Origin: a bacterium
Lineage (GTDB): Bacteria; CAIWAD01
Assembly: GCA_030429345.1 (NCBI GenBank)
Contig: JAUIFJ010000023.1
Span: forward strand, 1-62,359
Length of the DNA: 62,359 nucleotides
Direction: 5' to 3'
The notes below the pieces were generated by a model. That model was not told the DNA's origin and did no database searches. It was given only the letters and a program-made list of their open reading frames with translations. Made by a program: the position numbers and the translations under genes. This document shows, in pieces, positions 1 through 62,359 of the stretch (positions within the stretch are counted from its first letter, which is position 1; every line of letters starts with the position of its first letter).

Positions 1-721
1 CCGGCAATCCGGCCGCGCCCCGCGCCCCGCAGGGGCGCAGACGGCTAGCCGCGGGCTTCAGTCCGCGGCGGGGGTTCGGTCGGCAATAGGGGATCGGTCT
101 CGCGACGGGGGTGGAAACCGGCCGCGTCCATCGGTGGGGCGTGGACATATGCTGGCGATGGACGGTCTCTGGGTGTGCCGGCCACCGCCGCGGACCGGTT
201 CCGGCGATGGATGGTCTCTGGGGGTGCCCGCCACCGCCGCGGACCCGTTCCGGCGATGGACGGTCTCTGGGGGTGCCCGCCACCGCCGCGGACTAAAGCC
301 CGCGGCTATCGTCGTCGGCCCCTGCGGGACCGTTTATCTGATCCGCGATGCGGCGTCCTGTCCGCGCCCCGCGCCCCGCAGGGGCGCAGACGGCTAGCCG
401 CGGGCATTGGTCCGCGGCGGGGGTTCGGTCGGCGATAGGGGATCGGTCTCGCGACGGGGGTGGAAACCGGCCGCGCCCATCGGTGGGGCGTGGACAAATG
501 CTGGCGATGGATGGGTTCTCTGGGGGTGCCCGCCACCGCCGCGGACCGGTTCCGGCGATGGATGGGTTCTCTGGGGGTGCCCGCCACCGCCGCGGACTGA
601 AGCCCGCGGCTATCGTCGTCGGCCCCTGCGGGACCGTTTATCTGAGCCGCGATGCGGCGTCCTGTCCGCACCCCGCGTCCCGCAGGGGCGCAGACGGCTA
701 GCCGCGGGCTTTAGTCCGCGG
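1..721. repeat. Tandem block of 132-bp inverted-repeat elements
   Basis: No credible gene lies in this stretch. Two complete 132-bp elements (286-417 and 590-721) and the right part of a third (1-68) are bounded by 23-bp inverted arms (left arms 286-308 and 590-612; right arms 46-68, 395-417 and 699-721) of the type CCGCGGACTAAAGCCCGCGG. An inner inverted repeat (CCCCTGCGGG with CCCGCAGGGG) lets each fold into one long hairpin. The spacers between elements are also repeated: a unit starting GCGATGGA recurs at 155, 204 and 253 (49-bp period) and at 504 and 555 (51-bp period). Small ORFs here only read through the repeats. The nature (MITE-like element or structured RNA) is inferred. Confidence 0.85.
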
Positions 722-722
722 C

Positions 723-869
723 GGGGGTTCGGTCTCGCGTTGGGGGTTCGGTCTCGCGTTGGGGGTTCGGTCTCGCGTTGGGGGTTCGGTCTCGCGTTGG
801 GGGTTCGGTCTCGCGGCGGGGGATCGGTCTCGCGGCGGGGCTTCGGTCTCGCGGCGGGGGGCGGTCGTG
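723..869. repeat. 19-bp tandem repeat array, about 8 copies
   Basis: The unit GGGGGTTCGGTCTCGCGTT begins at 723, 742, 761, 780, 799, 818, 837 and about 856. The first five units are nearly identical and the last three have drifted (GCGG for GTT). It abuts the right arm of the preceding inverted-repeat element and ends just before the first gene. No function is visible. Confidence 0.85.
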
Positions 870-922
870 CGACGGGAGTTCACAGTCCGTGATCCGCCTC
901 TCACGCGAGGGGAATTCGTACC

Positions 923-1309
923 TTGGCGTACTCTTTTCCCATGGCAATTGAGGTGGACATGGAACTCGTCGAGACCATTCTGTATACGGAAGACATCGAA
1001 GCCCTGCGCGACTTCTACATGGGCCTGGGCGCGGTCCTTCTGCTGGACAATCCGCGTTTCTGCCAGTTGGAACTGGGAGCTGCGCGCCTGGCGCTCCTGC
1101 CCGCGGAGTACGGGGACGTGCCGGCCCTTTCGATTCGCAGTGAAGACCTTGCCCGGGACATCGGGCGCATCACCACCGCCGGTGGGATCCTGCAGGTGCC
1201 GCCCGATGCAAGCGGAGAGGAAGGTGCCGGCGTGGTGGCAGCGACCCTGCTGGATCCCGACGGCAATCCGCTGATTCTCTGGCAGCCCGGAGCGGGGAAG
1301 GCCTCATGA
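923..1309 (+). CDS. VOC-superfamily (glyoxalase/bleomycin-resistance-like) protein
   Basis: A 128-residue single-domain protein of the vicinal oxygen chelate fold. The start (ETILYTEDIEALRDFYMGLG) is the usual first strand plus helix with an RDFY motif, and the end (LLDPDGNPLILWQP) is the typical last-strand motif DPDGN. Such proteins bind a metal and act as small lyases, isomerases, dioxygenases or resistance proteins; the substrate cannot be told. The TTG at 923 has an AGGGGA ribosome-binding site nine bases upstream; in-frame ATGs at 941 and 959 would also leave the domain whole. It overlaps the next gene by four bases (ATGA), suggesting coupled translation. Confidence 0.75.
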   Translation: MAYSFPMAIEVDMELVETILYTEDIEALRDFYMGLGAVLLLDNPRFCQLELGAARLALLPAEYGDVPALSIRSEDLARDIGRITTAGGILQVPPDASGEEGAGVVAATLLDPDGNPLILWQPGAGKAS

Positions 1310-2508
1310 AGCCTTTCTTCCCGACACCGATCCTGCTGTTCCTGCTTTTCACGGCCGCCCACACCCTCGCGGGGACCTCCACTCTCGAGCTGGTGCAAAG
1401 TGTGCCCATGGACACGCCTATTGGCGAAGAAGGGCTGCGCAGCACGGAGGAGGCCTGGCTGGGAATCATTCGCGGCGCGCGTGAAAGCCTCTGCGTCGAG
1501 CAGTTCTACATCAGCGACGGCCGCGTCGGCGACGAGGCCGAGGGAGCGCCCGGCCGCGAGGCCCTGGCCCCCGTGCTCGAGGCCCTCGAGGAAGCGGGGG
1601 GCCGAGGAGTGGCCGTTCGCGTGATCGTCGAACAGGTTTTTCTGGACAAGTATCCCCATACAGTGGCCCGCCTGGACAGCCTGGAGGGTATCCAATGCCG
1701 CGTGCTCGACTTCCGACGCTTCGGCGGCGGCATCCAGCACGGCAAGTTCATGATCGCTGACAGCCGGGTGGCCTACGTGGGCAGCGCCAACTGGGACTGG
1801 CGCGCCCTGACCCACATTCACGAACTGGGCGTGGTCGTCCGCGACGAGTACTGCGGCGGTTGGATCCAGCAGCTCTTCGACCTGGACTGGCGGCTCTGCC
1901 GGGAAGAGACGCCCGGCGCGGTCAAGGTGCCGCTCTATCCGGATCCCTTCCCCGTCACTATCGGCGAGGCGCGGGTTGCGCCGGTGGCCTCGCCTCCCGG
2001 CTGGCTGCCTTCGGAAAGCCGTCGCGACGACCGTGCCCTCATAGAAATGATCGACGGGGCCCGCGAGAGCCTCTGCGTGCAGGCTTTGGCCTATGGGCTG
2101 GAAGGCTACGACGGCCACTACTGGGACGAGCTGGATCGCGCCCTGCGCCGGGCCGCCCACCGCGGAGTGCGGGTGGAACTATTGTTGTCCGACTGGACTT
2201 TGAAGGAAAAGCATCTGCCCTGGCTGCGCAGCCTGGCCCTGCTGCCGAATCTGCGACTGCGCATTTCCACGGTGCCGGAGCATCACACAGGAACCATCCC
2301 CTTCGCCCGCGTGGAGCACGCCAAGTACCTGGTGGCCGACGGCCATCGGGCCTGGATCGGGTCCAGCAACTGGGAAGGCGACTATTTCCACAGCGGCCGC
2401 AACCTGGGACTGGTCATCGAAGAAGGGCAGATTCCGGGACAGCTGCAGGGCATTTTCAACCGAAGCTTCGGCGGCAGCTGGAGCAAAGAATTCGAGGGCT
2501 GCGAGTGA
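1306..2508 (+). CDS. Secreted phospholipase D-like protein
   Basis: 400 residues with a cleavable signal peptide (hydrophobic to about residue 22, ending TLAG). Two PLD-like halves follow, each with an HxKxxxxD core: HGKFMIADSRVAYVGSANWD in the first and HAKYLVADGHRAWIGSSNWE in the second. Both keep the His, Lys, Asp and the SxN that follows, so a catalytic phosphatidyltransferase/phosphodiesterase dimer-in-one-chain is expected. Family members include cardiolipin synthases and phospholipases, but the cardiolipin synthase membrane anchors are absent and the protein looks exported. It overlaps the upstream VOC gene (ATGA) and the downstream lipoprotein gene (GTGA). Confidence 0.85.
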   Translation: MKPFFPTPILLFLLFTAAHTLAGTSTLELVQSVPMDTPIGEEGLRSTEEAWLGIIRGARESLCVEQFYISDGRVGDEAEGAPGREALAPVLEALEEAGGRGVAVRVIVEQVFLDKYPHTVARLDSLEGIQCRVLDFRRFGGGIQHGKFMIADSRVAYVGSANWDWRALTHIHELGVVVRDEYCGGWIQQLFDLDWRLCREETPGAVKVPLYPDPFPVTIGEARVAPVASPPGWLPSESRRDDRALIEMIDGARESLCVQALAYGLEGYDGHYWDELDRALRRAAHRGVRVELLLSDWTLKEKHLPWLRSLALLPNLRLRISTVPEHHTGTIPFARVEHAKYLVADGHRAWIGSSNWEGDYFHSGRNLGLVIEEGQIPGQLQGIFNRSFGGSWSKEFEGCE

Positions 2509-3173
2509 AGCACATTCTATTCACGCTGTCGATCGTGGTCCTGCTGGGGTGTCCGGCCGGCGCCGACGTGCAGCACAGCGACGGCAACAACACGGTCCAG
2601 CGGGTGCCGGATCGCAGCGAGCGCATCGACTTCGTGCTCGATCCCCGCGAGAACTGGGAACTGCTCAATCACGAAAGCCATCCCGGAGAACCCATCGAGG
2701 TGATCGAGTTCGGTCGCGCTGTCGATGCCTATGACAATCATACGGAAAGCGTGGAGCTTTTCGTCTTTCACAACAGCTGGCGAACGGATCTCGACGCCGC
2801 CGAGGGCGTCTTCTTCCAGGCCCTTGAAGCCAGCTGTCCCGGCACGCAGCGCAAGCACTGGCTGCGCGAGGACCTGGACACGCCGCGGCGTGTGACGGTC
2901 TTCCGGAAACCTGCCGGAAGCGAGTGCGAGAACTCGGCCATCGTCCAGCTGCTGCTGCAGGGCGCGGACAATTTCTACTCGGTCAACCTCTACCTGGCGG
3001 GCGAAGTGCCCGACGGCCTGATCGTGAAATGGGTTCATCGCCTGCAGGAGGTCCAGCCCTGCATTTTCGATCACCGCCGTCGCCCCTGCCCCGAGGGCAT
3101 CTGGGACGCGAAGGAGTTGCGCCAGGCGCGAGAACGCCGCCCCCAGGGAGAGGCGCAGCGCCCGAGGCGCTGA
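2505..3173 (+). CDS. Putative lipoprotein of unknown function
   Basis: 222 residues from the GTG that overlaps the stop of the phospholipase D-like gene. The N-terminus (VKHILFTLSIVVLLGC) is a lipoprotein signal with Cys16 as the likely lipidated residue. The mature part has about five further cysteines and no family I recognise; it ends in an Arg-rich, low-complexity tail. Genetic coupling to the exported phospholipase D-like enzyme suggests a shared envelope role, but this is inference. Confidence 0.7.
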   Translation: MKHILFTLSIVVLLGCPAGADVQHSDGNNTVQRVPDRSERIDFVLDPRENWELLNHESHPGEPIEVIEFGRAVDAYDNHTESVELFVFHNSWRTDLDAAEGVFFQALEASCPGTQRKHWLREDLDTPRRVTVFRKPAGSECENSAIVQLLLQGADNFYSVNLYLAGEVPDGLIVKWVHRLQEVQPCIFDHRRRPCPEGIWDAKELRQARERRPQGEAQRPRR

Positions 3174-3195
3174 AGCCGCTCCTGCCATCCTGACA

Positions 3196-3211
3196 GGCAT
3201 TGAATTTGCAG
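3196..3211 (+). promoter_or_regulatory. Candidate sigma54 promoter upstream of uvrB
   Basis: AGGCATTGAATTTGCA has the invariant GG and GC ten bases apart and matches the CA and TTGCA parts of the sigma54 consensus. It lies 55 bases before the uvrB start. A competing sigma70-like pair overlaps it: TTGCAG at 3207-3212 and TATTTT at 3230-3235, 17 bases apart. Confidence 0.35.
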
Positions 3212-3266
3212 AACTTGGCTTCAATCGGTATTTTTATCGCTTCCGCCGATCACAGCACCGGAGACG

Positions 3267-5399
3267 ATGAGCTTCCAACTAGACACCGCCTTCCGCCCCC
3301 AGGGAGACCAGCAGGCAGCCATTGACCGGCTGACGGAAGCCTTTGAGGCCGGGGAGGAGTCCGCGGTCCTGCTGGGGGTCACAGGCAGCGGCAAGACCTT
3401 CACCATGTCGCACCTGATCGCCAACCTGGGGCGGCCGACCCTGGTGCTGTCACACAACAAGACCCTGGCGGCCCAGCTCTACGGCGAGTTCCGCTCTTTT
3501 TTTCCGCGCAACGCCGTCGAATTCTTCATCAGCTACTACGACTACTACCAGCCCGAGGCCTATGTGCCGGGCAGCGACACCTATATCGAGAAGGACAGCT
3601 CGATCAACGACGAGATCGACCGCTTGCGGCTCAAGGCGACGACCTCGCTGCTCGAGCGCCGGGACGTGATCATCGTCGGCAGCGTCAGCTCGATCTACGG
3701 CCTGGGGCGTCCCCAGGACTACAAGGCCCGCATGGCCGTCGCCGAAAAGCACCAGCCCTTCGAGCGCGAGGACTTCCTGCGCAAGCTGGTCGACATCCAC
3801 TACGTGCGCGCCGGCGAGGACCTGGAACGCGGCACCTTCCGCGTGCGCGGCGACGTGATCGAGGTGCATCCGGCCTACGAGGAGACCGGCGTGCGCATCG
3901 ACACCTTCGGCGACGAGGTGGAGAGCATCACGGTCTTCGACCCGGCCAGCGGAGAAAAGCTGGCCGACAAGGACGCGGCGCTGATCTATCCCGCCAAGCA
4001 CTTCGTCACCACCCGGCCCAGCCTCGAGCGCGCCGCGGCCTCGATCCGCGTCGAGCTCGAGGAGCAGCTGAAGGCCCTGGAGCACAAATTCAAGCCCCTC
4101 GAGGCCCAGCGCCTTGCGCAGCGCACCAAATTCGATCTCGAGATGATGGAGGAGATCGGCTACTGCAGCGGCATCGAGAACTACAGCCGCCACATGGACG
4201 GCCGCGAGGCCGGCAGCCGGCCCTACTGCCTGCTGGACTACTTTCCCGACGACATGCTGGTGATCCTTGACGAGAGCCATGCCACTCTGCCGCAGATTCG
4301 CGCCATGTACAACGGCGACCGCAACCGCAAGCAGACCCTGGTGGATCACGGCTTCCGCCTGCCCAGCGCCCTGGACAATCGGCCCCTGCGCTACGAGGAA
4401 TTCGAGCGGCTCTGTCCGCAGACCCTCTATGTCAGCGCCACGCCCGGCGACTATGAACTGGAGCGCACGGGAGGCGAGACCGTCGAGCAGATCCTGCGGC
4501 CGACGGGGCTGCTGGATCCTGTCATCGACGTGCGCCCCAAGGAGCGGCAGATCGAGGACCTGCTCGAGGAAATCAATACCCGCGCGGAACGCGGCGAAAG
4601 GGTGCTCGTCACCACTCTGACCAAGCGCATGGCTGAGGACCTGAGCAGCTACCTGGGCAAGGCCGGGGTGCGCGTGCGCTACCTGCACAGCGACATCGAG
4701 AGCCTCAAGCGCATCGAGCTGCTCCGCGAGCTGCGCCTGGGCGTATACGACGTGCTCGTCGGCATCAACCTGCTGCGCGAGGGCCTCGACCTGCCGGAGG
4801 TCAGCCTGGTCGCCGTGCTCGATGCCGACCGCGAGGGCTTCCTGCGCAGCGAGCGCAGCCTCTTCCAGATCGTCGGCCGCGCGGCGCGCAACGTGAACGG
4901 CACCGTGATCTTCTACGCCGATCGGCACAGCGCGGCCATGCAGGCCGTCATCGACGAGACCGAACGCCGCCGCGAGCTGCAGGCGGAGCACAACCGCCGG
5001 CACGGCATTGTGCCGACCACCGTGCGCAAGAGCACGGAAGAGGTGCAGGCCGCGACCACGGTCATCGACGAGGCCCGGCGCATCGGCGATTTCGAGAAGA
5101 GCCTGGGCGGCCTGGCCGAGGAGCGCCAGGTGGCCGAGGCGCGCAGCCCCTACGGCCTGGAGGCGGAGAGCCTCGACGACCCGGAGCAGTTGGAAGCGCT
5201 GATGCAGGCCGCCGCCGCTGCCCTCGATTTCGAGCGCGCCGCCGAACTGCGCGACCGCCTGATGCAGCTGCGCGAAGGCGGCGAACGCGGCCCCCTGCCG
5301 GTGCAGGGAATGTCCCGATTGCAACAGAAGACCCGCGGCCGTCGTCAGGCCGCCGGAGCCATGAAACGGCTGCGCAAGCAGCGTCCGCCCTCCAGCTGA
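3267..5399 (+). CDS. uvrB: Excinuclease ABC subunit B (UvrB)
   Basis: 710 residues, slightly longer than the usual 660-680. UvrB is the damage-verifying helicase-like subunit of nucleotide excision repair; it is loaded by UvrA and recruits UvrC. Visible motifs: Walker A GVTGSGKT at residues 37-44, the beta-hairpin YYDYYQPEAYVP, the DEAD-box-like DESH, motif III-like ATPGDYE, motif V/VI with LLREGLDLPEV and GRAARN, and a C-terminal UVR helix pair (residues about 640-675) that contacts UvrC. The C-terminus carries an extra Arg/Lys-rich tail. The start is the ATG at 3267; the 93 bases upstream hold promoter-like sequences. Confidence 0.98.
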   Translation: MSFQLDTAFRPQGDQQAAIDRLTEAFEAGEESAVLLGVTGSGKTFTMSHLIANLGRPTLVLSHNKTLAAQLYGEFRSFFPRNAVEFFISYYDYYQPEAYVPGSDTYIEKDSSINDEIDRLRLKATTSLLERRDVIIVGSVSSIYGLGRPQDYKARMAVAEKHQPFEREDFLRKLVDIHYVRAGEDLERGTFRVRGDVIEVHPAYEETGVRIDTFGDEVESITVFDPASGEKLADKDAALIYPAKHFVTTRPSLERAAASIRVELEEQLKALEHKFKPLEAQRLAQRTKFDLEMMEEIGYCSGIENYSRHMDGREAGSRPYCLLDYFPDDMLVILDESHATLPQIRAMYNGDRNRKQTLVDHGFRLPSALDNRPLRYEEFERLCPQTLYVSATPGDYELERTGGETVEQILRPTGLLDPVIDVRPKERQIEDLLEEINTRAERGERVLVTTLTKRMAEDLSSYLGKAGVRVRYLHSDIESLKRIELLRELRLGVYDVLVGINLLREGLDLPEVSLVAVLDADREGFLRSERSLFQIVGRAARNVNGTVIFYADRHSAAMQAVIDETERRRELQAEHNRRHGIVPTTVRKSTEEVQAATTVIDEARRIGDFEKSLGGLAEERQVAEARSPYGLEAESLDDPEQLEALMQAAAAALDFERAAELRDRLMQLREGGERGPLPVQGMSRLQQKTRGRRQAAGAMKRLRKQRPPSS

Positions 5400-5454
5400 G
5401 CGCGGACCCGAACAGGCCCGATGGCGCGGACAGCGGGCAAAGAAGGAGTGAGAC

Positions 5455-6144
5455 ATGCCGACCCTTACCCCCACGGATGCGGCGCAGAAGGGATGGTGGA
5501 CCTGGGCCCTCAGCAACGGGGAGCCCGATCATCCCGACGCGCAGGAGATGCGCGAGCTGCTCGAGAAGTGGAACGGCGGAGTGGGCAAGGAGCTGGAGGC
5601 CGCGGCCTTCGAGCGCAAGCCCTCCGAGCTGGCTCGCGAGCTGGAGCCCTACAAGGTGCTCAAGGACGAGTGGCGCGTCTGCATGCTCGAGCTGATCGTC
5701 GCCGAGCGCAAGGGCATGTACGAGCGGGCGCGCGAAGCCTATTTCCGCCCCTTCAAGGTGGACGATTCCACCCGCAGCCGCCGCGATAGCGAAAGCATGA
5801 AGAAGACCACCACGACTTATGTGCAGCTGCTGATCAAGCGCAACGCCACCAGCGAGGCCCTGCGCATCCTGGACTTCATGGAGCGCCGCTATACCCTGGA
5901 TCCGCACATCTACGCCTTCGAGCGCAGCCAGGTCTACGACCGCCTCGAGGAGCTGGAACCGGCCTATGTCTGGCTGGCGCGGGCGATCAAGGGCAACAAG
6001 ACCATGAAGAAGCGCCTCGAGGAGGGCTACGGCATTTTCACCCCCGACAAGATCTACCGCAACCTGGACCAGGACGAGGACTTCGAGGCCTTCCTCAAGT
6101 CGCCCGCGCGCTGGCTGAAGGCCAGGGGACTGGAAGAGGGCTGA
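5455..6144 (+). CDS. TPR-like helical protein of unknown function
   Basis: 229 residues, no signal peptide and no membrane segment, so probably cytoplasmic. The chain is almost entirely charged helices; the middle (about 100-170) has paired helices with TPR-like spacing, for example ATSEALRILDFMERRY and LEPAYVWLARAIKGN. A GGAGTG sequence precedes the ATG. It lies between uvrB and purD, 55 and 6 bases from its neighbours, so co-transcription is likely, but it need not share their pathways. I do not recognise a specific family. Confidence 0.65.
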   Translation: MPTLTPTDAAQKGWWTWALSNGEPDHPDAQEMRELLEKWNGGVGKELEAAAFERKPSELARELEPYKVLKDEWRVCMLELIVAERKGMYERAREAYFRPFKVDDSTRSRRDSESMKKTTTTYVQLLIKRNATSEALRILDFMERRYTLDPHIYAFERSQVYDRLEELEPAYVWLARAIKGNKTMKKRLEEGYGIFTPDKIYRNLDQDEDFEAFLKSPARWLKARGLEEG

Positions 6145-6150
6145 TCTCCC

Positions 6151-7449
6151 ATGACTGCCTCGGCCTCATCCCTCTTGCGGGTCCTGCTGCTGGGCAGCGG
6201 CGGCCGCGAGGCGGCGCTTGCCTGGTGCCTGCACCGCAGCCCCCTGCTGGGCAAGCTGCATGTCCTGCCCGGCAATCCGGGCATGAGCCCCTGGGCCGAA
6301 GCGGTGCCCGGGCTGGCCATGGGCGACCAGGAGGCTCTGGTCTCCTGGTGCGAACGCAAGCCCATCGATCTGGTGGTGGTCGGTCCCGAACAGCCCCTGG
6401 TCGAGGGCCTGGCGGATCGCCTGCAGGAAGCGGGCATCGCCGTCTACGGACCCACGGCCGCCGCGGCCCGGCTCGAAGGCTCCAAGGCCTGGGCCAAGGA
6501 CTTCATGGGCCGTCACGGCATTCCCACCGCGCGTCATCGTTGCTTCCGGGATCCCGGGGAAGCCATTGCCTGGAGCGACAGCTGCGGCTTTCCGGTCGTG
6601 CTCAAGGCCGACGGACTGGCCGCCGGCAAGGGGGTCGTCCTGCCCGCCGACCGGGAGGAGTGTCACACGGTGATCCGCGGGATGCTCTCCGGCGAGGCCT
6701 TCGGGGACGCCGGGCGCAGCCTGGTCATCGAGGAGCGCCTGGAAGGACCGGAGGTGAGCCTCTTTGCCCTGTGTGACGGACAGGAGGCCATCTGCCTTCC
6801 GCCGGCCCAGGACCACAAGCGCATTTCCGAGGGCGACCGCGGACCGAACACGGGCGGCATGGGCGCCTTCGCCCCGACGCCCCGCGCCACCGCCGACATC
6901 CTGCAGCGTGTCCGCGAGGAGATCCTGCTGCCCACCCTGCGCGGCATGCGCGAGGAAGGCCACCCTTTCCGCGGCACCCTGTTCCTGGGACTGATGCTGA
7001 CCGCGGAGGGACCGAAGGTCATCGAGTACAATTGCCGCTTCGGGGATCCGGAGACCCAGGCCGTCCTGCCCCTGCTGCAGGAGGACCTGCTCGAGATCCT
7101 GCATGCCATCGCCACGGGAGGCGCCGTGGGCGAGACCCGGACGGCCGCCTGCAGCGGCTCGGCGCTGGCCGTCGTGCTGGCCAGCCGGGGCTATCCCGCC
7201 GGCTCGAGCAAGGGCGACGTGATCCACGGACTGGAGGGCGAGCTGCCGGCGCGTGTCTTCCATGCCGGCACGGCCCTGGAGCGGGGACAACTGGTGACGG
7301 CCGGCGGCCGCGTGCTGGCCCTCAGCGCCCAGGCCCCGAGCCTGGCCGAGGCGCGCCAACAGGCCTACGCGGCCGTGGCGCGGATACGCTTCGAGGGCAT
7401 GCAATTCCGCCGGGACATCGCCGCCGGCGCAAGCGAAGAGGATTCCTGA
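6151..7449 (+). CDS. purD: Phosphoribosylamine-glycine ligase (GARS)
   Basis: 432 residues, the normal length. It catalyses the ATP-dependent joining of glycine to phosphoribosylamine, step two of purine synthesis, in the cytosol. The N-terminal domain begins LLLGSGGREAALAWCL, the ATP-grasp core includes VVLKADGLAAGKGV and the conserved GPNTGGMGAF, and metal/ATP residues sit in YNCRFGDPETQ. The stop overlaps the start of the epimerase gene (TGATG). No other pur genes are in the window. Confidence 0.97.
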   Translation: MTASASSLLRVLLLGSGGREAALAWCLHRSPLLGKLHVLPGNPGMSPWAEAVPGLAMGDQEALVSWCERKPIDLVVVGPEQPLVEGLADRLQEAGIAVYGPTAAAARLEGSKAWAKDFMGRHGIPTARHRCFRDPGEAIAWSDSCGFPVVLKADGLAAGKGVVLPADREECHTVIRGMLSGEAFGDAGRSLVIEERLEGPEVSLFALCDGQEAICLPPAQDHKRISEGDRGPNTGGMGAFAPTPRATADILQRVREEILLPTLRGMREEGHPFRGTLFLGLMLTAEGPKVIEYNCRFGDPETQAVLPLLQEDLLEILHAIATGGAVGETRTAACSGSALAVVLASRGYPAGSSKGDVIHGLEGELPARVFHAGTALERGQLVTAGGRVLALSAQAPSLAEARQQAYAAVARIRFEGMQFRRDIAAGASEEDS

Positions 7450-8371
7450 TGAAGGTGCTGGTAACCGGAGGAGCCGGCTTCATCGGCTCCCACGTGGTCG
7501 ATCGCCTGGTGGCCGAGGGCCGCCCGGTGGCCGTGCTCGACAACCTGAGCACGGGACGGATGGAGAACCTGAACCCGCAGGCGGAATTCTTCGAGGGCGA
7601 CATCGGCGGGGATCTCTGTGACACCCTCTTCCACGAGTGGAAACCGGAGAGCGTGATCCACCTGGCGGCGCAGATCGATGTGCGACAAAGCGTGCGGGAT
7701 CCCCTCGGGGACGCGCGGACCAACATCCTCGGCAGCCTGCGCGTGTTGCAGAACGCCGTGGAGCACGGCTGCCGCCGCGTGGTCTTCGCCTCGACGGGCG
7801 GGGCGATCTACGGGGACACCGACCTGCGTCCGACCCCCGAGAGCGCCGAGTGCTCGCCGGTCAGCCCCTATGGCGTGACCAAGCTCGCGATCGAGAAGTA
7901 CCTGCATTTCTACCGCGTGGAACACGGGCTGCGTCCCATGGCGATGCGCTTCGGCAATGTCTACGGCCCGCGACAGAACCCCCACGGCGAGGCCGGCGTG
8001 GTCGCCATCTTCTGCCGGCGCATGCTGGCGGGCCAGCCGGCAGTGATCAACGGCGACGGGCTGCAGACCCGCGACTACGTGCACGTGGAGGACGTGGCCC
8101 GGGCCTGCGTGCTGGCCGAGGCCTCGGCCGTGGATCACGGCATTTTCAACGTGGGCACCGGCATCGAGAAGAACGTGGTCGATCTCTTCCGCGTCCTGCG
8201 CGACGAGCTGGACCCCGGCCGCGAGGAGGCCTTCGGCCCGGCGGCGGTCGGCGAACAGCGCACCTCCTGCCTGGACTGGAGTCACACGAAGCAGGTCCTC
8301 GGCTGGAGTCCCCAGCGCGGTTTCGACGAGGGGCTGCGTGACACGGCCCGCTGGTTCCGCGGGAAGGAGTC

Positions 8372-8375
<4 letters not shown>
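7449..8375 (+). CDS. NAD-dependent epimerase/dehydratase (GalE-like, extended SDR)
   Basis: 308 residues. The Rossmann nucleotide-binding motif is [10 protein letters not shown] near the N-terminus, and the catalytic YxxxK is seen as YGVTK with an upstream Ser in [17 protein letters not shown] after the second strand is typical of UDP-glucose 4-epimerases and related UDP-sugar epimerases. NDP-sugar interconversion for surface polysaccharide is likely; the exact sugar is not determinable. The start ATG overlaps the purD stop by one base, and its end overlaps the sigma54 activator (GTGA). Confidence 0.85.
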
Positions 8376-9466
<1,091 letters not shown>

Positions 9467-9522
9467 TACACCGCTTCGCGGCTCCCGCGGAGCACGGCGC
9501 GCAAGGCCGGAAGGAGAAGGCG

Positions 9523-9906
9523 ATGTCCGATTTCAATTCCGAACACAACCGCCTGGTCTGGTTCGACCTGCCCGTGGCCGACGTGGACCGGGCCGCGGAG
9601 TTCTATGCCCGCGTGCTCGGCGTGTCCGTGCCCGTCGAGCAGTACGAGGAGCAGCGCTTCGCGGTCATCGATCACGGCCCCGGCAACGGCGGCTGCCTGA
9701 TCCCGATGCCGGAGCAGGCGGGCAGGGACAGCGGCCTGCTGATCTACTTCAACGCCGAGGGGCGCATTCGCGAGGCGGTGGCCGAGGCGCGCAAGGGAGG
9801 GGAGGTGTTGAGCGATGTGACCGGCATCGGTCCCCACGGGTTCCGCGCCATCATCCGCGACAGCGAGGGAAACCGTGTCGCCCTGCATGCGAACACGGAC
9901 GCCTGA
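9523..9906 (+). CDS. VOC-superfamily protein
   Basis: 127 residues. N-terminal VWFDLPVADVDRAAEFYARV and C-terminal RDSEGNRVALH are the paired beta-alpha-beta-beta-beta signatures of the vicinal oxygen chelate fold. It resembles glyoxalase-like proteins of unknown substrate. GGAGAAGG precedes the ATG. It is the second VOC protein in the window and is not closely similar to the first. Confidence 0.8.
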   Translation: MSDFNSEHNRLVWFDLPVADVDRAAEFYARVLGVSVPVEQYEEQRFAVIDHGPGNGGCLIPMPEQAGRDSGLLIYFNAEGRIREAVAEARKGGEVLSDVTGIGPHGFRAIIRDSEGNRVALHANTDA

Positions 9907-9918
9907 AGAGGAGCCATC

Positions 9919-10449
9919 GTGCAACACGGTGTGACAACTGGAACCGGCCGGATCCTCCGGCGGCGGGGCATGACCCGGGGGGGCGTCTTCGTTGCCCTGC
10001 TCCTGCTCTGCGGGGCCTGTGCCTACAGTTTCCGCGGCACCCTGCCGCCGCACCTGGACAGCATCGCGATCCCCCTGATGGAGAACCGCACTCCCGAAGC
10101 GGGAATCACCGAGGACCTGACGGACCTGCTGCGGGAGGAGTTCCTGCAGGAAGGACTGTTCAAGGTCAGCTCCCTGGAACGCGCCGATTGCCGGCTGGAC
10201 GCGACCCTGCTCTCGGTCAGCGAGCGGGCGGACAATTTCACCGACGAGGACGTGGTGACCAACATCCGCCTCAGCCTTCGGGTCGAGGTGCATTTCGTCG
10301 ACCTGGTGGAAGACCGGGAGCTCTGGGTCGATACCTTCAATGAATTCGGGCTCTTCGATCCCGACTCGGAGACCCGCGACGATGCCATTGACGAGGCCGT
10401 CGAGAAGCTCGTGCAGAAAATCAACCAGCGCATTCTTTCGGACTGGTAG
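9919..10449 (+). CDS. lptE: LPS-assembly lipoprotein LptE-like
   Basis: 176 residues from the GTG at 9919, which has a GAGGAG site five bases upstream; an alternative ATG lies at 9970. The signal ends with a lipobox (LLCGAC, Cys34 lipidated), followed at once by AYSFRGTLPPHLDSIAIPLM, the typical first strand of LptE-type lipoproteins in which an N-terminal AYSF motif precedes a short alpha/beta domain. LptE plugs the LptD outer-membrane barrel that inserts lipopolysaccharide. lptD is not in this window. The assignment rests on the N-terminal pattern and size. Confidence 0.75.
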   Translation: MQHGVTTGTGRILRRRGMTRGGVFVALLLLCGACAYSFRGTLPPHLDSIAIPLMENRTPEAGITEDLTDLLREEFLQEGLFKVSSLERADCRLDATLLSVSERADNFTDEDVVTNIRLSLRVEVHFVDLVEDRELWVDTFNEFGLFDPDSETRDDAIDEAVEKLVQKINQRILSDW

Positions 10450-10457
10450 GAGGCCGC

Positions 10458-11201
10458 ATGTACATCCGCGCCCAGATCCACAGCTTGAAGCGGCAGCTCA
10501 GACAGCACCCCTGGCTGGGAGCCCGCCTGGCCTCGCTCTGGATCAAGGAAGGCCAGCTGGACAAGGCCGAGGCACTGCTGCGGCGCCAGCTGGAGCAGTT
10601 TCCGGCCTACCCCAGCGCGCGCATGGAGCTGGCCCACCTGCTGCTGCAGAAGGGCGATCGGCCCCAGGCTTTCCTGGAACTGCTGCGCGCCTCCGCGATG
10701 AGCGAAGGTCCGCTGGCGGCCTTTACCGAAATGCGCGATCTGGAAAGCGAGGCCCAGGGCGACAGCCAGCTGCTCAAGGACCTGCTGACGGAGGCCTGGG
10801 GCCGCGATCGCCTGAGCCGCAGCCTGCGGGAGGCCATGCGCAGCGAGGGCCTGCTGGAAGAGGAACTCTACCGCGAGCTCTTCGTGCCCACCGAACAGGA
10901 ACGACGGCAGCGCGACCGGGAGATCGACCAGTTGATCCAGCGCCTGATCGCCGAGGGCCAGGTGGCCGGCATCGCTTCCGACGGCGGGAGGCCCGAAGAG
11001 AGTCTGCCTGCACCGGAGTCCCCGGCTCCCGTCGACGAGCCCCGTCGCATCGGCAGCCGCAGCCTGGCGGCGCTCTACGAGCGCCAGGGCTACCCGGAAA
11101 AGGCCATCGAGGTCCTGCAGGGCCTGCTGGCATCCTGCGAAGGCGAGGAAGAACGCGCCGAGCTGCAGCAGTGGCTGGACCGGCTCGCAGCCGGTGAGTG
11201 A
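10458..11201 (+). CDS. TPR-repeat protein of unknown function
   Basis: 247 residues, cytoplasmic by appearance. N-terminal TPR pairs (WIKEGQLDKAEALLRRQLEQ and ARMELAHLLLQKGDRPQAF) are followed by a charged helical middle, a Pro/Glu-rich linker around 175-195, and one more TPR at the C-terminus (LAALYERQGYPEKAIEVLQG). It starts eight bases after the lptE stop with AGGAGG upstream. Its stop overlaps the start of the next gene. Confidence 0.7.
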   Translation: MYIRAQIHSLKRQLRQHPWLGARLASLWIKEGQLDKAEALLRRQLEQFPAYPSARMELAHLLLQKGDRPQAFLELLRASAMSEGPLAAFTEMRDLESEAQGDSQLLKDLLTEAWGRDRLSRSLREAMRSEGLLEEELYRELFVPTEQERRQRDREIDQLIQRLIAEGQVAGIASDGGRPEESLPAPESPAPVDEPRRIGSRSLAALYERQGYPEKAIEVLQGLLASCEGEEERAELQQWLDRLAAGE

Positions 11202-14200
11202 TGGCCTGTTGGCTCAGCCGGGTTCCAGGGCGTCTTCAGCCGCCTGTGCATGAGGCCCTTTCCGCCTTTCTGACAGTCCTGGTCCTTGGCGCGGCTTCCA
11301 GCCCCGCGGGCGCCGCCGAATGGCTGCTGCACAGCGAAGCGGATCCCGCCCCGCTGCTGGAATCCCTTCCGCGCAGCGCGCCGGCCCTGGTGCAGGCGCC
11401 CCTTTACCGTGATCACCTTTCTTCCCTTGGCTGGAGCCGGCTCGAGAGCGATGCCCCCCGCGCCGAGCTCGAGCAGCTGCTGCAGCAGCGCCTGCCCGAG
11501 GCGCGGCTGGTTCCCGTACGACAATACCGCCTGCACGACGAACCTTCGGCCGCTTCCAACTGGGGCCTGGGCTGGGTCAACGCGGCCGGGGCCTGGGCCG
11601 CCAGCACCGGGGAAGGCATCACCCTGGCCGTGATCGATACGGGCATCGAGCCCGGCCACCCGGCCCTGCGCGAAGCCTTGTGGCACAATCCCGCCGAGGA
11701 CCTGGACGGCGACGGCGTGCTCCTTCCGGATGGCGCGGGCGGCTGGATGCTGGATCCCGCGGACCTCAACGGAATCGACGAGGACGGCAACGGTTTCGTC
11801 GACGACCTGCTGGGCTGGGACTTCACCGACGCTCCGCCCTTCCCGGCGCCGGGGGACTACCTGCAGCCGGACAACGAGCCCTGGGACGAACACGGCCACG
11901 GCACCCTGGTCGCGGGCCTGGCCGCGGGACGTGATCCAGAACAGGAGCTCTGGGGCCTGGCGCCCGGCTGCCGCCTGCTGCCGCTGCGCGCGGGCAATTC
12001 GCTGGGCTGGCTGCAGGAGGACGATGTGGCCGCCGCCCTGCTCTACGCCGCCGACGCGGGAGCCCGGGTCGTCAACATGAGTTTCGGCGACAGCGAAGCC
12101 GGCGCCCTGCTCGAGGATGTGATCCGCCACCTGCACGCCCGCGGCGTGGTCCTGGTGGCCAGCAGCGGCAACACGGGAACGGAGGCTGCGCACTGGCCCT
12201 CGGGCTTTCCGGAAGTGCTCTCCGTGGGCGGAGCCCGGCTGCTGGAGAATCCCACCCGCGTGACACGCTCGCTGGGCAGTTCCTGGGGGCCGGGCCTCGA
12301 CCTGCTCGCCCCCGGACACGCCCTGCGCAGCAGCGACCTGGGCGGGGGAGAGGGCTGGATCGGCGGGACCAGCGCCGCGGCGCCCTTCGTCAGCGCGGCC
12401 TGCGCCCTGCTGCTGGCCCGCGAGCCCTCCCTCTCTCCGGAGCAGCTGCGCAGCCGCCTGCGGCGCACGGCGCGGGACATGGGCCCCGAAGGCTGGGATG
12501 CGGAACACGGAGCCGGCCTGCTCGATGCCGCGGCCGCCCTGGCCGATCCGGCGGCGCCGGGTCTTGTGATCCACCGACCGGCCTCCGGTTCCGCGTGGAC
12601 TCCGCAGGCCTTCGCCGAGAGCGGGATCCGGCTGAGCGCCTGGGGCGACCTCTTCCAGTCCTTCGAGCTGCTTTCCGGCGACTCGCCGCAGGAGGCCGAG
12701 CTGCTGCTGTCCTCGAACGAGCCCTGGTTCGACCAGGTCGTATACAACGACGAACTGCTTGCGCCCCTCGATCCGCCCGTGGACCAGCTGCAGCATCTCT
12801 GGCTGCGCCTTCGGACCCTCGACGGGGAGGAACAGCTGCGGCACAGCTCCTTCCTGCTGGACGGCACTCCTCCCGTGATCCAGGACTTGCGACTCGAGCC
12901 GATCCGCCGGGGGATGCAGGAGCTTTCGCGGCTCGAAGTCGTCTGCGACGAGCCGGTGCGACTTCGTGTGACGGGAGCAGGTGTCGTACAGGAAGGCGAC
13001 GGGCTTTCGCGCACTCATGCACAGGTCCTGGACTCCCCTGCCGGGGGAATGCTGGACATCCGGCTGCGCAATGCGGCCGGACTGGAGACGCTGCATCACC
13101 ATGCCGTGCCCCCGACCGGGGTCTTTCCCGCAGGCGCGAACATGGGGCGTGTTCCATCCGTGCTCCCCGAGGCCAGTTGGCTGGACGAGGCGCTGGACCT
13201 GGACGGGGACCAGGCCCCGGAGGTGGCTGTAGCCTTTCTAAACGATGGAGAACCGGATTCTGTTCGATTCATGGAGTACAACTGGAACGGAACCTTCAGT
13301 GCTGCCGGACTCTCCCTGCCGCCCGCCTTTCCCTTCGGTGCCGGGGATGTCACCGGCGACGAGCGAACAGAACTCCTCCTGGGCCTGGGAGATCACGCCA
13401 GGCTTTTTGCTGCCGGGGAGGAGCATCCCTGGCCCTCGCAGCTGCTGCAGGAATGGCCATCGCACTTCGCCGCCGGCCTTGTGTCCCTGTGGAACGATCA
13501 GCCCTCGCAGATCCTGCTGCAATCCGCCGAGAGGGCCTACCAGTTGTGGCTCTGGTCTTCCGAAGGTTCTGCGGCGATGCTCTGGGAGGCGGAGAATCCG
13601 GATGCAGGCCAGGCAACTCCGCAGGGAAGGCCACGCGGTATCGCGAGCGATCTGGATGCGGACGGCGAGCCCGAGCTGTGGCTCAGCCATGACGGGGGGC
13701 TTCTGTACTCGGTCGATCGATTGGGGAGAACGCGGCAGATCCTGCGCTTCCCCGGTTGGCGCGGCCCCGGAGAACACATGCAGCTCCTTCGCGAGGCCTC
13801 GGGAGTCGAATGCCTGGCAGTCCTGCTGCAGAGCCCGGCTGCGGCAAGCGAAAGCATGGCCGGAGGCGAAAGGGCGCGGCTGCTGCTCTTGTGTGACGAG
13901 AACGGAGAAGCCGTGGTCCGGGACAGCCTGGACTTTGATCTCTCGCACTCCGGCAGCGCTGTTGCCATGGGTCTTGCGGCCTTCCCGCGTCTGGACTCGG
14001 GAGAGGATCTCCTGCTAAGCCTGGCACCCTTGCTCTATGCGATCGAGTGGCATGCGGTGGAGGGCTGGGGTGTCACACGAATGGCCCTGGAAGCCCTGGG
14101 TGGCGGGGAGCCCGTGATGCTGAGCTCTTCCCCTGGTGGATTGAATTCGATACTGGCGCATGGCGTACAACAAAGCCTCGTGCTCCACACCTCGCATGGT

Positions 14201-15352
14201 GCACCCGTTCCGCCTGTCTTCCTGCCGCACAGCCGGCCCTTGGGGCAGGATCGGGTCCTGCTCGCCTGGAATGCCCCTGCCCGAACCTACTCGCTGTTGC
14301 TTCTGGGCGGTGTCGATGGCCAGCTCCTGCTCGAGAACCTGCCTCCGGAGACAGCCGGGGAGTTGGAGGTCGAAGTCACACCGGGAGAAGAATGGCAGTT
14401 CTCCTTCATGGCATTCTCTTCGGACGGCATGAACGGAGTCCGGAACGATCCGCCCTTGCTCCTGGGCGGCGAAGCTCCCTCCCTTCCCGGCGAGGTGCTG
14501 CCCACCTACTCAGGCCAGTGGACCATTCGCTGGGATCCCCCTCTCGCCCTTGAGCAACCCTATGCGCGCGCACGGATCGTGCAGGAGGGCGACAGCCTGG
14601 ACGCCACCCTGATCGTCGCCGCCGGTGGCTCGGAAACGCTGCTCAGTCTGCCGCGGTCCCGACCAGTGCCCGAAGGAGAGAGCGGCCTCCTGCTGGAAGG
14701 GCTGCGCATGCCCCGCGGTCTGCGCATGGAGCCGCTTCACCTTTCTCTTCTGGCGCTGGAGAATGGCGCCGGACCCCGCATCCTGGCAGGAAGGGCCCTG
14801 GCTCCGACGAGTGTCCGTCTCAGCTTCAGCAAGGCCATCCTGCGCGAGGACCTGGAAGAACTCACGAATTGGTCCCTGGCCGATGGGCGGGAACTCCGCG
14901 GTCTGCAGGCGGTTGAACAGAATCAGGCACTTGTGCTGCAGCTGGCGGAAGAGCGGCCGCTGCTGTCGGGGACACCGGCGCTGGAGGTCCTTGCCGGGCA
15001 GCTGCGGGCCGAGGACGGCAGCCGCAGCGAGAACCAGCGCATCGTCGTGCGGGCCGGGGTCGGCGGAATCCACGAACTGGTGGTCTATCCCAATCCCTGG
15101 CGAGCGAGCGGGAGCGGGGCCGAGGGAGCGGGCGGAGTGGTCTTCGCGGGAACGACTCCCGGCACGGAGGTGCGGATCTATTCCCTCGAAGGGAGACTGC
15201 TGCGGAAGCTGCGCGAGGAGGACGCCGACGCCTCCCTGCGCTGGGACCTGCGCCGCCAGAACGGCGAGGACCTGCCATCCGGCGTCTACCTGTTCGTGGC
15301 CGAGGACGCACAAAAGCAGCTGAAGAGGGGAAAGCTGGCCCTGGTCCGCTAG
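11201..15352 (+). CDS. Large secreted subtilase (S8) with C-terminal sorting domain
   Basis: 1383 residues from the ATG at 11201 (a GTG at 11198 is also in frame). A signal peptide ends near residue 39. The S8 catalytic triad is Asp146 (VIDTG), His233 (HGHGT) and Ser391 (GGTSAAAP), with an acidic insert between Asp and His rich in DGDG-type loops. After about residue 460 come beta-rich regions with FG-GAP/VCBS-like calcium loops (ALDLDGDQAPEVAVAF, ASDLDADGEPELWLS). The end has the FlgD-Ig/type IX-like sorting module: VYPNPWRA, then a beta sandwich ending LPSGVYLFVAEDAQKQLKRG. Extracellular or surface-bound proteolysis is expected. The start overlaps the upstream TPR gene stop. Confidence 0.93.
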   Translation: MACWLSRVPGRLQPPVHEALSAFLTVLVLGAASSPAGAAEWLLHSEADPAPLLESLPRSAPALVQAPLYRDHLSSLGWSRLESDAPRAELEQLLQQRLPEARLVPVRQYRLHDEPSAASNWGLGWVNAAGAWAASTGEGITLAVIDTGIEPGHPALREALWHNPAEDLDGDGVLLPDGAGGWMLDPADLNGIDEDGNGFVDDLLGWDFTDAPPFPAPGDYLQPDNEPWDEHGHGTLVAGLAAGRDPEQELWGLAPGCRLLPLRAGNSLGWLQEDDVAAALLYAADAGARVVNMSFGDSEAGALLEDVIRHLHARGVVLVASSGNTGTEAAHWPSGFPEVLSVGGARLLENPTRVTRSLGSSWGPGLDLLAPGHALRSSDLGGGEGWIGGTSAAAPFVSAACALLLAREPSLSPEQLRSRLRRTARDMGPEGWDAEHGAGLLDAAAALADPAAPGLVIHRPASGSAWTPQAFAESGIRLSAWGDLFQSFELLSGDSPQEAELLLSSNEPWFDQVVYNDELLAPLDPPVDQLQHLWLRLRTLDGEEQLRHSSFLLDGTPPVIQDLRLEPIRRGMQELSRLEVVCDEPVRLRVTGAGVVQEGDGLSRTHAQVLDSPAGGMLDIRLRNAAGLETLHHHAVPPTGVFPAGANMGRVPSVLPEASWLDEALDLDGDQAPEVAVAFLNDGEPDSVRFMEYNWNGTFSAAGLSLPPAFPFGAGDVTGDERTELLLGLGDHARLFAAGEEHPWPSQLLQEWPSHFAAGLVSLWNDQPSQILLQSAERAYQLWLWSSEGSAAMLWEAENPDAGQATPQGRPRGIASDLDADGEPELWLSHDGGLLYSVDRLGRTRQILRFPGWRGPGEHMQLLREASGVECLAVLLQSPAAASESMAGGERARLLLLCDENGEAVVRDSLDFDLSHSGSAVAMGLAAFPRLDSGEDLLLSLAPLLYAIEWHAVEGWGVTRMALEALGGGEPVMLSSSPGGLNSILAHGVQQSLVLHTSHGAPVPPVFLPHSRPLGQDRVLLAWNAPARTYSLLLLGGVDGQLLLENLPPETAGELEVEVTPGEEWQFSFMAFSSDGMNGVRNDPPLLLGGEAPSLPGEVLPTYSGQWTIRWDPPLALEQPYARARIVQEGDSLDATLIVAAGGSETLLSLPRSRPVPEGESGLLLEGLRMPRGLRMEPLHLSLLALENGAGPRILAGRALAPTSVRLSFSKAILREDLEELTNWSLADGRELRGLQAVEQNQALVLQLAEERPLLSGTPALEVLAGQLRAEDGSRSENQRIVVRAGVGGIHELVVYPNPWRASGSGAEGAGGVVFAGTTPGTEVRIYSLEGRLLRKLREEDADASLRWDLRRQNGEDLPSGVYLFVAEDAQKQLKRGKLALVR

Positions 15353-15413
15353 CAGGCCGTAGACCGGCGTCGCCTTTCATACCTTGTGCCGATAAGGCAG
15401 CTTCGGGGAGTCT

Positions 15414-16034
15414 ATGGTATTGATCGGCCTGACAGGGGGCATCGCGGCGGGCAAGAGCCTGGCGGCTGCCTGGTTTCGCCGCCGCAAGGTGCCGGTGATC
15501 GACGCCGACCGCCTGGGGCGCGAGATTCTCGACATGGATCCGGAATTGCCGGCGCAGATCCGCCGCCGTTTCGGCGACTCCTTTTTCGACGAGGACGGAG
15601 CCCTGAAGCGCCGAGAACTGGGCCGCCGGGTGTTCGCCGACCCCTCCGAGCTGCGTGCCCTGAACGAGCTGATGTTCCCGGCCCTGGCGCGGGAACTGGA
15701 GCAGCGGATCCAGGCGCACAAGGACGAGCCGCTCTGCGTGCTGGACGCGGCGCTGATCCACGCCTGGGGCCTGGACGAGCGCTGCGACCAGGTCTGGCTC
15801 GTGCTGGCGCCCGCCGAGCTGCGCCTGCGCCGCATGATCGAGAACCGCGGATTCCCGGAGGCCGAGGCCCGCGAACGGATGGACCGCCAGCTGGATCCCG
15901 ACAGCCTGCGGGCCGATGTGTTACTGGACAACTCGGGGGACGTGGCCTCCCTGGTGGCGCAGATCGAGGCTGCCGCCGCGCCCCTCTTCAACCAGCTGGG
16001 ACTGAAGCTGGAAAAGGACCTTCTCGATGACTAG
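15414..16034 (+). CDS. coaE: Dephospho-CoA kinase
   Basis: 206 residues, normal length. It phosphorylates dephospho-CoA in the last step of CoA synthesis. The P-loop is LTGGIAAGKS at residues 5-14, followed by the CoA-binding region VIDADRLGREIL and the lid region RLRRMIENRGFPEAEARERM. GGGGAG precedes the ATG. The end overlaps the next gene by eight bases. Confidence 0.95.
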   Translation: MVLIGLTGGIAAGKSLAAAWFRRRKVPVIDADRLGREILDMDPELPAQIRRRFGDSFFDEDGALKRRELGRRVFADPSELRALNELMFPALARELEQRIQAHKDEPLCVLDAALIHAWGLDERCDQVWLVLAPAELRLRRMIENRGFPEAEARERMDRQLDPDSLRADVLLDNSGDVASLVAQIEAAAAPLFNQLGLKLEKDLLDD

Positions 16035-19000
16035 GAACACCCTCCGCCTGATCGGACTGCTGCTGCCCCTGTTGGCCCTGGCCCTGCAGGCCCAGGCCTT
16101 CGGCAAGAACAAGGTCCAGTACGAGGCCAAGGACTGGAAGTACATTCAGAGCGAGTGGTTCGATGTCTACTACTACCAGGGCGGCTACGACCAGGCGGTC
16201 TTCACCGCGGAGGTCGCCGACAGCAGCTACCGCATCCTGTCCCGCGACTGGGACTGGGAGCTGCCGCAGGGCGAACGGATCACGATCATCACCTACCAGA
16301 GCCACAACGATTTCGCCAACACCAATGTGACCAGCGGCCTGGTCGAGGAGAGCGTCGGCGGTTTCACCGAGTTCTTCAAGAACCGCGTGGTGATCCCCTT
16401 CCAGGGGAGCTGGGAGGCCTACCGCCATGTGATCCACCACGAGTTGAATCACGCCTTCTCGCTGAGCATGATCTACGGCGAGTCGATCCTGCGCGGGGCG
16501 ATCCGCTTTCCGCTGCCGCTCTGGTTCGCCGAAGGCACCAGCGAGTGGACCAGCCGCGGAGGCTGGGACCGCGAGGCCAACATGTTCATGGCCGACGCCT
16601 CGATCAGCGGCTACCTGGGCGACATTCCCCAGCTCTACGGCTTCCTGGCCTACAAGGGCGGACAGAGCGTCTTCGCCTACATCGAGCACGAGTTCGGCCG
16701 CGCCAAGGTGGCCGAGATCATGCACGCGGTGAAGAACTACCGCAACGTGGAACGGGCCTTCGAGGAGAGCCTGGGTTTCGGCGTGATGGAGCTTTCCGCC
16801 AAGTGGAAGGCCTACCTGAACCGCATCTACTGGCCGACGATCGCCGAGCGGCAGACCGCGTACGACATTGCCGACCGGATCACGGATCACATCGAGCTGC
16901 GCAACTTCGTCAACAACAGCCCGGCGATCAGCCCCAGCGGTGACCGGATGATCTGGCTCAGCGACCGCACGGGCTACTTCGACCTGTACAGCGCAAGCAT
17001 CACGGAACCGGAGAAGGCGCGCCGCATCCTGCAGGGGCAGCAGACGGGCAAGTTCGAGAGCCTGCACTGGCTGCGCCCGGGAATCACCTGGTCGCCGGAA
17101 GAGGACCGCATCGCCTTCGCCTCCAAGGCCGGGGACCAGGACGCGCTCTTCATCCTGGATCCGGTGGACGGCAAGATCCTCGACCAGTTCAAGTTCGACC
17201 TGGAAGGGCTCTTCTCGCCCTCCTGGAGCCCGGCCGGGGACCGCATCGCCTTCGTGGCCCTCGAGCAGGGACACAGCGACATCCGGGTGCTGGACCTGGC
17301 CACGCGGGAGGTGCAGCGTGTGACAGAGGACCGCTGGTCGGATTTCGATCCCGCCTTCAGTTCCGACGGCAGCCGCCTGCTCTTCATCAGCGATCGCGGG
17401 GAGGACCTTTCGACCGACCGCATCTTCGACATGAGCGGACATCCCTACCACCAGAACGATGTCTACGAGGCCGACCTGCGAAGCGGCGGCCTGCGCCGGG
17501 TGACGGAGACGCCCTACAACGAGCGCACGCCGGTCTACGGCCCGGAGGACGTGATCCACTTCATCAGCGACGCCGGCGGCGCCTACAACCTGTATACGGT
17601 GCAGGACGGCGAGCAGCCGCGCCGCCGCACGCGCATGCTGACCGGCATCTTTCAGCCCAGCATCTCGAAGTCGGGCAAGCTCCTTTTCGCCAGCTTCGAG
17701 AAGGGCGGCTACGACATCTTCCTGTTGAAGGATGTGACACGCCTTCCGGACTACGGGCCGATGCCGGAGGACGACAGCGACCTGCTGCCCTTCAACCTGC
17801 TGAACAAGGACATCGTCGCCGAGCAGCCGGAAGCTCCGGCGGAAGAGGAGCCCTCCGCATTGAGCCGCGACAGCGCCTGGAAGAACTTCGACTTCAGCAA
17901 CCTGGACGGCTATTTCGAGGGCCGCGAGGAGCGCGCCGCCGAGGCCACTGTGACACGCGGCGAACTGAAGAAGACGCGCTTCGACGACGAGGGCAACTAT
18001 GTGCCCAGGGACTACAGCATCCGCTTCAGTCCCGACCTGGCGGAGGCCGACGCCTACTACGACAATCTCTACGGCTTCCAGGGCGCGGGCGAGATCGTCT
18101 TCAGCGACCTGCTGGGCAACCACCGGATGAACCTCTTCCTGAACGTATACGACCGCATCGAGCTGAGCAATTTCCACTTCTACTACACCTACAGCGAGCA
18201 GCGCACGGACTGGTCGTCGGGATTGTTCCGTTATGTGCGTTACCTGAACTCGGAAGTGCGCGACCGCTACTACCAGGACAACCAGTACGGCGCCTTCGGC
18301 CAGGCCAGTTATCCTTTCAACCAGTTCATGCGCTTCAGCCAGAGCGGCACCTGGACGACCATCGAGCGCGACAGCCTCAACGCCAACGACATCGACCCCT
18401 ACAGCTACAAGCCGGAGAAGTACCGCAACTACCAGAAGGGGGACTTCCTGACGACGACCAGCTCGCTGATCTTCGACAACACGCTCTGGGGCAGCACGGG
18501 GCCCAACAACGGCTTCCGCGGCGCGATCTCGTATACGCGCAGCTGGCCGGTGGACGACAACATCCACGTGGGCAACGATTTCCACAGCATGGGGCTGGAC
18601 CTGCGCAAGTACTACCGGCTGAGCCCGGATCTTTCCTTCGCCACCCGGCTGACCACGGGAGCGAGCTACGGCGGGGATCGCCAGGTCTTCTTCCTGGGCG
18701 GCGCTCCGGGCTGGATCAACTCCAAGTACTACAAGTCCTCGAGTGACACGACCTACAATACGCTGCGCAGCGACTTCAACGAGTTGTACTACTCGAGCTT
18801 CATCCAGCCCCTGCGCGGGGCGGCGATCTACCAGGGGGAGGGCGACCGCTACGCCCTGGCCAACCTGGAATTCCGCTTTCCGATCATCCGCTACCTGGTG
18901 ACGGGCTGGCCCTTCAACATGGCGCTCTTCAACCTGCGCGGCACCCTCTTCACCGACATCGGCACGGCCTGGTACCAGGACAGGGGCTATGATCGTGATG

Positions 19001-19140
19001 ACCTGATGATCGGCTACGGCTGGGGCACGAGGCTCAACGTCGGCTTCGCGCTGCTCAAGTTCGACTGGGCCTGGTCGAAGATGGGCGACGGGGAACGGCG
19101 GGGGCCGCAGTTCTACCTGACCCTGGGGGCGGATTTTTAG
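16027..19140 (+). CDS. Surface metallopeptidase-propeller-outer-membrane barrel protein
   Basis: 1037 residues in three parts. After a signal peptide (to about residue 22) comes a gluzincin-type domain with HELNH (His138, Glu139, His142) and a downstream glutamate, Glu169, in WFAEGTSEW, the expected third zinc ligand. Residues about 290-600 are TolB/PD40 propeller blades (ISPSGDRMIWLSDRTGYFDL, WSPAGDRIAFVALEQGHSDI, FSSDGSRLLFISDRG). The last 350 residues are alternating aromatic beta strands of a BamA/surface-antigen-like barrel ending in Phe (LTLGADF). I infer an outer-membrane protein carrying its own peptidase and propeller. A paralogue with the same order lies at 58191-61013. Confidence 0.85.
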   Translation: MTRNTLRLIGLLLPLLALALQAQAFGKNKVQYEAKDWKYIQSEWFDVYYYQGGYDQAVFTAEVADSSYRILSRDWDWELPQGERITIITYQSHNDFANTNVTSGLVEESVGGFTEFFKNRVVIPFQGSWEAYRHVIHHELNHAFSLSMIYGESILRGAIRFPLPLWFAEGTSEWTSRGGWDREANMFMADASISGYLGDIPQLYGFLAYKGGQSVFAYIEHEFGRAKVAEIMHAVKNYRNVERAFEESLGFGVMELSAKWKAYLNRIYWPTIAERQTAYDIADRITDHIELRNFVNNSPAISPSGDRMIWLSDRTGYFDLYSASITEPEKARRILQGQQTGKFESLHWLRPGITWSPEEDRIAFASKAGDQDALFILDPVDGKILDQFKFDLEGLFSPSWSPAGDRIAFVALEQGHSDIRVLDLATREVQRVTEDRWSDFDPAFSSDGSRLLFISDRGEDLSTDRIFDMSGHPYHQNDVYEADLRSGGLRRVTETPYNERTPVYGPEDVIHFISDAGGAYNLYTVQDGEQPRRRTRMLTGIFQPSISKSGKLLFASFEKGGYDIFLLKDVTRLPDYGPMPEDDSDLLPFNLLNKDIVAEQPEAPAEEEPSALSRDSAWKNFDFSNLDGYFEGREERAAEATVTRGELKKTRFDDEGNYVPRDYSIRFSPDLAEADAYYDNLYGFQGAGEIVFSDLLGNHRMNLFLNVYDRIELSNFHFYYTYSEQRTDWSSGLFRYVRYLNSEVRDRYYQDNQYGAFGQASYPFNQFMRFSQSGTWTTIERDSLNANDIDPYSYKPEKYRNYQKGDFLTTTSSLIFDNTLWGSTGPNNGFRGAISYTRSWPVDDNIHVGNDFHSMGLDLRKYYRLSPDLSFATRLTTGASYGGDRQVFFLGGAPGWINSKYYKSSSDTTYNTLRSDFNELYYSSFIQPLRGAAIYQGEGDRYALANLEFRFPIIRYLVTGWPFNMALFNLRGTLFTDIGTAWYQDRGYDRDDLMIGYGWGTRLNVGFALLKFDWAWSKMGDGERRGPQFYLTLGADF

Positions 19141-19264
19141 GAGCTCGCACAGAGATCACGGAGTAGACGGAGAGCACAGAGAAGAACGATGCATGCATGG
19201 GCGTCGACCGGAGTGGGTCGGCGCCTTTTTCATGGGTGATGGAAGTGGTTTCCGATGGCCGTAG

Positions 19265-19284
19265 GGGTCGTTCGCGAACGACCC
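19265..19284. repeat. Perfect 20-bp GGGTCG...CGACCC palindrome, copy 1
   Basis: A perfect palindrome GGGTCGTTCG/CGAACGACCC preceded by GTAG. Related elements occur at 22870-22889 and 31234-31254, each also preceded by GTAGG. This one lies 20 bases before a 12-bp tandem array. Confidence 0.8.
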
Positions 19285-19304
19285 TTACGAAGGGGCGGGA
19301 AAAC

Positions 19305-19484
19305 GGTGCCAAGGACGGTGCCAAGGACGGTGCCACGCACGGTGCCAGGGACGGTGCCAGGCACGGTGCCAGGGACGGTGCCAAGGACGGTGCCAGGCAC
19401 GGTGCCAAGGACGGTGCCAGGCACAGTGCCAGGGACGGTGCCAATGGCGGTGCCAAGGACAGTGCCTCGCACGGTGCCAGGCTT
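19305..19484. repeat. 12-bp tandem array 1 (GGTGCCARGSAC), 15 copies
   Basis: Units begin every 12 bases from 19305 to 19473, with the consensus GGTGCCAAGGAC or GGTGCCAGGCAC and a few variants (AGTGCC at 19425 and 19461). The GTGCCAGGCAC form is itself an inverted repeat. The array ends one base before the stop codon of the minus-strand desuccinylase-like gene. ORFs across it read as Pro-Gly-Thr-Val repeats and are not genes. There are no CRISPR-like spacers. Confidence 0.92.
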
Positions 19485-19485
19485 C

Positions 19486-20514
19486 TTAATCCAACTCTTC
19501 CATAAGATCAATCGCCCTTTTCACGCGGCCCAGGTTTCGGAAGCCGGCGATGTGGACGATGGCGTCGCCGCGGTTGACCGGGGGGATGGTGGCGTGGCCG
19601 ATGATGATGCCGTCCTCGGGGCATTCGACGAGCTTCTCCTGGCCGCCGAAGGCGTCTGTGATGCGGGCCAGAGGCTCGCCCTTGGTCACACGGTCGCCAG
19701 CAGCCTTCAGTAGCTTGAAGAGGCCGCTGTGGGGTGCGCGGACCCAGAAGCTCTCGCGTGAGACGAAGGCTTCCGGCGGCGCCTTGGTCCTGGCGGAACG
19801 GAGCTGCGGCAGCATGCCGATGTGACGCATCACCGCCAGGCAGCCGGCCAGGCCGGCGCGGATCACGCCCTCGTCCAGGCGCAGGGCCTCGCCGCCTTCG
19901 AAGAGCAGACTGCGTATGCCCTTCTTGCGGGCTGCCTCGCGCAGCGATCCGTCGCGCAGGCGGGAGTGGATCACAACGGGCACGCCGAAGACCTTGGCCA
20001 GTTCCTCCGTTTCCGGATCATCGAGGCTGGCGCGCACCTGGGGCAGGTTGGTGCGATGCACGGCCCCCGTGTGCAGGTCGATGCCGTGGCTGCAGCGCTG
20101 GACGATCTCCTTCATGAAGAGCCGGGCCAGGCGTGATCCAAGGGAGCCTCCCGGCGAGCCGGGGAAGCAGCGGTTCAGGTCCCGCCGGTCAGGCAGGTAG
20201 CGCGACTTGTCGTTGAAGCCGAAAATGTTGACCACCGGCACGGCGATCAGGGTGCCGCGCAGGCGCGACAGGGCGGGACGGGCCAGCAGGCGCTGGATGA
20301 TCTCGACGCCGTTCAGTTCGTCGCCGTGGATCGCCGCGCTGACGAAGAGTGCCGGACCTTCCCGGCGGGAATGGATCACCTCTACGGGCAGGTACAAAGG
20401 CGTGTAGTCGTAGAGCGAGGCTACTTCCAGCTGCAGACGCCGGCGCTCGCCGGCCTCGATCCGCTGCTTCCCGATGCGGAAGGCGGCCCGCATGGGTTTT
20501 GTACTACGAGCCAC
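19486..20514 (-). CDS. Succinylglutamate desuccinylase/aspartoacylase-family protein
   Basis: 342 residues on the minus strand. The zinc-carboxypeptidase-like fold shows the ligands HGDE (in [12 protein letters not shown]) and a later His in GIDLHTG, with an Arg/Asn substrate pair in DLNRCFPG. Family members hydrolyse N-acyl bonds of glutamate or aspartate. The C-terminal 80 residues form a beta-rich extension ([20 protein letters not shown]) resembling a lipoyl-like barrel. Its start overlaps the end of the RimK-like gene by 11 bases, so the two are co-translated. A joint role in adding and trimming glutamate-type modifications is plausible but unproven. Confidence 0.85.
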
Positions 20515-21739
20515 TGGCCGTTCCCTCCGCCGGCCCCTCGTGTCTCGCCGCCTCGATGGACGCTGCGCTGAGCTTCTTGATCTTCGGCTTGAGGCGGCGA
20601 CGGGCTTTTTCCGGAATCAGCTCGCGCATCGATTCCAGGCGGCCGAAGCAGAGCAGGCGGTCGTGGGCGGCCAGCACGCGGTCCGATCTTGGGTTGGGCA
20701 CCACCTTGTTCTCGTGATGCAGGGTCAGCACGTTGATGTCCAGCTCGCGCAGCCCCGACTCCTTCAGGGTCTTGCCGATGTACTCGGAGCCCTCGGGCAC
20801 GTGGATCTCGGTGACGCCGTAGCCGCGGCTCACCGTGAGACGCTGGCGCAGGTCGATGGCCGGGTAGTCCACATTGGCCGCGATGTAGTCGATGATCGCG
20901 CCGGCGACATCCTTGCGCGTGCAGGTCTCGATGCCTTCCAGCCCCGGCGAGCTGTTGACTTCCATGATCTGCGGGCCATCCTTGCCTTCCAGCATGTCGA
21001 CACCGGCAACTCCCAGGCCGAGGATCTTCGCCGCGCGCACGGCCACTTCGCGGTAGTCGTCGCGCAGTTCCACTTCCTCAGTACGCCCGCCGCGGTGGAC
21101 ATTGCTGCGGAACTCCTGCCCTTGTGCCACACGGCGCATGGCGGCCACCACCTGGTCGCCGATCACGATGGCGCGCACGTCCCGCCCCTTGCTCTCGGCG
21201 ACGAACTTTTGGATCAGCACGTTCTGCTTCTGGCTCTGCAGCAGCTCGATCATCGAGGTCGCGAGCTCGAGGCGGTCGGCGAGCAGTACGCCGATGCCCT
21301 GTGTGCCTTCGAGCAGCTTGATCACCACGGGCACTCCGCCAACACGCTCGATGGCGGGTAATACATCCTTCTTGTTGCGCACGAAGGCCGTCGCCGGAAT
21401 GCCGATGTTGTGTCGGCTGAGGATCTGCAGGGAGCGCAGCTTGTCGCGTGAATTGAGAATGCCCACCGCCGAATTTGGGGAAAAGACCTCCATCTGCTGG
21501 AACTGGCGTACCACAGCGGTGCCGAAATAGGTGATCGAGGCCCCGATGCGCGGCAGTACCGCGTCGTAGTGCGAAAGCCGTTTCTGTCTGTAATACAAAT
21601 CCGGTTCGTCGGTTTCCAGGTCGATGGCGAAGGAGAGGGTGTTGAGCACACGCACCGTGTGATCCCTTTTGCGGGCGGCCTCGACGAGGCGGCGCGTGCT
21701 GTAGGTTCCGGGTTCGCGGGAAAGAATGGCGAGTTTCAT
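20504..21739 (-). CDS. RimK-type ATP-grasp ligase fused to an RCK_C (TrkA-C) domain
   Basis: 411 residues. The N-terminal 300 residues match RimK, which adds glutamate to the C-terminus of a protein such as ribosomal protein S6 or makes poly-glutamate. Visible features are the start MKLAILSREPGTYSTRRLVE, the ATP-grasp region VVIKLLEGTQGIGVLL, and the metal site GVDMLEGKDGPQIMEVNSSP. Residues about 310-385 form an RCK_C domain (VPEGSEYIGKTLKESGLREL, then RVLAAHDRLLCFG), a ligand-binding module of potassium-channel regulators. The tail is basic (ARRRLKPKIKK). It is transcribed away from the 22044 gene and is coupled to the desuccinylase-like gene downstream. Confidence 0.88.
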   Translation of the reverse strand: MKLAILSREPGTYSTRRLVEAARKRDHTVRVLNTLSFAIDLETDEPDLYYRQKRLSHYDAVLPRIGASITYFGTAVVRQFQQMEVFSPNSAVGILNSRDKLRSLQILSRHNIGIPATAFVRNKKDVLPAIERVGGVPVVIKLLEGTQGIGVLLADRLELATSMIELLQSQKQNVLIQKFVAESKGRDVRAIVIGDQVVAAMRRVAQGQEFRSNVHRGGRTEEVELRDDYREVAVRAAKILGLGVAGVDMLEGKDGPQIMEVNSSPGLEGIETCTRKDVAGAIIDYIAANVDYPAIDLRQRLTVSRGYGVTEIHVPEGSEYIGKTLKESGLRELDINVLTLHHENKVVPNPRSDRVLAAHDRLLCFGRLESMRELIPEKARRRLKPKIKKLSAASIEAARHEGPAEGTASGS

Positions 21740-22043
21740 GGTGGTGGTACCTGCGGATCTGTGTCGAGGGTCGGCGGTGCCAAGTGGAGCTATTCGTCTC
21801 CTGGCGGCTGTTCCCGCTTAACATAGGATTGGCTCAGGAAGGAACCGACACCTGAGGGCGTGCTGCCCATGTTGCCTCCTCTCAGCCGCCGTTCCTTCGA
21901 TCCCAGCCGTCCTCTGGAGCGGTTCCTGAACGAGAATAGCTCCGTCAATGCCTGTAGAAGACAAAAATGGCAGGCGGTCCCTTTTCGCTTGCTTGACGCA
22001 CTCGCGCGGCCCACCTTTGCCCTTCACACAGCTGGAGGTCTTT

Positions 22044-22817
22044 ATGCATCGACTCATTCCGGTCCTCAGCCTGGGCCTGCTACCCCTGACGGCCCTTGCC
22101 GAAACCTATGGCGGCGTCGAGTTTCCCGACGGCGCCGTCTCCTTTGCCGACGCGGTGATCGACTTCTCGCCGTCTATCAATGGCAGCGGCAATCCCTGCT
22201 GCCAGTACATCGATCCGCTGAAGGCACTCGGCGAGCCGGAACTGAGCACCACGGATTTCAGTGTCTCGCTGGGCGAGGGCGGCACCCTGACTCTGGCCTT
22301 TACCGACAACCTGCTGACCGGCAGCGGCGACGATGCCGAAGATCTGTGGGTCTTCGAGGTCGGCACGCTTGTCGAGAGCCTCTTTCTTGAGATCAGTGCC
22401 GATGGCCTGAACTGGTTCGCCCTGGGACAGATCTCAGGCGCGGTCAGCGGGGTGGACATCGACGCCTTCGGCTTCGGGCCGGAGGACGCCTTCTCTTTCG
22501 TCAAGCTGCGCGACGATCCGACCCAGACCGGAACCAACGGTCCGCAGCTGGGAGCGGACATCGACGCCGTCGGCGCCATCTCGACCACGCCGGCGGATTT
22601 TCTCACTCCCGTAGCGGAGGAGATCCACACTGCCGTTGAAGTTCGTTGGGCCAGCCTGGCGGGGCAGTTCTACATCGTCGAGGCCTCCGATTCCACCGGC
22701 GGCCCCTGGAGCCGCGTCCATGGCCCGGTCATCGGCAGCGGCGACACCCTGCAGTTCTTCGACAGCACCCTGGATCGCCCGCGGCAATTCTACCGAGTGA
22801 TGCGCACCACGGACTAG
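22044..22817 (+). CDS. Secreted protein of unknown function
   Basis: 257 residues. The ATG at 22044 has GGAG nine bases upstream and begins a clean signal peptide (MHRLIPVLSLGLLPLTALAE); an upstream in-frame extension to 21948 is unlikely. The mature part is beta-rich and contains LGEGGTLTLAFTDNLLTGSG followed by DLWVFEVG, a pattern seen in secreted proteins of Planctomycetes and related groups. The C-terminal 80 residues look like a small fibronectin/Ig-type module (EVRWASLAGQFYIVEASDS). It is an orphan between two tandem arrays. Function unknown. Confidence 0.75.
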   Translation: MHRLIPVLSLGLLPLTALAETYGGVEFPDGAVSFADAVIDFSPSINGSGNPCCQYIDPLKALGEPELSTTDFSVSLGEGGTLTLAFTDNLLTGSGDDAEDLWVFEVGTLVESLFLEISADGLNWFALGQISGAVSGVDIDAFGFGPEDAFSFVKLRDDPTQTGTNGPQLGADIDAVGAISTTPADFLTPVAEEIHTAVEVRWASLAGQFYIVEASDSTGGPWSRVHGPVIGSGDTLQFFDSTLDRPRQFYRVMRTTD

Positions 22818-22869
22818 CGCGTCACACACGATGTTCCCCGACAGGATTCCTGCTTCAAGAGGGCCGTAG

Positions 22870-22889
22870 GGGTCGCTCGCGAGCGACCC
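22870..22889. repeat. Perfect 20-bp GGGTCG...CGACCC palindrome, copy 2
   Basis: GGGTCGCTCG/CGAGCGACCC, preceded by GGCCGTAG exactly as in the copy at 19265. It lies 10 bases before the second 12-bp array. Confidence 0.8.
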
Positions 22890-22899
22890 GGCGTCTCGT

Positions 22900-23007
22900 G
22901 GTGCCAAGGACGGTGCCAAGGACGGTGCCAGGGACGGTGCCAGGGACGGTGCCAGGCACGGTGCCAGGGACGGTGCCAGGCACGGTGCCAAGGACGGTAC
23001 CAGACCC
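22900..23007. repeat. 12-bp tandem array 2 (GGTGCCARGSAC), 9 copies
   Basis: Units begin every 12 bases from 22900 to 22996 with the same consensus as the array at 19305; the last unit is GGTACC. It lies between the orphan secreted gene and the M16C peptidase gene. It does not encode a protein and has no spacers. Confidence 0.92.
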
Positions 23008-23082
23008 TTTTCCACCAGATGATATCCCTCGCCCCATTCATACTATCTTCACCTTTCTGCCACCGTCAATCCCGGAGACCCC

Positions 23083-26010
23083 ATGTCCACCGCATCCGCT
23101 TCCGCTTCCTGTGCTCCCGGAGCCATCCTTCACGGCTTCGAGTGCGAACAAGTGGAGGAGCTGCCGCGGCTGGGCCTGACCCTGTTGCGCTTCCGGCATG
23201 GCAAGACGGGCGCGCGCCTTGTGCATCTGAGGATGCCGGTGGAGGAGCGGACCTTCTGCCTGGCATTCCGGACGCTGCCGGGAAATCATACGGGGGTGGC
23301 GCACATTCTCGAGCATTGTGTGCTCGAGGGCTCGCGGGACTATCCGCTGCATCTCTTCAAGCACTTGCCGGGGAAGAGCCTGTTCACCTTCCTCAACGCG
23401 ATGACCTCCAACGACCGCACGGTCTACCCCTTCGCCACGCCGGATCCTGTCGATTATCGCCACTTGATGGACTGCTACCTGGACGCCTGCTTCCATCCGC
23501 TGTTGGAGGAGGAGACCTTCCTGCAGGAGGGCTGGCGGCTCGAGTTCGAGAAGCCCGACGATCCCGCGACTCCGCTCGTATACCGCGGCGTCGTCTACAA
23601 CGAGATGAAGGCCGCGCTCAGTGATCCGGCGGGCTGGCTCTACCGCGGCCTGCGGCGCAAGCTGCTGCCGGACCTTGTCTACGGCAAGGAGAGCGGGGGC
23701 ATTCCGCTCTACATGCCCTCCCTCGGCCTGCAGCAGCTGAGGAACTTCCACAAGCGCTACTACCATCCCTCCAACAGCTGGTGCATCACCAGCGGGGATT
23801 TCGATCCCGCCGAGATCCTGCCGCGGTTGAACGAGGTATACGGCGAATTCCGCCGGCGCAGGGAGATCGACTTCCCCCGCATCCAGCCTCCCCTGGGGCG
23901 TGAGAAGCGGGCCGTGCTCCGCATGCCGGTGGCCGCGGGGCAGGAGGTCGCCGACCTCTCGACCGGCGTGCTCGCCTGGCGGCTGGGACCGACCAGCGAG
24001 CTGCAGGAGATGACCGAAAGCGGCTTCCTGATGGAAGTGCTCAGCGGCAACGCCGGCGCTCCCCTCAGCCGGGCGCTGCTCGAGAGCCGCCTGGGCACCG
24101 GCCTGTCCGCCATGGGGCTGGACAGCTGGGGCGCGCAGAGCTGGTTCTCCTGCGGCCTGAAGGGCCTGCCGGCGAAAAAGCTGGAGGCCTTCCGTGATAC
24201 GGTGATGGGCTGCCTGGAGAATCTGGCGGAGAAGGGCCTCGACCCGGAGGCCGTACAGGCCGTGCTCGATCGCTGGGAGTACCGGCTACTGGACCAGGAG
24301 GGCGGATCCCAGCCCTGGGGCCTGGGCCTGGGATCGCAGTTCCTCAATCCCTGGATGCAGGGCGCCGACCCCGCGGCCTGCCTGCGCGGCGAGGAGCTCT
24401 TCGAGAAGCTGCGCCAGTCCTGCCGTGATCCACGCTTCCTGCCCTCGCTGATCCGCCGCCTGCTGCTGGACAATCCCGAGCGCCTGCTGCTGCTGCGCAG
24501 GCCGCAGCCCGGCGGACTGGAACGGGAGATCCGGCAGGAGAAGGAATCCCTCGCCCGCAGGCATGCCGCCCTTGACGAATCCGGGCGCCAGGACCTTGTC
24601 TCACAGGCTGCCCGCGTCGAGGCCTATCGCAAGCGCGAGGACGACCAGTCCCTGCTGCCGAGCCTCGACCTGGGCCAGCTCAGCCGGGAACTGCGCCCGC
24701 TGCATCACGAACAACGCGACACGCCCTGGCCGCACGCGGTGAGCCGCCAGGCCAGCAAGGGGATCACGCTCCTGCGGCTGGCCTTCCCGCTGGATCCCTC
24801 CTGTCCCGGTGCAGACTGGCTGGGCCTGCTGCCCCGCCTCGCCTTCGGTGGTCGGGACCTGCCCGCCAGCGCGCGCCGCATCCAGAGTCTCACGGGCCGC
24901 CTGGGCCTGAGCACCTTTCATTCCCTCGACGCCGATGGCCGGCCGCTGCACCGCATGTTGCTCGGCCTGCGCTGCCTGGACCGCAAGCTGGGGGACTGCG
25001 CGGAACTGCTGCAGGAACTCCTGCTGCAGCCGGATCTGGAGGACAGGAACCGCCTGCGCGAGCTGACCGGCATGATCCAGGGAGAGGTGCGCTCGGGCCT
25101 GATCCGCGGGGGCGGAGGAGTCGCCCTGGCCGAAGCGCGTCGCCGGCTGTCCCCTCTGGGTGAGGTCCTGGCGCGGGAAGACGGCATTGAATCGGCGCGC
25201 GGCTCCCTGGCCCTGGACCCCGAGGGACACGCCCTGGGGCGCATGCTGGCCGAAAGCCTGCCCGAACTGCTGCAGGGACCGCGCGAGATCTTTCTGTGTG
25301 GCAGCGAGGAGGCGCTCAGGGAAGGCCCGCGAAAGCTGGCCCCGCTGATCGAAAGGCTGGGACAGCCGCCGGAACCGCGAGAACCTGCACAGGCGTCTTC
25401 CGCCGGAAACGGGCTTCCGCGCGCCTGGCATACGGACCTCAAGGGGGCTTTCGTTGCCGAGTGTCTCACGGCCCCCGGCTACGAGCACGAGGATGCCCCG
25501 CGGCTCTTCCTGCTTTGTCGCCTGCTCAACAAGCGCCTGTATACGCGAATCCGCGCCGAGGGCGGCGCCTATGGATCACGGGCCAGCTATCATTCCGACA
25601 GCGGCACGCTGAGCTTCCTCAGCTGGCGTGATCCACGGGTGGCCGGCACCCTGCGCGACTATGCGGCCTGCCGCGCCGAGCTCTGCGCCGGCGCCTTCGA
25701 CGGCGAGGAACTGCGCGAGGCGCGCATCGAGGCCCTGCGCAGCCTGCAGGGGCCCTACAAGCCGCTGGCCGCCGGGAACCAGGCCTTCGTACTCGGCCTG
25801 CTCGGACGCAGCGAGCGGGCCCGGCTGAGTTTCCGCCTGGGCATTCTCGATGCCGGCCGGGATGAACTGGTGGACTGTGCGCGCCGCTGGCTGGGCGAAG
25901 GGCAGCCCTCGCAGGCCGCGGTGATCAGTTCGCGTCCGCAGCTGGAGGCGGAGATCGCCGCCGGCTTCCGCTGCGAAATGGAAGCAGCCCTGCCTGAGGA
26001 AGCCCGGTGA
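23083..26010 (+). CDS. M16C zinc metallopeptidase (presequence protease/Cym1-like)
   Basis: 975 residues, the size of one-chain M16C peptidases. The inverted zinc motif HxxEH is HILEH (His74, Glu77, His78), with the second glutamate ligand near Glu174 in VVYNEMKAA. PGKSLFTFLNAMTSNDRTVY and TPDPVDYRHLMDCYLDACFHP are family hallmarks. The C-terminal half keeps the Arg-Tyr-type motif near RIRAEGGAYGSRASY. These enzymes degrade unstructured peptides inside a closed chamber. No signal peptide is evident, so a cytoplasmic or periplasmic peptide-clearing role is uncertain. It overlaps the next gene by four bases (GTGA). Confidence 0.93.
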   Translation: MSTASASASCAPGAILHGFECEQVEELPRLGLTLLRFRHGKTGARLVHLRMPVEERTFCLAFRTLPGNHTGVAHILEHCVLEGSRDYPLHLFKHLPGKSLFTFLNAMTSNDRTVYPFATPDPVDYRHLMDCYLDACFHPLLEEETFLQEGWRLEFEKPDDPATPLVYRGVVYNEMKAALSDPAGWLYRGLRRKLLPDLVYGKESGGIPLYMPSLGLQQLRNFHKRYYHPSNSWCITSGDFDPAEILPRLNEVYGEFRRRREIDFPRIQPPLGREKRAVLRMPVAAGQEVADLSTGVLAWRLGPTSELQEMTESGFLMEVLSGNAGAPLSRALLESRLGTGLSAMGLDSWGAQSWFSCGLKGLPAKKLEAFRDTVMGCLENLAEKGLDPEAVQAVLDRWEYRLLDQEGGSQPWGLGLGSQFLNPWMQGADPAACLRGEELFEKLRQSCRDPRFLPSLIRRLLLDNPERLLLLRRPQPGGLEREIRQEKESLARRHAALDESGRQDLVSQAARVEAYRKREDDQSLLPSLDLGQLSRELRPLHHEQRDTPWPHAVSRQASKGITLLRLAFPLDPSCPGADWLGLLPRLAFGGRDLPASARRIQSLTGRLGLSTFHSLDADGRPLHRMLLGLRCLDRKLGDCAELLQELLLQPDLEDRNRLRELTGMIQGEVRSGLIRGGGGVALAEARRRLSPLGEVLAREDGIESARGSLALDPEGHALGRMLAESLPELLQGPREIFLCGSEEALREGPRKLAPLIERLGQPPEPREPAQASSAGNGLPRAWHTDLKGAFVAECLTAPGYEHEDAPRLFLLCRLLNKRLYTRIRAEGGAYGSRASYHSDSGTLSFLSWRDPRVAGTLRDYAACRAELCAGAFDGEELREARIEALRSLQGPYKPLAAGNQAFVLGLLGRSERARLSFRLGILDAGRDELVDCARRWLGEGQPSQAAVISSRPQLEAEIAAGFRCEMEAALPEEAR

Positions 26011-26774
26011 TCGGCGTCCGGTCCATCCGACCCGAGGAGCTGCCGGCCTGGTGTCGCTGCCTCGAAGAGGAGCCGGCCCGCGAGCTGGCCCTGCAGATCA
26101 TGGAGCTGTGGGAGGAGGAGCTGGGCCGCCCCGAATGGACCCTGGGCTTCGAGGACGCGGGCCAGTGGGTCGCGCGCCTGCTGCTCTGGCACGAGGAGCA
26201 CAGCCCGGATGTCCTGCAGATCGATCGCGCCGCCCTGCCCTGGAACGGGGCCTGGAAACGCCCTTTGGACGAGTTGCTGCATGCCGCGACGAGAATCGCC
26301 CGGGAAGCCGGAGCCGCTGCCCTGGCCTGGGAAGTGTCGCCGGAGCATCCGGCCCTGCCGCTGCTGGCGGCGAAAGGATTTGTCGACACAGGGTTGCACT
26401 GCGAATGGCAGGTTGCCTGCAGCACCTGCAGCGATCCGCTGCCGAAGGGGAGCCGGGAGGAAGCCTTGCTGGAGAAGCTGGATCCTGTTGTCCGCGAACT
26501 CTGGCTTGAGGACATCGCACTGCGGGCAGCCGGGGAGAACTGCCTGCTGCTGGCGCTTCCGGATGGCGAGGAAGAGGCGGAGCTGCGCCTGATCGGCGAT
26601 CCGGAAGCGGCCAGGGCGCTGGGCGGATTCGCCGGCCAGCTGCATCGGCGCGGAGTGCGCCGGCTGCGCACGGAGGCGGAAGGAACACGCTTTCCGGAGT
26701 GGTTCCGTGCGCTGGGGGAGGGACGTCCCCGAAGAGTGCGCCAGTGGCGGGAGCTGCTGCTGCCCCTGGAATAG
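26007..26774 (+). CDS. GNAT-like protein, function unknown
   Basis: 255 residues from the GTG overlapping the M16C stop. The middle has a GNAT motif-B-like stretch (PALPLLAAKGFVDTG) preceded by a helix typical of the acetyl-CoA-binding fold (ELLHAATRIAREAG). The N-terminal and C-terminal parts are charged and not recognisable, and a clear acetyl-CoA Q/RxxGxG loop is missing, so enzymatic activity is doubtful. Confidence 0.5.
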   Translation: MIGVRSIRPEELPAWCRCLEEEPARELALQIMELWEEELGRPEWTLGFEDAGQWVARLLLWHEEHSPDVLQIDRAALPWNGAWKRPLDELLHAATRIAREAGAAALAWEVSPEHPALPLLAAKGFVDTGLHCEWQVACSTCSDPLPKGSREEALLEKLDPVVRELWLEDIALRAAGENCLLLALPDGEEEAELRLIGDPEAARALGGFAGQLHRRGVRRLRTEAEGTRFPEWFRALGEGRPRRVRQWRELLLPLE

Positions 26775-26905
26775 CCCATCCGGCCGGCTGCTAGAGGCCA
26801 GGATCGACTTTGACCGACTCCGATGTGCATTCCCTTGGGTTGTAGTGGAAGATCTTTTCGCCAGCCCCGATATTTCCCTTCTGGAATTCTGACCGAGGTC
26901 CCTTC

Positions 26906-28399
<1,494 letters not shown>

Positions 28400-28906
28400 A
28401 TGAAACGCTACACCCTGGGCGAAGAGGGCAAGACACGCGAACTGGCCTTCCGCGGCCGCGGCTGGGAAGGCGTCCTGTCTCACGAAAAAGGCGAGAGCCC
28501 CGTCGAGGGCCGTCGTCTTGGTGGCGAACTGTCACTCAAATTGGGGGACCGCATGCACCGGGTCGAACCGGTCGGCGAGGGTCTCTACCGTGTAGACGGG
28601 CAGCTGGTCTCGATCCGGCTGCGCAGCGATCTCGAGGCCCGCTTCGAGGCCCTGGGCCTGGGCGGCCGCGCCGAGGTCGGCGGCAAGGTCGAACTGCCCA
28701 TGCCGGGCAAGGTGATCTCCGTGCTGGTCGAGGAGGGGCAGCAGGTCGCCGAAGGGGAAGGCCTGCTGATCGTCGAGGCCATGAAGATGGAGAACGAGAT
28801 CAAGGCGCCCCGCGCCGGCGTGGTCCGTCGCCTGGCCGTCAAGGCCGGCGATGAACTGGAAAAAGGCGCGCCCCTGCTCGACATCGAGGCGGAAGAGACC
28901 TCGTGA
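28400..28906 (+). CDS. Biotin carboxyl carrier protein
   Basis: 168 residues. The C-terminal 75 residues form a biotinyl domain with EAMKMENE; Lys129 is the biotinylated residue, flanked by the PMPGKV strand. The N-terminal 90 residues resemble the linker region of propionyl-CoA carboxylase alpha subunits. The ATG directly follows the biotin carboxylase stop codon (TAGATG), and the end overlaps the UbiA-family gene (GTGA). Confidence 0.92.
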   Translation: MKRYTLGEEGKTRELAFRGRGWEGVLSHEKGESPVEGRRLGGELSLKLGDRMHRVEPVGEGLYRVDGQLVSIRLRSDLEARFEALGLGGRAEVGGKVELPMPGKVISVLVEEGQQVAEGEGLLIVEAMKMENEIKAPRAGVVRRLAVKAGDELEKGAPLLDIEAEETS

Positions 28907-29808
28907 TCCTCGCCGATCTCTTCTTCCTCAGCCGGCCGACCCTGTTCTTCGTCAACTGGATCATCCTGCTGCTGGGACATCACGCGGTCGGCGGAGCCGG
29001 AGGCCCGGCGCTCTGGCTGCTGATGGTCGAGTACGCCTGCATCTCGGGAGCCGCCGTGATCGTCAACCAGCTCCACGACCTGGAAAGCGATCGCGAGAAC
29101 GGCAAGCTCTTCATCCTGCAGAAGGGCTATGTCAGCGAGAGCGCCGCCCTGTGCCTGGCCTGGAGCCTCTTCGCCCTCGGCGCCCTTTTGGCCATCGGCC
29201 TGGGCACGCTGAATTTCCTGCTGACCCTGCTCTTTTTCGCCCTGACCGGGATCGTATACAACAAGCCGCCGCTGGCCACCAAGGATCGGCCGCTTGCCGG
29301 CATGCTGACCCTGGCCCTGGCCTGCGCCGCGCTTTTCGTGCAGTCGGCGGCGCTGGGCGGAGTCGGTCCCCTGCTGCGCGCGCTGCCCGAGTCCCTGCCG
29401 ATCCTGCTGGCCTGCCTGGGAGTCGGCCTGCTGACGACCATTCCGGACATGGAGGGCGATGCCGCGGCGGAGAAGCTGACCTTTGCCCGCCGCTACGGCG
29501 TCGACCGCACCTACCTGGCCGCGCTGGCCAGCCTGCTGCTCTGCCTGCTTTGCAGCTGGATGCTGGCCAATCCCTTCGTCGGCCTGCCGGCCCTGGGCGC
29601 CGTCGTCCTGCTGCTCTGGGGCGTCTTCACCCGCCCGCGGGAGCGCGCCGCGGCGATCAGCCGCTGGGCGATCCTGCTGCAGGCTTTGGCCGTCTGCTCC
29701 CTGGCGCCCTTCTTCGGGCTGCTGATGATCGTGTACTACGCCGCCGCGCGGTTCTACTACCGGGAACGCTTCGGGATCGTCTATCCCCGGCTGGGCCTGG
29801 ACAGCTGA
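28903..29808 (+). CDS. UbiA-family prenyltransferase
   Basis: 301 residues with about eight hydrophobic segments. The two Asp-rich sites of the family are visible: NQLHDLESD near residue 47 and the second DMEGD near residue 185. The first differs from the strict NDxxD form. These integral membrane enzymes attach polyprenyl chains to aromatic acceptors for quinone, chlorophyll, haem or archaeal lipid synthesis. The acceptor cannot be told. The GTG start overlaps the biotin carrier stop, which is odd company for a prenyltransferase. Confidence 0.85.
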   Translation: MILADLFFLSRPTLFFVNWIILLLGHHAVGGAGGPALWLLMVEYACISGAAVIVNQLHDLESDRENGKLFILQKGYVSESAALCLAWSLFALGALLAIGLGTLNFLLTLLFFALTGIVYNKPPLATKDRPLAGMLTLALACAALFVQSAALGGVGPLLRALPESLPILLACLGVGLLTTIPDMEGDAAAEKLTFARRYGVDRTYLAALASLLLCLLCSWMLANPFVGLPALGAVVLLLWGVFTRPRERAAAISRWAILLQALAVCSLAPFFGLLMIVYYAAARFYYRERFGIVYPRLGLDS

Positions 29809-29822
29809 AAGGAATGGGGCGC

Positions 29823-31223
29823 ATGGCCCTTCGCTTCTACAACAGCATGGGACGGAAGAAAGAGGACTTCCGCCCGATCGTTCCCGGCGAGGTCCGCCTG
29901 TATACCTGCGGGCCGACCGTCTACAACTACGCCCACATCGGCAACTTCCGCACCTTCCTTTTCGAGGACATGCTGCGGCGCGTGCTGGCCTACTGCGGCT
30001 ACCGCGTGATCCAGGTGATGAACTTCACCGACGTGGACGACAAGACGATCCGCGACAGCCAGGCCGCCGGCGAGCCCCTCGAAGAGTTCACCGAGCGCTA
30101 CAAGCAGGCCTTTCTCGAGGACGTGGACACCCTGCGCATGCAGCGCGCCGAGCACTACCCGGCAGCGACGGATCACATTCACGAGATGGTCGAGATGGTC
30201 AAGGCCCTGCGCGACAAGGGCCACACCTACGAGCACGAGGGATCGATCTACTTCCGCCTGTCGTCCTACGGGGACTACGGCCGGCTGACCAACATCGAGC
30301 CCGCCGAGATGCGGCCCGGCGACCGGGTGGACTCGGACGAGTACGGCAAGGACGACGCCCGCGACTTCGCGCTCTGGAAGGCCTGGTGCGAGGAGGACGG
30401 CGATGTCTTCTGGGAGACCGACCTGGGCCGCGGCCGCCCGGGCTGGCACCTGGAATGCTCGGCGATGAGCGTCAAGTACCTGGGCGAGCATTTCGACATC
30501 CATACCGGCGGCGTCGACAACCGCTTCCCGCATCACGAGAACGAGATCGCCCAGTCCTGCTGCGCGACCGGCGAGGACTTCGCCAACTACTGGCTGCACT
30601 CCGAGTTCCTGCTGGTCGAGAACAGCAAGATGTCCAAGAGCAAGGGCAACTTCTACACCGTGCGCGAGCTGGTGGACGAGGGCTGGGAGCCGGCCGTGAT
30701 CCGTTTCTGCATCCAGCGCGTGCACTACCGGGCGCAGATGAACCTGAGCCGCGAAGCCCTCGAGCAGAGCGTCGTCAGCGTGAGACGCCTGCGCGAATTC
30801 TCCCGCCGGCTGGAGGGCGGCCTGAAGGGAGAGGGCCGCGGGGCGGAGGTGGCGGGGCTGATCGACAAGGCCCGCTCCGAGTTCCGCGCCTGCATCGAGG
30901 ACGACATGAACACCAGCGGCGCCCTGGGGCACCTGTTCATCCTGGTCCGCGAAGCCAACGGCCTGGCCGACGCCGGCAAACTGGATGCGAAGGACGGCGA
31001 GAACCTGCTGGCCTTCATGAAGGAATGTGACACGCTCTTCGAGGTGCTGCGCGAGGACCGCGACGAGAGCGCGGAAGGGAAGGTTGCCGCCCTGGTCGCC
31101 GAGCGCACCCAGGCCAAGGCCGAGAAGAACTGGGCCCGTGCCGACGAGATCCGCGAGGAGATCGCCGCCCTGGGCTACACGGTCAAGGACACCCCCGACG
31201 GCCCGGTGTTCTCCAAATCGTAA
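29823..31223 (+). CDS. cysS: Cysteinyl-tRNA synthetase
   Basis: 466 residues, close to the usual 460. It charges tRNA-Cys. The class I motifs are HIGN (in TCGPTVYNYAHIGN, whose Cys is a zinc ligand) and KMSKS, with zinc ligands also in HLECSAM and HHENE. The C-terminal region has the DALR-like helical fold. The ATG at 29823 is chosen because AAAGGA lies nine bases upstream; an in-frame ATG at 29814 is only two bases from that site. Confidence 0.97.
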   Translation: MALRFYNSMGRKKEDFRPIVPGEVRLYTCGPTVYNYAHIGNFRTFLFEDMLRRVLAYCGYRVIQVMNFTDVDDKTIRDSQAAGEPLEEFTERYKQAFLEDVDTLRMQRAEHYPAATDHIHEMVEMVKALRDKGHTYEHEGSIYFRLSSYGDYGRLTNIEPAEMRPGDRVDSDEYGKDDARDFALWKAWCEEDGDVFWETDLGRGRPGWHLECSAMSVKYLGEHFDIHTGGVDNRFPHHENEIAQSCCATGEDFANYWLHSEFLLVENSKMSKSKGNFYTVRELVDEGWEPAVIRFCIQRVHYRAQMNLSREALEQSVVSVRRLREFSRRLEGGLKGEGRGAEVAGLIDKARSEFRACIEDDMNTSGALGHLFILVREANGLADAGKLDAKDGENLLAFMKECDTLFEVLREDRDESAEGKVAALVAERTQAKAEKNWARADEIREEIAALGYTVKDTPDGPVFSKS

Positions 31224-31233
31224 CACCACTGTA

Positions 31234-31254
31234 GGGGTCGCCTGCGGCGACCCC
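31234..31254. repeat. GTAGGGGTCG inverted repeat, copy 3
   Basis: GGGGTCGCC (31234-31242) pairs with GGCGACCCC (31246-31254) around a TGC loop; GTA precedes it as in the other two copies. It lies just after cysS and is not followed by a 12-bp array. Confidence 0.75.
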
Positions 31255-31281
31255 CACCCACATGCCCCCCACACGAGAGAG

Positions 31282-31312
31282 AAAAAGCCCGCGGCCAGGC
31301 CGCGGGCTTTTT
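31282..31312. terminator. Bidirectional rho-independent terminator
   Basis: AAAAAGCCCGCGGCC pairs perfectly with GGCCGCGGGCTTTTT around a single A, giving a GC-rich stem with a T run on both strands. It separates the + strand cysS from the minus-strand rpsT. Confidence 0.92.
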
Positions 31313-31332
31313 GTGTTCGAGTCGAAAGGCGT

Positions 31333-31587
31333 CTAGCCGAGCTTCGCCACGTGGGAGGCCAGGGCCGACTTGCGGTTGGCGGCGGCGTTGAGCTTGAGGA
31401 TCTTCTTGCCGACCAGGCGATCGAGCAGGCTCGTCACCTTCTTGTACTGGGCCTGGGCCGCCTCGGGCTCCTGCATGTCGCGCAGCTTGCGGATCTCGGT
31501 CCTCATTTCACTGCGGTAGGCACGGTTGCGCTGGTTGGCCAGCTTGCTGGTCTTGATTCGCTTGATGCAGGACTTGTGATGAGCCAT
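31333..31587 (-). CDS. rpsT: 30S ribosomal protein S20
   Basis: 84 residues, normal length. It begins MAHHKSCIKRIKTSKLANQR, the typical basic helical start, and ends KSALASHVAKLG. The start is the ATG at 31585-31587 with AGAGG upstream; extensions further upstream would read through the tRNA gene. It lies 30 bases downstream of a tRNA-Leu gene on the same strand, with which it is probably co-transcribed. S20 binds the 16S rRNA in early 30S assembly. Confidence 0.97.
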   Translation of the reverse strand: MAHHKSCIKRIKTSKLANQRNRAYRSEMRTEIRKLRDMQEPEAAQAQYKKVTSLLDRLVGKKILKLNAAANRKSALASHVAKLG

Positions 31588-31617
31588 GTGGCTGAGGCCT
31601 CTTTTGTTGTTTTCGGA

Positions 31618-31701
31618 TGCCGGAGGGGGGACTCGAACCCCCACATCCTTGCGAATACATGCACCTGAAGCATGCGCGTCTACCAATTCCGCCACTCCGG
31701 C
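31618..31701 (-). tRNA. tRNA-Leu (CAG anticodon)
   Basis: 84 bases on the minus strand. The acceptor stem GCCGGAG pairs with CTCCGGC, the D arm contains GAATTGGTAGAC, the anticodon loop is TTCAGGT (CAG), a long variable arm is present as in class II tRNAs, and the T arm is GGGGGTTCGAGTCCCCC. The discriminator is A. The CCA end is not encoded. Confidence 0.96.
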
Positions 31702-31733
31702 GCTTCAGCGTTTCCGCCGAAAGCAAGACCCCC

Positions 31734-31762
31734 ATTTTGGCATTTGACGCTTGGTTTGTCAA
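31734..31762 (-). promoter_or_regulatory. Sigma70 promoter for the tRNA-Leu-rpsT unit
   Basis: On the minus strand TTGACA (31757-31762) is followed after 17 bases by CAAAAT (31734-31739). The -35 is perfect, and the -10 matches four of six. Transcription would start about 25 bases before the tRNA. Confidence 0.75.
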
Positions 31763-31859
31763 CGGCTTGCGCGGCAATTTCTTTGGCTTTTCACCGTGTC
31801 GCCTTTCAAGCAGGGCAGGGCTTTTCTATTTTCGCCGGCGAAGGAGCGACGGAGACCTT

Positions 31860-32306
31860 TTGCAGCTGCCAACACCTCGTACAATCCTGCTGGACCTGCA
31901 GGCGAGCACCTCCAGCGAGCTGATCCTGGAACTCAGTGCCGGACTGGATGGAAGTCCGGGACTGAAGGATCTGGCCGCCTTCCAGAGGGATCTGCTCGAG
32001 CGGGAAGCGGATTCGCCCACGGGGCTGGAGAAGGGCTGCGCCCTGCCACATGCCCGCAGCGCGCAGATCGGGGAGATCCTGCTCGCCGCCGGCAGGAGCC
32101 GTCATCCGGTGGACTTCGGCGCGCCCGACGGTCCGGCCCGGCTCTTCTTTCTTTTCGGGGTTCCCTTGCGCTCGATCAGTCCCTACCTTAAGCTGGTTGC
32201 GCGCCTCTCTTCGCTGCTGCACCGGGAAAGCCTGCGACAGGGCCTGCTCGATGCGCCCGACGCGGAAGCCTTCACGGCCCTGCTGCATGAAGCGCAGATG
32301 CGCTAG
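31860..32306 (+). CDS. PTS EIIA type-2 domain protein (PtsN-like)
   Basis: 148 residues from the TTG at 31860, which has GGAG five bases upstream; further in-frame sequence upstream runs through the tRNA gene and is not real. The phosphorylatable histidine is His64 in GCALPHAR. PARLFFLFGVP and SPYLKLVARLSSLLHRES match the EIIA-Ntr/fructose EIIA fold. In many bacteria such a protein regulates nitrogen or potassium metabolism by its phosphorylation state. It is followed by tatA after 14 bases. Confidence 0.82.
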   Translation: MQLPTPRTILLDLQASTSSELILELSAGLDGSPGLKDLAAFQRDLLEREADSPTGLEKGCALPHARSAQIGEILLAAGRSRHPVDFGAPDGPARLFFLFGVPLRSISPYLKLVARLSSLLHRESLRQGLLDAPDAEAFTALLHEAQMR

Positions 32307-32320
32307 AAAAGGAGTACACC

Positions 32321-32521
32321 ATGGGTTTGCCCGGTACATGGGAAATCCTGCTCGTCCTGCTGGTTGTCCTGCTGCTTTTCGGGGCCAAGAAGATCCCCGA
32401 GATCGCGCACGGCATGGGCAAGGCGATCACGGAATTCAAGCGCGGAGTTCGTGCCCCGGTCGACGAGATCCGCAAGGACATTGACAGCGAGGACAAGAAG
32501 GACAGTGCCTCCGGTTCCTGA
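32321..32521 (+). CDS. tatA: Sec-independent translocase TatA/E-like
   Basis: 66 residues with one N-terminal membrane helix (residues 7-21) followed by FGAKKIPEIAHGMGKAI, the TatA hinge (FG) and amphipathic helix, then a charged tail. TatA oligomers form the passage for folded proteins exported by twin-arginine signals. tatC and tatB are not in the window. AGGAG precedes the ATG. The last 17 bases overlap the next gene. Confidence 0.93.
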   Translation: MGLPGTWEILLVLLVVLLLFGAKKIPEIAHGMGKAITEFKRGVRAPVDEIRKDIDSEDKKDSASGS

Positions 32522-33119
32522 TCCGGCTTCCGCCGCCCTCGCCCGGACTGCCCTGGCCTGCCTGGAACAGGGCGGCCTGGCTCTATTGCCCGTCGACACG
32601 GTCTACGGCATCGCCGCCCGCGCCGATCTTCCCGCCGCCGTGGAATCCCTTCGCCGGCACAAGGGGCGAGCGGCAGACAAGCCGCTGGCCGTGCTCTTCG
32701 CCAGTGTCGATCAGATGCGCGACCGCCTGCAACCGGAACCCCGGCTGCGTACTCTCCTGTACAAGCTTCTGCCCGGCCCCCTGACGCTCGTGCTGCCGCT
32801 GGCGGAGGCATGCCGGGCCGACTGGCCCGGCTGGCCCGGCACTCTGGGCGTGCGCGTGATCGGCGCCTGCGACTGCAGCTCCCTGATCGAGCAGCTGCCC
32901 TGGCCGCTGGCCCTGTCCAGCGCAAACTTCAGCGGCGCCGAGACCCCGACGGACCGGCCCGAAGAAGCTTTCCTGGAAGGAGCAGGCTTTCACTGGCCGG
33001 GAAGCCCCCGATTGAAGAACGCCAGTACGGTGGTCGACCTTTGTGTCTGGCCGCCTCGCATCCTGCGCGAGGGCGCCGTATCCGAAGACCGCCTGCGCGC
33101 GCTGCTGGAGACTGCATGA
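32505..33119 (+). CDS. Threonylcarbamoyl-AMP synthase (TsaC/Sua5/YrdC family)
   Basis: 204 residues from the GTG at 32505, inside the end of tatA. LALLPVDTVYGIAARAD is the YrdC signature, RHKGRAADKPLAVLF carries the KxR...KP motif, and ALSSANFSGAETPT completes the active site. It makes threonylcarbamoyl-AMP for the t6A modification of ANN-decoding tRNAs. It lacks the extra C-terminal domain of Sua5, so it is the TsaC type. It overlaps the following gene by four bases (ATGA). Confidence 0.9.
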   Translation: MPPVPDPASAALARTALACLEQGGLALLPVDTVYGIAARADLPAAVESLRRHKGRAADKPLAVLFASVDQMRDRLQPEPRLRTLLYKLLPGPLTLVLPLAEACRADWPGWPGTLGVRVIGACDCSSLIEQLPWPLALSSANFSGAETPTDRPEEAFLEGAGFHWPGSPRLKNASTVVDLCVWPPRILREGAVSEDRLRALLETA

Positions 33120-33922
33120 AACGCTTGCTTGGCCTGATCCTTCTTCTGCTGCTGGCCGGACGCGGGCTTGCCCAGGGCATTCCCTTCGGACCCGGGGAGG
33201 AGATCCAGTTCCGCATCGGCTGGGGTTTCATCAATGCCGGGACGAGCTGGCTGCGGGTCAAGGACACGGTCACCGTGCGCGACCGGCTCTGTTGGCAGAT
33301 CGAAAGCGAGGCCCGCTCCAACGAGGTGATCAGCAAGCTTTATCCCGTACGCGACCGCGTGCTGAGCTGGATGGATGTGCGCGATCTGACCAGCCGCGGC
33401 GTGGCCAAGCATCTGCGCGAGGGCAGCTTCAAGCGGGACCGTGTCTTCGAGATCGATCCCGAAGGCGGCGAGATCCGCCAGCTGAAAGAAGGCGAGCTGC
33501 ACAAGCAGGCCGAGCTGGAGCATCATGTGCAGGATGTGCTCTCGGCCTTCTACTGGGTGCGCACCCAGCCCCTGGAGGTGGGGCGCGAGCTGCATGTGAA
33601 GGCCGTCGACAACATGAAGCACTATGAATTGGCGATTCGCGTACTCAAGCGCGAAACGGTCAAGGTGCGCGCCGGCGAGTTCGACTGTTTCCTGATTCAG
33701 CCGCTGCTGGTGGGGGACGGCCTCTTCAAGGCCGATGGCGAAATCTGGATCTGGGTCACCGCCGACGAGCGGCGCATTCCGGTGAAGATGAAGTCGAAGA
33801 TCTTCATCGGGAGCATTCACGCGCAGATGGAAAACTACCGCCCTCCGCTGGAAGTCGAGCTGCCGATGGCGGCCGAAGAAGCCCACCTGCCCGCGAGGCG
33901 CCGCGAAGAGCAGCGGAACTAG
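33116..33922 (+). CDS. DUF3108-family exported protein
   Basis: 268 residues with a signal peptide (LLGLILLLLLAGRGLAQG). FGPGEEIQFRIGWGFINAGTS near the N-terminus and a late EIWIWVTADERRIPVKMKSK are the family hallmarks of DUF3108, a periplasmic beta-rich protein of unknown function often near envelope genes. It overlaps the TsaC-type gene at its start. Confidence 0.85.
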   Translation: MKRLLGLILLLLLAGRGLAQGIPFGPGEEIQFRIGWGFINAGTSWLRVKDTVTVRDRLCWQIESEARSNEVISKLYPVRDRVLSWMDVRDLTSRGVAKHLREGSFKRDRVFEIDPEGGEIRQLKEGELHKQAELEHHVQDVLSAFYWVRTQPLEVGRELHVKAVDNMKHYELAIRVLKRETVKVRAGEFDCFLIQPLLVGDGLFKADGEIWIWVTADERRIPVKMKSKIFIGSIHAQMENYRPPLEVELPMAAEEAHLPARRREEQRN

Positions 33923-34152
33923 CCATCCCCGTCATTCGGCAGGTCGACCGCGGGACCCTGCTCCGCGTCGCAGACCGGCGGGCACACACCTCCCTCGCCA
34001 TGGACACCACTTCGTCATCCTTCGGCCTGCGGCGATGATACGGATCCCGTGGTCCAGCCAAAGGCCTGCCCCCGCGAAGGCGGGGGGATGACATCCAAGG
34101 AGGAAGGACGGTGGAGTGACATGGAAGGAAGCCCCGAGACCCCAAAAAGCAG

Positions 34153-34181
34153 AAAGGGCTGGATTGGGGATCCAGCCCTTT
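34153..34181. terminator. Hairpin, possible terminator
   Basis: AAAGGGCTGGA pairs perfectly with TCCAGCCCTTT around a seven-base loop. On the minus strand it is followed by CTGCTTTTT, on the plus by no T run. No minus-strand gene ends here, so its role is uncertain. A smaller hairpin (CCCCCGC/GCGGGGG, 34069-34086) lies upstream. Confidence 0.5.
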
Positions 34182-34189
34182 CAGTTGTG

Positions 34190-34467
34190 CCCTAAAACCT
34201 GCTTGTAGGAAAGAAGCAGTAAAGAAGAAGGATCGGCTCGACCAATATGCCCTGCATTCCTCTTTCAGCTGCTCACAAGCGGGCGCTTGATCGCGAACAC
34301 GGAGATGTTATGGCTGGAAGTGAAATGCTATCGGTCATTGAACCGGGCAGAAGAATACAATCCTCTCCCGATAAATGCAATGGTCTTCATGACTAAAATC
34401 AATTCAGCCCGAACTTTTTCAGCCCTGCCTCGAGACAGCGCTGGCGAAAATTCGACACATTGCTGCC
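34190..34467. other. Low-GC non-coding tract before the truncated permease gene
   Basis: This stretch (and 33923-34189 before it) holds no convincing gene. From about 34190 the composition is clearly poorer in G+C than the surroundings, with runs such as AAGAAGCAGTAAAGAAGAAGG and AAAATCAATTC. It may be foreign DNA or a promoter region. Confidence 0.5.
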
Positions 34468-34974
34468 ATGAGCACGTCCCCACGCAACACCTTTTTTCAG
34501 CCCCTCCTGCCGTACCTCAAGGAAGCCCGGCATACGCTTGGACGCTACCTGCTGGGGCAAAGCCTGGTTTCGACGGGCATCGGACTCAGCACCTGGGCCG
34601 GTCTGGCACTGGCCGGGCTGCCCGGGGCCTTCTTCCTGGGCCTGCTCAGCGGAGCGCTGTCCCTGGTTCCCGTTCTTGGCATCGGCCTGGCCTTCGTGAT
34701 CTGCCTGGCAGTGGCGCTGTTCCAGCAGCCGCTGCTCGGAGCCTTGGGTGGGGTCTGCGCGGTTTTCCTGGTCGTCCAGCTGCTGGAAGGCTTCGTGCTT
34801 TCGCCCCTGATCCTGGGACGCAGCCTGGGCCTGCATCCGCTGGTCGCCCTGGGCGCGATCCTGGGTTTCAGCCTGCTGCTGGGGCCCCTGGGCCTGCTGC
34901 TGGGGCTGCCGCTGGCGGCGATCCTGCTTGGCTGGGGCCGCCGCTTCCTGAAATCTCCTGAAAGGACCTCCTAA
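34468..34974 (+). CDS. AI-2E-family transporter, N-terminally truncated
   Basis: 168 residues. LGRYLLGQSLVSTGIGLSTW through LLGPLGLLLGLPLAAILL matches only the C-terminal half of AI-2E (PerM/DUF20) permeases, which are normally about 350 residues. The conserved LLEGFVLSPLILGRSLGLHP is present. The N-terminal transmembrane helices are missing, and no frame upstream restores them; upstream DNA is low in GC. It is either a decayed gene or a half-length variant. It ends directly before the der start. Confidence 0.7.
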   Translation: MSTSPRNTFFQPLLPYLKEARHTLGRYLLGQSLVSTGIGLSTWAGLALAGLPGAFFLGLLSGALSLVPVLGIGLAFVICLAVALFQQPLLGALGGVCAVFLVVQLLEGFVLSPLILGRSLGLHPLVALGAILGFSLLLGPLGLLLGLPLAAILLGWGRRFLKSPERTS

Positions 34975-36420
34975 GTGAAACGTCTCCCCGTAGTGGCCGT
35001 GGTCGGCCAGCCCAATGCCGGCAAGTCGACCCTCTTCAACCGCCTGACCCGCAGCCGCAAGGCGATCGTCGACGACATGCCCGGCGTGACCCGTGACCGG
35101 CACTATGCCCGCGCCGACTGGAACGGGCGCGAGTTCCGCCTGGTCGATACCGGCGGCTATGTGCCGGAATCGAAGGAACTCTTCGACACGGCGATCCGCG
35201 AGCAGGTGCAGATGGCGCTGGAGGAAGCCGACCTGCTGCTGCTGCTCTGCAATGTGCAGACCGGCGTGACACGCACCGACGAGATGATGGCCCGCCTGAT
35301 CCGTGATACGGGCAAGCCCTGGATGCTTGTCGTCAACAAGGTGGACAACGAGAAGCTGGAACTGGAGGTCGGCGAGTTCTGGAAGCTGGGACTGGACGAA
35401 CCCCTGGCCGTCGCCGCCAACAGCGGGCGTCACACGGGCGAGCTGCTCGACGCCCTGGTCGGGAAGCTGCCCGAACCGCAGGAGATTCCGGCGGACGAGG
35501 GGCTGCGCGTGGCCCTGATCGGCAAGCCCAACGTGGGCAAGAGCTCGCTGGTCAACCGCCTGCTGGGTCAGGAGCGCCTGATGGTCACGCCGATCGCCGG
35601 CACGACCCGCGATTCCATCGACAGCGTGGTGAAGCACAAGGGGCGCCGTTTCGTGCTCGTCGACACGGCGGGCCTGCGCCGTCGCACGAAGATCAAGGAG
35701 AACGTCGAGTTCTACAGCCGCCTGCGCACCATCAGCGCCATCGACAGCGCCCATGTCTGCCTGCTGCTCGTCGAGCCCGGGGAGGGGCTGACGCGCCAGG
35801 ATATCCAGGTGCTGGAGGAGGCCGTCAGCCAGCGCAAGGGCGTGGCCCTGCTGGTCAACAAGTGGGACACGGTGCCGGAGAAGGAGACCAACACCGCGCG
35901 CGACATGGAGCGCGGCATGCTGGAGGACATCCACACCCTGAACTGGGTGCCGGTGCTCTTCATCTCGGCCCTCGAGGGCACGCGGTGTCACAAGGTGCTC
36001 GACCTGGCCGCCGGCATCGACGAGCGGCGGAAGCAGTGGCTGGATCCGGAGGAGCTGCGCGAGAAGCTGCTGGCCAGCGTTGCGCGGCGACCGCCTCCCG
36101 CCATCGAGGGCCGCTGGATCCGCTTCAAGGACGTGCAGCAGATCCGCTGTGATCCGCCCTGGTTCGTCTGCCGCGTGAGCCACCCGGAGCTGGTGCAGCC
36201 GATCTACAAGCGCTACCTGGAAAAGCAGCTGCGTCGCTTCTTCGACCTGGAGGGCGTGCCGATCCGCCTCGACTTCCGCCGCGGCAAGCTGGACCCGGCA
36301 CTGCTCGCGGAGGATACGCCCCTGGAAGAACTGCCCGATGAGGAAGCGCCGCGCGTATACAACGGCGAGCTGCCCGACGACGGGGAGGAGCAGAACGCCC
36401 CGGAGGCCGGGGAGGAGTGA
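34975..36420 (+). CDS. der: GTPase Der (EngA)
   Basis: 481 residues from the GTG following the previous stop. Two tandem G domains: the first with [13 protein letters not shown] and NKVD, the second with [13 protein letters not shown] and NKWD, followed by a KH-like domain (residues about 355-440). Der acts in 50S ribosome assembly. An acidic tail of about 40 residues ([11 protein letters not shown]) is extra. It overlaps the next gene by four bases (GTGA). Confidence 0.97.
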
Positions 36421-37355
36421 ACACGGTCTGCGTCCTGGGCACGGTCAACCGGGATCTCCTGGAAGACCCCGCGGCGGACTGTCCCCTGCTGGAAGCGCCG
36501 GGAGGTGTGCTCTATACCCTGCTGGCCCTTCGGCGACTGCTCCCTGAACTGCATCCGAGAGCCGCCGTGCTCTGCGGCGAGGATCTTCGCCCGGCACTGG
36601 AAGAGCTTCTGCCACCCGCCTGGCTGGCGGAGATCCGTTGGCGCGAGGAGGCGACGAATACGGTTCATCTGGACTGCAGTCATCCGGAAGACAAGGTCGA
36701 ACGCGCCAGGCTGAGTCTTCCGTCCTACCGCCTGACGGAGCTGCCCTCGCTGCAGGGCCTGGACGGCCTGCTGCTCAACTGCACCTCGGGCATGGAGTTC
36801 GGCCTGCGGGACTGGCGCGCCCTGCTGGATCGGCTGAGCAAGGAATCGCCGGACTGTCACACGCAACTCGATCTGCATTCCCTGAGCCTGGAACCCGTCT
36901 CCGGTCCGCCGCGTAGACTCCGCATCCTGCCCGATGCCCTGGACTGGGCGCGCGGCCTGGGGCTGCTGCAGTTGACCCTGGCCGAGAGCTTCAGCCTCGA
37001 CGGCCGTCGCAGGAACCGCCTTGCCGAGGCCGATGACCTGCTCCCCCGGCTGGAAGAGGTCGGCCTGCGGCGCTTGTTGCTGAGCAACGGCGCAGAGGGC
37101 TTCCGCTTCGTCGATTTCGGCGCGGGCCTGGATCACGTTGCTGTGGCCGAAGCGGGCAAGGTGATCGACACCACCGGCTGCGGGGATGTGCTCGGCGCGG
37201 CCTTCTTTGCCGGCCTGCTGGAAGGACGGGATGCGCTTTCGCTCTGCCGCGGCGCCGCGCGGGCCGCCGCCTCCGCGCTGCACGGTCGGGGGCCGGACAA
37301 ACTGGCGGCGCTGCCCGGACTGGCGCTGTTGTGTGACATGGAGGATTGTTCGTGA
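36417..37355 (+). CDS. PfkB-family carbohydrate/nucleoside kinase-like protein
   Basis: 312 residues. The C-terminal signature [20 protein letters not shown] matches the PfkB motif with the catalytic Asp and anion hole, except that Cys replaces the usual Ala. The N-terminus ([17 protein letters not shown]) fits the ribokinase fold. The substrate cannot be told. Starts with GTG over the der stop; its own stop overlaps the transglycosylase start. Confidence 0.8.
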
Positions 37356-38215
37356 GACACTGGTGGATCCTGTTGCTTCCCGGGCTGGCCGGCAGCCTGC
37401 CCGCCGCGGAGCAGACCCGCGCCTTCACGGAAAACGAGCGCCGGCACCTGGTCCAGCGCCTGGGCGAAGCGGGCCTGGAGCAGGAGAGCATTGCCGCCCT
37501 GCGACTGGAAGAAAGACTCCTGTACCCGCGCGCCCTGGAGATGAACCTGCATCACCGCGACGCCAGCAAGTTCTACGAGAGTTTCCGCACGGAGAAGGTC
37601 CGCCGGCAGCTGGCGGATTTCCTGGTGGAGTACGGGACCCTGCTGGCCGAGGCCGAGCAGCGGGAAGGCGTGCCGCCGGAGATCATCGGCGCGATCCTGA
37701 TGATCGAGAGCCGCCTGGGGAAGAACCGCGGCAAGTGGCCCGTCACCGACCTGCTGCTCAGCCTGCAGCTGATGGCCCTGCCCGAGGTGGTGGAAGCCAA
37801 TGTCTCACGGGCGGTGGAGAAGGCCGCCGAGCGCGGCGAAACCCTGAGCGAAGAAGAGGCCCGCCGCAAGGTGGCCCGCCGGGCCGAGCGCCGCGGTAAC
37901 TGGTCGCGGAGCGAACTGCTCAGCCTGCTGCGGCAATTCGACAGCGCCGAGTGGCACAGCCTGCGCGGCTCCTGGGCCGGTGCCCTGGGCAACTGCCAGT
38001 TCATTCCCACCAGCCGCGAGAACTATGCCGTCGACGGCGACGGCGACGGGCGCATCGACCTGGCGGGCATGCCCGACGCCATCCACAGCGTGGCCCACTA
38101 CCTGGCCCGCCACGGCTGGGGCAGGAAGCCGCAAGCCAAGGTGATCCGCAGCTACAATCACAGCGACGCCTACGTGGAAGCGGTGCTGGAACTGGCGCAG
38201 GCGGTCAAGTCCTGA
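37352..38215 (+). CDS. Lytic murein transglycosylase, MltB-like
   Basis: 287 residues from the GTG at 37352 (GAGGA six bases upstream). A signal peptide ends near PAAEQ. VPPEIIGAILMIESRLGKN carries the catalytic Glu, and SWAGALGNCQFIPTSRENYA and GDGDGRIDL are family hallmarks of the SLT_2/MltB domain. It cleaves the glycan strands of peptidoglycan in the periplasm. No lipobox is seen, so it may be soluble, unlike E. coli MltB. Confidence 0.9.
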   Translation: MRHWWILLLPGLAGSLPAAEQTRAFTENERRHLVQRLGEAGLEQESIAALRLEERLLYPRALEMNLHHRDASKFYESFRTEKVRRQLADFLVEYGTLLAEAEQREGVPPEIIGAILMIESRLGKNRGKWPVTDLLLSLQLMALPEVVEANVSRAVEKAAERGETLSEEEARRKVARRAERRGNWSRSELLSLLRQFDSAEWHSLRGSWAGALGNCQFIPTSRENYAVDGDGDGRIDLAGMPDAIHSVAHYLARHGWGRKPQAKVIRSYNHSDAYVEAVLELAQAVKS

Positions 38216-38382
38216 GGGCCTGTCCTTCGGGTGTGCAGCCTTTTCGGTGTGCAGGCTTCAGGCAGACTCCCTCGGCTTTTTCGTTGCTGTGGAACAATCG
38301 TTGGCGCTCTCGGGTAGATTTGCTACTCAGAATTCTGAAAAGCCGTTCGAGTTAGCCACTCCAAACTCGTCGAGAGTCCTGC

Positions 38383-39342
38383 ATGTCTTTCACTTGTCTT
38401 GCCCGCGCCTGCGCCCTGCTGCTCGCGTTGTCCCTTGCCGGCTGTGAGTCTGGCCTGGACTCGAAGCCCCCCATCGATCATCCGGATCTGGAAATTCGCC
38501 TGCTTGAAGACACTGTACGGGCAGGAGTTCCCCTGGCGGCGGAATGCGAAGTCCTTGCCGGAGAATGGAGCGACTGGGAGTATTCCTGGCGTGTACAGGC
38601 CGGGGAATGGACGGAGGATCCGGTCCTTGGCCCCGTGCGCATGCACTGGACGCCTCCTGCCGGAGTAAGTCCCTTCTGGATCGAGGTGACGGCCCGAAGC
38701 GAGGCGGAATCGATGACCGAACGGGTTCTCGTGCCGGTCCTGCAACCGGGAATCCCACAGGCGATGCTGCAGGGCATTCCGGATGGGATCGAACCCGACG
38801 AGCCCTTCGAGATCCGGGTCCTCACTCTGGACAGCCTGCACTTCCCGCTGAGCTATGCCTGGACCTGCGCATTGCTGCCGCCTTCGCACACGACGAGTTC
38901 CTCCCGGCAGGAACTGGATGCCTTCGGGCACAAGGGAGCGTTTCCCCTCACCGTGGAAGTGCGCAATGACCTGCACGCGATCCTGCTTCAGGATACACTT
39001 CATGTCGTGGACACGCCTCCGGTCTTCGACTGGGTGCATTTCGATTCCGATGACGATGGCTTCGGTGATACCTTCGCCGCGGGTTCCGTACTGCATCTGG
39101 AAGTCGAGCTGCGCGAAGCGAACGGAGACAGCCTCGGTTTCCGCTTCGAAGCGCCGAACTGCGAAGTGCTGGAGTATACCTTCGCCCCCTACGAGGCCCC
39201 CGTCAATGGCAGTACCCATTTCGCGCTGCTGGATCTGCGCCTGCCGCCCACGCCCGGCACATTGCGGATCGGACTCTTCGCCAGCGATGGAAGCTTCGAG
39301 ACGAGTTCCTGGCGCGAGCTGGTGCTGGAGGAGGCGCCGTGA
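38383..39342 (+). CDS. Lipoprotein with Ig-like repeats, function unknown
   Basis: 319 residues. The signal ends with lipobox LAGC (Cys21). The rest is beta-rich with three segments of about 90 residues that read like PKD/Ig-type domains (EYSWRVQAGEWTED, SYAWTCALLPPSH, TPGTLRIGLFASDG), each following the style of analysed surface adhesins. The 167 bases upstream hold no gene. It is followed by a terminator hairpin at 39449. Confidence 0.75.
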   Translation: MSFTCLARACALLLALSLAGCESGLDSKPPIDHPDLEIRLLEDTVRAGVPLAAECEVLAGEWSDWEYSWRVQAGEWTEDPVLGPVRMHWTPPAGVSPFWIEVTARSEAESMTERVLVPVLQPGIPQAMLQGIPDGIEPDEPFEIRVLTLDSLHFPLSYAWTCALLPPSHTTSSSRQELDAFGHKGAFPLTVEVRNDLHAILLQDTLHVVDTPPVFDWVHFDSDDDGFGDTFAAGSVLHLEVELREANGDSLGFRFEAPNCEVLEYTFAPYEAPVNGSTHFALLDLRLPPTPGTLRIGLFASDGSFETSSWRELVLEEAP

Positions 39343-39448
39343 TCTGTCCAGTCCTGGACCATGACGGCAGAAGGGGCAGCGAAGACTTGGATCTCTCCTG
39401 ACATCACGAAGAGACGATTGCCAGTCCTTCGCATCGCGCTGGCACTAG

Positions 39449-39474
39449 AAAGGCCCGCCATCCGGCGGGCCTTT
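39449..39474. terminator. Bidirectional terminator between convergent genes
   Basis: AAAGGCCCGCC pairs with GGCGGGCCTTT around ATCC, with short A/T runs on both sides. It lies between the + strand lipoprotein gene and the minus-strand gene ending at 39500. Confidence 0.85.
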
Positions 39475-39499
39475 GTGTCTCGTGTCCGCATGCGGACTT

Positions 39500-40252
39500 C
39501 TATTTGAGCAGGATCATCTTCCGGCTGAGCACATCGGCGGGCGTGATCAGCGAGTAGATGTAGACACCGCTGGCCAGAGCGCTGCCGTCGAAGCTCACGC
39601 GGTGGTGTCCGCTCTCATGCAGGCCTGTCGCGAGCACGGCGACTTCGCGTCCCTGCAGGTCGTAGACGCCGAGTCGCGCCTCCATGGTGCTGGCCAGGGA
39701 ATAGTCGATCACGGTCTCCGGGTTGAAGGGATTGGGATGGTTCTGCGCCAGCGCGAAGCCGGTCGGCAGGTCCTCGGCAGCCGCGTCGCCGCAGGCCGTG
39801 TCGTACATCGGATCCGTGACACAGAAGGGATCCCAGAGGGGATCGGTCTGGCACTGGATCGACCAGAAGGGATCCGTGAAGGCGTCGCAGAAGGGCGACC
39901 ACTGGGGATCCGTCGCCTGGCAGTCCGCGGGGAAGAACCAGGGATTGGTCGCCGTGAAGTCGCACTCGAAGGGAAAGAGTGCGGGGTTGGTGAATTCAGG
40001 GTGGCAGATCGGCTGGTACATGGGATCGGTCGGCGCGTCCGTCTCGCGCGCATCTCCCGGATGCTTGACGACCGGCTGTTCCTTGCGCGCGGTTTCCTCG
40101 TCGATGTCCACCAGGGCGGCCTGCATGCGCTCGCCGACCTGCCGCGTCTGGTACTCGAAGAGGGGCGTGGCGGACCAGGCGAGCAGCGGCGCAAAGAGGA
40201 TCGAACCTCCGAGAACGCCGAGCATTCTTCGTGATACAAGAGAGTGCTTCAT
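39500..40252 (-). CDS. Secreted protein with TDP/Cys repeats and C-terminal sorting domain
   Basis: 250 residues on the minus strand. A signal peptide (to about residue 28, APLLAWSA) is followed by a helical stretch and then, at about 77-155, seven repeats of the form T-[D/N]-P-x-[W/Y/F/L]-x(2,4)-C, for example TDPLWDPFCV, TDPFWSIQCQ and TDPMYDTACG, each with one cysteine. The C-terminal 80 residues are the FlgD-Ig/type IX-like sorting domain beginning NHPNPFNPETVIDYSL and ending VLSRKMILLK. The repeat has no family I recognise. A sigma54-like site lies 160 bases upstream. Confidence 0.85.
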   Translation of the reverse strand: MKHSLVSRRMLGVLGGSILFAPLLAWSATPLFEYQTRQVGERMQAALVDIDEETARKEQPVVKHPGDARETDAPTDPMYQPICHPEFTNPALFPFECDFTATNPWFFPADCQATDPQWSPFCDAFTDPFWSIQCQTDPLWDPFCVTDPMYDTACGDAAAEDLPTGFALAQNHPNPFNPETVIDYSLASTMEARLGVYDLQGREVAVLATGLHESGHHRVSFDGSALASGVYIYSLITPADVLSRKMILLK

Positions 40253-40411
40253 GGGGTTTCCTTTCCATGGCTGACCGGGTCGGTCCGTACTCTGGGGCCG
40301 GCCATCTATTGCGAAGGGTGCTGTGTCTTCGCGCAGGGCGGGATCGCCTCAATACAAGCGCTGTTCTTCTCGACCGGGGCGAGGAGTGCCGTGTGTGCGT
40401 CGGGGTTCTCC

Positions 40412-40427
40412 TGCAAAGCCCGCACCA
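40412..40427 (-). promoter_or_regulatory. Candidate sigma54 promoter for the TDP/Cys gene
   Basis: Minus strand TGGTGCGGGCTTTGCA: GG and GC are ten bases apart and TTGCA is perfect, though TGC replaces CAC. It points to the gene starting at 40252. The rest of 40253-40729 holds nothing else I can recognise. Confidence 0.35.
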
Positions 40428-40729
40428 TTCCTGCTTTCCCGCCGGGCAGCTTCGGCTGTAGCGAACAGAACGGTGTAATGAATCACTAGAGTTGAAGATC
40501 CCGTCCAGAATCCGGCTCTTTGGGACGTGGAGCAGATGAGTCCCTTCTCGGAGGCTTGGCACTAGTTATCGTCGCTATTCAAAACTGTCGTTCTCAAGGG
40601 GCCCTCCTGCAGATTTTTCCCGTCCCGGCAGACCCTGCCTGGCGCTCCCTGCGCGAGTTCTGAAGTTCTGAAGCGCACAAGCCCCGTATTTCCAGCCTCT
40701 TGACGCAATCCGGCTCAAGTTCCCTCCCG

Positions 40730-40745
40730 TGGCACAGCCTTTGCC
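40730..40745 (+). promoter_or_regulatory. Sigma54 promoter of the flagellar operon
   Basis: TGGCACAGCCTTTGCC is an almost perfect -24/-12 element (consensus TGGCAC-N5-TTGCA, with the GG and GC ten bases apart). The transcript would start near 40757 and contain the flgF GTG at 40782 with AAGGA upstream, which excludes the earlier ATG at 40755. Confidence 0.85.
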
Positions 40746-40781
40746 GAAGGGCCGGTGCACATCACGCGGAAAGGACCACAT

Positions 40782-41525
40782 GTGATTCGAGGACTTCTGG
40801 ACAGCAGCGGCGCCATGATCGCCCGGGGCCTGCAGGCCGACATCGGGGCCAACAACCTGGCAAACAGCCAGACCACCGGCTTCAAGAAGGACCGCGTCAA
40901 CTTCCGCGAGTTGATCGACCACCGCCTGCTGCTCGACCGCGGCCGCGGAGCGCCAAGCCCGGAGAACCGCCTGCGCGAGGGCTTCGAGACCCGTTTCACC
41001 CAGGGGCCGATCAAGCGCACCGACGCCCCGCTTGACTTCGCCCTGGAAGGCCCGGGCTTTTTTGCCGTGCTCGATGAGGAAGGCCAGGAACGCTATGCGC
41101 GCGCCGGCCATTTCCTGCTCGACGAGAGCGGATCCCTTGTGACACCGGATGGGCATGCGGTGCTCGGCGAGGCCGGCGCCCTGCAGCTGGGTCCGGGACC
41201 GGTCGAGCTCAACGGCGACGGCCTGCTGGTGCAGAACGGACAGGAGCTGGGCCGCCTGAAGCTGGTCGAGTTCGATGACCCCCAGCGCCTGGCCAAGCTG
41301 GGCCGCAACCTCTTCACGCCCGTAGACGAAGAGACGATCCCCCGGGCCGCCGAGCAGACGCGGGCCCTCCAGGGAAGCCTGGAGAGCAGCAACGCCGCCG
41401 TGGTCGAGCTGATGGTCGAAATGATCGAACACGAGAAAATGTACACCTTCGCCCAGCGCGCCCTGCAGCTGCAGGACGACAACCTGGGCCGCGCGGTCGC
41501 CGAGATCGGCCGTGTGACAGGCTAA
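40782..41525 (+). CDS. flgF: Flagellar proximal rod protein FlgF-like
   Basis: 247 residues. It begins VIRGLLDSSGAMIARGLQAD and contains NNLANSQTTGFKKDRVNF, the rod-protein helix motif. The C-terminus (SNAAVVELMVEMIEHEKMYT) is the matching coiled helix. It is shorter and more divergent than FlgG, so it is called FlgF by position. The GTG at 40782 follows AAGGA by six bases and lies downstream of the sigma54 promoter. First gene of the operon. Confidence 0.88.
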   Translation: MIRGLLDSSGAMIARGLQADIGANNLANSQTTGFKKDRVNFRELIDHRLLLDRGRGAPSPENRLREGFETRFTQGPIKRTDAPLDFALEGPGFFAVLDEEGQERYARAGHFLLDESGSLVTPDGHAVLGEAGALQLGPGPVELNGDGLLVQNGQELGRLKLVEFDDPQRLAKLGRNLFTPVDEETIPRAAEQTRALQGSLESSNAAVVELMVEMIEHEKMYTFAQRALQLQDDNLGRAVAEIGRVTG

Positions 41526-41545
41526 GGCACTGAAAGGAGCTTCCG

Positions 41546-42334
41546 ATGATCCGTGCCCTGCACAGCGCCGCCTCCGGCATGTTCGCGCAGCAGCTCAACA
41601 TCGACACGATTTCCAACAACCTGGCCAATGTCAACACGACGGGCTTCAAGCGCAGCCGCGCCGAGTTCCAGGACCTGTTGTACCAGAACCTGCGCACCAG
41701 CGGCGTGGCCAACAGCCTGGGCAACGTGGCGCCGACCGACCTGCAGGTCGGCACAGGAGTCAAGGCCACCAGCCTGACGCGGCAGATGTCGCAGGGCGAT
41801 GTGGCACAGACCGGCAATCCGCTGGATTTCGCCGTCGAGGGCCAGGGCTTCTTCCAGGTCCAGCGGCTGGACGGAACCATCGGGTATACACGGGACGGAT
41901 CTTTCAAGCTGTCCAGCGACGGCATCCTGGTGACCACCGACGGCCTGACGCTGCAGCCGGAAGTCGCCGTGCCCGCCGGCACGCAGAGCATCTCCCTGTC
42001 GCGGGACGGCATTCTGAGCGCCCTGGTCGGAACGGACACGGAGGCGGTGCAGATCGGCACCCTCGAGCTGGCGATCTTCACCAATCCCGCCGGCCTGAGG
42101 GCCGTGGGACAGAACCTCTTCGCCGAGACCGCCAGTTCCGGCGCCCCGCTCCTGGGCGCGCCCGGCAGCGAGGAGTTCGGCCAGACCGCCCAGGGCTTCC
42201 TGGAAAGCTCGAATGTGCGCGTGGTCGAGGAGATGGTGGCGATGATCAGCGCGCAACGGGCCTACGAGATCAATTCCAAGGCCATCCAGGCCAGCGACGA
42301 GATGCTGTCCACGGCCTCGAGCCTGAGGCGCTAG
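41546..42334 (+). CDS. flgG: Flagellar distal rod protein FlgG
   Basis: 262 residues, typical length. It begins IRALHSAASGMFAQQLNIDT and has NNLANVNTTGFKRSRAEFQD, then the FlgE/F/G fold (GNPLDFAVEGQGFFQVQ) and a C-terminal SSNVRVVEEMVAMISAQRAY helix. It polymerises as the distal rod beneath the hook. GAAAGGAGC precedes the ATG. Confidence 0.95.
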   Translation: MIRALHSAASGMFAQQLNIDTISNNLANVNTTGFKRSRAEFQDLLYQNLRTSGVANSLGNVAPTDLQVGTGVKATSLTRQMSQGDVAQTGNPLDFAVEGQGFFQVQRLDGTIGYTRDGSFKLSSDGILVTTDGLTLQPEVAVPAGTQSISLSRDGILSALVGTDTEAVQIGTLELAIFTNPAGLRAVGQNLFAETASSGAPLLGAPGSEEFGQTAQGFLESSNVRVVEEMVAMISAQRAYEINSKAIQASDEMLSTASSLRR

Positions 42335-42338
42335 CTCC

Positions 42339-43118
42339 ATGCGGTCCCCCTGTGATACGGCGCGCGAGCAGCGCGGCTGGCACCAGCCCTCGCGCCTGGC
42401 CCTGATGCTGGCCTTCAGCCTGGCCCTTCTCAGTCTGCTGGGCATTGCCGAGGCCCTGGTGGCCGCCACATCTGCGGAAACCCGCTCCCTGGCCGACGAA
42501 CTGAGAATCGCCGTCCGCGCCCGGGTGCTGGAAGGCAGCGCCCTGCGCGCCGACAGCCTGGTAGTGGAGTTCTCGCCCTTTCGCCTGCCCAATAACGCGG
42601 AGTGCGCAAGCTGGACACTGGATCACGACGCCCGCCCCCAGGACCGCCGCGGCGTGACACGGGTGCATTTCGAGGATCCGGAAGGCGGCCGCGGAGCCGT
42701 GCTCAGCCTGACCTGGGAACTGCGCAGCTGGCGCCGCGTGGCCGTCGCCCGCCGCGTGCTGCAGCGGGGTGAGGTTCTTTCCCGCGACACATGGCGCTGG
42801 GAGCTGCGGGATGTGACACGCATCCACGACGGCGTCGAGGCCCGCGGGGAGGATCCCCTCGGACGCGTCTGCCGTCGTCGTGTCGCCGAAGGAGCCGTGC
42901 TGCGCCACAGCCTGCTTTCCCTGCCGGCGGACATCGAGCGCCACCAGCGCCTGACCCTGCGCCTGGAAGGTCAGGGCCTGCGTGTCGAACTGCCGGCGCG
43001 CAGCCAGGAAGAGGCCCGCCTGGGCGAGGAACTCTGGGTACGGATCGAAGACAATGGCCATCGCCTGCGGGCCCTGCTGGTGGAACCCCGGCTGGCGGTT
43101 GTGAAGGAGATGCCATGA
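42339..43118 (+). CDS. flgA: Flagellar P-ring assembly chaperone FlgA
   Basis: 259 residues. A hydrophobic segment (about 23-42) acts as signal peptide, after a 22-residue hydrophilic extension. The SAF-domain pattern VARRVLQRGEVLSRDTWRWE is in the middle, and the end (RLTLRLEGQGLRVELPARS, then LWVRIEDNGHRL) is the usual C-terminal half. FlgA aids FlgI ring assembly. Its stop overlaps the flgH start (ATGA). Confidence 0.85.
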   Translation: MRSPCDTAREQRGWHQPSRLALMLAFSLALLSLLGIAEALVAATSAETRSLADELRIAVRARVLEGSALRADSLVVEFSPFRLPNNAECASWTLDHDARPQDRRGVTRVHFEDPEGGRGAVLSLTWELRSWRRVAVARRVLQRGEVLSRDTWRWELRDVTRIHDGVEARGEDPLGRVCRRRVAEGAVLRHSLLSLPADIERHQRLTLRLEGQGLRVELPARSQEEARLGEELWVRIEDNGHRLRALLVEPRLAVVKEMP

Positions 43119-43684
43119 GAACCCTGGTCCTGGCCCTGCTCTGCATGGGCGGCCTTGCCGGCGCGGTCGAGCGCCCTTTCCTGGAAGGAAGCTTCTTCGC
43201 CGACACGCGCAGCCTGGAAGTGGGGCAGCTGCTCACCGTGTTGATCATGGAATCGGGCAGCGGCAGCAATTCGGCCAGCGTCAACACCAAGCGCGAGGAC
43301 GCCCTTTCGCTGGGTGTCTCCGGCAGCGGGGGACCGCTGACCTTCGTGCCGACGATCAGCGGAGCGAACGACGCCACCAACGAGCACAAGAGCAAGGGCT
43401 CAAACGCCCGCTCGAGCACGCTTTCCGGAAAGATCACCGCCGAGATCGTCGCCGTCGAGCCCGGCGGCGTGCTGGTGATCGAGGGCCTGCGCATCATCGA
43501 GCTGGACGGCGAGGAGCAGCTGACCGAAGTCAGCGGCCGCGTGCGCCCGCAGGACATCCTGCCCGACAACACGGTCTACAGCTACAACATATCGGATGCC
43601 GTGATCCGCTACAGCGGCAAGGGCATCGTCCGCGAGGCCCAGCGCCGCAGCGTCTTCAACTGGCTCTTCGGCTGGCTGATCTAG
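43115..43684 (+). CDS. flgH: Flagellar L-ring protein FlgH
   Basis: 189 residues, shorter than the usual 220-240. SFFADTRSLEVGQLLTVLIM is the conserved FlgH start and GGVLVIEGLRIIELDGEEQ the later core, with a final VFNWLFGWL. The signal peptide has no lipobox: the only nearby Cys (residue 10, ALLC) is not in a lipobox, so the L-ring subunit here would lack the usual lipid anchor. It lies nine bases before flgI. Confidence 0.92.
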   Translation: MRTLVLALLCMGGLAGAVERPFLEGSFFADTRSLEVGQLLTVLIMESGSGSNSASVNTKREDALSLGVSGSGGPLTFVPTISGANDATNEHKSKGSNARSSTLSGKITAEIVAVEPGGVLVIEGLRIIELDGEEQLTEVSGRVRPQDILPDNTVYSYNISDAVIRYSGKGIVREAQRRSVFNWLFGWLI

Positions 43685-43692
43685 GAGGATCC

Positions 43693-44799
43693 ATGGTTCA
43701 TCGCGTTCTCATCTTTTCCTGGATCACGCTGCTGCTCCTGGCCCAGCTGGCCGGGGCGGCCCGGTTGAAGGAGATCTGCGACCTGCGCGGCGCAGAAAGC
43801 CAGGACCTGATCGGCTACGGCATCGTGGTCGGCCTGGACGGCACCGGCGACGGCTCGAAAAGCCGTTTCACCATGCAGGCCCTCGAGAACATGCTGCAGA
43901 AGTTCGGCTTGAGCGTGGACGCAGACGAACTCAAGCCCAAGAACGTGGCCGCGGTGATGGTAACCGCCCAGCTGCCGGCTTTCGCCCGCGAGGGCGAGCG
44001 GGTCGACCTGACCATCAGCTCGATGGGCGACGCCAAGAGCCTGATGGGCGGCGTGCTGCTGATGACGCAGCTCACCGACCGCGATGGACGTGAGACATGG
44101 GTCGTCGGGCAGGGGCCGGTCTCGATCGGCGGCTTCAACTTCGAGGCCGGCGGCTCGAGCATCCGCAAGAACTACACCCTGGTCGGCCGCGTGCCGCAGG
44201 GCGGCGTGATCCAGCAGGACCGCGTCGGCTCCGTCGTCCGCGACGGCCGCCTGCTGATCAGCCTGCGCGAGCAGGACTTCACCAACAGCCTGCGCGTGAT
44301 GCAGGCGGTCAACACGGCTTTCGGCGAGGAGATCGCGCGATCGCTGAATGCCGGCTCGGTCGAGGTCCAGCTGCCCGCCGGCTCGCCCTCCAGCGAGCGC
44401 GTGGTACAGATGATCAGCATCATCGAGAGCCTCGAGGTCGAGCTGGACCAGCGGGCGCGCGTCGTGATCAACGAGCGCACGGGAACCATCGTCATCGGCG
44501 AGAATGTGCGCCTGAGCCCCGTGGCGGTGGCGCACGGCAACCTGAGCGTGGTCATCACCAGCAACCAGCAGACCAGCCAGCCGGCGCCCTTCAGCGGCGG
44601 CTTCACCAGCCAGGACACGCAGAACGACATCAGCGTCTCCAGCGACGAGGCGCGCCTGGTGGTGCTGGAGGACATGGTGGATGTCAACGGCGTGGCGCGC
44701 GCGCTGAACACGCTGGGCGTCAGTCCGCGGGACATCATCTCGATCTTCCAGCTGCTCAAGACCGCCGGCGCGCTGCAGGCGGACCTGGTGATCGTCTAG
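43693..44799 (+). CDS. flgI: Flagellar P-ring protein FlgI
   Basis: 368 residues, normal length, with a signal peptide ending near [25 protein letters not shown] and [20 protein letters not shown] are hallmarks, and [20 protein letters not shown] lies near the C-terminus. It forms the periplasmic P ring around the rod. AGGAGGAT precedes the ATG. Confidence 0.96.
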
Positions 44800-44807
44800 G
44801 AGAAACC

Positions 44808-45566
44808 GTGATCCATTCCAGCAGCAGCCTGAACCGCTCCGACCTGGCCGCCCTTGCCGCCGGAGGCACTGCGCACACGCTCCAGGGAGCGGCGGGAGAC
44901 TTCGAACAGTTCCTGCTGAAGGGCATGCTCGACCGCATGTTGTCGACCCTGGGCGAAGGCGGCATCTTCGAGTCGGACAACACGGGGGCCCGTTTCTTCC
45001 AGAGCCTCTTCAGCGAGGAGATCGCCCGCAGCTGGAGCGAGGGCGGCGAGCCCGGCGTGAGCCGCATGCTGCTCAAGGACCTGGGCCAGGCCGATCCCCT
45101 GGAGGGAACACCCGTCGACCTGGCCGCCCTGCGCCTGGGCAGCGTCGCGCGGCGTCCCCGGGTGGATCACACGATGGCCGGACTGCAGACGATGGCCCGC
45201 GACAGCGCGTCCGTGGCCGGCCTGGACGAGGACTGGGTCTGCGCCATCATCGCCTGCGAGAGCGACTGGAACCCGCGGGCGCGCAGTTCGAAGGGTGCCC
45301 AGGGACTGATGCAGCTGATGCCGGCGACGGCAGAGGAGCTGGGGGTCCGTGATCCATGGAATCCCCGCGAGAACATCGAGGGCGGCGTGCGCTACCTGCG
45401 CCAGCTGCTCGACCGCTTCGGCAACGACCGGACCCTGGCCGCCGCGGCCTACAACGCCGGGCCGGGCGCCGTCGAGAGATACGGCGGCGTGCCGCCCTTC
45501 CCGGAAACCCGCACCTATGTGGAACGCATCGAGGCCCGAATGGAGGAGAGACGCCGTGAGCCATGA
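44808..45566 (+). CDS. flgJ: Flagellar rod-binding protein FlgJ with SLT transglycosylase domain
   Basis: 252 residues from the GTG at 44808 (AGGAGA upstream). Residues about 20-85 are the rod-binding domain ([18 protein letters not shown] and [17 protein letters not shown]). Residues about 120-245 are a goose-lysozyme/SLT lytic transglycosylase: catalytic Glu in [10 protein letters not shown], then [18 protein letters not shown] and [15 protein letters not shown]. coli FlgJ instead carries a glucosaminidase. The enzyme opens peptidoglycan for the rod. The stop overlaps flgN by 11 bases. Confidence 0.93.
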
Positions 45567-46065
45567 GACCCGGACACGCGAGGAACTGCTGCGCGTGCTG
45601 CACGAGCAGTGCTGGAGCCTGGAGCAGTTGAGCTCGCTTCTGCAGCGGCAGTACGAGGCCCTGGGCGAGGGCAGCCGCAGCATGCTGGAAGAGAACACGG
45701 AGGAACTGGGCCGGCTCAACCGCCTGCTGCGGGGCATCGACGACCGGCGCATGCGCCTGCTCTCGCGGCTGGCAGCCGGAATGGGGATGGCCCCCGAGGA
45801 ACTGACGTTGACTCGTCTGGCGGGGCGGCACCCGGGCCCTGAAGGCGAGGACCTGCTGGCCGTCGGCGCACGCCTTGGCGCCCTGCTGACGGAGGTCGGC
45901 GAGAAGCGCTCGCGAACACGGCGCCTGCTGGAGCTGCGGCGCGATCACGCCGAGGCCACGCTGGGCTGGCTGCGCGGGTTCCGCCGTCGCGGCGGCACCT
46001 ATGACCGCGACGCGGAGCTGCATCACGCCGAAAGCGGCGGCCGCCTGGTCGACCGGATCGCCTGA
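45556..46065 (+). CDS. flgN: FlgN-like flagellar export chaperone
   Basis: 169 residues, all helical, with the start GTG within the end of flg[21 protein letters not shown] is a typical FlgN first helix. FlgN proteins are poorly conserved; the call rests on size, helix content and position between flgJ and flgK, whose product is the FlgN client. Its stop overlaps the flgK ATG by one base. Confidence 0.78.
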
Positions 46066-47450
46066 TGAGCAGCCTGGCTTCCATCCTGGACGGGGCGCGG
46101 CGCGCGCTCAACACGCACCAGCTGGCCCTCGGCGTGACCGGTCACAACATCGAGAATGTCAACACCGAAGGCTACCGCCGGCAGCGGGCGGTCCTCGTCG
46201 CCGACCAGCCGATGGACCGCATTCCGGGGCAGATCGGCAGCGGCGTGCGCACCCTGACCGTGGAACAGCTGCGCAGCGATTTTCTCGACCGCCAGGTGCT
46301 CGGGGAACGATCGGATCTCAGCCGCAGCCAGGTGCTCAGCCAGGGCCTGCAGCTGGTGGATTCCGTGATGATGGAGCCGGGCGAGGAGGGCCTGGGCGCC
46401 GTGCTCGACCGCTTCTGGGCCGGCTGGCAGGACGTGGCCAACGAGCCGGATTCCCTCGCCGCCCGCCGCGTGCTGCTGGAGACGGGCAGCGAACTGCAGG
46501 ACCGTATACGCCAGCTCGACCACCGGCTCGACACGGCGCGCGAAGACCAGGACCAGCGGATTCCCTCCCTTGTGTCACGGGTCAACCAGATCTCCGCCAC
46601 GCTGGCGGATCTCAACGACCGGATCCAGGACGCGCGCAACCATGGCAGCTCGCCCAATGACCTGCTGGACCGGCGGGACATGCTCGTCGACGAACTGGCG
46701 GGCATTGCCGATGTGCAGGTCTACGAGGAGGAGAACGGCCTTCTGCGCGTGGTGCTCGGCAGTCTGCCCGTCGTCGAGGGCGTGCATCACCAGGAACTGG
46801 AAGTGCGTCCGGAGCAGGATGATCACGGCGAAGGACTGGTCAACCGCGTCTACTGGGCGCGCACGGGAACGCCGCTGCAGGCGCGCAGCGGGGAACTGGC
46901 CGCCATCGAGGAACTGCGCGATGGCAACCTGCCCGGCCTGAGGCAACGCCTGGACCGTTTCGTCAGCAGCCTGGTGCAATCGCTCAATTCGACGCACCAG
47001 TCCGGCAGCGATCTGCAGGGGCGAACAGGCCAGGCCTTCTTCGATCCCGAGGGACTGACGGCCGCGAGCCTGGCCCTGGAACTGCAGCCCGGCGAGGGGG
47101 AGGCCCGCGTGGCGGTCAGCGCCGACTCGGGTACCGCCAACGGAGAGATCGCCCTGGAGATCGCCGCCCTGGCCACCCGGGCCGACAGCCGCCTGGGCGG
47201 CCTGAGCCTGGAAGCCTTCTACGGCGAACTGGTGGCCGAGGTCGGCTTCCGCAGCCGCGAGGCCAGCCAGAACGAGCAGGCCCACACCTCCTTCCTGGCT
47301 GCCCTGGAAGAGCAGCGGCAGTCGCTGACCGGAGTCAACCTGGACGAGGAGATGGCCGAGCTGATGATCCAGCAGCAGGCCTACCAGGCCGCCGGCCGCC
47401 TGGTCAACGTGGTCGACGAGATGATGCAGACCCTGCTCGGACTGGTCTAG
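46065..47450 (+). CDS. flgK: Flagellar hook-associated protein 1, FlgK
   Basis: 461 residues. SSLASILDGARRALNTHQLA and HNIENVNTEGYRRQRAV mark the N-terminal helix, and the C-terminus (VNLDEEMAELMIQQQAYQAAG, given here in part) ends in the paired helix. Insertions seen in larger FlgK proteins are absent. It joins hook to filament. Confidence 0.95.
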   Translation: MSSLASILDGARRALNTHQLALGVTGHNIENVNTEGYRRQRAVLVADQPMDRIPGQIGSGVRTLTVEQLRSDFLDRQVLGERSDLSRSQVLSQGLQLVDSVMMEPGEEGLGAVLDRFWAGWQDVANEPDSLAARRVLLETGSELQDRIRQLDHRLDTAREDQDQRIPSLVSRVNQISATLADLNDRIQDARNHGSSPNDLLDRRDMLVDELAGIADVQVYEEENGLLRVVLGSLPVVEGVHHQELEVRPEQDDHGEGLVNRVYWARTGTPLQARSGELAAIEELRDGNLPGLRQRLDRFVSSLVQSLNSTHQSGSDLQGRTGQAFFDPEGLTAASLALELQPGEGEARVAVSADSGTANGEIALEIAALATRADSRLGGLSLEAFYGELVAEVGFRSREASQNEQAHTSFLAALEEQRQSLTGVNLDEEMAELMIQQQAYQAAGRLVNVVDEMMQTLLGLV

Positions 47451-47490
47451 CTCCACCCACTGTCCGAGCGAAGCGAAAGGTCCCTGATCC

Positions 47491-48414
47491 ATGCGTGTGA
47501 CAAACCAGATGCGCTACAGCCAGTCCCTTCTGAGCATGCGCCGTCGCAGCGAGAGCATGACCCGCGTGCACCGCGAGCTGACCAGCGGCACGCGCGTGAG
47601 ACAGGCCTCCGACGACCCCGCCGCCAGCGCGCGCATTCTCACCCTGGGCAGCCGCGTCAGCCGCACCATGCAGTACCAGCGCAACCTGGAGTCTGCGCGC
47701 AGCCGGCTTTCGGTCAACGAGCAGAGCCTGGGCACGCTGAACGACCTGCTGAGCCAGGCGCGCTCCATTGCCGTGCAGGGCGCCTCGAGCGCCAGCAGCG
47801 CCGCGGACCGCGTGATCCTGGCCAACGAGAGCGACCAGGTGATCCAGCGGCTGGTGGCGGAGGCCAACCGCCATTTCGTCGGCCAGAGCATCTTCGGCGG
47901 CAGCGCCGGCAACGTGGACCCCTTCCTGGTCACGACCGACGATGGGGGACAGATCACGCGCGTGCGCCTCAATCCCGAAGGCGGCAAGGGGGTCCAGATC
48001 CGCGAGGTCGACGAGGGCGAGCGCATGCGGGTCGACCTGGGCGGCGAAGGGGTCTTCATGGCCGGCGGCGAAGGCAGCGACAGCGACCTCTTCCAGCTGC
48101 TCTTCGATCTGCGCGGCGCCCTGAGCGGCGACGATCCCGCGGCAGTCGGCGACACCCTGGATCGTTTCGACGCGCTCAGCGAGCACGTGTCCACCGAACG
48201 CAGCGCGGTGGGCCAGAAGCTGCAGCGCCTGGATCGGCTGGAGAATCGCCTGCAGCTGCAGGAGATCGACCTGGAGGACAGCCTCAGCGAACTGCGTGAT
48301 ACGGACATGGCCGAGGCGGCGACGGAGTACGCCCTCGAGCAGACCGCCTACGAAGCCGCCCTGCGCACCGCTTCCGACGTGATGACGATGAGCCTGATGA
48401 ATTTCCTGCGCTGA
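47491..48414 (+). CDS. flgL: Flagellar hook-associated protein 3, FlgL
   Basis: 307 residues. The N-terminus MRVTNQMRYSQSLLSMRRRS and LTSGTRVRQASDDPAASARI are the flagellin-like D0/D1 helices, and the C-terminus (LRDTDMAEAATEYALEQTAY) matches the C-terminal D0 helix. It is the last gene of the operon; neither csrA nor fliW follows. GAAAGG precedes the ATG. Confidence 0.94.
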   Translation: MRVTNQMRYSQSLLSMRRRSESMTRVHRELTSGTRVRQASDDPAASARILTLGSRVSRTMQYQRNLESARSRLSVNEQSLGTLNDLLSQARSIAVQGASSASSAADRVILANESDQVIQRLVAEANRHFVGQSIFGGSAGNVDPFLVTTDDGGQITRVRLNPEGGKGVQIREVDEGERMRVDLGGEGVFMAGGEGSDSDLFQLLFDLRGALSGDDPAAVGDTLDRFDALSEHVSTERSAVGQKLQRLDRLENRLQLQEIDLEDSLSELRDTDMAEAATEYALEQTAYEAALRTASDVMTMSLMNFLR

Positions 48415-48511
48415 TCCGCGAAAAGCGGTTTCCTGCCTGAGCGCCGGCGGCTCGAAAACTGCTTGGGGCTTCCTACCTTTCCCGCCTGTGCAACCACCAA
48501 GCGGGAGAGCC

Positions 48512-49468
48512 ATGACCGGCCTGAGCATTGTCGAGTACCTGGAGCGGATCGAGAATCCCTTCTTTTCCTTCGAGATCATTCCTCCCAACCGCGGCGGCGG
48601 CATTTCCCTGATCACGGAGATGCTGGACCCGCTGATTCCCATGGATCCGGGCTTCATCGACGTGACCAACCACGCCGCCGACTCGATCTTCAAACAGCTT
48701 CCCGACGGCAGCTACCGCCGCCATGTCTACCGCAAGCGGCCGGGCACCCTGGGGCTCTGCGCGGCGATCAAGTACCGCTACAATGTCGAGACCGTGCCGC
48801 ACATTCTGTGTTACGGCTTCAGCCGGGAAGAGACGGAAGACGCGCTGATCGAGCTCAGCTACCTGGACATCCGCAATGTGCTGGCGATCCGCGGGGACCA
48901 GGTCGGCGCCAACAACGACCGGCGCGGCACGCGCAACGGCTTCGCCATCGACGTGGTACGCCAGGTCATGGACATGAACCGCGGCAACTATCTCCACGAG
49001 ATGAACCATCCCTCCGGGACCAGCTTCTGCGTCGGCGTCGCCGGCTATCCGGAAAAGCATTTCGAGAGCCCCAGCAGCAAGTGGGACCTGCGCTACCTCA
49101 AGGAAAAGGTCGATGCCGGAGCGGGCTACATTGTGACACAGATGTTCTTCCGCAACGAGGCCTACTTCGCCTTCGTCGAGGCATGCCGCGAGCAGGGGAT
49201 CACCGTGCCGATCATTCCGGGCGTCAAGGTGCTGACCCGGCGCAGCCAGCTGACCTCCCTGCCGCGGACCTTCTACTGCGGGATTCCCGACGAGCTGGTC
49301 GATGCGGTCGACGAGGCGAAGACTCGAAGCGCTGTGAGACAGGCGGGCATCGACTTCGCCATTCGCCAGGCGCGGGGCCTGCTGGAGGGCGGCGCGCCGG
49401 GCCTGCACTTCTTCGTCACACGCGACGCACCCTCCGTGGCCCAGGTACTGAAGGCCTGCGGGTATTAA
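48512..49468 (+). CDS. Methylenetetrahydrofolate reductase family protein
   Basis: 318 residues. The TIM-barrel of MetF-type flavoenzymes is seen in NPFFSFEIIPPNRGGG, the catalytic-region Glu (FEIIPP), and VLAIRGDQVGAN, where RGD is conserved, and GAGYIVTQMFFRNEAYFAFV. It reduces methylene-THF to methyl-THF for methionine synthesis or the Wood-Ljungdahl branch. It is close in length to bacterial MetF. The ATG at 48512 has GGGAGAG upstream; there is no obvious riboswitch. Confidence 0.85.
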   Translation: MTGLSIVEYLERIENPFFSFEIIPPNRGGGISLITEMLDPLIPMDPGFIDVTNHAADSIFKQLPDGSYRRHVYRKRPGTLGLCAAIKYRYNVETVPHILCYGFSREETEDALIELSYLDIRNVLAIRGDQVGANNDRRGTRNGFAIDVVRQVMDMNRGNYLHEMNHPSGTSFCVGVAGYPEKHFESPSSKWDLRYLKEKVDAGAGYIVTQMFFRNEAYFAFVEACREQGITVPIIPGVKVLTRRSQLTSLPRTFYCGIPDELVDAVDEAKTRSAVRQAGIDFAIRQARGLLEGGAPGLHFFVTRDAPSVAQVLKACGY

Positions 49469-49544
49469 GAACTCGCAGCGAGCTCTTCCATGGGATCTTT
49501 CTACGGCCAGGCCGGGTTTTGCAGGGATGTAGAGGAGGTGCAGC

Positions 49545-50735
49545 ATGCTTCGACTTCTAGTGGCCGCCCTGTTGATGGTGCCGGCCGGTTTCGCCCAGCA
49601 GTCGGTGGACCGCTTCGAGGAGCTCAAGCAGCGCCAGCAGGACGCCTTTCGCCAGCGGCAGCAGCAGGTGCAGGCGGACTGGCGCGATCGCCAGGCTGCC
49701 CTGGAGCAGAACTGGGACCAGCACCTGCGGCGCATCGAGCAGAACTGGCAGGACAGGCTGGCCAGCACTCGGGAGACCTTTGTCCAGTACTCCCCCGACT
49801 ACCGCGGCCGCAGCCGGGTGCATTACAACCCGGAAGAGGCCGGCGGCGCCCGGCTGGAGATCGAGCTGCTGGTGGAAGCCGGGGCGGACCGGGAAGAACG
49901 GATCCGCGAGGGCATCGAAGAGCAGTTGCAGGTCGTCCTGGACGAGCAGGGGCCCGATCCCACGCTGGCGGAGACGCTGAAAAGCCCGCAAGGGACGCAA
50001 GCGGGCGAGACGGATCCGGAGGAACTGGCTGAAGCGCTGGCGAAGCAGGCGGAAAGCCGCCCGCAACAGGATCCTTCCGGCAAACAGGTCGACCTTGTCC
50101 GCGTGGTGATTCCCATGGTGCCGGACCACCTGGAGAAGCGCGCCCGCCGCTGGAAGCCCGCCGTCGACCGCGCCGCCGCCCGCTGGAACCTGCCCGCCGA
50201 CCTGGTCTGGGCCGTGATCCAGACGGAAAGCTATTTCAACCCCAATGCCCGCAGCCACGTGCCGGCCTTCGGCCTGATGCAGCTGGTGCCGCGCTACGGC
50301 GGCGCCGAAGCATGGGAAATCGTCCATGGCCGCAAGGGCGAACCTGCCCCCGATGTGCTCTACAACGGGAATGACAACATCGAACTGGGAGCGGCCTACC
50401 TGCACAAGTTGAGGGATGTCTACTACCGCAAGGTCGAGCAGCCCGCCAAGGCCGAAGTCCTGATCATCTGCGCCTACAACACGGGGCCGGGTAACCTCAA
50501 CAAGGCCCTGACCAGCACGGGCGGCTCGGAGCGCCTGACAAGCGGCAGGAACAAGGGCTTCAAGCGTCCGCAGAATGCCTCGAGCCGCTTCAAGGACGCC
50601 TTGCCCGTGGTGGAGCGGCTGGACGAGGAAAGCCTGCGCCAAAAACTGCTGCAGGACCTGCCCTGGCAGGAAACGGTCGACTACCTGCAGAAGGTCAGCG
50701 AGCGCCGCGCACACTACCGCTCCTGGTCGCTCTGA
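49545..50735 (+). CDS. Membrane-bound lytic murein transglycosylase, MltC-like
   Basis: 396 residues with a signal peptide (VAALLMVPAGFAQ). The first 100 mature residues are Gln/Glu/Arg-rich helices, the middle has an EAGADREERIREGIEEQLQV domain resembling the MltC N-terminal domain, and the C-terminal 180 residues are the SLT domain: catalytic Glu in VIQTESYFNP, PAFGLMQLVPRYGG and CAYNTGPGNL. It cleaves peptidoglycan at the cell wall. AGGAGG precedes the ATG. Confidence 0.9.
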   Translation: MLRLLVAALLMVPAGFAQQSVDRFEELKQRQQDAFRQRQQQVQADWRDRQAALEQNWDQHLRRIEQNWQDRLASTRETFVQYSPDYRGRSRVHYNPEEAGGARLEIELLVEAGADREERIREGIEEQLQVVLDEQGPDPTLAETLKSPQGTQAGETDPEELAEALAKQAESRPQQDPSGKQVDLVRVVIPMVPDHLEKRARRWKPAVDRAAARWNLPADLVWAVIQTESYFNPNARSHVPAFGLMQLVPRYGGAEAWEIVHGRKGEPAPDVLYNGNDNIELGAAYLHKLRDVYYRKVEQPAKAEVLIICAYNTGPGNLNKALTSTGGSERLTSGRNKGFKRPQNASSRFKDALPVVERLDEESLRQKLLQDLPWQETVDYLQKVSERRAHYRSWSL

Positions 50736-50831
50736 GCGGCGGCGCCGGTAGCGGCTGGGAGGCTGTGGCCCGGGCTGCGCCGGTTTGCTAGCTTGGCCGC
50801 GGTTCACAAAAAACGAACAGGAGATCCTTCC

Positions 50832-51509
50832 ATGAAATCCTTGATTACACTGCTTCTCGCATGCCTGCTGAGCACCCCTCTCTTCGCCCACCAAGGCAAA
50901 GTGCTCGAGACCATGGACGCGGGCGGCTACACCTACGCCCGCCTGCAGACCGACAGCGGGGAGGTCTGGCTCGCCGGTCCCCAGACGAAGCTCGAAGTCG
51001 GAGACCTGGTGCGCTGCGACAAGGGCAATGCCATGCGCAACTTCAGCTCCCGCACCCTGGACCGGACCTTCGAGGAGATCTGGTTCGTCAGCAACATCAA
51101 GAGCACGGGCGGCGGCTCCTTCGCCAGCGATCCCCACGCGGGCATTCCCGGTTTCAACAACATGAGCAAGCCCAGCGCGGACAAGCCTTCCGCCGGCAGC
51201 ATCTCCAAGGCCGATCACACGATTGCCGAAGTCTATGGCGAGAGCGCCTCCCTCAAGGGCAAGACCGTCGAGGTGCGCGGCAAGGTGACCAAGGTTTCCA
51301 AGGCCATCATGGGCAAGAACTGGATCCACCTGATGGACGGCAGCGGAGAGTCCGGCAGCGATGACCTGACCCTGACCTCCCAGCAGCTTTGCAAGGTGGG
51401 AGACGTGATCGTGGCCAAGGGGCGGATCAACACCCAGGTCGACGTGGGCGCGGGCTACTATTATGACGTCCTGCTCGAGGATGCCCAGATCACCGTCGAA
51501 TCCAACTAG
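50832..51509 (+). CDS. NrfJ-like exported OB-fold protein
   Basis: 225 residues with a signal peptide (LITLLLACLLSTPLFAHQ). GKVLETMDAGGYTYARLQTD and GEVWLAGPQTKLEVGD form one small beta domain, and KGKTVEVRGKVTKVSKAIMG with GKNWIHLMDGSG an OB-like second domain, both as in NrfJ/DNA-binding-like periplasmic proteins linked to cytochrome c nitrite reductase. No redox partner is in the window, so the role is open. Confidence 0.75.
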   Translation: MKSLITLLLACLLSTPLFAHQGKVLETMDAGGYTYARLQTDSGEVWLAGPQTKLEVGDLVRCDKGNAMRNFSSRTLDRTFEEIWFVSNIKSTGGGSFASDPHAGIPGFNNMSKPSADKPSAGSISKADHTIAEVYGESASLKGKTVEVRGKVTKVSKAIMGKNWIHLMDGSGESGSDDLTLTSQQLCKVGDVIVAKGRINTQVDVGAGYYYDVLLEDAQITVESN

Positions 51510-51517
51510 GTCCGCAG

Positions 51518-52126
51518 GTGAGACTGAGCCAGGGCTTTTCCCACTACCGGATCCTGATCAGCCGGGTCTTCATGCTGGGGCTGCTGGCCCTGCTGGTCGG
51601 AACCCGGCGGGACATCTTCAGCACTGGCTTCTCCCTTCGGCTGGCTGAGGACCTGGGCCTGCTCCTGACCGTGATCTGCGCCCTGGGGCGCCTCTGGTCC
51701 CTGCAGTACCTGGATGGCTTCAAGACCCGCTCGCTGATCGACCAGGGGCCCTACGGCCTGACAAGGAATCCGCTCTACCTCTTCAGTTTCCTCGGCGCGC
51801 TGGGCCTGGCCCTCGTCGCCAACCACCTGGGGTTCCTGGTGGGGATCCTGGCGGCCTATGTGTTGTATTATCCCTGGGTCGTGATCAGCGAGGAACGGGG
51901 CCTGGTCCAGGCCCTGGGCAAAGACTACGAGGCCTATCGCCGGCGGGTGCCGCGCTTTCTGCCCCGGCTGGCCCTGGCGGAGAACCCGGAGCAGTACACC
52001 TTCAATGCCCGCCGCTTCTCGAAGAACTACCTGGATGTAGTCTGGTTTCCGCTGGGCTGGCTGCTGCTCAGAGCCCTGGTCGACCTGCGGGACTCGGGGA
52101 TCTGGTTTTCGCCAGTGACCCTGTAG
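51518..52126 (+). CDS. Isoprenylcysteine carboxyl methyltransferase-like membrane protein
   Basis: 202 residues with four to five hydrophobic segments, from a GTG start. GPYGLTRNPLYLFSFLGALG is the conserved RNPxY region of the ICMT/phospholipid methyltransferase family, and EERGLVQALGKDYEAYRRRV the typical E-E...Y-x-x-Y end. SAM-dependent methylation of a lipid or other membrane-associated substrate is expected. Starts 8 bases after the preceding gene. Confidence 0.85.
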   Translation: MRLSQGFSHYRILISRVFMLGLLALLVGTRRDIFSTGFSLRLAEDLGLLLTVICALGRLWSLQYLDGFKTRSLIDQGPYGLTRNPLYLFSFLGALGLALVANHLGFLVGILAAYVLYYPWVVISEERGLVQALGKDYEAYRRRVPRFLPRLALAENPEQYTFNARRFSKNYLDVVWFPLGWLLLRALVDLRDSGIWFSPVTL

Positions 52127-52228
52127 TCAGGAGCAGGGCAAGGCTCGGAATCGGCCGCGAATACGACTGCTTCAGCTGGTCCAGTTCGATTGTTCACCCT
52201 GAAACCCAAGCGCCAGCTGCAGGAGACC

Positions 52229-52876
52229 ATGAGCCAGGCAGATATCCAGATGCTGATCATCGGCTTGCCGGTGCTGATCTTTTCCCTGGTCGTGCACGAG
52301 GTCTGGCATGCCCTGGCCGCGGAACGGCTGGGAGACAACACGGCTCGCCGCCTGGGCCGCGTGACCCTCAATCCCCTGCCGCATCTCGATCCGCTGATGT
52401 CGCTGGTCCTGCCGGCGCTCTGCATCATCAGCGGCGCGCCGATCTTCGGCGGCGCCAAGCCGGTGCCGGTGAACATGAACAACCTGCGCTCGCCCATGCG
52501 CGACATGGCGATCGTCGCCGCCGCCGGTCCGCTCTCGAACATCGTGCTGGCCCTGCTGGCCGGCATCCTGGTGCGCGTGCTGGCCACGATCGGCCTGCTG
52601 GGCCCCGAACTGGCGCAGATCGGCTACATGTTCATCCAGATCAACCTGCTGCTGGCGGCCTTCAACCTGCTGCCGATTCCGCCCCTCGACGGCAGCCGCA
52701 TCGTCGCCGCGCTGCTCAAGGGCGAAGCGCGCTATGCCTATATGCGCCTCGAAGCCTACGGCCTGATGATCCTGATGCTGGTGATTTTCCTGGCGCGGCC
52801 GGTGCTCTACGCCTACCTCAGCTTCACCATGAGCCTGCTGGGCACCTTGACCGGCACCTCGAAGCTGTTTTTCTGA
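52229..52876 (+). CDS. Site-2 protease family (M50) intramembrane metalloprotease
   Basis: 215 residues from the ATG at 52229 (CAGGAGA upstream); a TTG at 52190 would add 13 residues. HExxH is HEVWH (His23, Glu24, His27) in the first membrane helix, and the third ligand lies in NLLPIPPLDGSRI. GAKPVPVNMNNLRSP is the conserved cytosolic loop. No PDZ domain is present. It cuts within the membrane, but the substrate is unknown. Confidence 0.92.
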   Translation: MSQADIQMLIIGLPVLIFSLVVHEVWHALAAERLGDNTARRLGRVTLNPLPHLDPLMSLVLPALCIISGAPIFGGAKPVPVNMNNLRSPMRDMAIVAAAGPLSNIVLALLAGILVRVLATIGLLGPELAQIGYMFIQINLLLAAFNLLPIPPLDGSRIVAALLKGEARYAYMRLEAYGLMILMLVIFLARPVLYAYLSFTMSLLGTLTGTSKLFF

Positions 52877-52886
52877 AGGACCCCGC

Positions 52887-53138
52887 ATGCACCTCGGTCC
52901 CCGGATCCAACGCCGCCGCTTCGGCTACACCCCCATGCGCCTCAAGGAGGAGCAGCCGGATCTGCGCGAGCGCCTGAAGCTCGAGCGTACTCCGGGAACC
53001 GAAGCAAAGTCCGGAGCCCTGGTGCGCCTGCTCCTGCTGGCCCTGGCCGCCGTGGCCCTGATCCACTGGCTCTTTCCGGAAGTCACGTCGGACCTCCTGC
53101 GGGGGCAGGTGCTGATCGACAGGGGAGACCTGCGCTGA
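52887..53138 (+). CDS. Small single-pass membrane protein, unknown
   Basis: 83 residues with a charged, Arg-rich first half and one membrane helix at about 43-60 (GALVRLLLLALAAVALIHWL). AGGACC precedes the ATG, and the stop overlaps the mutL ATG by one base. Its placement between a site-2 protease and mutL suggests a substrate or partner of the protease, but that is speculation. Confidence 0.6.
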   Translation: MHLGPRIQRRRFGYTPMRLKEEQPDLRERLKLERTPGTEAKSGALVRLLLLALAAVALIHWLFPEVTSDLLRGQVLIDRGDLR

Positions 53139-55036
53139 TGGACGGCGTGATCCAGCGACTGCCCGATCCCCTGATCAACAAGATCGCCGCCGGGGAAGTC
53201 ATTGAACGCCCGGCCTCCGTGCTCAAGGAGCTGGCGGAGAACAGCCTGGACGCGGGTGCTACGCGGCTCGAGATCAGCCTGGAGGCCGGTGGCAAGAACT
53301 ACCTGCAGGTGCTCGACGACGGCGTCGGCATGTCGCCCGAGGACGCGCGCCTGGCCCTGGAACGGCACGCCACCAGCAAACTGAGCCGCTTCGAGGACCT
53401 GGAAGCCCTGGAAACCATGGGCTTTCGCGGCGAGGCCCTGCCTTCGATCGCCAGCGTATCACGCCTCGAGCTCCAGACCCGCCGCCTCAAGGATCGCGAG
53501 GGCCTGCGCATTCGCGTCAGCAACGGGGAGATCAAGGACATAAGTCCCGTGGGATGCGCACCGGGCACGCGGATCACGGTGCGCAACCTCTTCTTCTCGA
53601 CCCCGGTTCGCCGGAAGTTCCTGACCTCCAATCGCAACGAGCTGCGCCACTGCATTTCCATGCTGCGCCGCATGGCCCTGGCCCGCCCGGAACTGGAGCT
53701 GCTGATTCTCGCCGACGGCGAAGAGCTGCACGACTGGCGCGCCACGGACCGCGAAGGACGCATTGTCCAGCTCTTCGGCAGCGACATGCCGACACGGCTG
53801 ATCCCGGTGGAGTACAAGGATTCCGGCATTCGCGTCAGCGGGCTGGTGGGCAAGATCAACACCTTCCGCCGCAGCCACGGGGACCAGTACCTTTTCGTCA
53901 ATGGCCGGCCGATCACCAGCCGCGTGATCAACCACGCCGTTTTCTCGGCCTATGGCCACACCCTGGAACGGGACCAGGTACCCTTCTACGCCCTCTTCCT
54001 CGAGGTGGACCCGCAGCGGCTGGACGTCAATGTCCATCCCACCAAGAAGGAAGTGCGTTTCGAGGACGAGCACTACCTGCACCGCAGCGTCAATACCGCG
54101 GTGATCCGCGCGCTCAGCGATCGCAGCGTGCGCAATTTCGACCTGGACCCCCAGGGACGGGGCGTGGAACCGGGCTTGACCGTCGCCCGCCCCGGCGCGG
54201 CGGACACTCCCGCCGCTACAGAACAGGATCGCTCGGGAGAACGCTTCCCGGCGCGGCAGAGCGCGGGCAGCGGCCGCGTGATCCAGGGCGACTTCGAGCC
54301 GGCGGCCTCGCGCTACAGTCGCCAGGACAATCTCTTCGCCAGCCCCTCGCAGAACCGCGAGGCCGAAGAGGGCATGCGCACCTTCCTGGACAGCGCGGCC
54401 CGCGCCCGCGAGCGCTTTTCCGGCGAGGGGCGCGTGCAGGGCGACGAGCCCTTCCTGCCCACCGACCGCGGCGGGCGCAGCCCCTTCTTCCAGCTGCACA
54501 AGACCTATCTCTTCGCCGAGGTGGAGAAGGGCGTGGTGATCATCGACCAGCACGCGGCCCACGAGCGCATTCTCTACGAGCGCTGCCTGGACAGCATGCA
54601 CAAGCACAACGGCTCCAGCCAGCGCCTGCTCTTCCCGGTGGACCTGCCGCTGGACGGGGAAGACCTGCTGCTCTTCGAGGAGGTCATGCCGCGCTTCTTC
54701 GAGATGGGCTTCGAGATGGCGATGCGCGGCGAGACGGTCACCCTGACCGGCCTGCCCGCCGACCTGCGCAAGGTCAGCCCCGAAGGCCTGGTGCAGGAGA
54801 TCCTCGACCAGTACCGCATCTTCTCGAGCCGCATGCCGGATCCCCTGGAAGCCATGGCCGCTTCGGTGGCCTGCAAGGCGGCGATCAAGGCCGGCCAGGC
54901 CCTGAACGATGTCGAGATCCGCTCCCTGCTCGACGACCTCTTCGCCTGCCGCCAGCCCTTCACCTGCCCGCACGGTCGCCCGGTGGTGATCAACCTGGGC
55001 CTGGGCGAACTCGACCGCCGCTTCGGCCGCAGCTGA
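53138..55036 (+). CDS. mutL: DNA mismatch repair protein MutL (endonuclease type)
   Basis: 632 residues. The GHKL ATPase has INKIAAGEVIERPASV (E for catalysis), DDGVGM and FRGEALPSIASVSRLE. After a long linker (residues about 335-445), the C-terminal domain has DQHAAHERILYE, the DQHA-x2-E-x4-E nicking motif, and CPHGRPVV near the end, so this MutL should nick DNA itself and needs no MutH. Confidence 0.96.
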   Translation: MDGVIQRLPDPLINKIAAGEVIERPASVLKELAENSLDAGATRLEISLEAGGKNYLQVLDDGVGMSPEDARLALERHATSKLSRFEDLEALETMGFRGEALPSIASVSRLELQTRRLKDREGLRIRVSNGEIKDISPVGCAPGTRITVRNLFFSTPVRRKFLTSNRNELRHCISMLRRMALARPELELLILADGEELHDWRATDREGRIVQLFGSDMPTRLIPVEYKDSGIRVSGLVGKINTFRRSHGDQYLFVNGRPITSRVINHAVFSAYGHTLERDQVPFYALFLEVDPQRLDVNVHPTKKEVRFEDEHYLHRSVNTAVIRALSDRSVRNFDLDPQGRGVEPGLTVARPGAADTPAATEQDRSGERFPARQSAGSGRVIQGDFEPAASRYSRQDNLFASPSQNREAEEGMRTFLDSAARARERFSGEGRVQGDEPFLPTDRGGRSPFFQLHKTYLFAEVEKGVVIIDQHAAHERILYERCLDSMHKHNGSSQRLLFPVDLPLDGEDLLLFEEVMPRFFEMGFEMAMRGETVTLTGLPADLRKVSPEGLVQEILDQYRIFSSRMPDPLEAMAASVACKAAIKAGQALNDVEIRSLLDDLFACRQPFTCPHGRPVVINLGLGELDRRFGRS

Positions 55037-55043
55037 GCCCGCG

Positions 55044-55982
55044 GTGGACTCCGTGACACAGCGTCCCTTCCTGCCGGCCCTCAGCGGCCCCACCGGCTGC
55101 GGCAAGAGCGAGCTCGCCCTGCGGCTGGCCGAGCGCCTGGGGCGGGAGGTGATCAGCGCCGACAGCCGCCAGATCTACCGCGGTCTCGCCGTGGCCACCG
55201 CCGCTCCCGACGCTGGAATGCTCACGCGCGTGATACATCACCTGGTCGGCAGCCATGAGCCCTCCGACACGGTCAGCGCGGGCGACTTCTGTCGCACGGT
55301 CCGTTCCCTGCTCGCTGAAGGACGTCCATGCCTGATGGCCGGAGGCAGCCTGTTCTACATCCAGGCCTGGCGTTCCCCTGTCGACGAGAGCGTCGGCGTG
55401 GACGAAGAGCTTCGCCTGCGCGTGCGCGCGCTCTTCGAGGAGCAGGGCGCCGAAGCCTTTCGCGAAACATTGTTGCAACACGATCCGGAAGCGGCCTGGA
55501 TCGACCGCCGTGACTCGGCCAAGCTGCGGCGCTACATGGAGATCAGCATGGGCACGGGGCGGCCGGCCAGCGAGGCCCTGCGCGAGCTGCGCCGCGACTG
55601 CCCGGCGCGCACGCCGCTCTTCGTGATCCAGCCCGAGCTGGCGGAACTGACGCCGCGGCTCAAGCGGCGACTGAAGCAGATGCTGTCCGGCGGCATGATC
55701 GAAGAGGTGGAAGCCCTGCTGAACGCGGGCGTCGATCCGGCCGGTCATGCCCTCTCCAGCGTCGGCGCGCCGGAGATCGCGCTCCACCTGCGCGGGGAGA
55801 TCACGCGCGAGAGCCTGGAGGAGAAGATCTACCGTCGTACCCGGCAGTACGCGAAGAAGCAGCTGACCTGGATCCGCAAGCTCGTGCGACAAGGCGAGGC
55901 CGAGGCGCTGCCGAAGGGTCCTCTCGAAGGACAGGAGGCCTGGCTGCTGCAGCGTTTCGAGCAAGAGGGAGGCCGGGCGTGA
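55044..55982 (+). CDS. miaA: tRNA dimethylallyltransferase
   Basis: 312 residues from the GTG at 55044. LSGPTGCGKSELALRLAERL is the P-loop, VISADSRQIYRGLAVATAAP the DSRQ signature, and CLMAGGSLFYIQAW the next block. It prenylates A37 of tRNAs reading UNN codons. Two active-site regions are conserved, so it should be functional. Usually near mutL, as here. The end overlaps the subtilase start (GTGA). Confidence 0.95.
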   Translation: MDSVTQRPFLPALSGPTGCGKSELALRLAERLGREVISADSRQIYRGLAVATAAPDAGMLTRVIHHLVGSHEPSDTVSAGDFCRTVRSLLAEGRPCLMAGGSLFYIQAWRSPVDESVGVDEELRLRVRALFEEQGAEAFRETLLQHDPEAAWIDRRDSAKLRRYMEISMGTGRPASEALRELRRDCPARTPLFVIQPELAELTPRLKRRLKQMLSGGMIEEVEALLNAGVDPAGHALSSVGAPEIALHLRGEITRESLEEKIYRRTRQYAKKQLTWIRKLVRQGEAEALPKGPLEGQEAWLLQRFEQEGGRA

Positions 55983-58183
55983 GACAAGTTCTCCTGATCC
56001 TCTCGGCACTACTCGCGCTTCGCCCCGGGCAGGCCCTCGAGATGAGTGCCGCCGCCCGGCTGCAGGCGCTGGAGCCGGAACTCGCCTCCCGGCCGCAACG
56101 CTGGTTCCTCAGCGGTGAAGAAGAGGGATTGCGGCAGGCGGAACAATGGGCCGGTGAGCGCCTGAGAAGGAAAGGCCGCACCGCCCTCTCGCTGCTGCTG
56201 GATCACGAGGACCTCCAGGCCCTTCGCGCACGCCCTTTCGCGCAGGGCCTTCTGCTGGAGCCGGTGCAGCGCATGCGGCCGGCGCTGGATCTCGCGCGGG
56301 AGGCCATCGGCGCGGACCAGGTGCTGGCGCCCTGGGGCGGAGGCCCGGGCCTGGACGGCGAGGGCGCGCTCATCGGCATTGTCGACACGGGCATCGACTT
56401 CACGCATCCCGATTTCCGCGGCGCGGACGACGAGCTGCGCATTCTCTCCTATTGGGACCAGGTCGAGCAGCAGGTATACAGCCGAGAGACCTTGCTGGGC
56501 GGATCGATTCCCAACCGGGACGCGGAAGGACACGGCACCCATGTCGCCGGCATTGCCGGCGGCGGCGGGCAGGCCTCCGAGGGCCGCTTCCGCGGCCTGG
56601 CGCCGGAAGCCGAGCTGCTGATCGTGCGCACCACCTTCTACGAGGACGATGTCTTCGCCGCCGTCGACTGGATCTTCGACCAGGCCGCGTTGGCAGGCCG
56701 CCCCTGCGTGGTCAACCTGAGCCTGGAGAGTCCACTGGGGCCGCATGACGGAAGCAGCAGCTTCGAGCGCGAACTGAGCGCCCTGACGGGGCCGGGCCGG
56801 GCGCTGGTGGTGGCCGCAGGCAACACGGCCAACTCGGGACGCCACTACTCGGCCTCCGGCTTCAGACAGGACGAGCTGCAGTTCACCCCGCAGTCCCCCG
56901 ACGAGGCGATTGTCGAAGTCTACGCCGAGAGCATCGTCGCCGCCTCCTTCGAGCTGCTTGCCCCCGACGGGACCGCCTTCGAGCCGGCCAACCAGAGCCG
57001 CAGCTGGAGCGGCGCCACGGTCATTTTCCCACCGCCGGTCGTCCGCAACGGCAAGCGCACCCTGCAGCTGCGCATCGACAACGGCATGGGGGACTGGCGG
57101 TTGCGCATGAGCCTGCCCGCCGGCCAGACGGGCTCCTGGCACGCCTGGGGCTACCAGCTGGTCTTCGCCGATCCGGATCCGTATACGACCGTCAGCGTGC
57201 CGGCCACGGCCGACAGCGCGCTGAGCGCCGGCTCCTGGATCTCGCGCTGGAGCTGGGAGAGCCGCGCCGGCTCCCGGCAGTACGCCGGCGAGGACCGCAG
57301 CGGCGAGCCCAGCGCTTTCAGCGCCCGGGGCCCGCGTGTCGACGGGCGGCAGATCCCGCACCTGCTGCTGCCCGGCCAGGGCATCTTCTCGCCGATGAGT
57401 TCGCTCATCGTGGGCGACACCCGGGAACGGGAGTTTCCCGGCGCGCCCTACTACCTGCTGCAGGGAACCAGCATGTCCGCGCCGGCGCTGGCCGGGGTGG
57501 TGGCGCTCGCTCTCTCGCTGCGTCCCGAGATGGGGCCAGCGGCGCTGGAGGCCTGGCTGAGACAGGGCGGCGAGGAGTGGACTCCGGAAAGCGGGCATGG
57601 CCTGCCCGACCTGCCCGCGCTCTTCCTGCAGCTGCAGGGACCCGTGGCCGAACTGCGGGCACGGGCGGACCTCGACCGGGTGGAGCTGAGCTGGGAGCTG
57701 GCCACTGCCCTGCCCGGCGGCAGCCAGTCCCTGTATCGCGAACGGGCAGCGGGAGAGGATCCGCTGGGCACCTGGGAGACCGAAGAGCCGGCATTCTTCG
57801 TCTACAGTGATTCGCTGATCTCGTCCGGAGAGCAGTTGCGCTACCGCCTGGACCTGTTCGACGCGCAGCAGGAACTGGCGGGCCGCGTCTACAGCGCGCA
57901 GACCGGCCTGCTGAGCGCGGGGCCATCGCTGCTGCTGGGCGCACCCCGGCCCAATCCGGCAAGGAGTCTTGTCTATTGTGAACTCCTGCCCGGCGAGGCG
58001 GGGCGCCTTCGCTGGTCCCTGTATACGCTCCTCGGCCAGCGCCTGGACGGGGGCGAGACCGTGTTGCAGGCCGGCCGCCAGACCCTGCGGCTGGATCTGT
58101 CCGGAGCCGCCTCCGGCCGCTGTTTCCTGGAACTGGACTTCGCGGGGCGCCGCGAAGTGCATCCGATCACCGTGATCCGCTAG
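55979..58183 (+). CDS. Secreted subtilase (S8) with inserted beta domain and sorting domain
   Basis: 734 residues with a signal peptide (LILSALLALRPGQALE). The triad is Asp136 (VDTGID), His185 (HGTHVAG) and Ser498 (GTSMSAP). The 310-residue span from His to Ser includes an inserted beta-sandwich of about 150 residues (FELLAPDGTAFEPA to LQLRIDNGMGDWRLR). The C-terminal 80 residues (APRPNPARSLVYCEL, then a beta sandwich) are the FlgD-Ig/type IX-like sorting domain. The GTG overlaps the miaA stop. Confidence 0.93.
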   Translation: MRQVLLILSALLALRPGQALEMSAAARLQALEPELASRPQRWFLSGEEEGLRQAEQWAGERLRRKGRTALSLLLDHEDLQALRARPFAQGLLLEPVQRMRPALDLAREAIGADQVLAPWGGGPGLDGEGALIGIVDTGIDFTHPDFRGADDELRILSYWDQVEQQVYSRETLLGGSIPNRDAEGHGTHVAGIAGGGGQASEGRFRGLAPEAELLIVRTTFYEDDVFAAVDWIFDQAALAGRPCVVNLSLESPLGPHDGSSSFERELSALTGPGRALVVAAGNTANSGRHYSASGFRQDELQFTPQSPDEAIVEVYAESIVAASFELLAPDGTAFEPANQSRSWSGATVIFPPPVVRNGKRTLQLRIDNGMGDWRLRMSLPAGQTGSWHAWGYQLVFADPDPYTTVSVPATADSALSAGSWISRWSWESRAGSRQYAGEDRSGEPSAFSARGPRVDGRQIPHLLLPGQGIFSPMSSLIVGDTREREFPGAPYYLLQGTSMSAPALAGVVALALSLRPEMGPAALEAWLRQGGEEWTPESGHGLPDLPALFLQLQGPVAELRARADLDRVELSWELATALPGGSQSLYRERAAGEDPLGTWETEEPAFFVYSDSLISSGEQLRYRLDLFDAQQELAGRVYSAQTGLLSAGPSLLLGAPRPNPARSLVYCELLPGEAGRLRWSLYTLLGQRLDGGETVLQAGRQTLRLDLSGAASGRCFLELDFAGRREVHPITVIR

Positions 58184-58190
58184 GAGTCCC

Positions 58191-61013
58191 ATGAGACGTC
58201 TTCTCAGCCTGTTCCTGCTCCTGGCCTGGGTCCTGCCCGCGCAGGCCCTCTTCCACTGGATGACCGGCCGCCCCTCTCCGGAAGGCGAGTGGCACACCCT
58301 GGCCAGCGAGCACTTCGCCGTCCACTATCCCGCGGGGCTGGACTCGACGGCGAGGCGCTGCCTGGACACGGCGGAAATGATCTACTCCCCCGTCTGCGGG
58401 CAGCTGGGGCTCGAGCCGGACTTTGTCACACAGATCGCCATCACCGACGCCGACCGCATCGTCAACGGCTTCGCCTTCCCGCAGCACATGGCGATCTGGG
58501 TCCACCAGAACGACTACGCCGAGCGCTTCTCGCAGAACCGCGACTGGCTGCGCCAGGTGATCGCCCACGAGTTCCAGCATGTGTTGACCTTCCACGCCCT
58601 GCGCGACTGGCGCGGGCAGATGGGCCTGCTGCTTTCCGGCGTGCCCGCCTGGTGGATGGAGGGCCTGGCCGAGTACTACACCGAGAACTGGAACGTGCTG
58701 CGCAGCGACGCCGACCTGCGCGCCGAGACCCTCGATCGCCGCCTGGCGCGCAGCGATCCCCACGACGCGGGCTACGCCAGGGTGCTCTACCTGGCCTGGC
58801 GCGACGGGGACTCGACCCTGGTGCAGATCACGCGCTGGCGCGACAAGCGCTTCCGCACGCATTCTTTCAAGAAGGCCTTTCGCGCCGTCACCGGCCAGAG
58901 CCTGGCTTCCTTCAACGAAGAATGGCTGCGGACGATGAATGCCCTCTACAACGCCGAACTGGCGGCCGGGGAACAGGCGGAGGAGATCGGCGAGCGCCTG
59001 CGTCTGCCGATCCGCCATGTGCGCTGGCTCGAGCTGGCGGCGGACTCGAGCGCCTGGTTCGTGATCGGCCGCCGAGGCAGCCGCGAGGCGGAGAACGCGC
59101 TCTACCGCGTCGCCTGTGATTCAACACAGCAGGTTGAGTTGCTGGCCGAGGGACAGCTTTCGGGCCGCGGAGCGCTGCTGGACGGGGGGCTGGTCTTCGA
59201 CCGCCGCGCCTTCGACCGCGGCGGCCGCTACAGCAGCGATCTGTACTACAAGGACTTCGGGAAGGGGGAGGTGCGGCGGATCACGCGCGACGGGGCCAGC
59301 GACGATCCCGCCGCTTCCGCGAACGGGGCCCTGGCCTGGATCCGCGAAAAGGACGGCCGCAGCCTGCTGATGCTGCGCGACAGCCTGCAGGGACCGGAGC
59401 GGGTGCTCTGGGATCCCGGACCCGGCTGGCAGCTGCTGCGTCCGCGCTTCTCGCCCGACGGCCGCCGCATCGCCCTGGCCGTGGACGACGCCGAACAGCT
59501 GAAGGACATCGTCGTCGTAGACTGCGCCGGCGGAACCTTCAGGCGCCTGCAACGGGATCCGCGCGACGACCGCCGACCGGTCTGGATCACGGACAGCCTG
59601 CTGGTCTTCACGGCCTTCGACGCCTACCGGGCCAACCTGGAGCGTGTTTCCCTTTCCGGGGAGCGAAGCCAGGTCGTGACACGCAGCGGAGAAGGCCTAT
59701 TCAGCGAGACGCGGACCGGGGAGCGGGCTCTGGTGGCCAGCCTGCTCGACAGCGCGGGCGTGAGCCGCCTGTTGCGCCTGGACGCGCTGCGGACTCCGCG
59801 GCCCGTCCACGACGCCATCGCCCCACGCTGGAAGGCCTGGCGCGAAGGCATGCCGGATGTGCTCGTGCCGGATCACGCTCCCCCGCGGGCGAAGATCCTG
59901 CGCAGGGAGGCCTATTCGCCGTGGAACCTGCGCCCGCAGATGCTGACCCTGCTTCCCTGGCCGATCGGCGTGGTGGGCGTCGGCGTCTTCATCGATCCCC
60001 TGGCGCGCAACACGGTGGCGCTCAGCGCGGGCGGCGGGCATCCGGACTTCATGGATCCGGGCGCGACCTTCAGCTGGCAGCACCGGAAGCCCTGGGGCAC
60101 TCTCAGCGCGGAGGCCGTCTACAACTGGGAGCCGGAGGTGGTCCTGGAAGACGGGGAACTGCTGACGCGGCAGGGCAGCAGCCTGGGCATCGGACTGGGA
60201 CGCCTGTTCTCCCTTCACCCGTATCCGCGCCTCTTCGCGAAAGCCCGCCTGGGGCTGCGCCTGTCCAGCCATGAGCGCGTATACGCTCCCGGACCGGTCT
60301 GGCAGCCGCCGCAGAAGGAACGGACCGGGGAACTGGCCCTGCGCCTGCTGCTGCGCGAGGCGCCCCGCGAGCGCGAGGCGCTGAGCTGGCCCAGCCGCGG
60401 ACAGGGCCTGCTCCTTGGAGCCGGCCTGCACCGTTCCTGGATCCTGGGAGACGAGGACCTGGAATTCCTGCGCGCCGAAGTCTACCGCCTGCAGCCCCTG
60501 GGAGGCCTGCGCCTGCTGGCATCGGCCCGGCTGGACTGGATGCGCGCCGATGCCGGCAACTGGCGCGCCCAGGGCCTGGGGCCGGACCCGCTGCTGCAGC
60601 CCCAGCTCGAGCGCTGGCTGCCCTTCGGCGCCGCCCTGCCTCCGGGATTCGGCAGCCAGCTGCGCGGTCTCGACCGGACCCTGCTCGGGGACCAGGTGCT
60701 CAAGGGAACCCTGGAGCTGCGCTACACCCTGGGCAAGCCGCGGCTCTTCCGGGTGGCGGGTCTGGGGAACGGCCGCCTTTCCCTGGCGCCCTACGCGGAC
60801 CTGGCGCGTGTCTCACGGCGTGATCGCCAGCAGCCGGGTCTGGCCGCCGAAGGCCTGTGGACCAGCGGAATCGAGGCCCAGGTGGACCTGAGGCTGGGAC
60901 AGACCTTCCTCTTCGCCCTGGGGCTGGGCTACGGCGGCGAGAAGCTGGACTGGATCGAGGAGGACGGCGGGGGCCGCTGGTACGGCCGATTCCACCTGGG
61001 GAGGCCCTTCTGA
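58191..61013 (+). CDS. Surface metallopeptidase-propeller-barrel protein, second copy
   Basis: 940 residues. After the signal peptide (LFLLLAWVLPAQA) comes a gluzincin-like domain with HEFQH (His126, Glu127, His130) and Glu157 in WWMEGLAEYY, exactly 27 residues after the last His, the same spacing as in the 16027 protein. A TolB-type propeller follows (LRPRFSPDGRRIALAVDD, then LVFTAFDAYRANLERV), then a C-terminal barrel ending GRFHLGRPF. The two proteins share order and spacing but little wording. It overlaps alr at its stop. Confidence 0.85.
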   Translation: MRRLLSLFLLLAWVLPAQALFHWMTGRPSPEGEWHTLASEHFAVHYPAGLDSTARRCLDTAEMIYSPVCGQLGLEPDFVTQIAITDADRIVNGFAFPQHMAIWVHQNDYAERFSQNRDWLRQVIAHEFQHVLTFHALRDWRGQMGLLLSGVPAWWMEGLAEYYTENWNVLRSDADLRAETLDRRLARSDPHDAGYARVLYLAWRDGDSTLVQITRWRDKRFRTHSFKKAFRAVTGQSLASFNEEWLRTMNALYNAELAAGEQAEEIGERLRLPIRHVRWLELAADSSAWFVIGRRGSREAENALYRVACDSTQQVELLAEGQLSGRGALLDGGLVFDRRAFDRGGRYSSDLYYKDFGKGEVRRITRDGASDDPAASANGALAWIREKDGRSLLMLRDSLQGPERVLWDPGPGWQLLRPRFSPDGRRIALAVDDAEQLKDIVVVDCAGGTFRRLQRDPRDDRRPVWITDSLLVFTAFDAYRANLERVSLSGERSQVVTRSGEGLFSETRTGERALVASLLDSAGVSRLLRLDALRTPRPVHDAIAPRWKAWREGMPDVLVPDHAPPRAKILRREAYSPWNLRPQMLTLLPWPIGVVGVGVFIDPLARNTVALSAGGGHPDFMDPGATFSWQHRKPWGTLSAEAVYNWEPEVVLEDGELLTRQGSSLGIGLGRLFSLHPYPRLFAKARLGLRLSSHERVYAPGPVWQPPQKERTGELALRLLLREAPREREALSWPSRGQGLLLGAGLHRSWILGDEDLEFLRAEVYRLQPLGGLRLLASARLDWMRADAGNWRAQGLGPDPLLQPQLERWLPFGAALPPGFGSQLRGLDRTLLGDQVLKGTLELRYTLGKPRLFRVAGLGNGRLSLAPYADLARVSRRDRQQPGLAAEGLWTSGIEAQVDLRLGQTFLFALGLGYGGEKLDWIEEDGGGRWYGRFHLGRPF

Positions 61014-62200
61014 TGCTGCCTGGAACACACGACCAGCACGAATCACGCCTGCTGCTCCGTCCGACCCGCGTCCGGGTCAGGGCCTCGGCCCTGCATCACA
61101 ATTTCCACCTGCTGGCCCGCGCCGCGCCCGGAGGGCCCGAGAGCCTGCTGCCCGTCGTCAAGGCCAACGCCTACGGACACGGCATCCTTCCCGTCAGCCG
61201 CGAACTGCTCAAGGCCGGGGCCAAGGCCCTGGCGGTGGGCTTTCTCGAAGAAGGCATCCTGCTGCGCGAGGAGGGCATCGACTGCCCGATCCTCGTGATG
61301 GGCGGCCTGGTGGACTACCAGATCGAGCACTTCCTCGAATACGACCTGCAGCCGACTCTCAGTTCCATCCACAAGACGCGGCAGCTGGCGGAGGTCCTGC
61401 AGGGACACGCGGGAACCAGGGTGCGCGCGCATCTGAAGGTCGATCTCGACATGGAGCGCATCGGCGTCCACGAGCCCAGCGCCGAAGGCCTGGTCCGCGC
61501 GGCCCTGGAAGTGCCGGGTCTGGAAGTGGCCGGCGTATACAGCCATTTCGCTAACGCGGATGCCCTGGACACCGGCCTGCTGCAGGCGCCCCTGGAGCGC
61601 TTCCTTGCCCTGCGAGGCAGGCTCGGGCCCCTGCTGCCGCCGGACTGCGTGTGGCACATGGCCAATTCCATGGCGCTGACGCGCCTGGGGAAGGCACTGG
61701 GGGAGCTGGACCGGCATCGGCCCGGACTGCTGCTCTACGGAGCCCTGCCGGAGCAGCTGGGGCCGGAGGACCCGCGGCAGAACGAGACGACGCGGGCGCT
61801 GCAGCCGGTGCTGGAATGGAGCTCGCGCGTGGTCTATTTCAAGGTTGTGCCGAAGGGAGCGGGGCTGAGCTACGGGCACCGCTGGCATGCTCCCTGTGAT
61901 ACACGCGTCGTCACGGTTCCCGTGGGCTACGGGGACGGCTATCCGCGCTGCCTGGGCAACCGGGCCCAGGTGCTGATCCGCGGCAGGCGCTATCCGGTGG
62001 TCGGTTCGGTCTGCATGGACCAGCTGATGGTCGACCTGGGACCGCGGGGCGAAGCCTGGAACGGGGATGAAGTGATCTTGATCGGCAGGCAGGGCGACGA
62101 GGAGATCCGCGTCGAGGAGCTGGCCCGCCTGGCCGGCACGATTCCCTGGGAGATCTTCACCGGCATCAGCCAGCGGGTGCCGCGCTTCCTGGTGCCCTGA
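61013..62200 (+). CDS. alr: Alanine racemase
   Basis: 395 residues. PLP binds Lys50 in VVKANAYGHG, and the catalytic tyrosine lies in GLSYGHRW; PVVGSVCMDQLMVD is conserved. It makes D-alanine for peptidoglycan. The ATG overlaps the stop of the surface peptidase gene by one base. Its end is followed by a low-GC tract that leads into a transposase-like start. Confidence 0.95.
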   Translation: MLPGTHDQHESRLLLRPTRVRVRASALHHNFHLLARAAPGGPESLLPVVKANAYGHGILPVSRELLKAGAKALAVGFLEEGILLREEGIDCPILVMGGLVDYQIEHFLEYDLQPTLSSIHKTRQLAEVLQGHAGTRVRAHLKVDLDMERIGVHEPSAEGLVRAALEVPGLEVAGVYSHFANADALDTGLLQAPLERFLALRGRLGPLLPPDCVWHMANSMALTRLGKALGELDRHRPGLLLYGALPEQLGPEDPRQNETTRALQPVLEWSSRVVYFKVVPKGAGLSYGHRWHAPCDTRVVTVPVGYGDGYPRCLGNRAQVLIRGRRYPVVGSVCMDQLMVDLGPRGEAWNGDEVILIGRQGDEEIRVEELARLAGTIPWEIFTGISQRVPRFLVP

Positions 62201-62298
62201 AAACAGGGGCGTGAGGGCTTCCTCCCCGGGGGCTAATGCCTCCCCACGATTTTGCTGAAGCATTCCAGGCGGAAACTTTTTAAGGGGCTGATAAATAG

Positions 62299-62359
62299 AA
62301 ACATCCATGAACGAACCTATTCAAGCTTCACCAAAGAATGAGGTCGCCATGGATGTTTC
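62299..62359. repeat. 12-bp inverted repeat at window end
   Basis: GAAACATCCATG at 62299-62310 is the exact reverse complement of CATGGATGTTTC at 62348-62359, the last 12 bases of the window. It may be chance, part of a mobile element, or a contig-end effect. Confidence 0.5.
62307..62359 (+). CDS. Possible IS110-family transposase start, cut by window end
   Basis: The ATG at 62307 opens a frame that continues out of the window with MNEPIQASPKNEVAMDVS. EVAMDVS resembles the first catalytic-Asp motif (IDVSK) of IS110-type DEDD transposases. The DNA from about 62250 is clearly poorer in G+C than alr. With only 17 codons the call is tentative. Confidence 0.35.
   Translation, partial: MNEPIQASPKNEVAMDV

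Follow-up and report, generated by a model that had tools for sequence, protein, structure and literature searches.

How a single bacterial protein could combine a zinc peptidase, a TolB-like propeller and an outer-membrane barrel, and on which side of the membrane the peptidase would work, are the questions raised by a gene in the window, the whole stretch of 62,359 nucleotides analysed here. We found that the open reading frame was present as described in the ORF list (16027-19140, plus strand, ATG start, 1037 aa), with an 8-base overlap, at its start codon, with the end of the dephospho-CoA kinase gene upstream. Pfam matches and reading of the sequence gave the order, from N- to C-terminus, of signal peptide, Peptidase_MA-type domain, PD40/TolB propeller and Omp85 barrel. 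Together with the relatives described below, these results bore out the proposal of the initial annotation that a peptidase, a PD40 propeller and a barrel are joined in one chain of 1037 residues. A chance HExxH, or a gene that is a prediction artefact, might be feared where the motif is short and the window is rich in long overlapping frames. We give this explanation practically no weight, because relatives aligned end to end at 28–58% identity to the window protein (17 sequences), nearly all with a single intact frame, and the catalytic residues were invariant in 50/50 homologues.

Domains of the chain and the predicted zinc site

The chain begins with a predicted Sec signal peptide (residues 1–24; 16027..16098, on the plus strand like the other features of this gene) that ends LALALQAQA. 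Sequence reading revealed a basic start, a hydrophobic core and A-Q-A before F25, and no lipobox cysteine in the signal peptide. Directly after the presumed cleavage site lies a conserved mature N-terminus, FGKNKVQY (residues 25–32; 16099..16122), in which the alignment showed F25, G26, N28 and K29 to be kept in 47–48 of 50 sequences. The form FGxNKVQY was near-invariant across the family.

The gluzincin pattern consists of HExxH and a downstream EG glutamate. Within the Peptidase_MA-type (gluzincin-like) domain (residues about 25–275; 16099..16851) we found the zinc motif HELNH at residues 138–142 (16438..16452) and Glu169 in WFAEG (16531..16533), the presumed third zinc ligand. H138, E139, H142, E169 and G170 were invariant in all 50 aligned sequences and likewise across the 17-sequence alignment, indicating that the zinc site is not a chance occurrence. 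Peptidase_MA_2 (PF13485) matched residues 121–264 of the window protein at E=2e-4, its 21.6 bits lying below the cut-off of 32.4, and matched 43/43 N-terminal domains of the family at E≤0.01 (best E=6e-17); PF01752 (M9 collagenase) was matched by 13 of these 43 domains and PF04450 (BSP) by 11. A profile of the domain matched solved M9 collagenases weakly (E=0.002), with E169 aligned to their WWsEG glutamate. Judged by these matches, we claim homology of the predicted peptidase to Peptidase_MA_2, the window copy itself falling short of formal Pfam membership. Its likeness to Peptidase_MA_2, BSP and M9 collagenase proteins lies in HExxH and the downstream EG glutamate, the similarity to collagenases being weak, and to our knowledge such proteins are mostly not barrel-anchored.

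The invariant catalytic residues, together with the presence of PF13485 in every one of the 43 members, indicate that the catalytic motif is under strong selection. The assignment of HELNH and Glu169 as zinc ligands in the initial annotation therefore stands at the sequence level, and the concern that most homologues might lack a third ligand was allayed by the presence of Glu169 throughout the alignment. By homology we infer zinc geometry in the predicted site, and with it catalytic activity of the putative peptidase. That the window copy scores under the Pfam threshold could speak for a catalytically dead fold that serves in binding only, but this is very unlikely with every catalytic residue invariant in 50/50 sequences. 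AlphaFold2, run on the peptidase domain alone with 3 input sequences, gave a low-confidence model (mean pLDDT 39).

The PD40/TolB-like propeller follows (residues about 280–576; 16864..17754). It matched PD40 at E=8e-18, above the Pfam cut-off, and TolB in the PDB at E=1.5e-13; when the single chain was searched against the PDB, essentially TolB alone was matched. The similarity to TolB was partial, with 109 bits against the NCBIfam equivalog score of 343. An acidic linker that varied in the alignments (residues about 577–658; 17755..18000) and had no domain match in the Pfam scan connects the propeller to the Omp85 barrel (residues about 659–1037; 18001..19137), which ends YLTLGADF. PF01103 (Omp85) matched residues 722–1037 above its cut-off (E=5e-8). 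A barrel profile of 42 sequences matched the solved POTRA-Omp85 protein 9ccg over positions 20–382, nearly the whole domain, at E=7e-14, and its matches to BamA and TamA structures were more local.

The Omp85 signatures comprise (V/I)RG(Y/F) on loop L6 and (F/G)xDxG on strand 13, with an Arg-Asp salt bridge between them, strand 13 reading FxDxG in BamA and TamA and GxDxG in FhaC (PMC4490367). Motif comparison placed both in the window protein, as LRGA (R930; residues 929–932, 18811..18822), an L6 variant with L in place of V/I and A in place of Y/F, and as FTDIG (D977; residues 975–979, 18949..18963), in the form found in BamA and TamA. Both members of the lid-lock pair, R930 and D977, were present in 41/42 sequences. 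By its predicted C-terminal barrel domain and these signature motifs the protein is assigned to the Omp85 superfamily, very probably as a member whose gluzincin-type site is intact. Barrels of the Omp85 superfamily have 16 transmembrane strands and are closed. A simple amphipathicity scan of the barrel yielded 23 candidate segments, which is not a strand count, and AlphaFold2 on the full chain (3 input sequences; mean pLDDT 35) was confident in propeller parts only; by homology to the solved barrel we infer that the barrel closes.

Spread of the family and its place among Omp85 classes

When 386 genomes were searched with the family profile, 232 gave at least one hit at E≤1e-20; reading-frame length marked many of the hits as TolB or other propeller proteins. 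At least 67 of the 386 genomes contained a single uninterrupted match that began in the peptidase and reached the final portion of the barrel, and several genomes carried two copies. A more distant protein of similar order (L024) had HEMTH, PD40 above the cut-off and Omp85 slightly under it. A scan of viral contigs found no further family sequences there. The pairwise distances of peptidase and barrel were correlated (Mantel r=0.82, p=0.001), suggesting that the two evolve as one unit, with a mean pairwise identity of 41% for the peptidase domain versus 32% for the barrel. As far as sequence comparison reaches, the combination of peptidase, propeller and Omp85 barrel is real, conserved and widespread in bacteria.

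The peptidase–propeller pair can also exist alone, as revealed by a Salinibacter ruber plasmid protein (L035:3905-5806), annotated as basic secretory protein-like, that has both domains without the barrel. A split barrel beside this protein was rejected, the next gene being serine carboxypeptidase-like. A candidate split gene in L102 (640 + 375 aa) was likewise rejected as a frameshift, since its ORFs overlap by 118 bases and the domain order continues.

In the main text of their 2014 survey, Heinz and Lithgow describe ten Omp85/TpsB subfamilies and recognise non-POTRA subfamilies in the Omp85 superfamily; one of the ten, WD40-Omp85, has, like the window protein, a TolB-like propeller N-terminal to the Omp85 barrel and no POTRA (PMC4104836). 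By this described domain architecture the family fits the WD40-Omp85 class. The main text names the propeller alone for this class and does not mention a peptidase, whereas the window protein has a predicted intact gluzincin-type domain ahead of the propeller (PMC4104836). A 2024 paper still regards the WD40-like and metalloprotease Omp85 classes as not well characterised (PMC11116518). The domain order cannot be taken as unique, since 67 or more of the 386 genomes contain it and it fits a class of 2014 as that main text describes it (PMC4104836). What holds of the initial annotation on this point is that no characterised enzyme with such an order was known to it: our literature searches, which covered open-licence papers, found no characterised protein of peptidase–propeller–Omp85 order.

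Metallophos (PF00149) is a phosphoesterase family. The 'Metallo' class of Omp85 proteins in the main text of the same survey resembles the window protein in having a metal-enzyme domain N-terminal to the Omp85 barrel (PMC4104836), but differs in that this domain is Metallophos and not a protease, and the class is therefore no evidence of a protease–Omp85 fusion.

Location and possible role of the peptidase

PlpD resembles the window protein in that a single chain joins an N-terminal enzyme domain to an Omp85 barrel, and differs in that the enzyme is patatin-like and lipolytic, with one POTRA and without a propeller or zinc site (PMC11116518). Its enzyme domain, formerly thought to be surface-exposed, was shown to be periplasmic (PMC11116518). 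This precedent and the Omp85 barrel suggest that the peptidase of the window protein is probably located in the periplasm. Alternatively, the barrel could translocate peptidase and propeller to the cell exterior for the digestion of external protein, a route earlier proposed for PlpD, the archetype of type Vd. Such surface display would accord with an N-terminal passenger and a C-terminal barrel, a long and variable linker and the collagenase-like environment of the motif. We consider it unlikely, however, because the enzyme domain of PlpD proved periplasmic (PMC11116518), strand 13 has the FxDxG of BamA and TamA and not the GxDxG of the FhaC translocase, and a folded propeller would seem poorly suited to the barrel lumen. 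The claim of the initial annotation that a protease is presented on the membrane is thus retained in the sense of anchoring and found no support in the sense of surface display, the nearest studied case, PlpD, having been reassigned to the periplasm (PMC11116518).

Eight Omp85 matches were found in the genome, one of them an 890-aa ORF with POTRA repeats in its upstream part, which is a candidate BamA by sequence. The C-terminal residue was F in the window chain and in 30/42 sequences overall, and a last strand with an aromatic end is typical of BAM substrates. With such a strand, and with a separate POTRA-bearing BamA candidate in the genome, the suggestion that the protein might insert itself found no support. 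A separate 455-aa TolB-like ORF, under the TolB cut-off as well, was also present, and given both ORFs the family protein appears not to replace BamA or TolB.

Based on these results, we propose that the usual periplasmic POTRA repeats would be replaced in this protein by a TolB-like propeller bearing an HExxH + Glu zinc metallopeptidase. The chain would be exported by Sec and its barrel then inserted, probably by the cell's own BAM, while peptidase and propeller would stay on the periplasmic side, tethered via the linker of ~80 residues. The putative peptidase would most likely cleave envelope proteins that are misfolded or immature, or precursors crossing the outer membrane, and the propeller may act as substrate selector. 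BepA, an M48 zinc peptidase, acts in quality control at the BAM complex and is similar in being a periplasmic zinc peptidase at an outer-membrane assembly site (PMC8423444). It differs in being unfused to a barrel or propeller and in its other architecture, and both BepA and PlpD serve here as analogies. The BepA precedent and the lack of conserved partners point to a possible role in quality control or maturation. The whole reading, in which a zinc peptidase anchored in the outer membrane faces the periplasm and serves the quality control or maturation of envelope proteins, is put forward tentatively, as one that we place just short of probable.

The protein could instead be an assembly factor, in which the Omp85 barrel would insert or export clients, the propeller would take the part of BamB or TolB in fused form, and trimming or clearance of clients would fall to the peptidase. 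The Omp85 lid-lock motifs are retained, the characterised Omp85 proteins except PlpD work in assembly or translocation (PMC11116518), and a BamA–BamB-like fusion was suggested in the main text of Heinz and Lithgow (PMC4104836). Nevertheless, this alternative is doubtful: Pfam detected no POTRA in the window protein at E up to 1, a BamA candidate with POTRA repeats is encoded in the genome alongside other Omp85 proteins, and the invariant zinc site argues for an enzyme more than a mere adaptor.

The WD40-Omp85 class as a whole might consist of widespread outer-membrane-anchored zinc proteases that would form a built-in machinery for degradation or maturation, separate from BAM, TAM and PlpD, with envelope clients selected and held for cleavage by the propeller and barrel; this we regard as conceivable, somewhat below the point at which we would call it probable. 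Omp85 proteins are known for protein insertion and export, and among those that bear an enzyme PlpD alone has been studied. Were a conserved protease joined to such a barrel across many bacterial families, Omp85 proteins would gain a proteolytic member, and an enzyme would have gone unnoticed in the WD40-Omp85 class. The family offers a direct test of outer-membrane policing in some diderm bacteria.

Gene neighbourhood

No neighbour gene was conserved across the 43 family loci, which fits a self-sufficient envelope function. In the two closest relatives with named records (L031 and L032), CoaE, the family gene and a PreP-like M16C peptidase gene were adjacent in that order. In the window some 4 kb separate the family gene from the PreP-like one further downstream, the interval containing AstE/AspA-like and RimK-like genes on the minus strand (19486-21739), and no signal peptide was evident in the PreP-like protein. 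The CoaE and PreP-like M16C neighbours are probably cytosolic. In the closest relatives they are lineage-specific, and the context gives no functional clue.

Several other features of the window were recorded. Directly 3′ of the gene, positions 19303-19479 form an array in which the 12-base unit ACGGTGCCAAGG recurs about 15 times, with 83% matches. Upstream of CoaE, 11198-15352 encodes a 1384-aa subtilase whose C-terminal tail has a weak match of FlgD-Ig / T9SS type. At 28851-31223 lies a cysteinyl-tRNA synthetase ORF in which ~340 residues before the catalytic domain had no Pfam match. The region 55979-61013 carries another S8 subtilase, of 734 aa, and after it a 940-aa ORF that lacked Pfam hits and matched the TolB propeller weakly.

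Follow-up and report, generated by a model that had tools for sequence, protein, structure and literature searches.

What is a bacterial surface protein made of when each of its short repeat units carries a single cysteine, and is the repeat one that has been seen before? This question is raised by a gene in the window, which here means the whole 62,359-nucleotide stretch analysed (contig JAUIFJ010000023.1 of assembly GCA_030429345.1, GTDB lineage CAIWAD01). The gene encodes the repeat protein P0001 and sits between a lipoprotein-like gene and a flagellar rod operon that runs divergently from it (Table 1); genes for Der, a PfkB kinase and a lytic transglycosylase follow farther upstream. Its G+C content by codon position is 0.629/0.462/0.837. 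An overlapping plus-strand frame (39473-40234, 253 aa) was taken as spurious, and the surroundings of the gene showed no sigma-70-like promoter.

Table 1. Coordinates of the two repeat proteins, of the parts of the shorter one, and of the genes around it.
Feature	Position	Strand	Remarks
Lipoprotein-like protein	38383-39342	+	319 aa; no Pfam match; convergent with the P0001 gene
P0001, whole gene	39500-40252	-	250 aa; ATG start, stop codon counted in
P0001, probable signal peptide	40169-40252	-	residues 1-28; judged by eye
P0001, N-terminal block	40076-40168	-	residues 29-59 (TPLFEYQTR...ER...LVD); common to the paralogue
P0001, repeat array	39791-40030	-	7 units; one Cys per unit
P0001, T9SS type A sorting tail	39512-39736	-	residues 173-247; TIGR04183
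FlgF/FlgG-like genes	40755-41525 and 41546-42334		flagellar rod operon
FlgA-like gene	42339-43118		flagellar rod operon
Paralogue	G000:C22, L039:8538-13310		1590 aa, 174 kDa; 139 units in 1403 residues

The original prediction described seven T-[D/N]-P...Cys units with one cysteine each in about 80 residues, and the translation places all of them at residues 75-154. The T[DN]P starts fall at residues 75, 88, 102, 114, 126, 136 and 146, the units shorten from 13 and 14 through 12, 12, 10 and 10 to 9 residues, and the cysteines (residues 83, 97, 111, 122, 134, 144 and 154) occur once per unit and nowhere else in the protein. The aromatic residue that had been written into the motif is present in all units but one: six of the seven fit T[DN]Px[FWY]x(2,5)C exactly, while unit 2 (TNPALFPFEC) has Leu in its place, and the looser T[DN]Px(4,7)C covers all seven. 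Shuffling the whole protein 20,000 times gave at most 2 occurrences of the loose motif, and the same maximum was found when residues 73-156 were shuffled as many times. The probable signal peptide has a basic start, a hydrophobic run and then small residues ahead of TPLF, and a linker separates the N-terminal block from the array. A single-sequence structure model was uninformative on the fold (mean pLDDT 43.2, with block means of about 26-46 over the repeats).

Display on the cell surface by way of the sorting tail had also been proposed, and is supported. The tail scores 29.5 bits against TIGR04183 of NCBIfam (cut-off 23) and 26.5 bits against Pfam PF18962, narrowly under the cut-off of 27. 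The genome has a gene for the SprA translocon, with 663.9 bits summed in one frame of 2313 aa against a cut-off of 200, which none of 14 control genomes reached. Together, tail and translocon make export of P0001 by the type IX system well supported at the level of sequence. At least 150 sorting tails are found in the genome, the window gene among them. A sorting tail at G000:C75:219210-219497 belongs to an open frame that, at 5166 residues, would encode an exported protein of unusual size.

A search of the genome with P0001 finds about 150 sorting-tail proteins and, on another contig, a long frame that matches in the repeat only. When the repeats alone are used there are 36 matches, 34 of them in the long frame, one in the window gene and one weak (E 0.09) in a frame that is interrupted by a stop. 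The long frame encodes a paralogue that starts with a signal peptide (judged by eye) and the same N-terminal block as in P0001, and goes on with units of the consensus T-N-P-x-[YFW]-D-P-x-C-x. Most of these units are 10 residues long (n = 111), the others being 9 (n = 11, including the last unit, which is cut), 11 (n = 10) or 12 (n = 7). All 139 have exactly one cysteine, which is the least variable place of the unit. Place 1 is Thr in 135 units and Ser in the remaining 4; place 2 is Asn or Asp in 134, place 3 is Pro in 135, place 5 is aromatic in 124 and place 7 is Pro in 100. The seven units of P0001 align best with units 6-12 of the paralogue (score 210) and with units 22-28 (207), the latter being the place where an extended 12-residue unit matches that of P0001 (CDAF against CDGF). 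When aligned without the signal peptide, the N-terminal blocks give a local score of 71 against a best of 47 in 2000 shuffles, and a two-row profile of the block matches no gene of the genome but these two; judged from this alignment, the blocks are homologous beyond the signal peptide. Towards its C-terminal end the paralogue has a weak Fn3-like match (FN3con, E 0.01, among solved structures). Family profile searches found no sorting tail or recognised anchor in it, and its export is suggested by the signal peptide. The two genes are on different contigs and do not share an operon. The paralogue lies between two genes for DUF4350 membrane proteins on one side and an apparent polA (by eye) on the other, and no operon ties either repeat gene to a partner.

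The long array has a history that can be read from its units. There is a higher-order period of 57 units, at which mean identity is 0.62 against a background of 0.50 over all offsets, a value equalled in none of 300 shuffles of unit order; offsets of 25 (0.555, equalled in 1 of 300) and 32 (0.540, 17 of 300) are weaker. Unit lengths follow the same period. The longer units 21, 23 and 25 return as 78, 80 and 82, and the 9-residue units 35, 49, 60 and 74 as 92, 106, 117 and 131, while unit 20 has no match at 77 and units 47 and 97 are without a length partner 57 units away. Comparing blocks at this distance of 57 units gives a dS of 0.54-0.84 and a dN of 0.16-0.34 (dN/dS about 0.2-0.5), with many synonymous differences and a conserved protein sequence, so the copies are old and the repeat pattern has been kept by selection. 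It could be argued that such arrays expanded recently by chance and have no role, as they are found in a single genome plus one tentative match, but the same divergence between blocks speaks for old, selected copies and leaves this explanation highly unlikely.

How far the repeat extends beyond this genome was approached with several patterns and profiles. Pairs of adjacent units were used as a search pattern, which picks up the window gene at 2 places and the paralogue at 59. In a scan of 84,980 species genomes, a set that may lack the genome of the window itself and those very close to it, this pattern gave four loci. Three of the four were rejected: L058 has stops close by and a tandem WVVFC, L060 is a short near-identical tandem with no array further on, and L061 is a TC/ATCG-type repeat different from the decapeptide unit. 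The protein at L061:1362-1418 (minus strand, Bacillota MAG) contains another cysteine-rich repeat, GTNPTCAATC-like. The fourth locus, L059:3471-3527 (minus strand), is at a contig edge in a Planctomycetaceae MAG and has two good units with TNPQYFPHCQTNPAWSTAC, followed by an unclear frame. Its E-value of 8.4e-7 applies within its own genome, and the locus was picked out of about 85,000 genomes; no further matches to the repeat were found in that genome. It may tentatively be the same repeat, and possibly part of an array in another phylum.

A repeat profile run on 386 genomes matched the window's own and one other, G051, and there was no credible match in the 385 other genomes, which include three of the same family and one of the same class. 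The G051 match (E 6.3e-9; L041/L063) comes from 30 bases of DNA repeated exactly in tandem, which in one frame read like the protein repeat; this frame has 79 residues, lies beside an apparent gene on the opposite strand and was rejected. Exact DNA tandem repeats of this type are a trap for profile searches. A looser pattern, PxarxPxC twice, was found in 7 of 193 genomes. One of these is the genome of the window; the matches in the other six, judged from the listed DNA only, were put down to short tandem repeats or single matches. A narrower pattern found nothing in viral contigs, phages gave no match to the repeat, and plasmids gave no credible one, a match from Deinococcus (E 0.006, 33% identity) being rejected. 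The repeat is thus confirmed in one genome only, with one tentative match elsewhere.

The expectation that the repeat would be unlike known ones is supported, as searches of Pfam, NCBIfam and PHROGs reported no credible repeat family for it. The one match is to Pfam Extensin_1 (PF02095), which reaches 163.7 bits on the whole paralogue (cut-off 105). However, this match is compositional. On a 180-residue piece of the array the real sequence scores 35.4 bits, while four scrambles within units score 43.8, none, 16.6 and none; keeping only places 3, 5 and 7 gives 26.9 bits, and the reversed and fully shuffled sequences give none. As a within-unit scramble outscores the real array, the match reflects the ten-residue period and the composition and not the order of residues, and membership in Extensin_1 was rejected. 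Matches among solved structures to the tail of yeast RNA polymerase II (E 2.5) and to FN3 were too weak to be used. The portions of the open-licence PMC literature retrieved on decapeptides, cysteine-rich proteins, YTV proteins, sheaths, extensins and type IX repeats contain no description of the repeat. On sequence grounds, the unit appears to belong to no known repeat family that could be confirmed.

What, then, might the two proteins do? The reading we prefer, which we hold at somewhat under even likelihood, is that both are structural proteins which are exported to the cell surface and form a two-component material there, joined through their regularly spaced thiols. Each unit would make two consecutive short Asx-Pro turns, [N/D]-P-x-aromatic and then [D/N]-P-x-Cys, plus a link of two residues. 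Such a pair of turns in every unit would give an extended, turn-rich, acidic ribbon (the paralogue's array has a pI of 4.05, with 1 Lys and 6 Arg against 209 Asp and Glu) on which thiol and aromatic ring recur at intervals of about ten residues. The type IX system would carry the 7-unit protein across the outer membrane, and the tail would hold this protein at the surface. The 139-unit protein, being without a sorting tail, would leave by means of its signal peptide and account for most of a fibrous coat or matrix. The shared repeat would then join the short protein to the long one, and neighbouring chains to each other, most likely by disulfides. In favour of this reading are the uniform units of the paralogue, the N-terminal block that only the two genes share, the selection on the protein sequence, and the tail together with SprA; the separate contigs of the two genes and the missing tail or anchor of the long protein count against it. 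The more far-reaching claim that this is a new bacterial structural polymer, made of decapeptides ordered in 57-unit blocks and consisting of a giant of 139 units and a short starter anchored through type IX secretion, a counterpart of the cross-linked repeat materials of animals and plants, is possible but more doubtful.

Cross-linking between molecules or to metal had been suggested from the odd number of cysteines in P0001. The number is indeed odd in both arrays (7 and 139), so that at least one thiol would be spare if all pairing were within the chain. Neither DsbB nor VKOR was found in the genome at E 0.001, with models that detect VKOR in 3 and DsbB in 6 of 14 control genomes; free thiols are therefore possible. 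Among the 15 complete sorting-tail proteins (of 33 distinct ones, the remainder being truncated or lacking a clear start), three have no cysteine, seven have an even number and five an odd one, and thus there is no clear bias towards even numbers in the 12 that contain cysteine. Both observations speak against easy disulfide formation. Three haem-copper oxidases in the genome score over their cut-off, so oxygen may reach the surface and air oxidation of the outer thiols is possible.

If the thiols stay free, the spaced cysteines could, together with neighbouring Asp, Glu and His, bind or store soft metals (zinc, copper or mercury, for example) on the outside of the cell, and the proteins would then be a kind of metallothionein built from repeats. 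The strictly single thiol per unit and an acidic array with 32 His are in line with this, as is the lack of matches to DsbB and VKOR. Known metallothioneins have their cysteines in CxC or CxxC pairs, whereas here the thiols are ten residues apart. A role in metal binding would also leave the conserved Thr, both prolines and the aromatic ring unexplained, and a scan of nine neighbours recognised no metal-resistance gene, all of which makes it unlikely. A plain spacer or adhesive stalk seems no more probable: an extended polymer in which the cysteines serve short-range packing, comparable to mussel or extensin-like decapeptides. The ten-residue Pro/Tyr period comes close enough to these for the Pfam extensin match, but this match is one of composition, the paralogue has no recognised domain to present other than its weak Fn3-like end, and cysteine is the least variable place. 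It is far less probable again that the arrays are precursors cleaved into many near-identical decapeptides. A common N-terminal block ahead of highly repeated short units is what such a precursor would have, but paired basic sites are missing from both arrays, basic residues of any kind are very rare in the long one, one of the two proteins bears a sorting tail, and the variable places vary freely between units.

If the preferred reading of a thiol-joined surface material is true, a polymer that offers a thiol and an aromatic ring once in ten residues, 139 times over, would be a model for bacterial protein coats, and the repeat a source for cross-linkable materials. The two proteins would make a simple test case of how a short repeat protein with an anchor and a long one without it work together. 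It is worth noting that seven Lys and Arg in 1403 residues would leave hardly any peptides of use after trypsin digestion, so that proteins of this kind could escape standard proteomics.

Several known systems resemble the two proteins in part. As predicted cargo of the type IX system, P0001 is of type A, with its tail and with SprA in the genome, although the repeats carried as cargo match nothing, and the paralogue differs in being without a tail. Type IX systems may occur in FCB phyla besides Bacteroidota, according to a paper on the sorting domain (PMC11285876). Thrombospondin type 3 repeats, which the original prediction had named as a family that might account for the repeat, are likewise acidic and Asp-rich and have the motif DxDxDG; there is no Pfam match to them, and the motif is absent from both arrays. 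Extensin_1 covers plant cell-wall decapeptide proteins, which share the ten-residue period and the richness in Pro and Tyr. Extensin motifs are SPPP and YxY, neither of which occurs in either array; the array of the paralogue is also without PPP, and it differs in having one Cys in each unit. Another likeness is to the YTV-domain proteins, which are cysteine-rich, come from cell-wall preparations and are, according to PMC8567305, confined to Planctomycetales. Their Pfam family is absent among the matches at E up to 10 for both proteins, and what sets the present repeat apart from them is the regular placing of one cysteine in each ten-residue unit.
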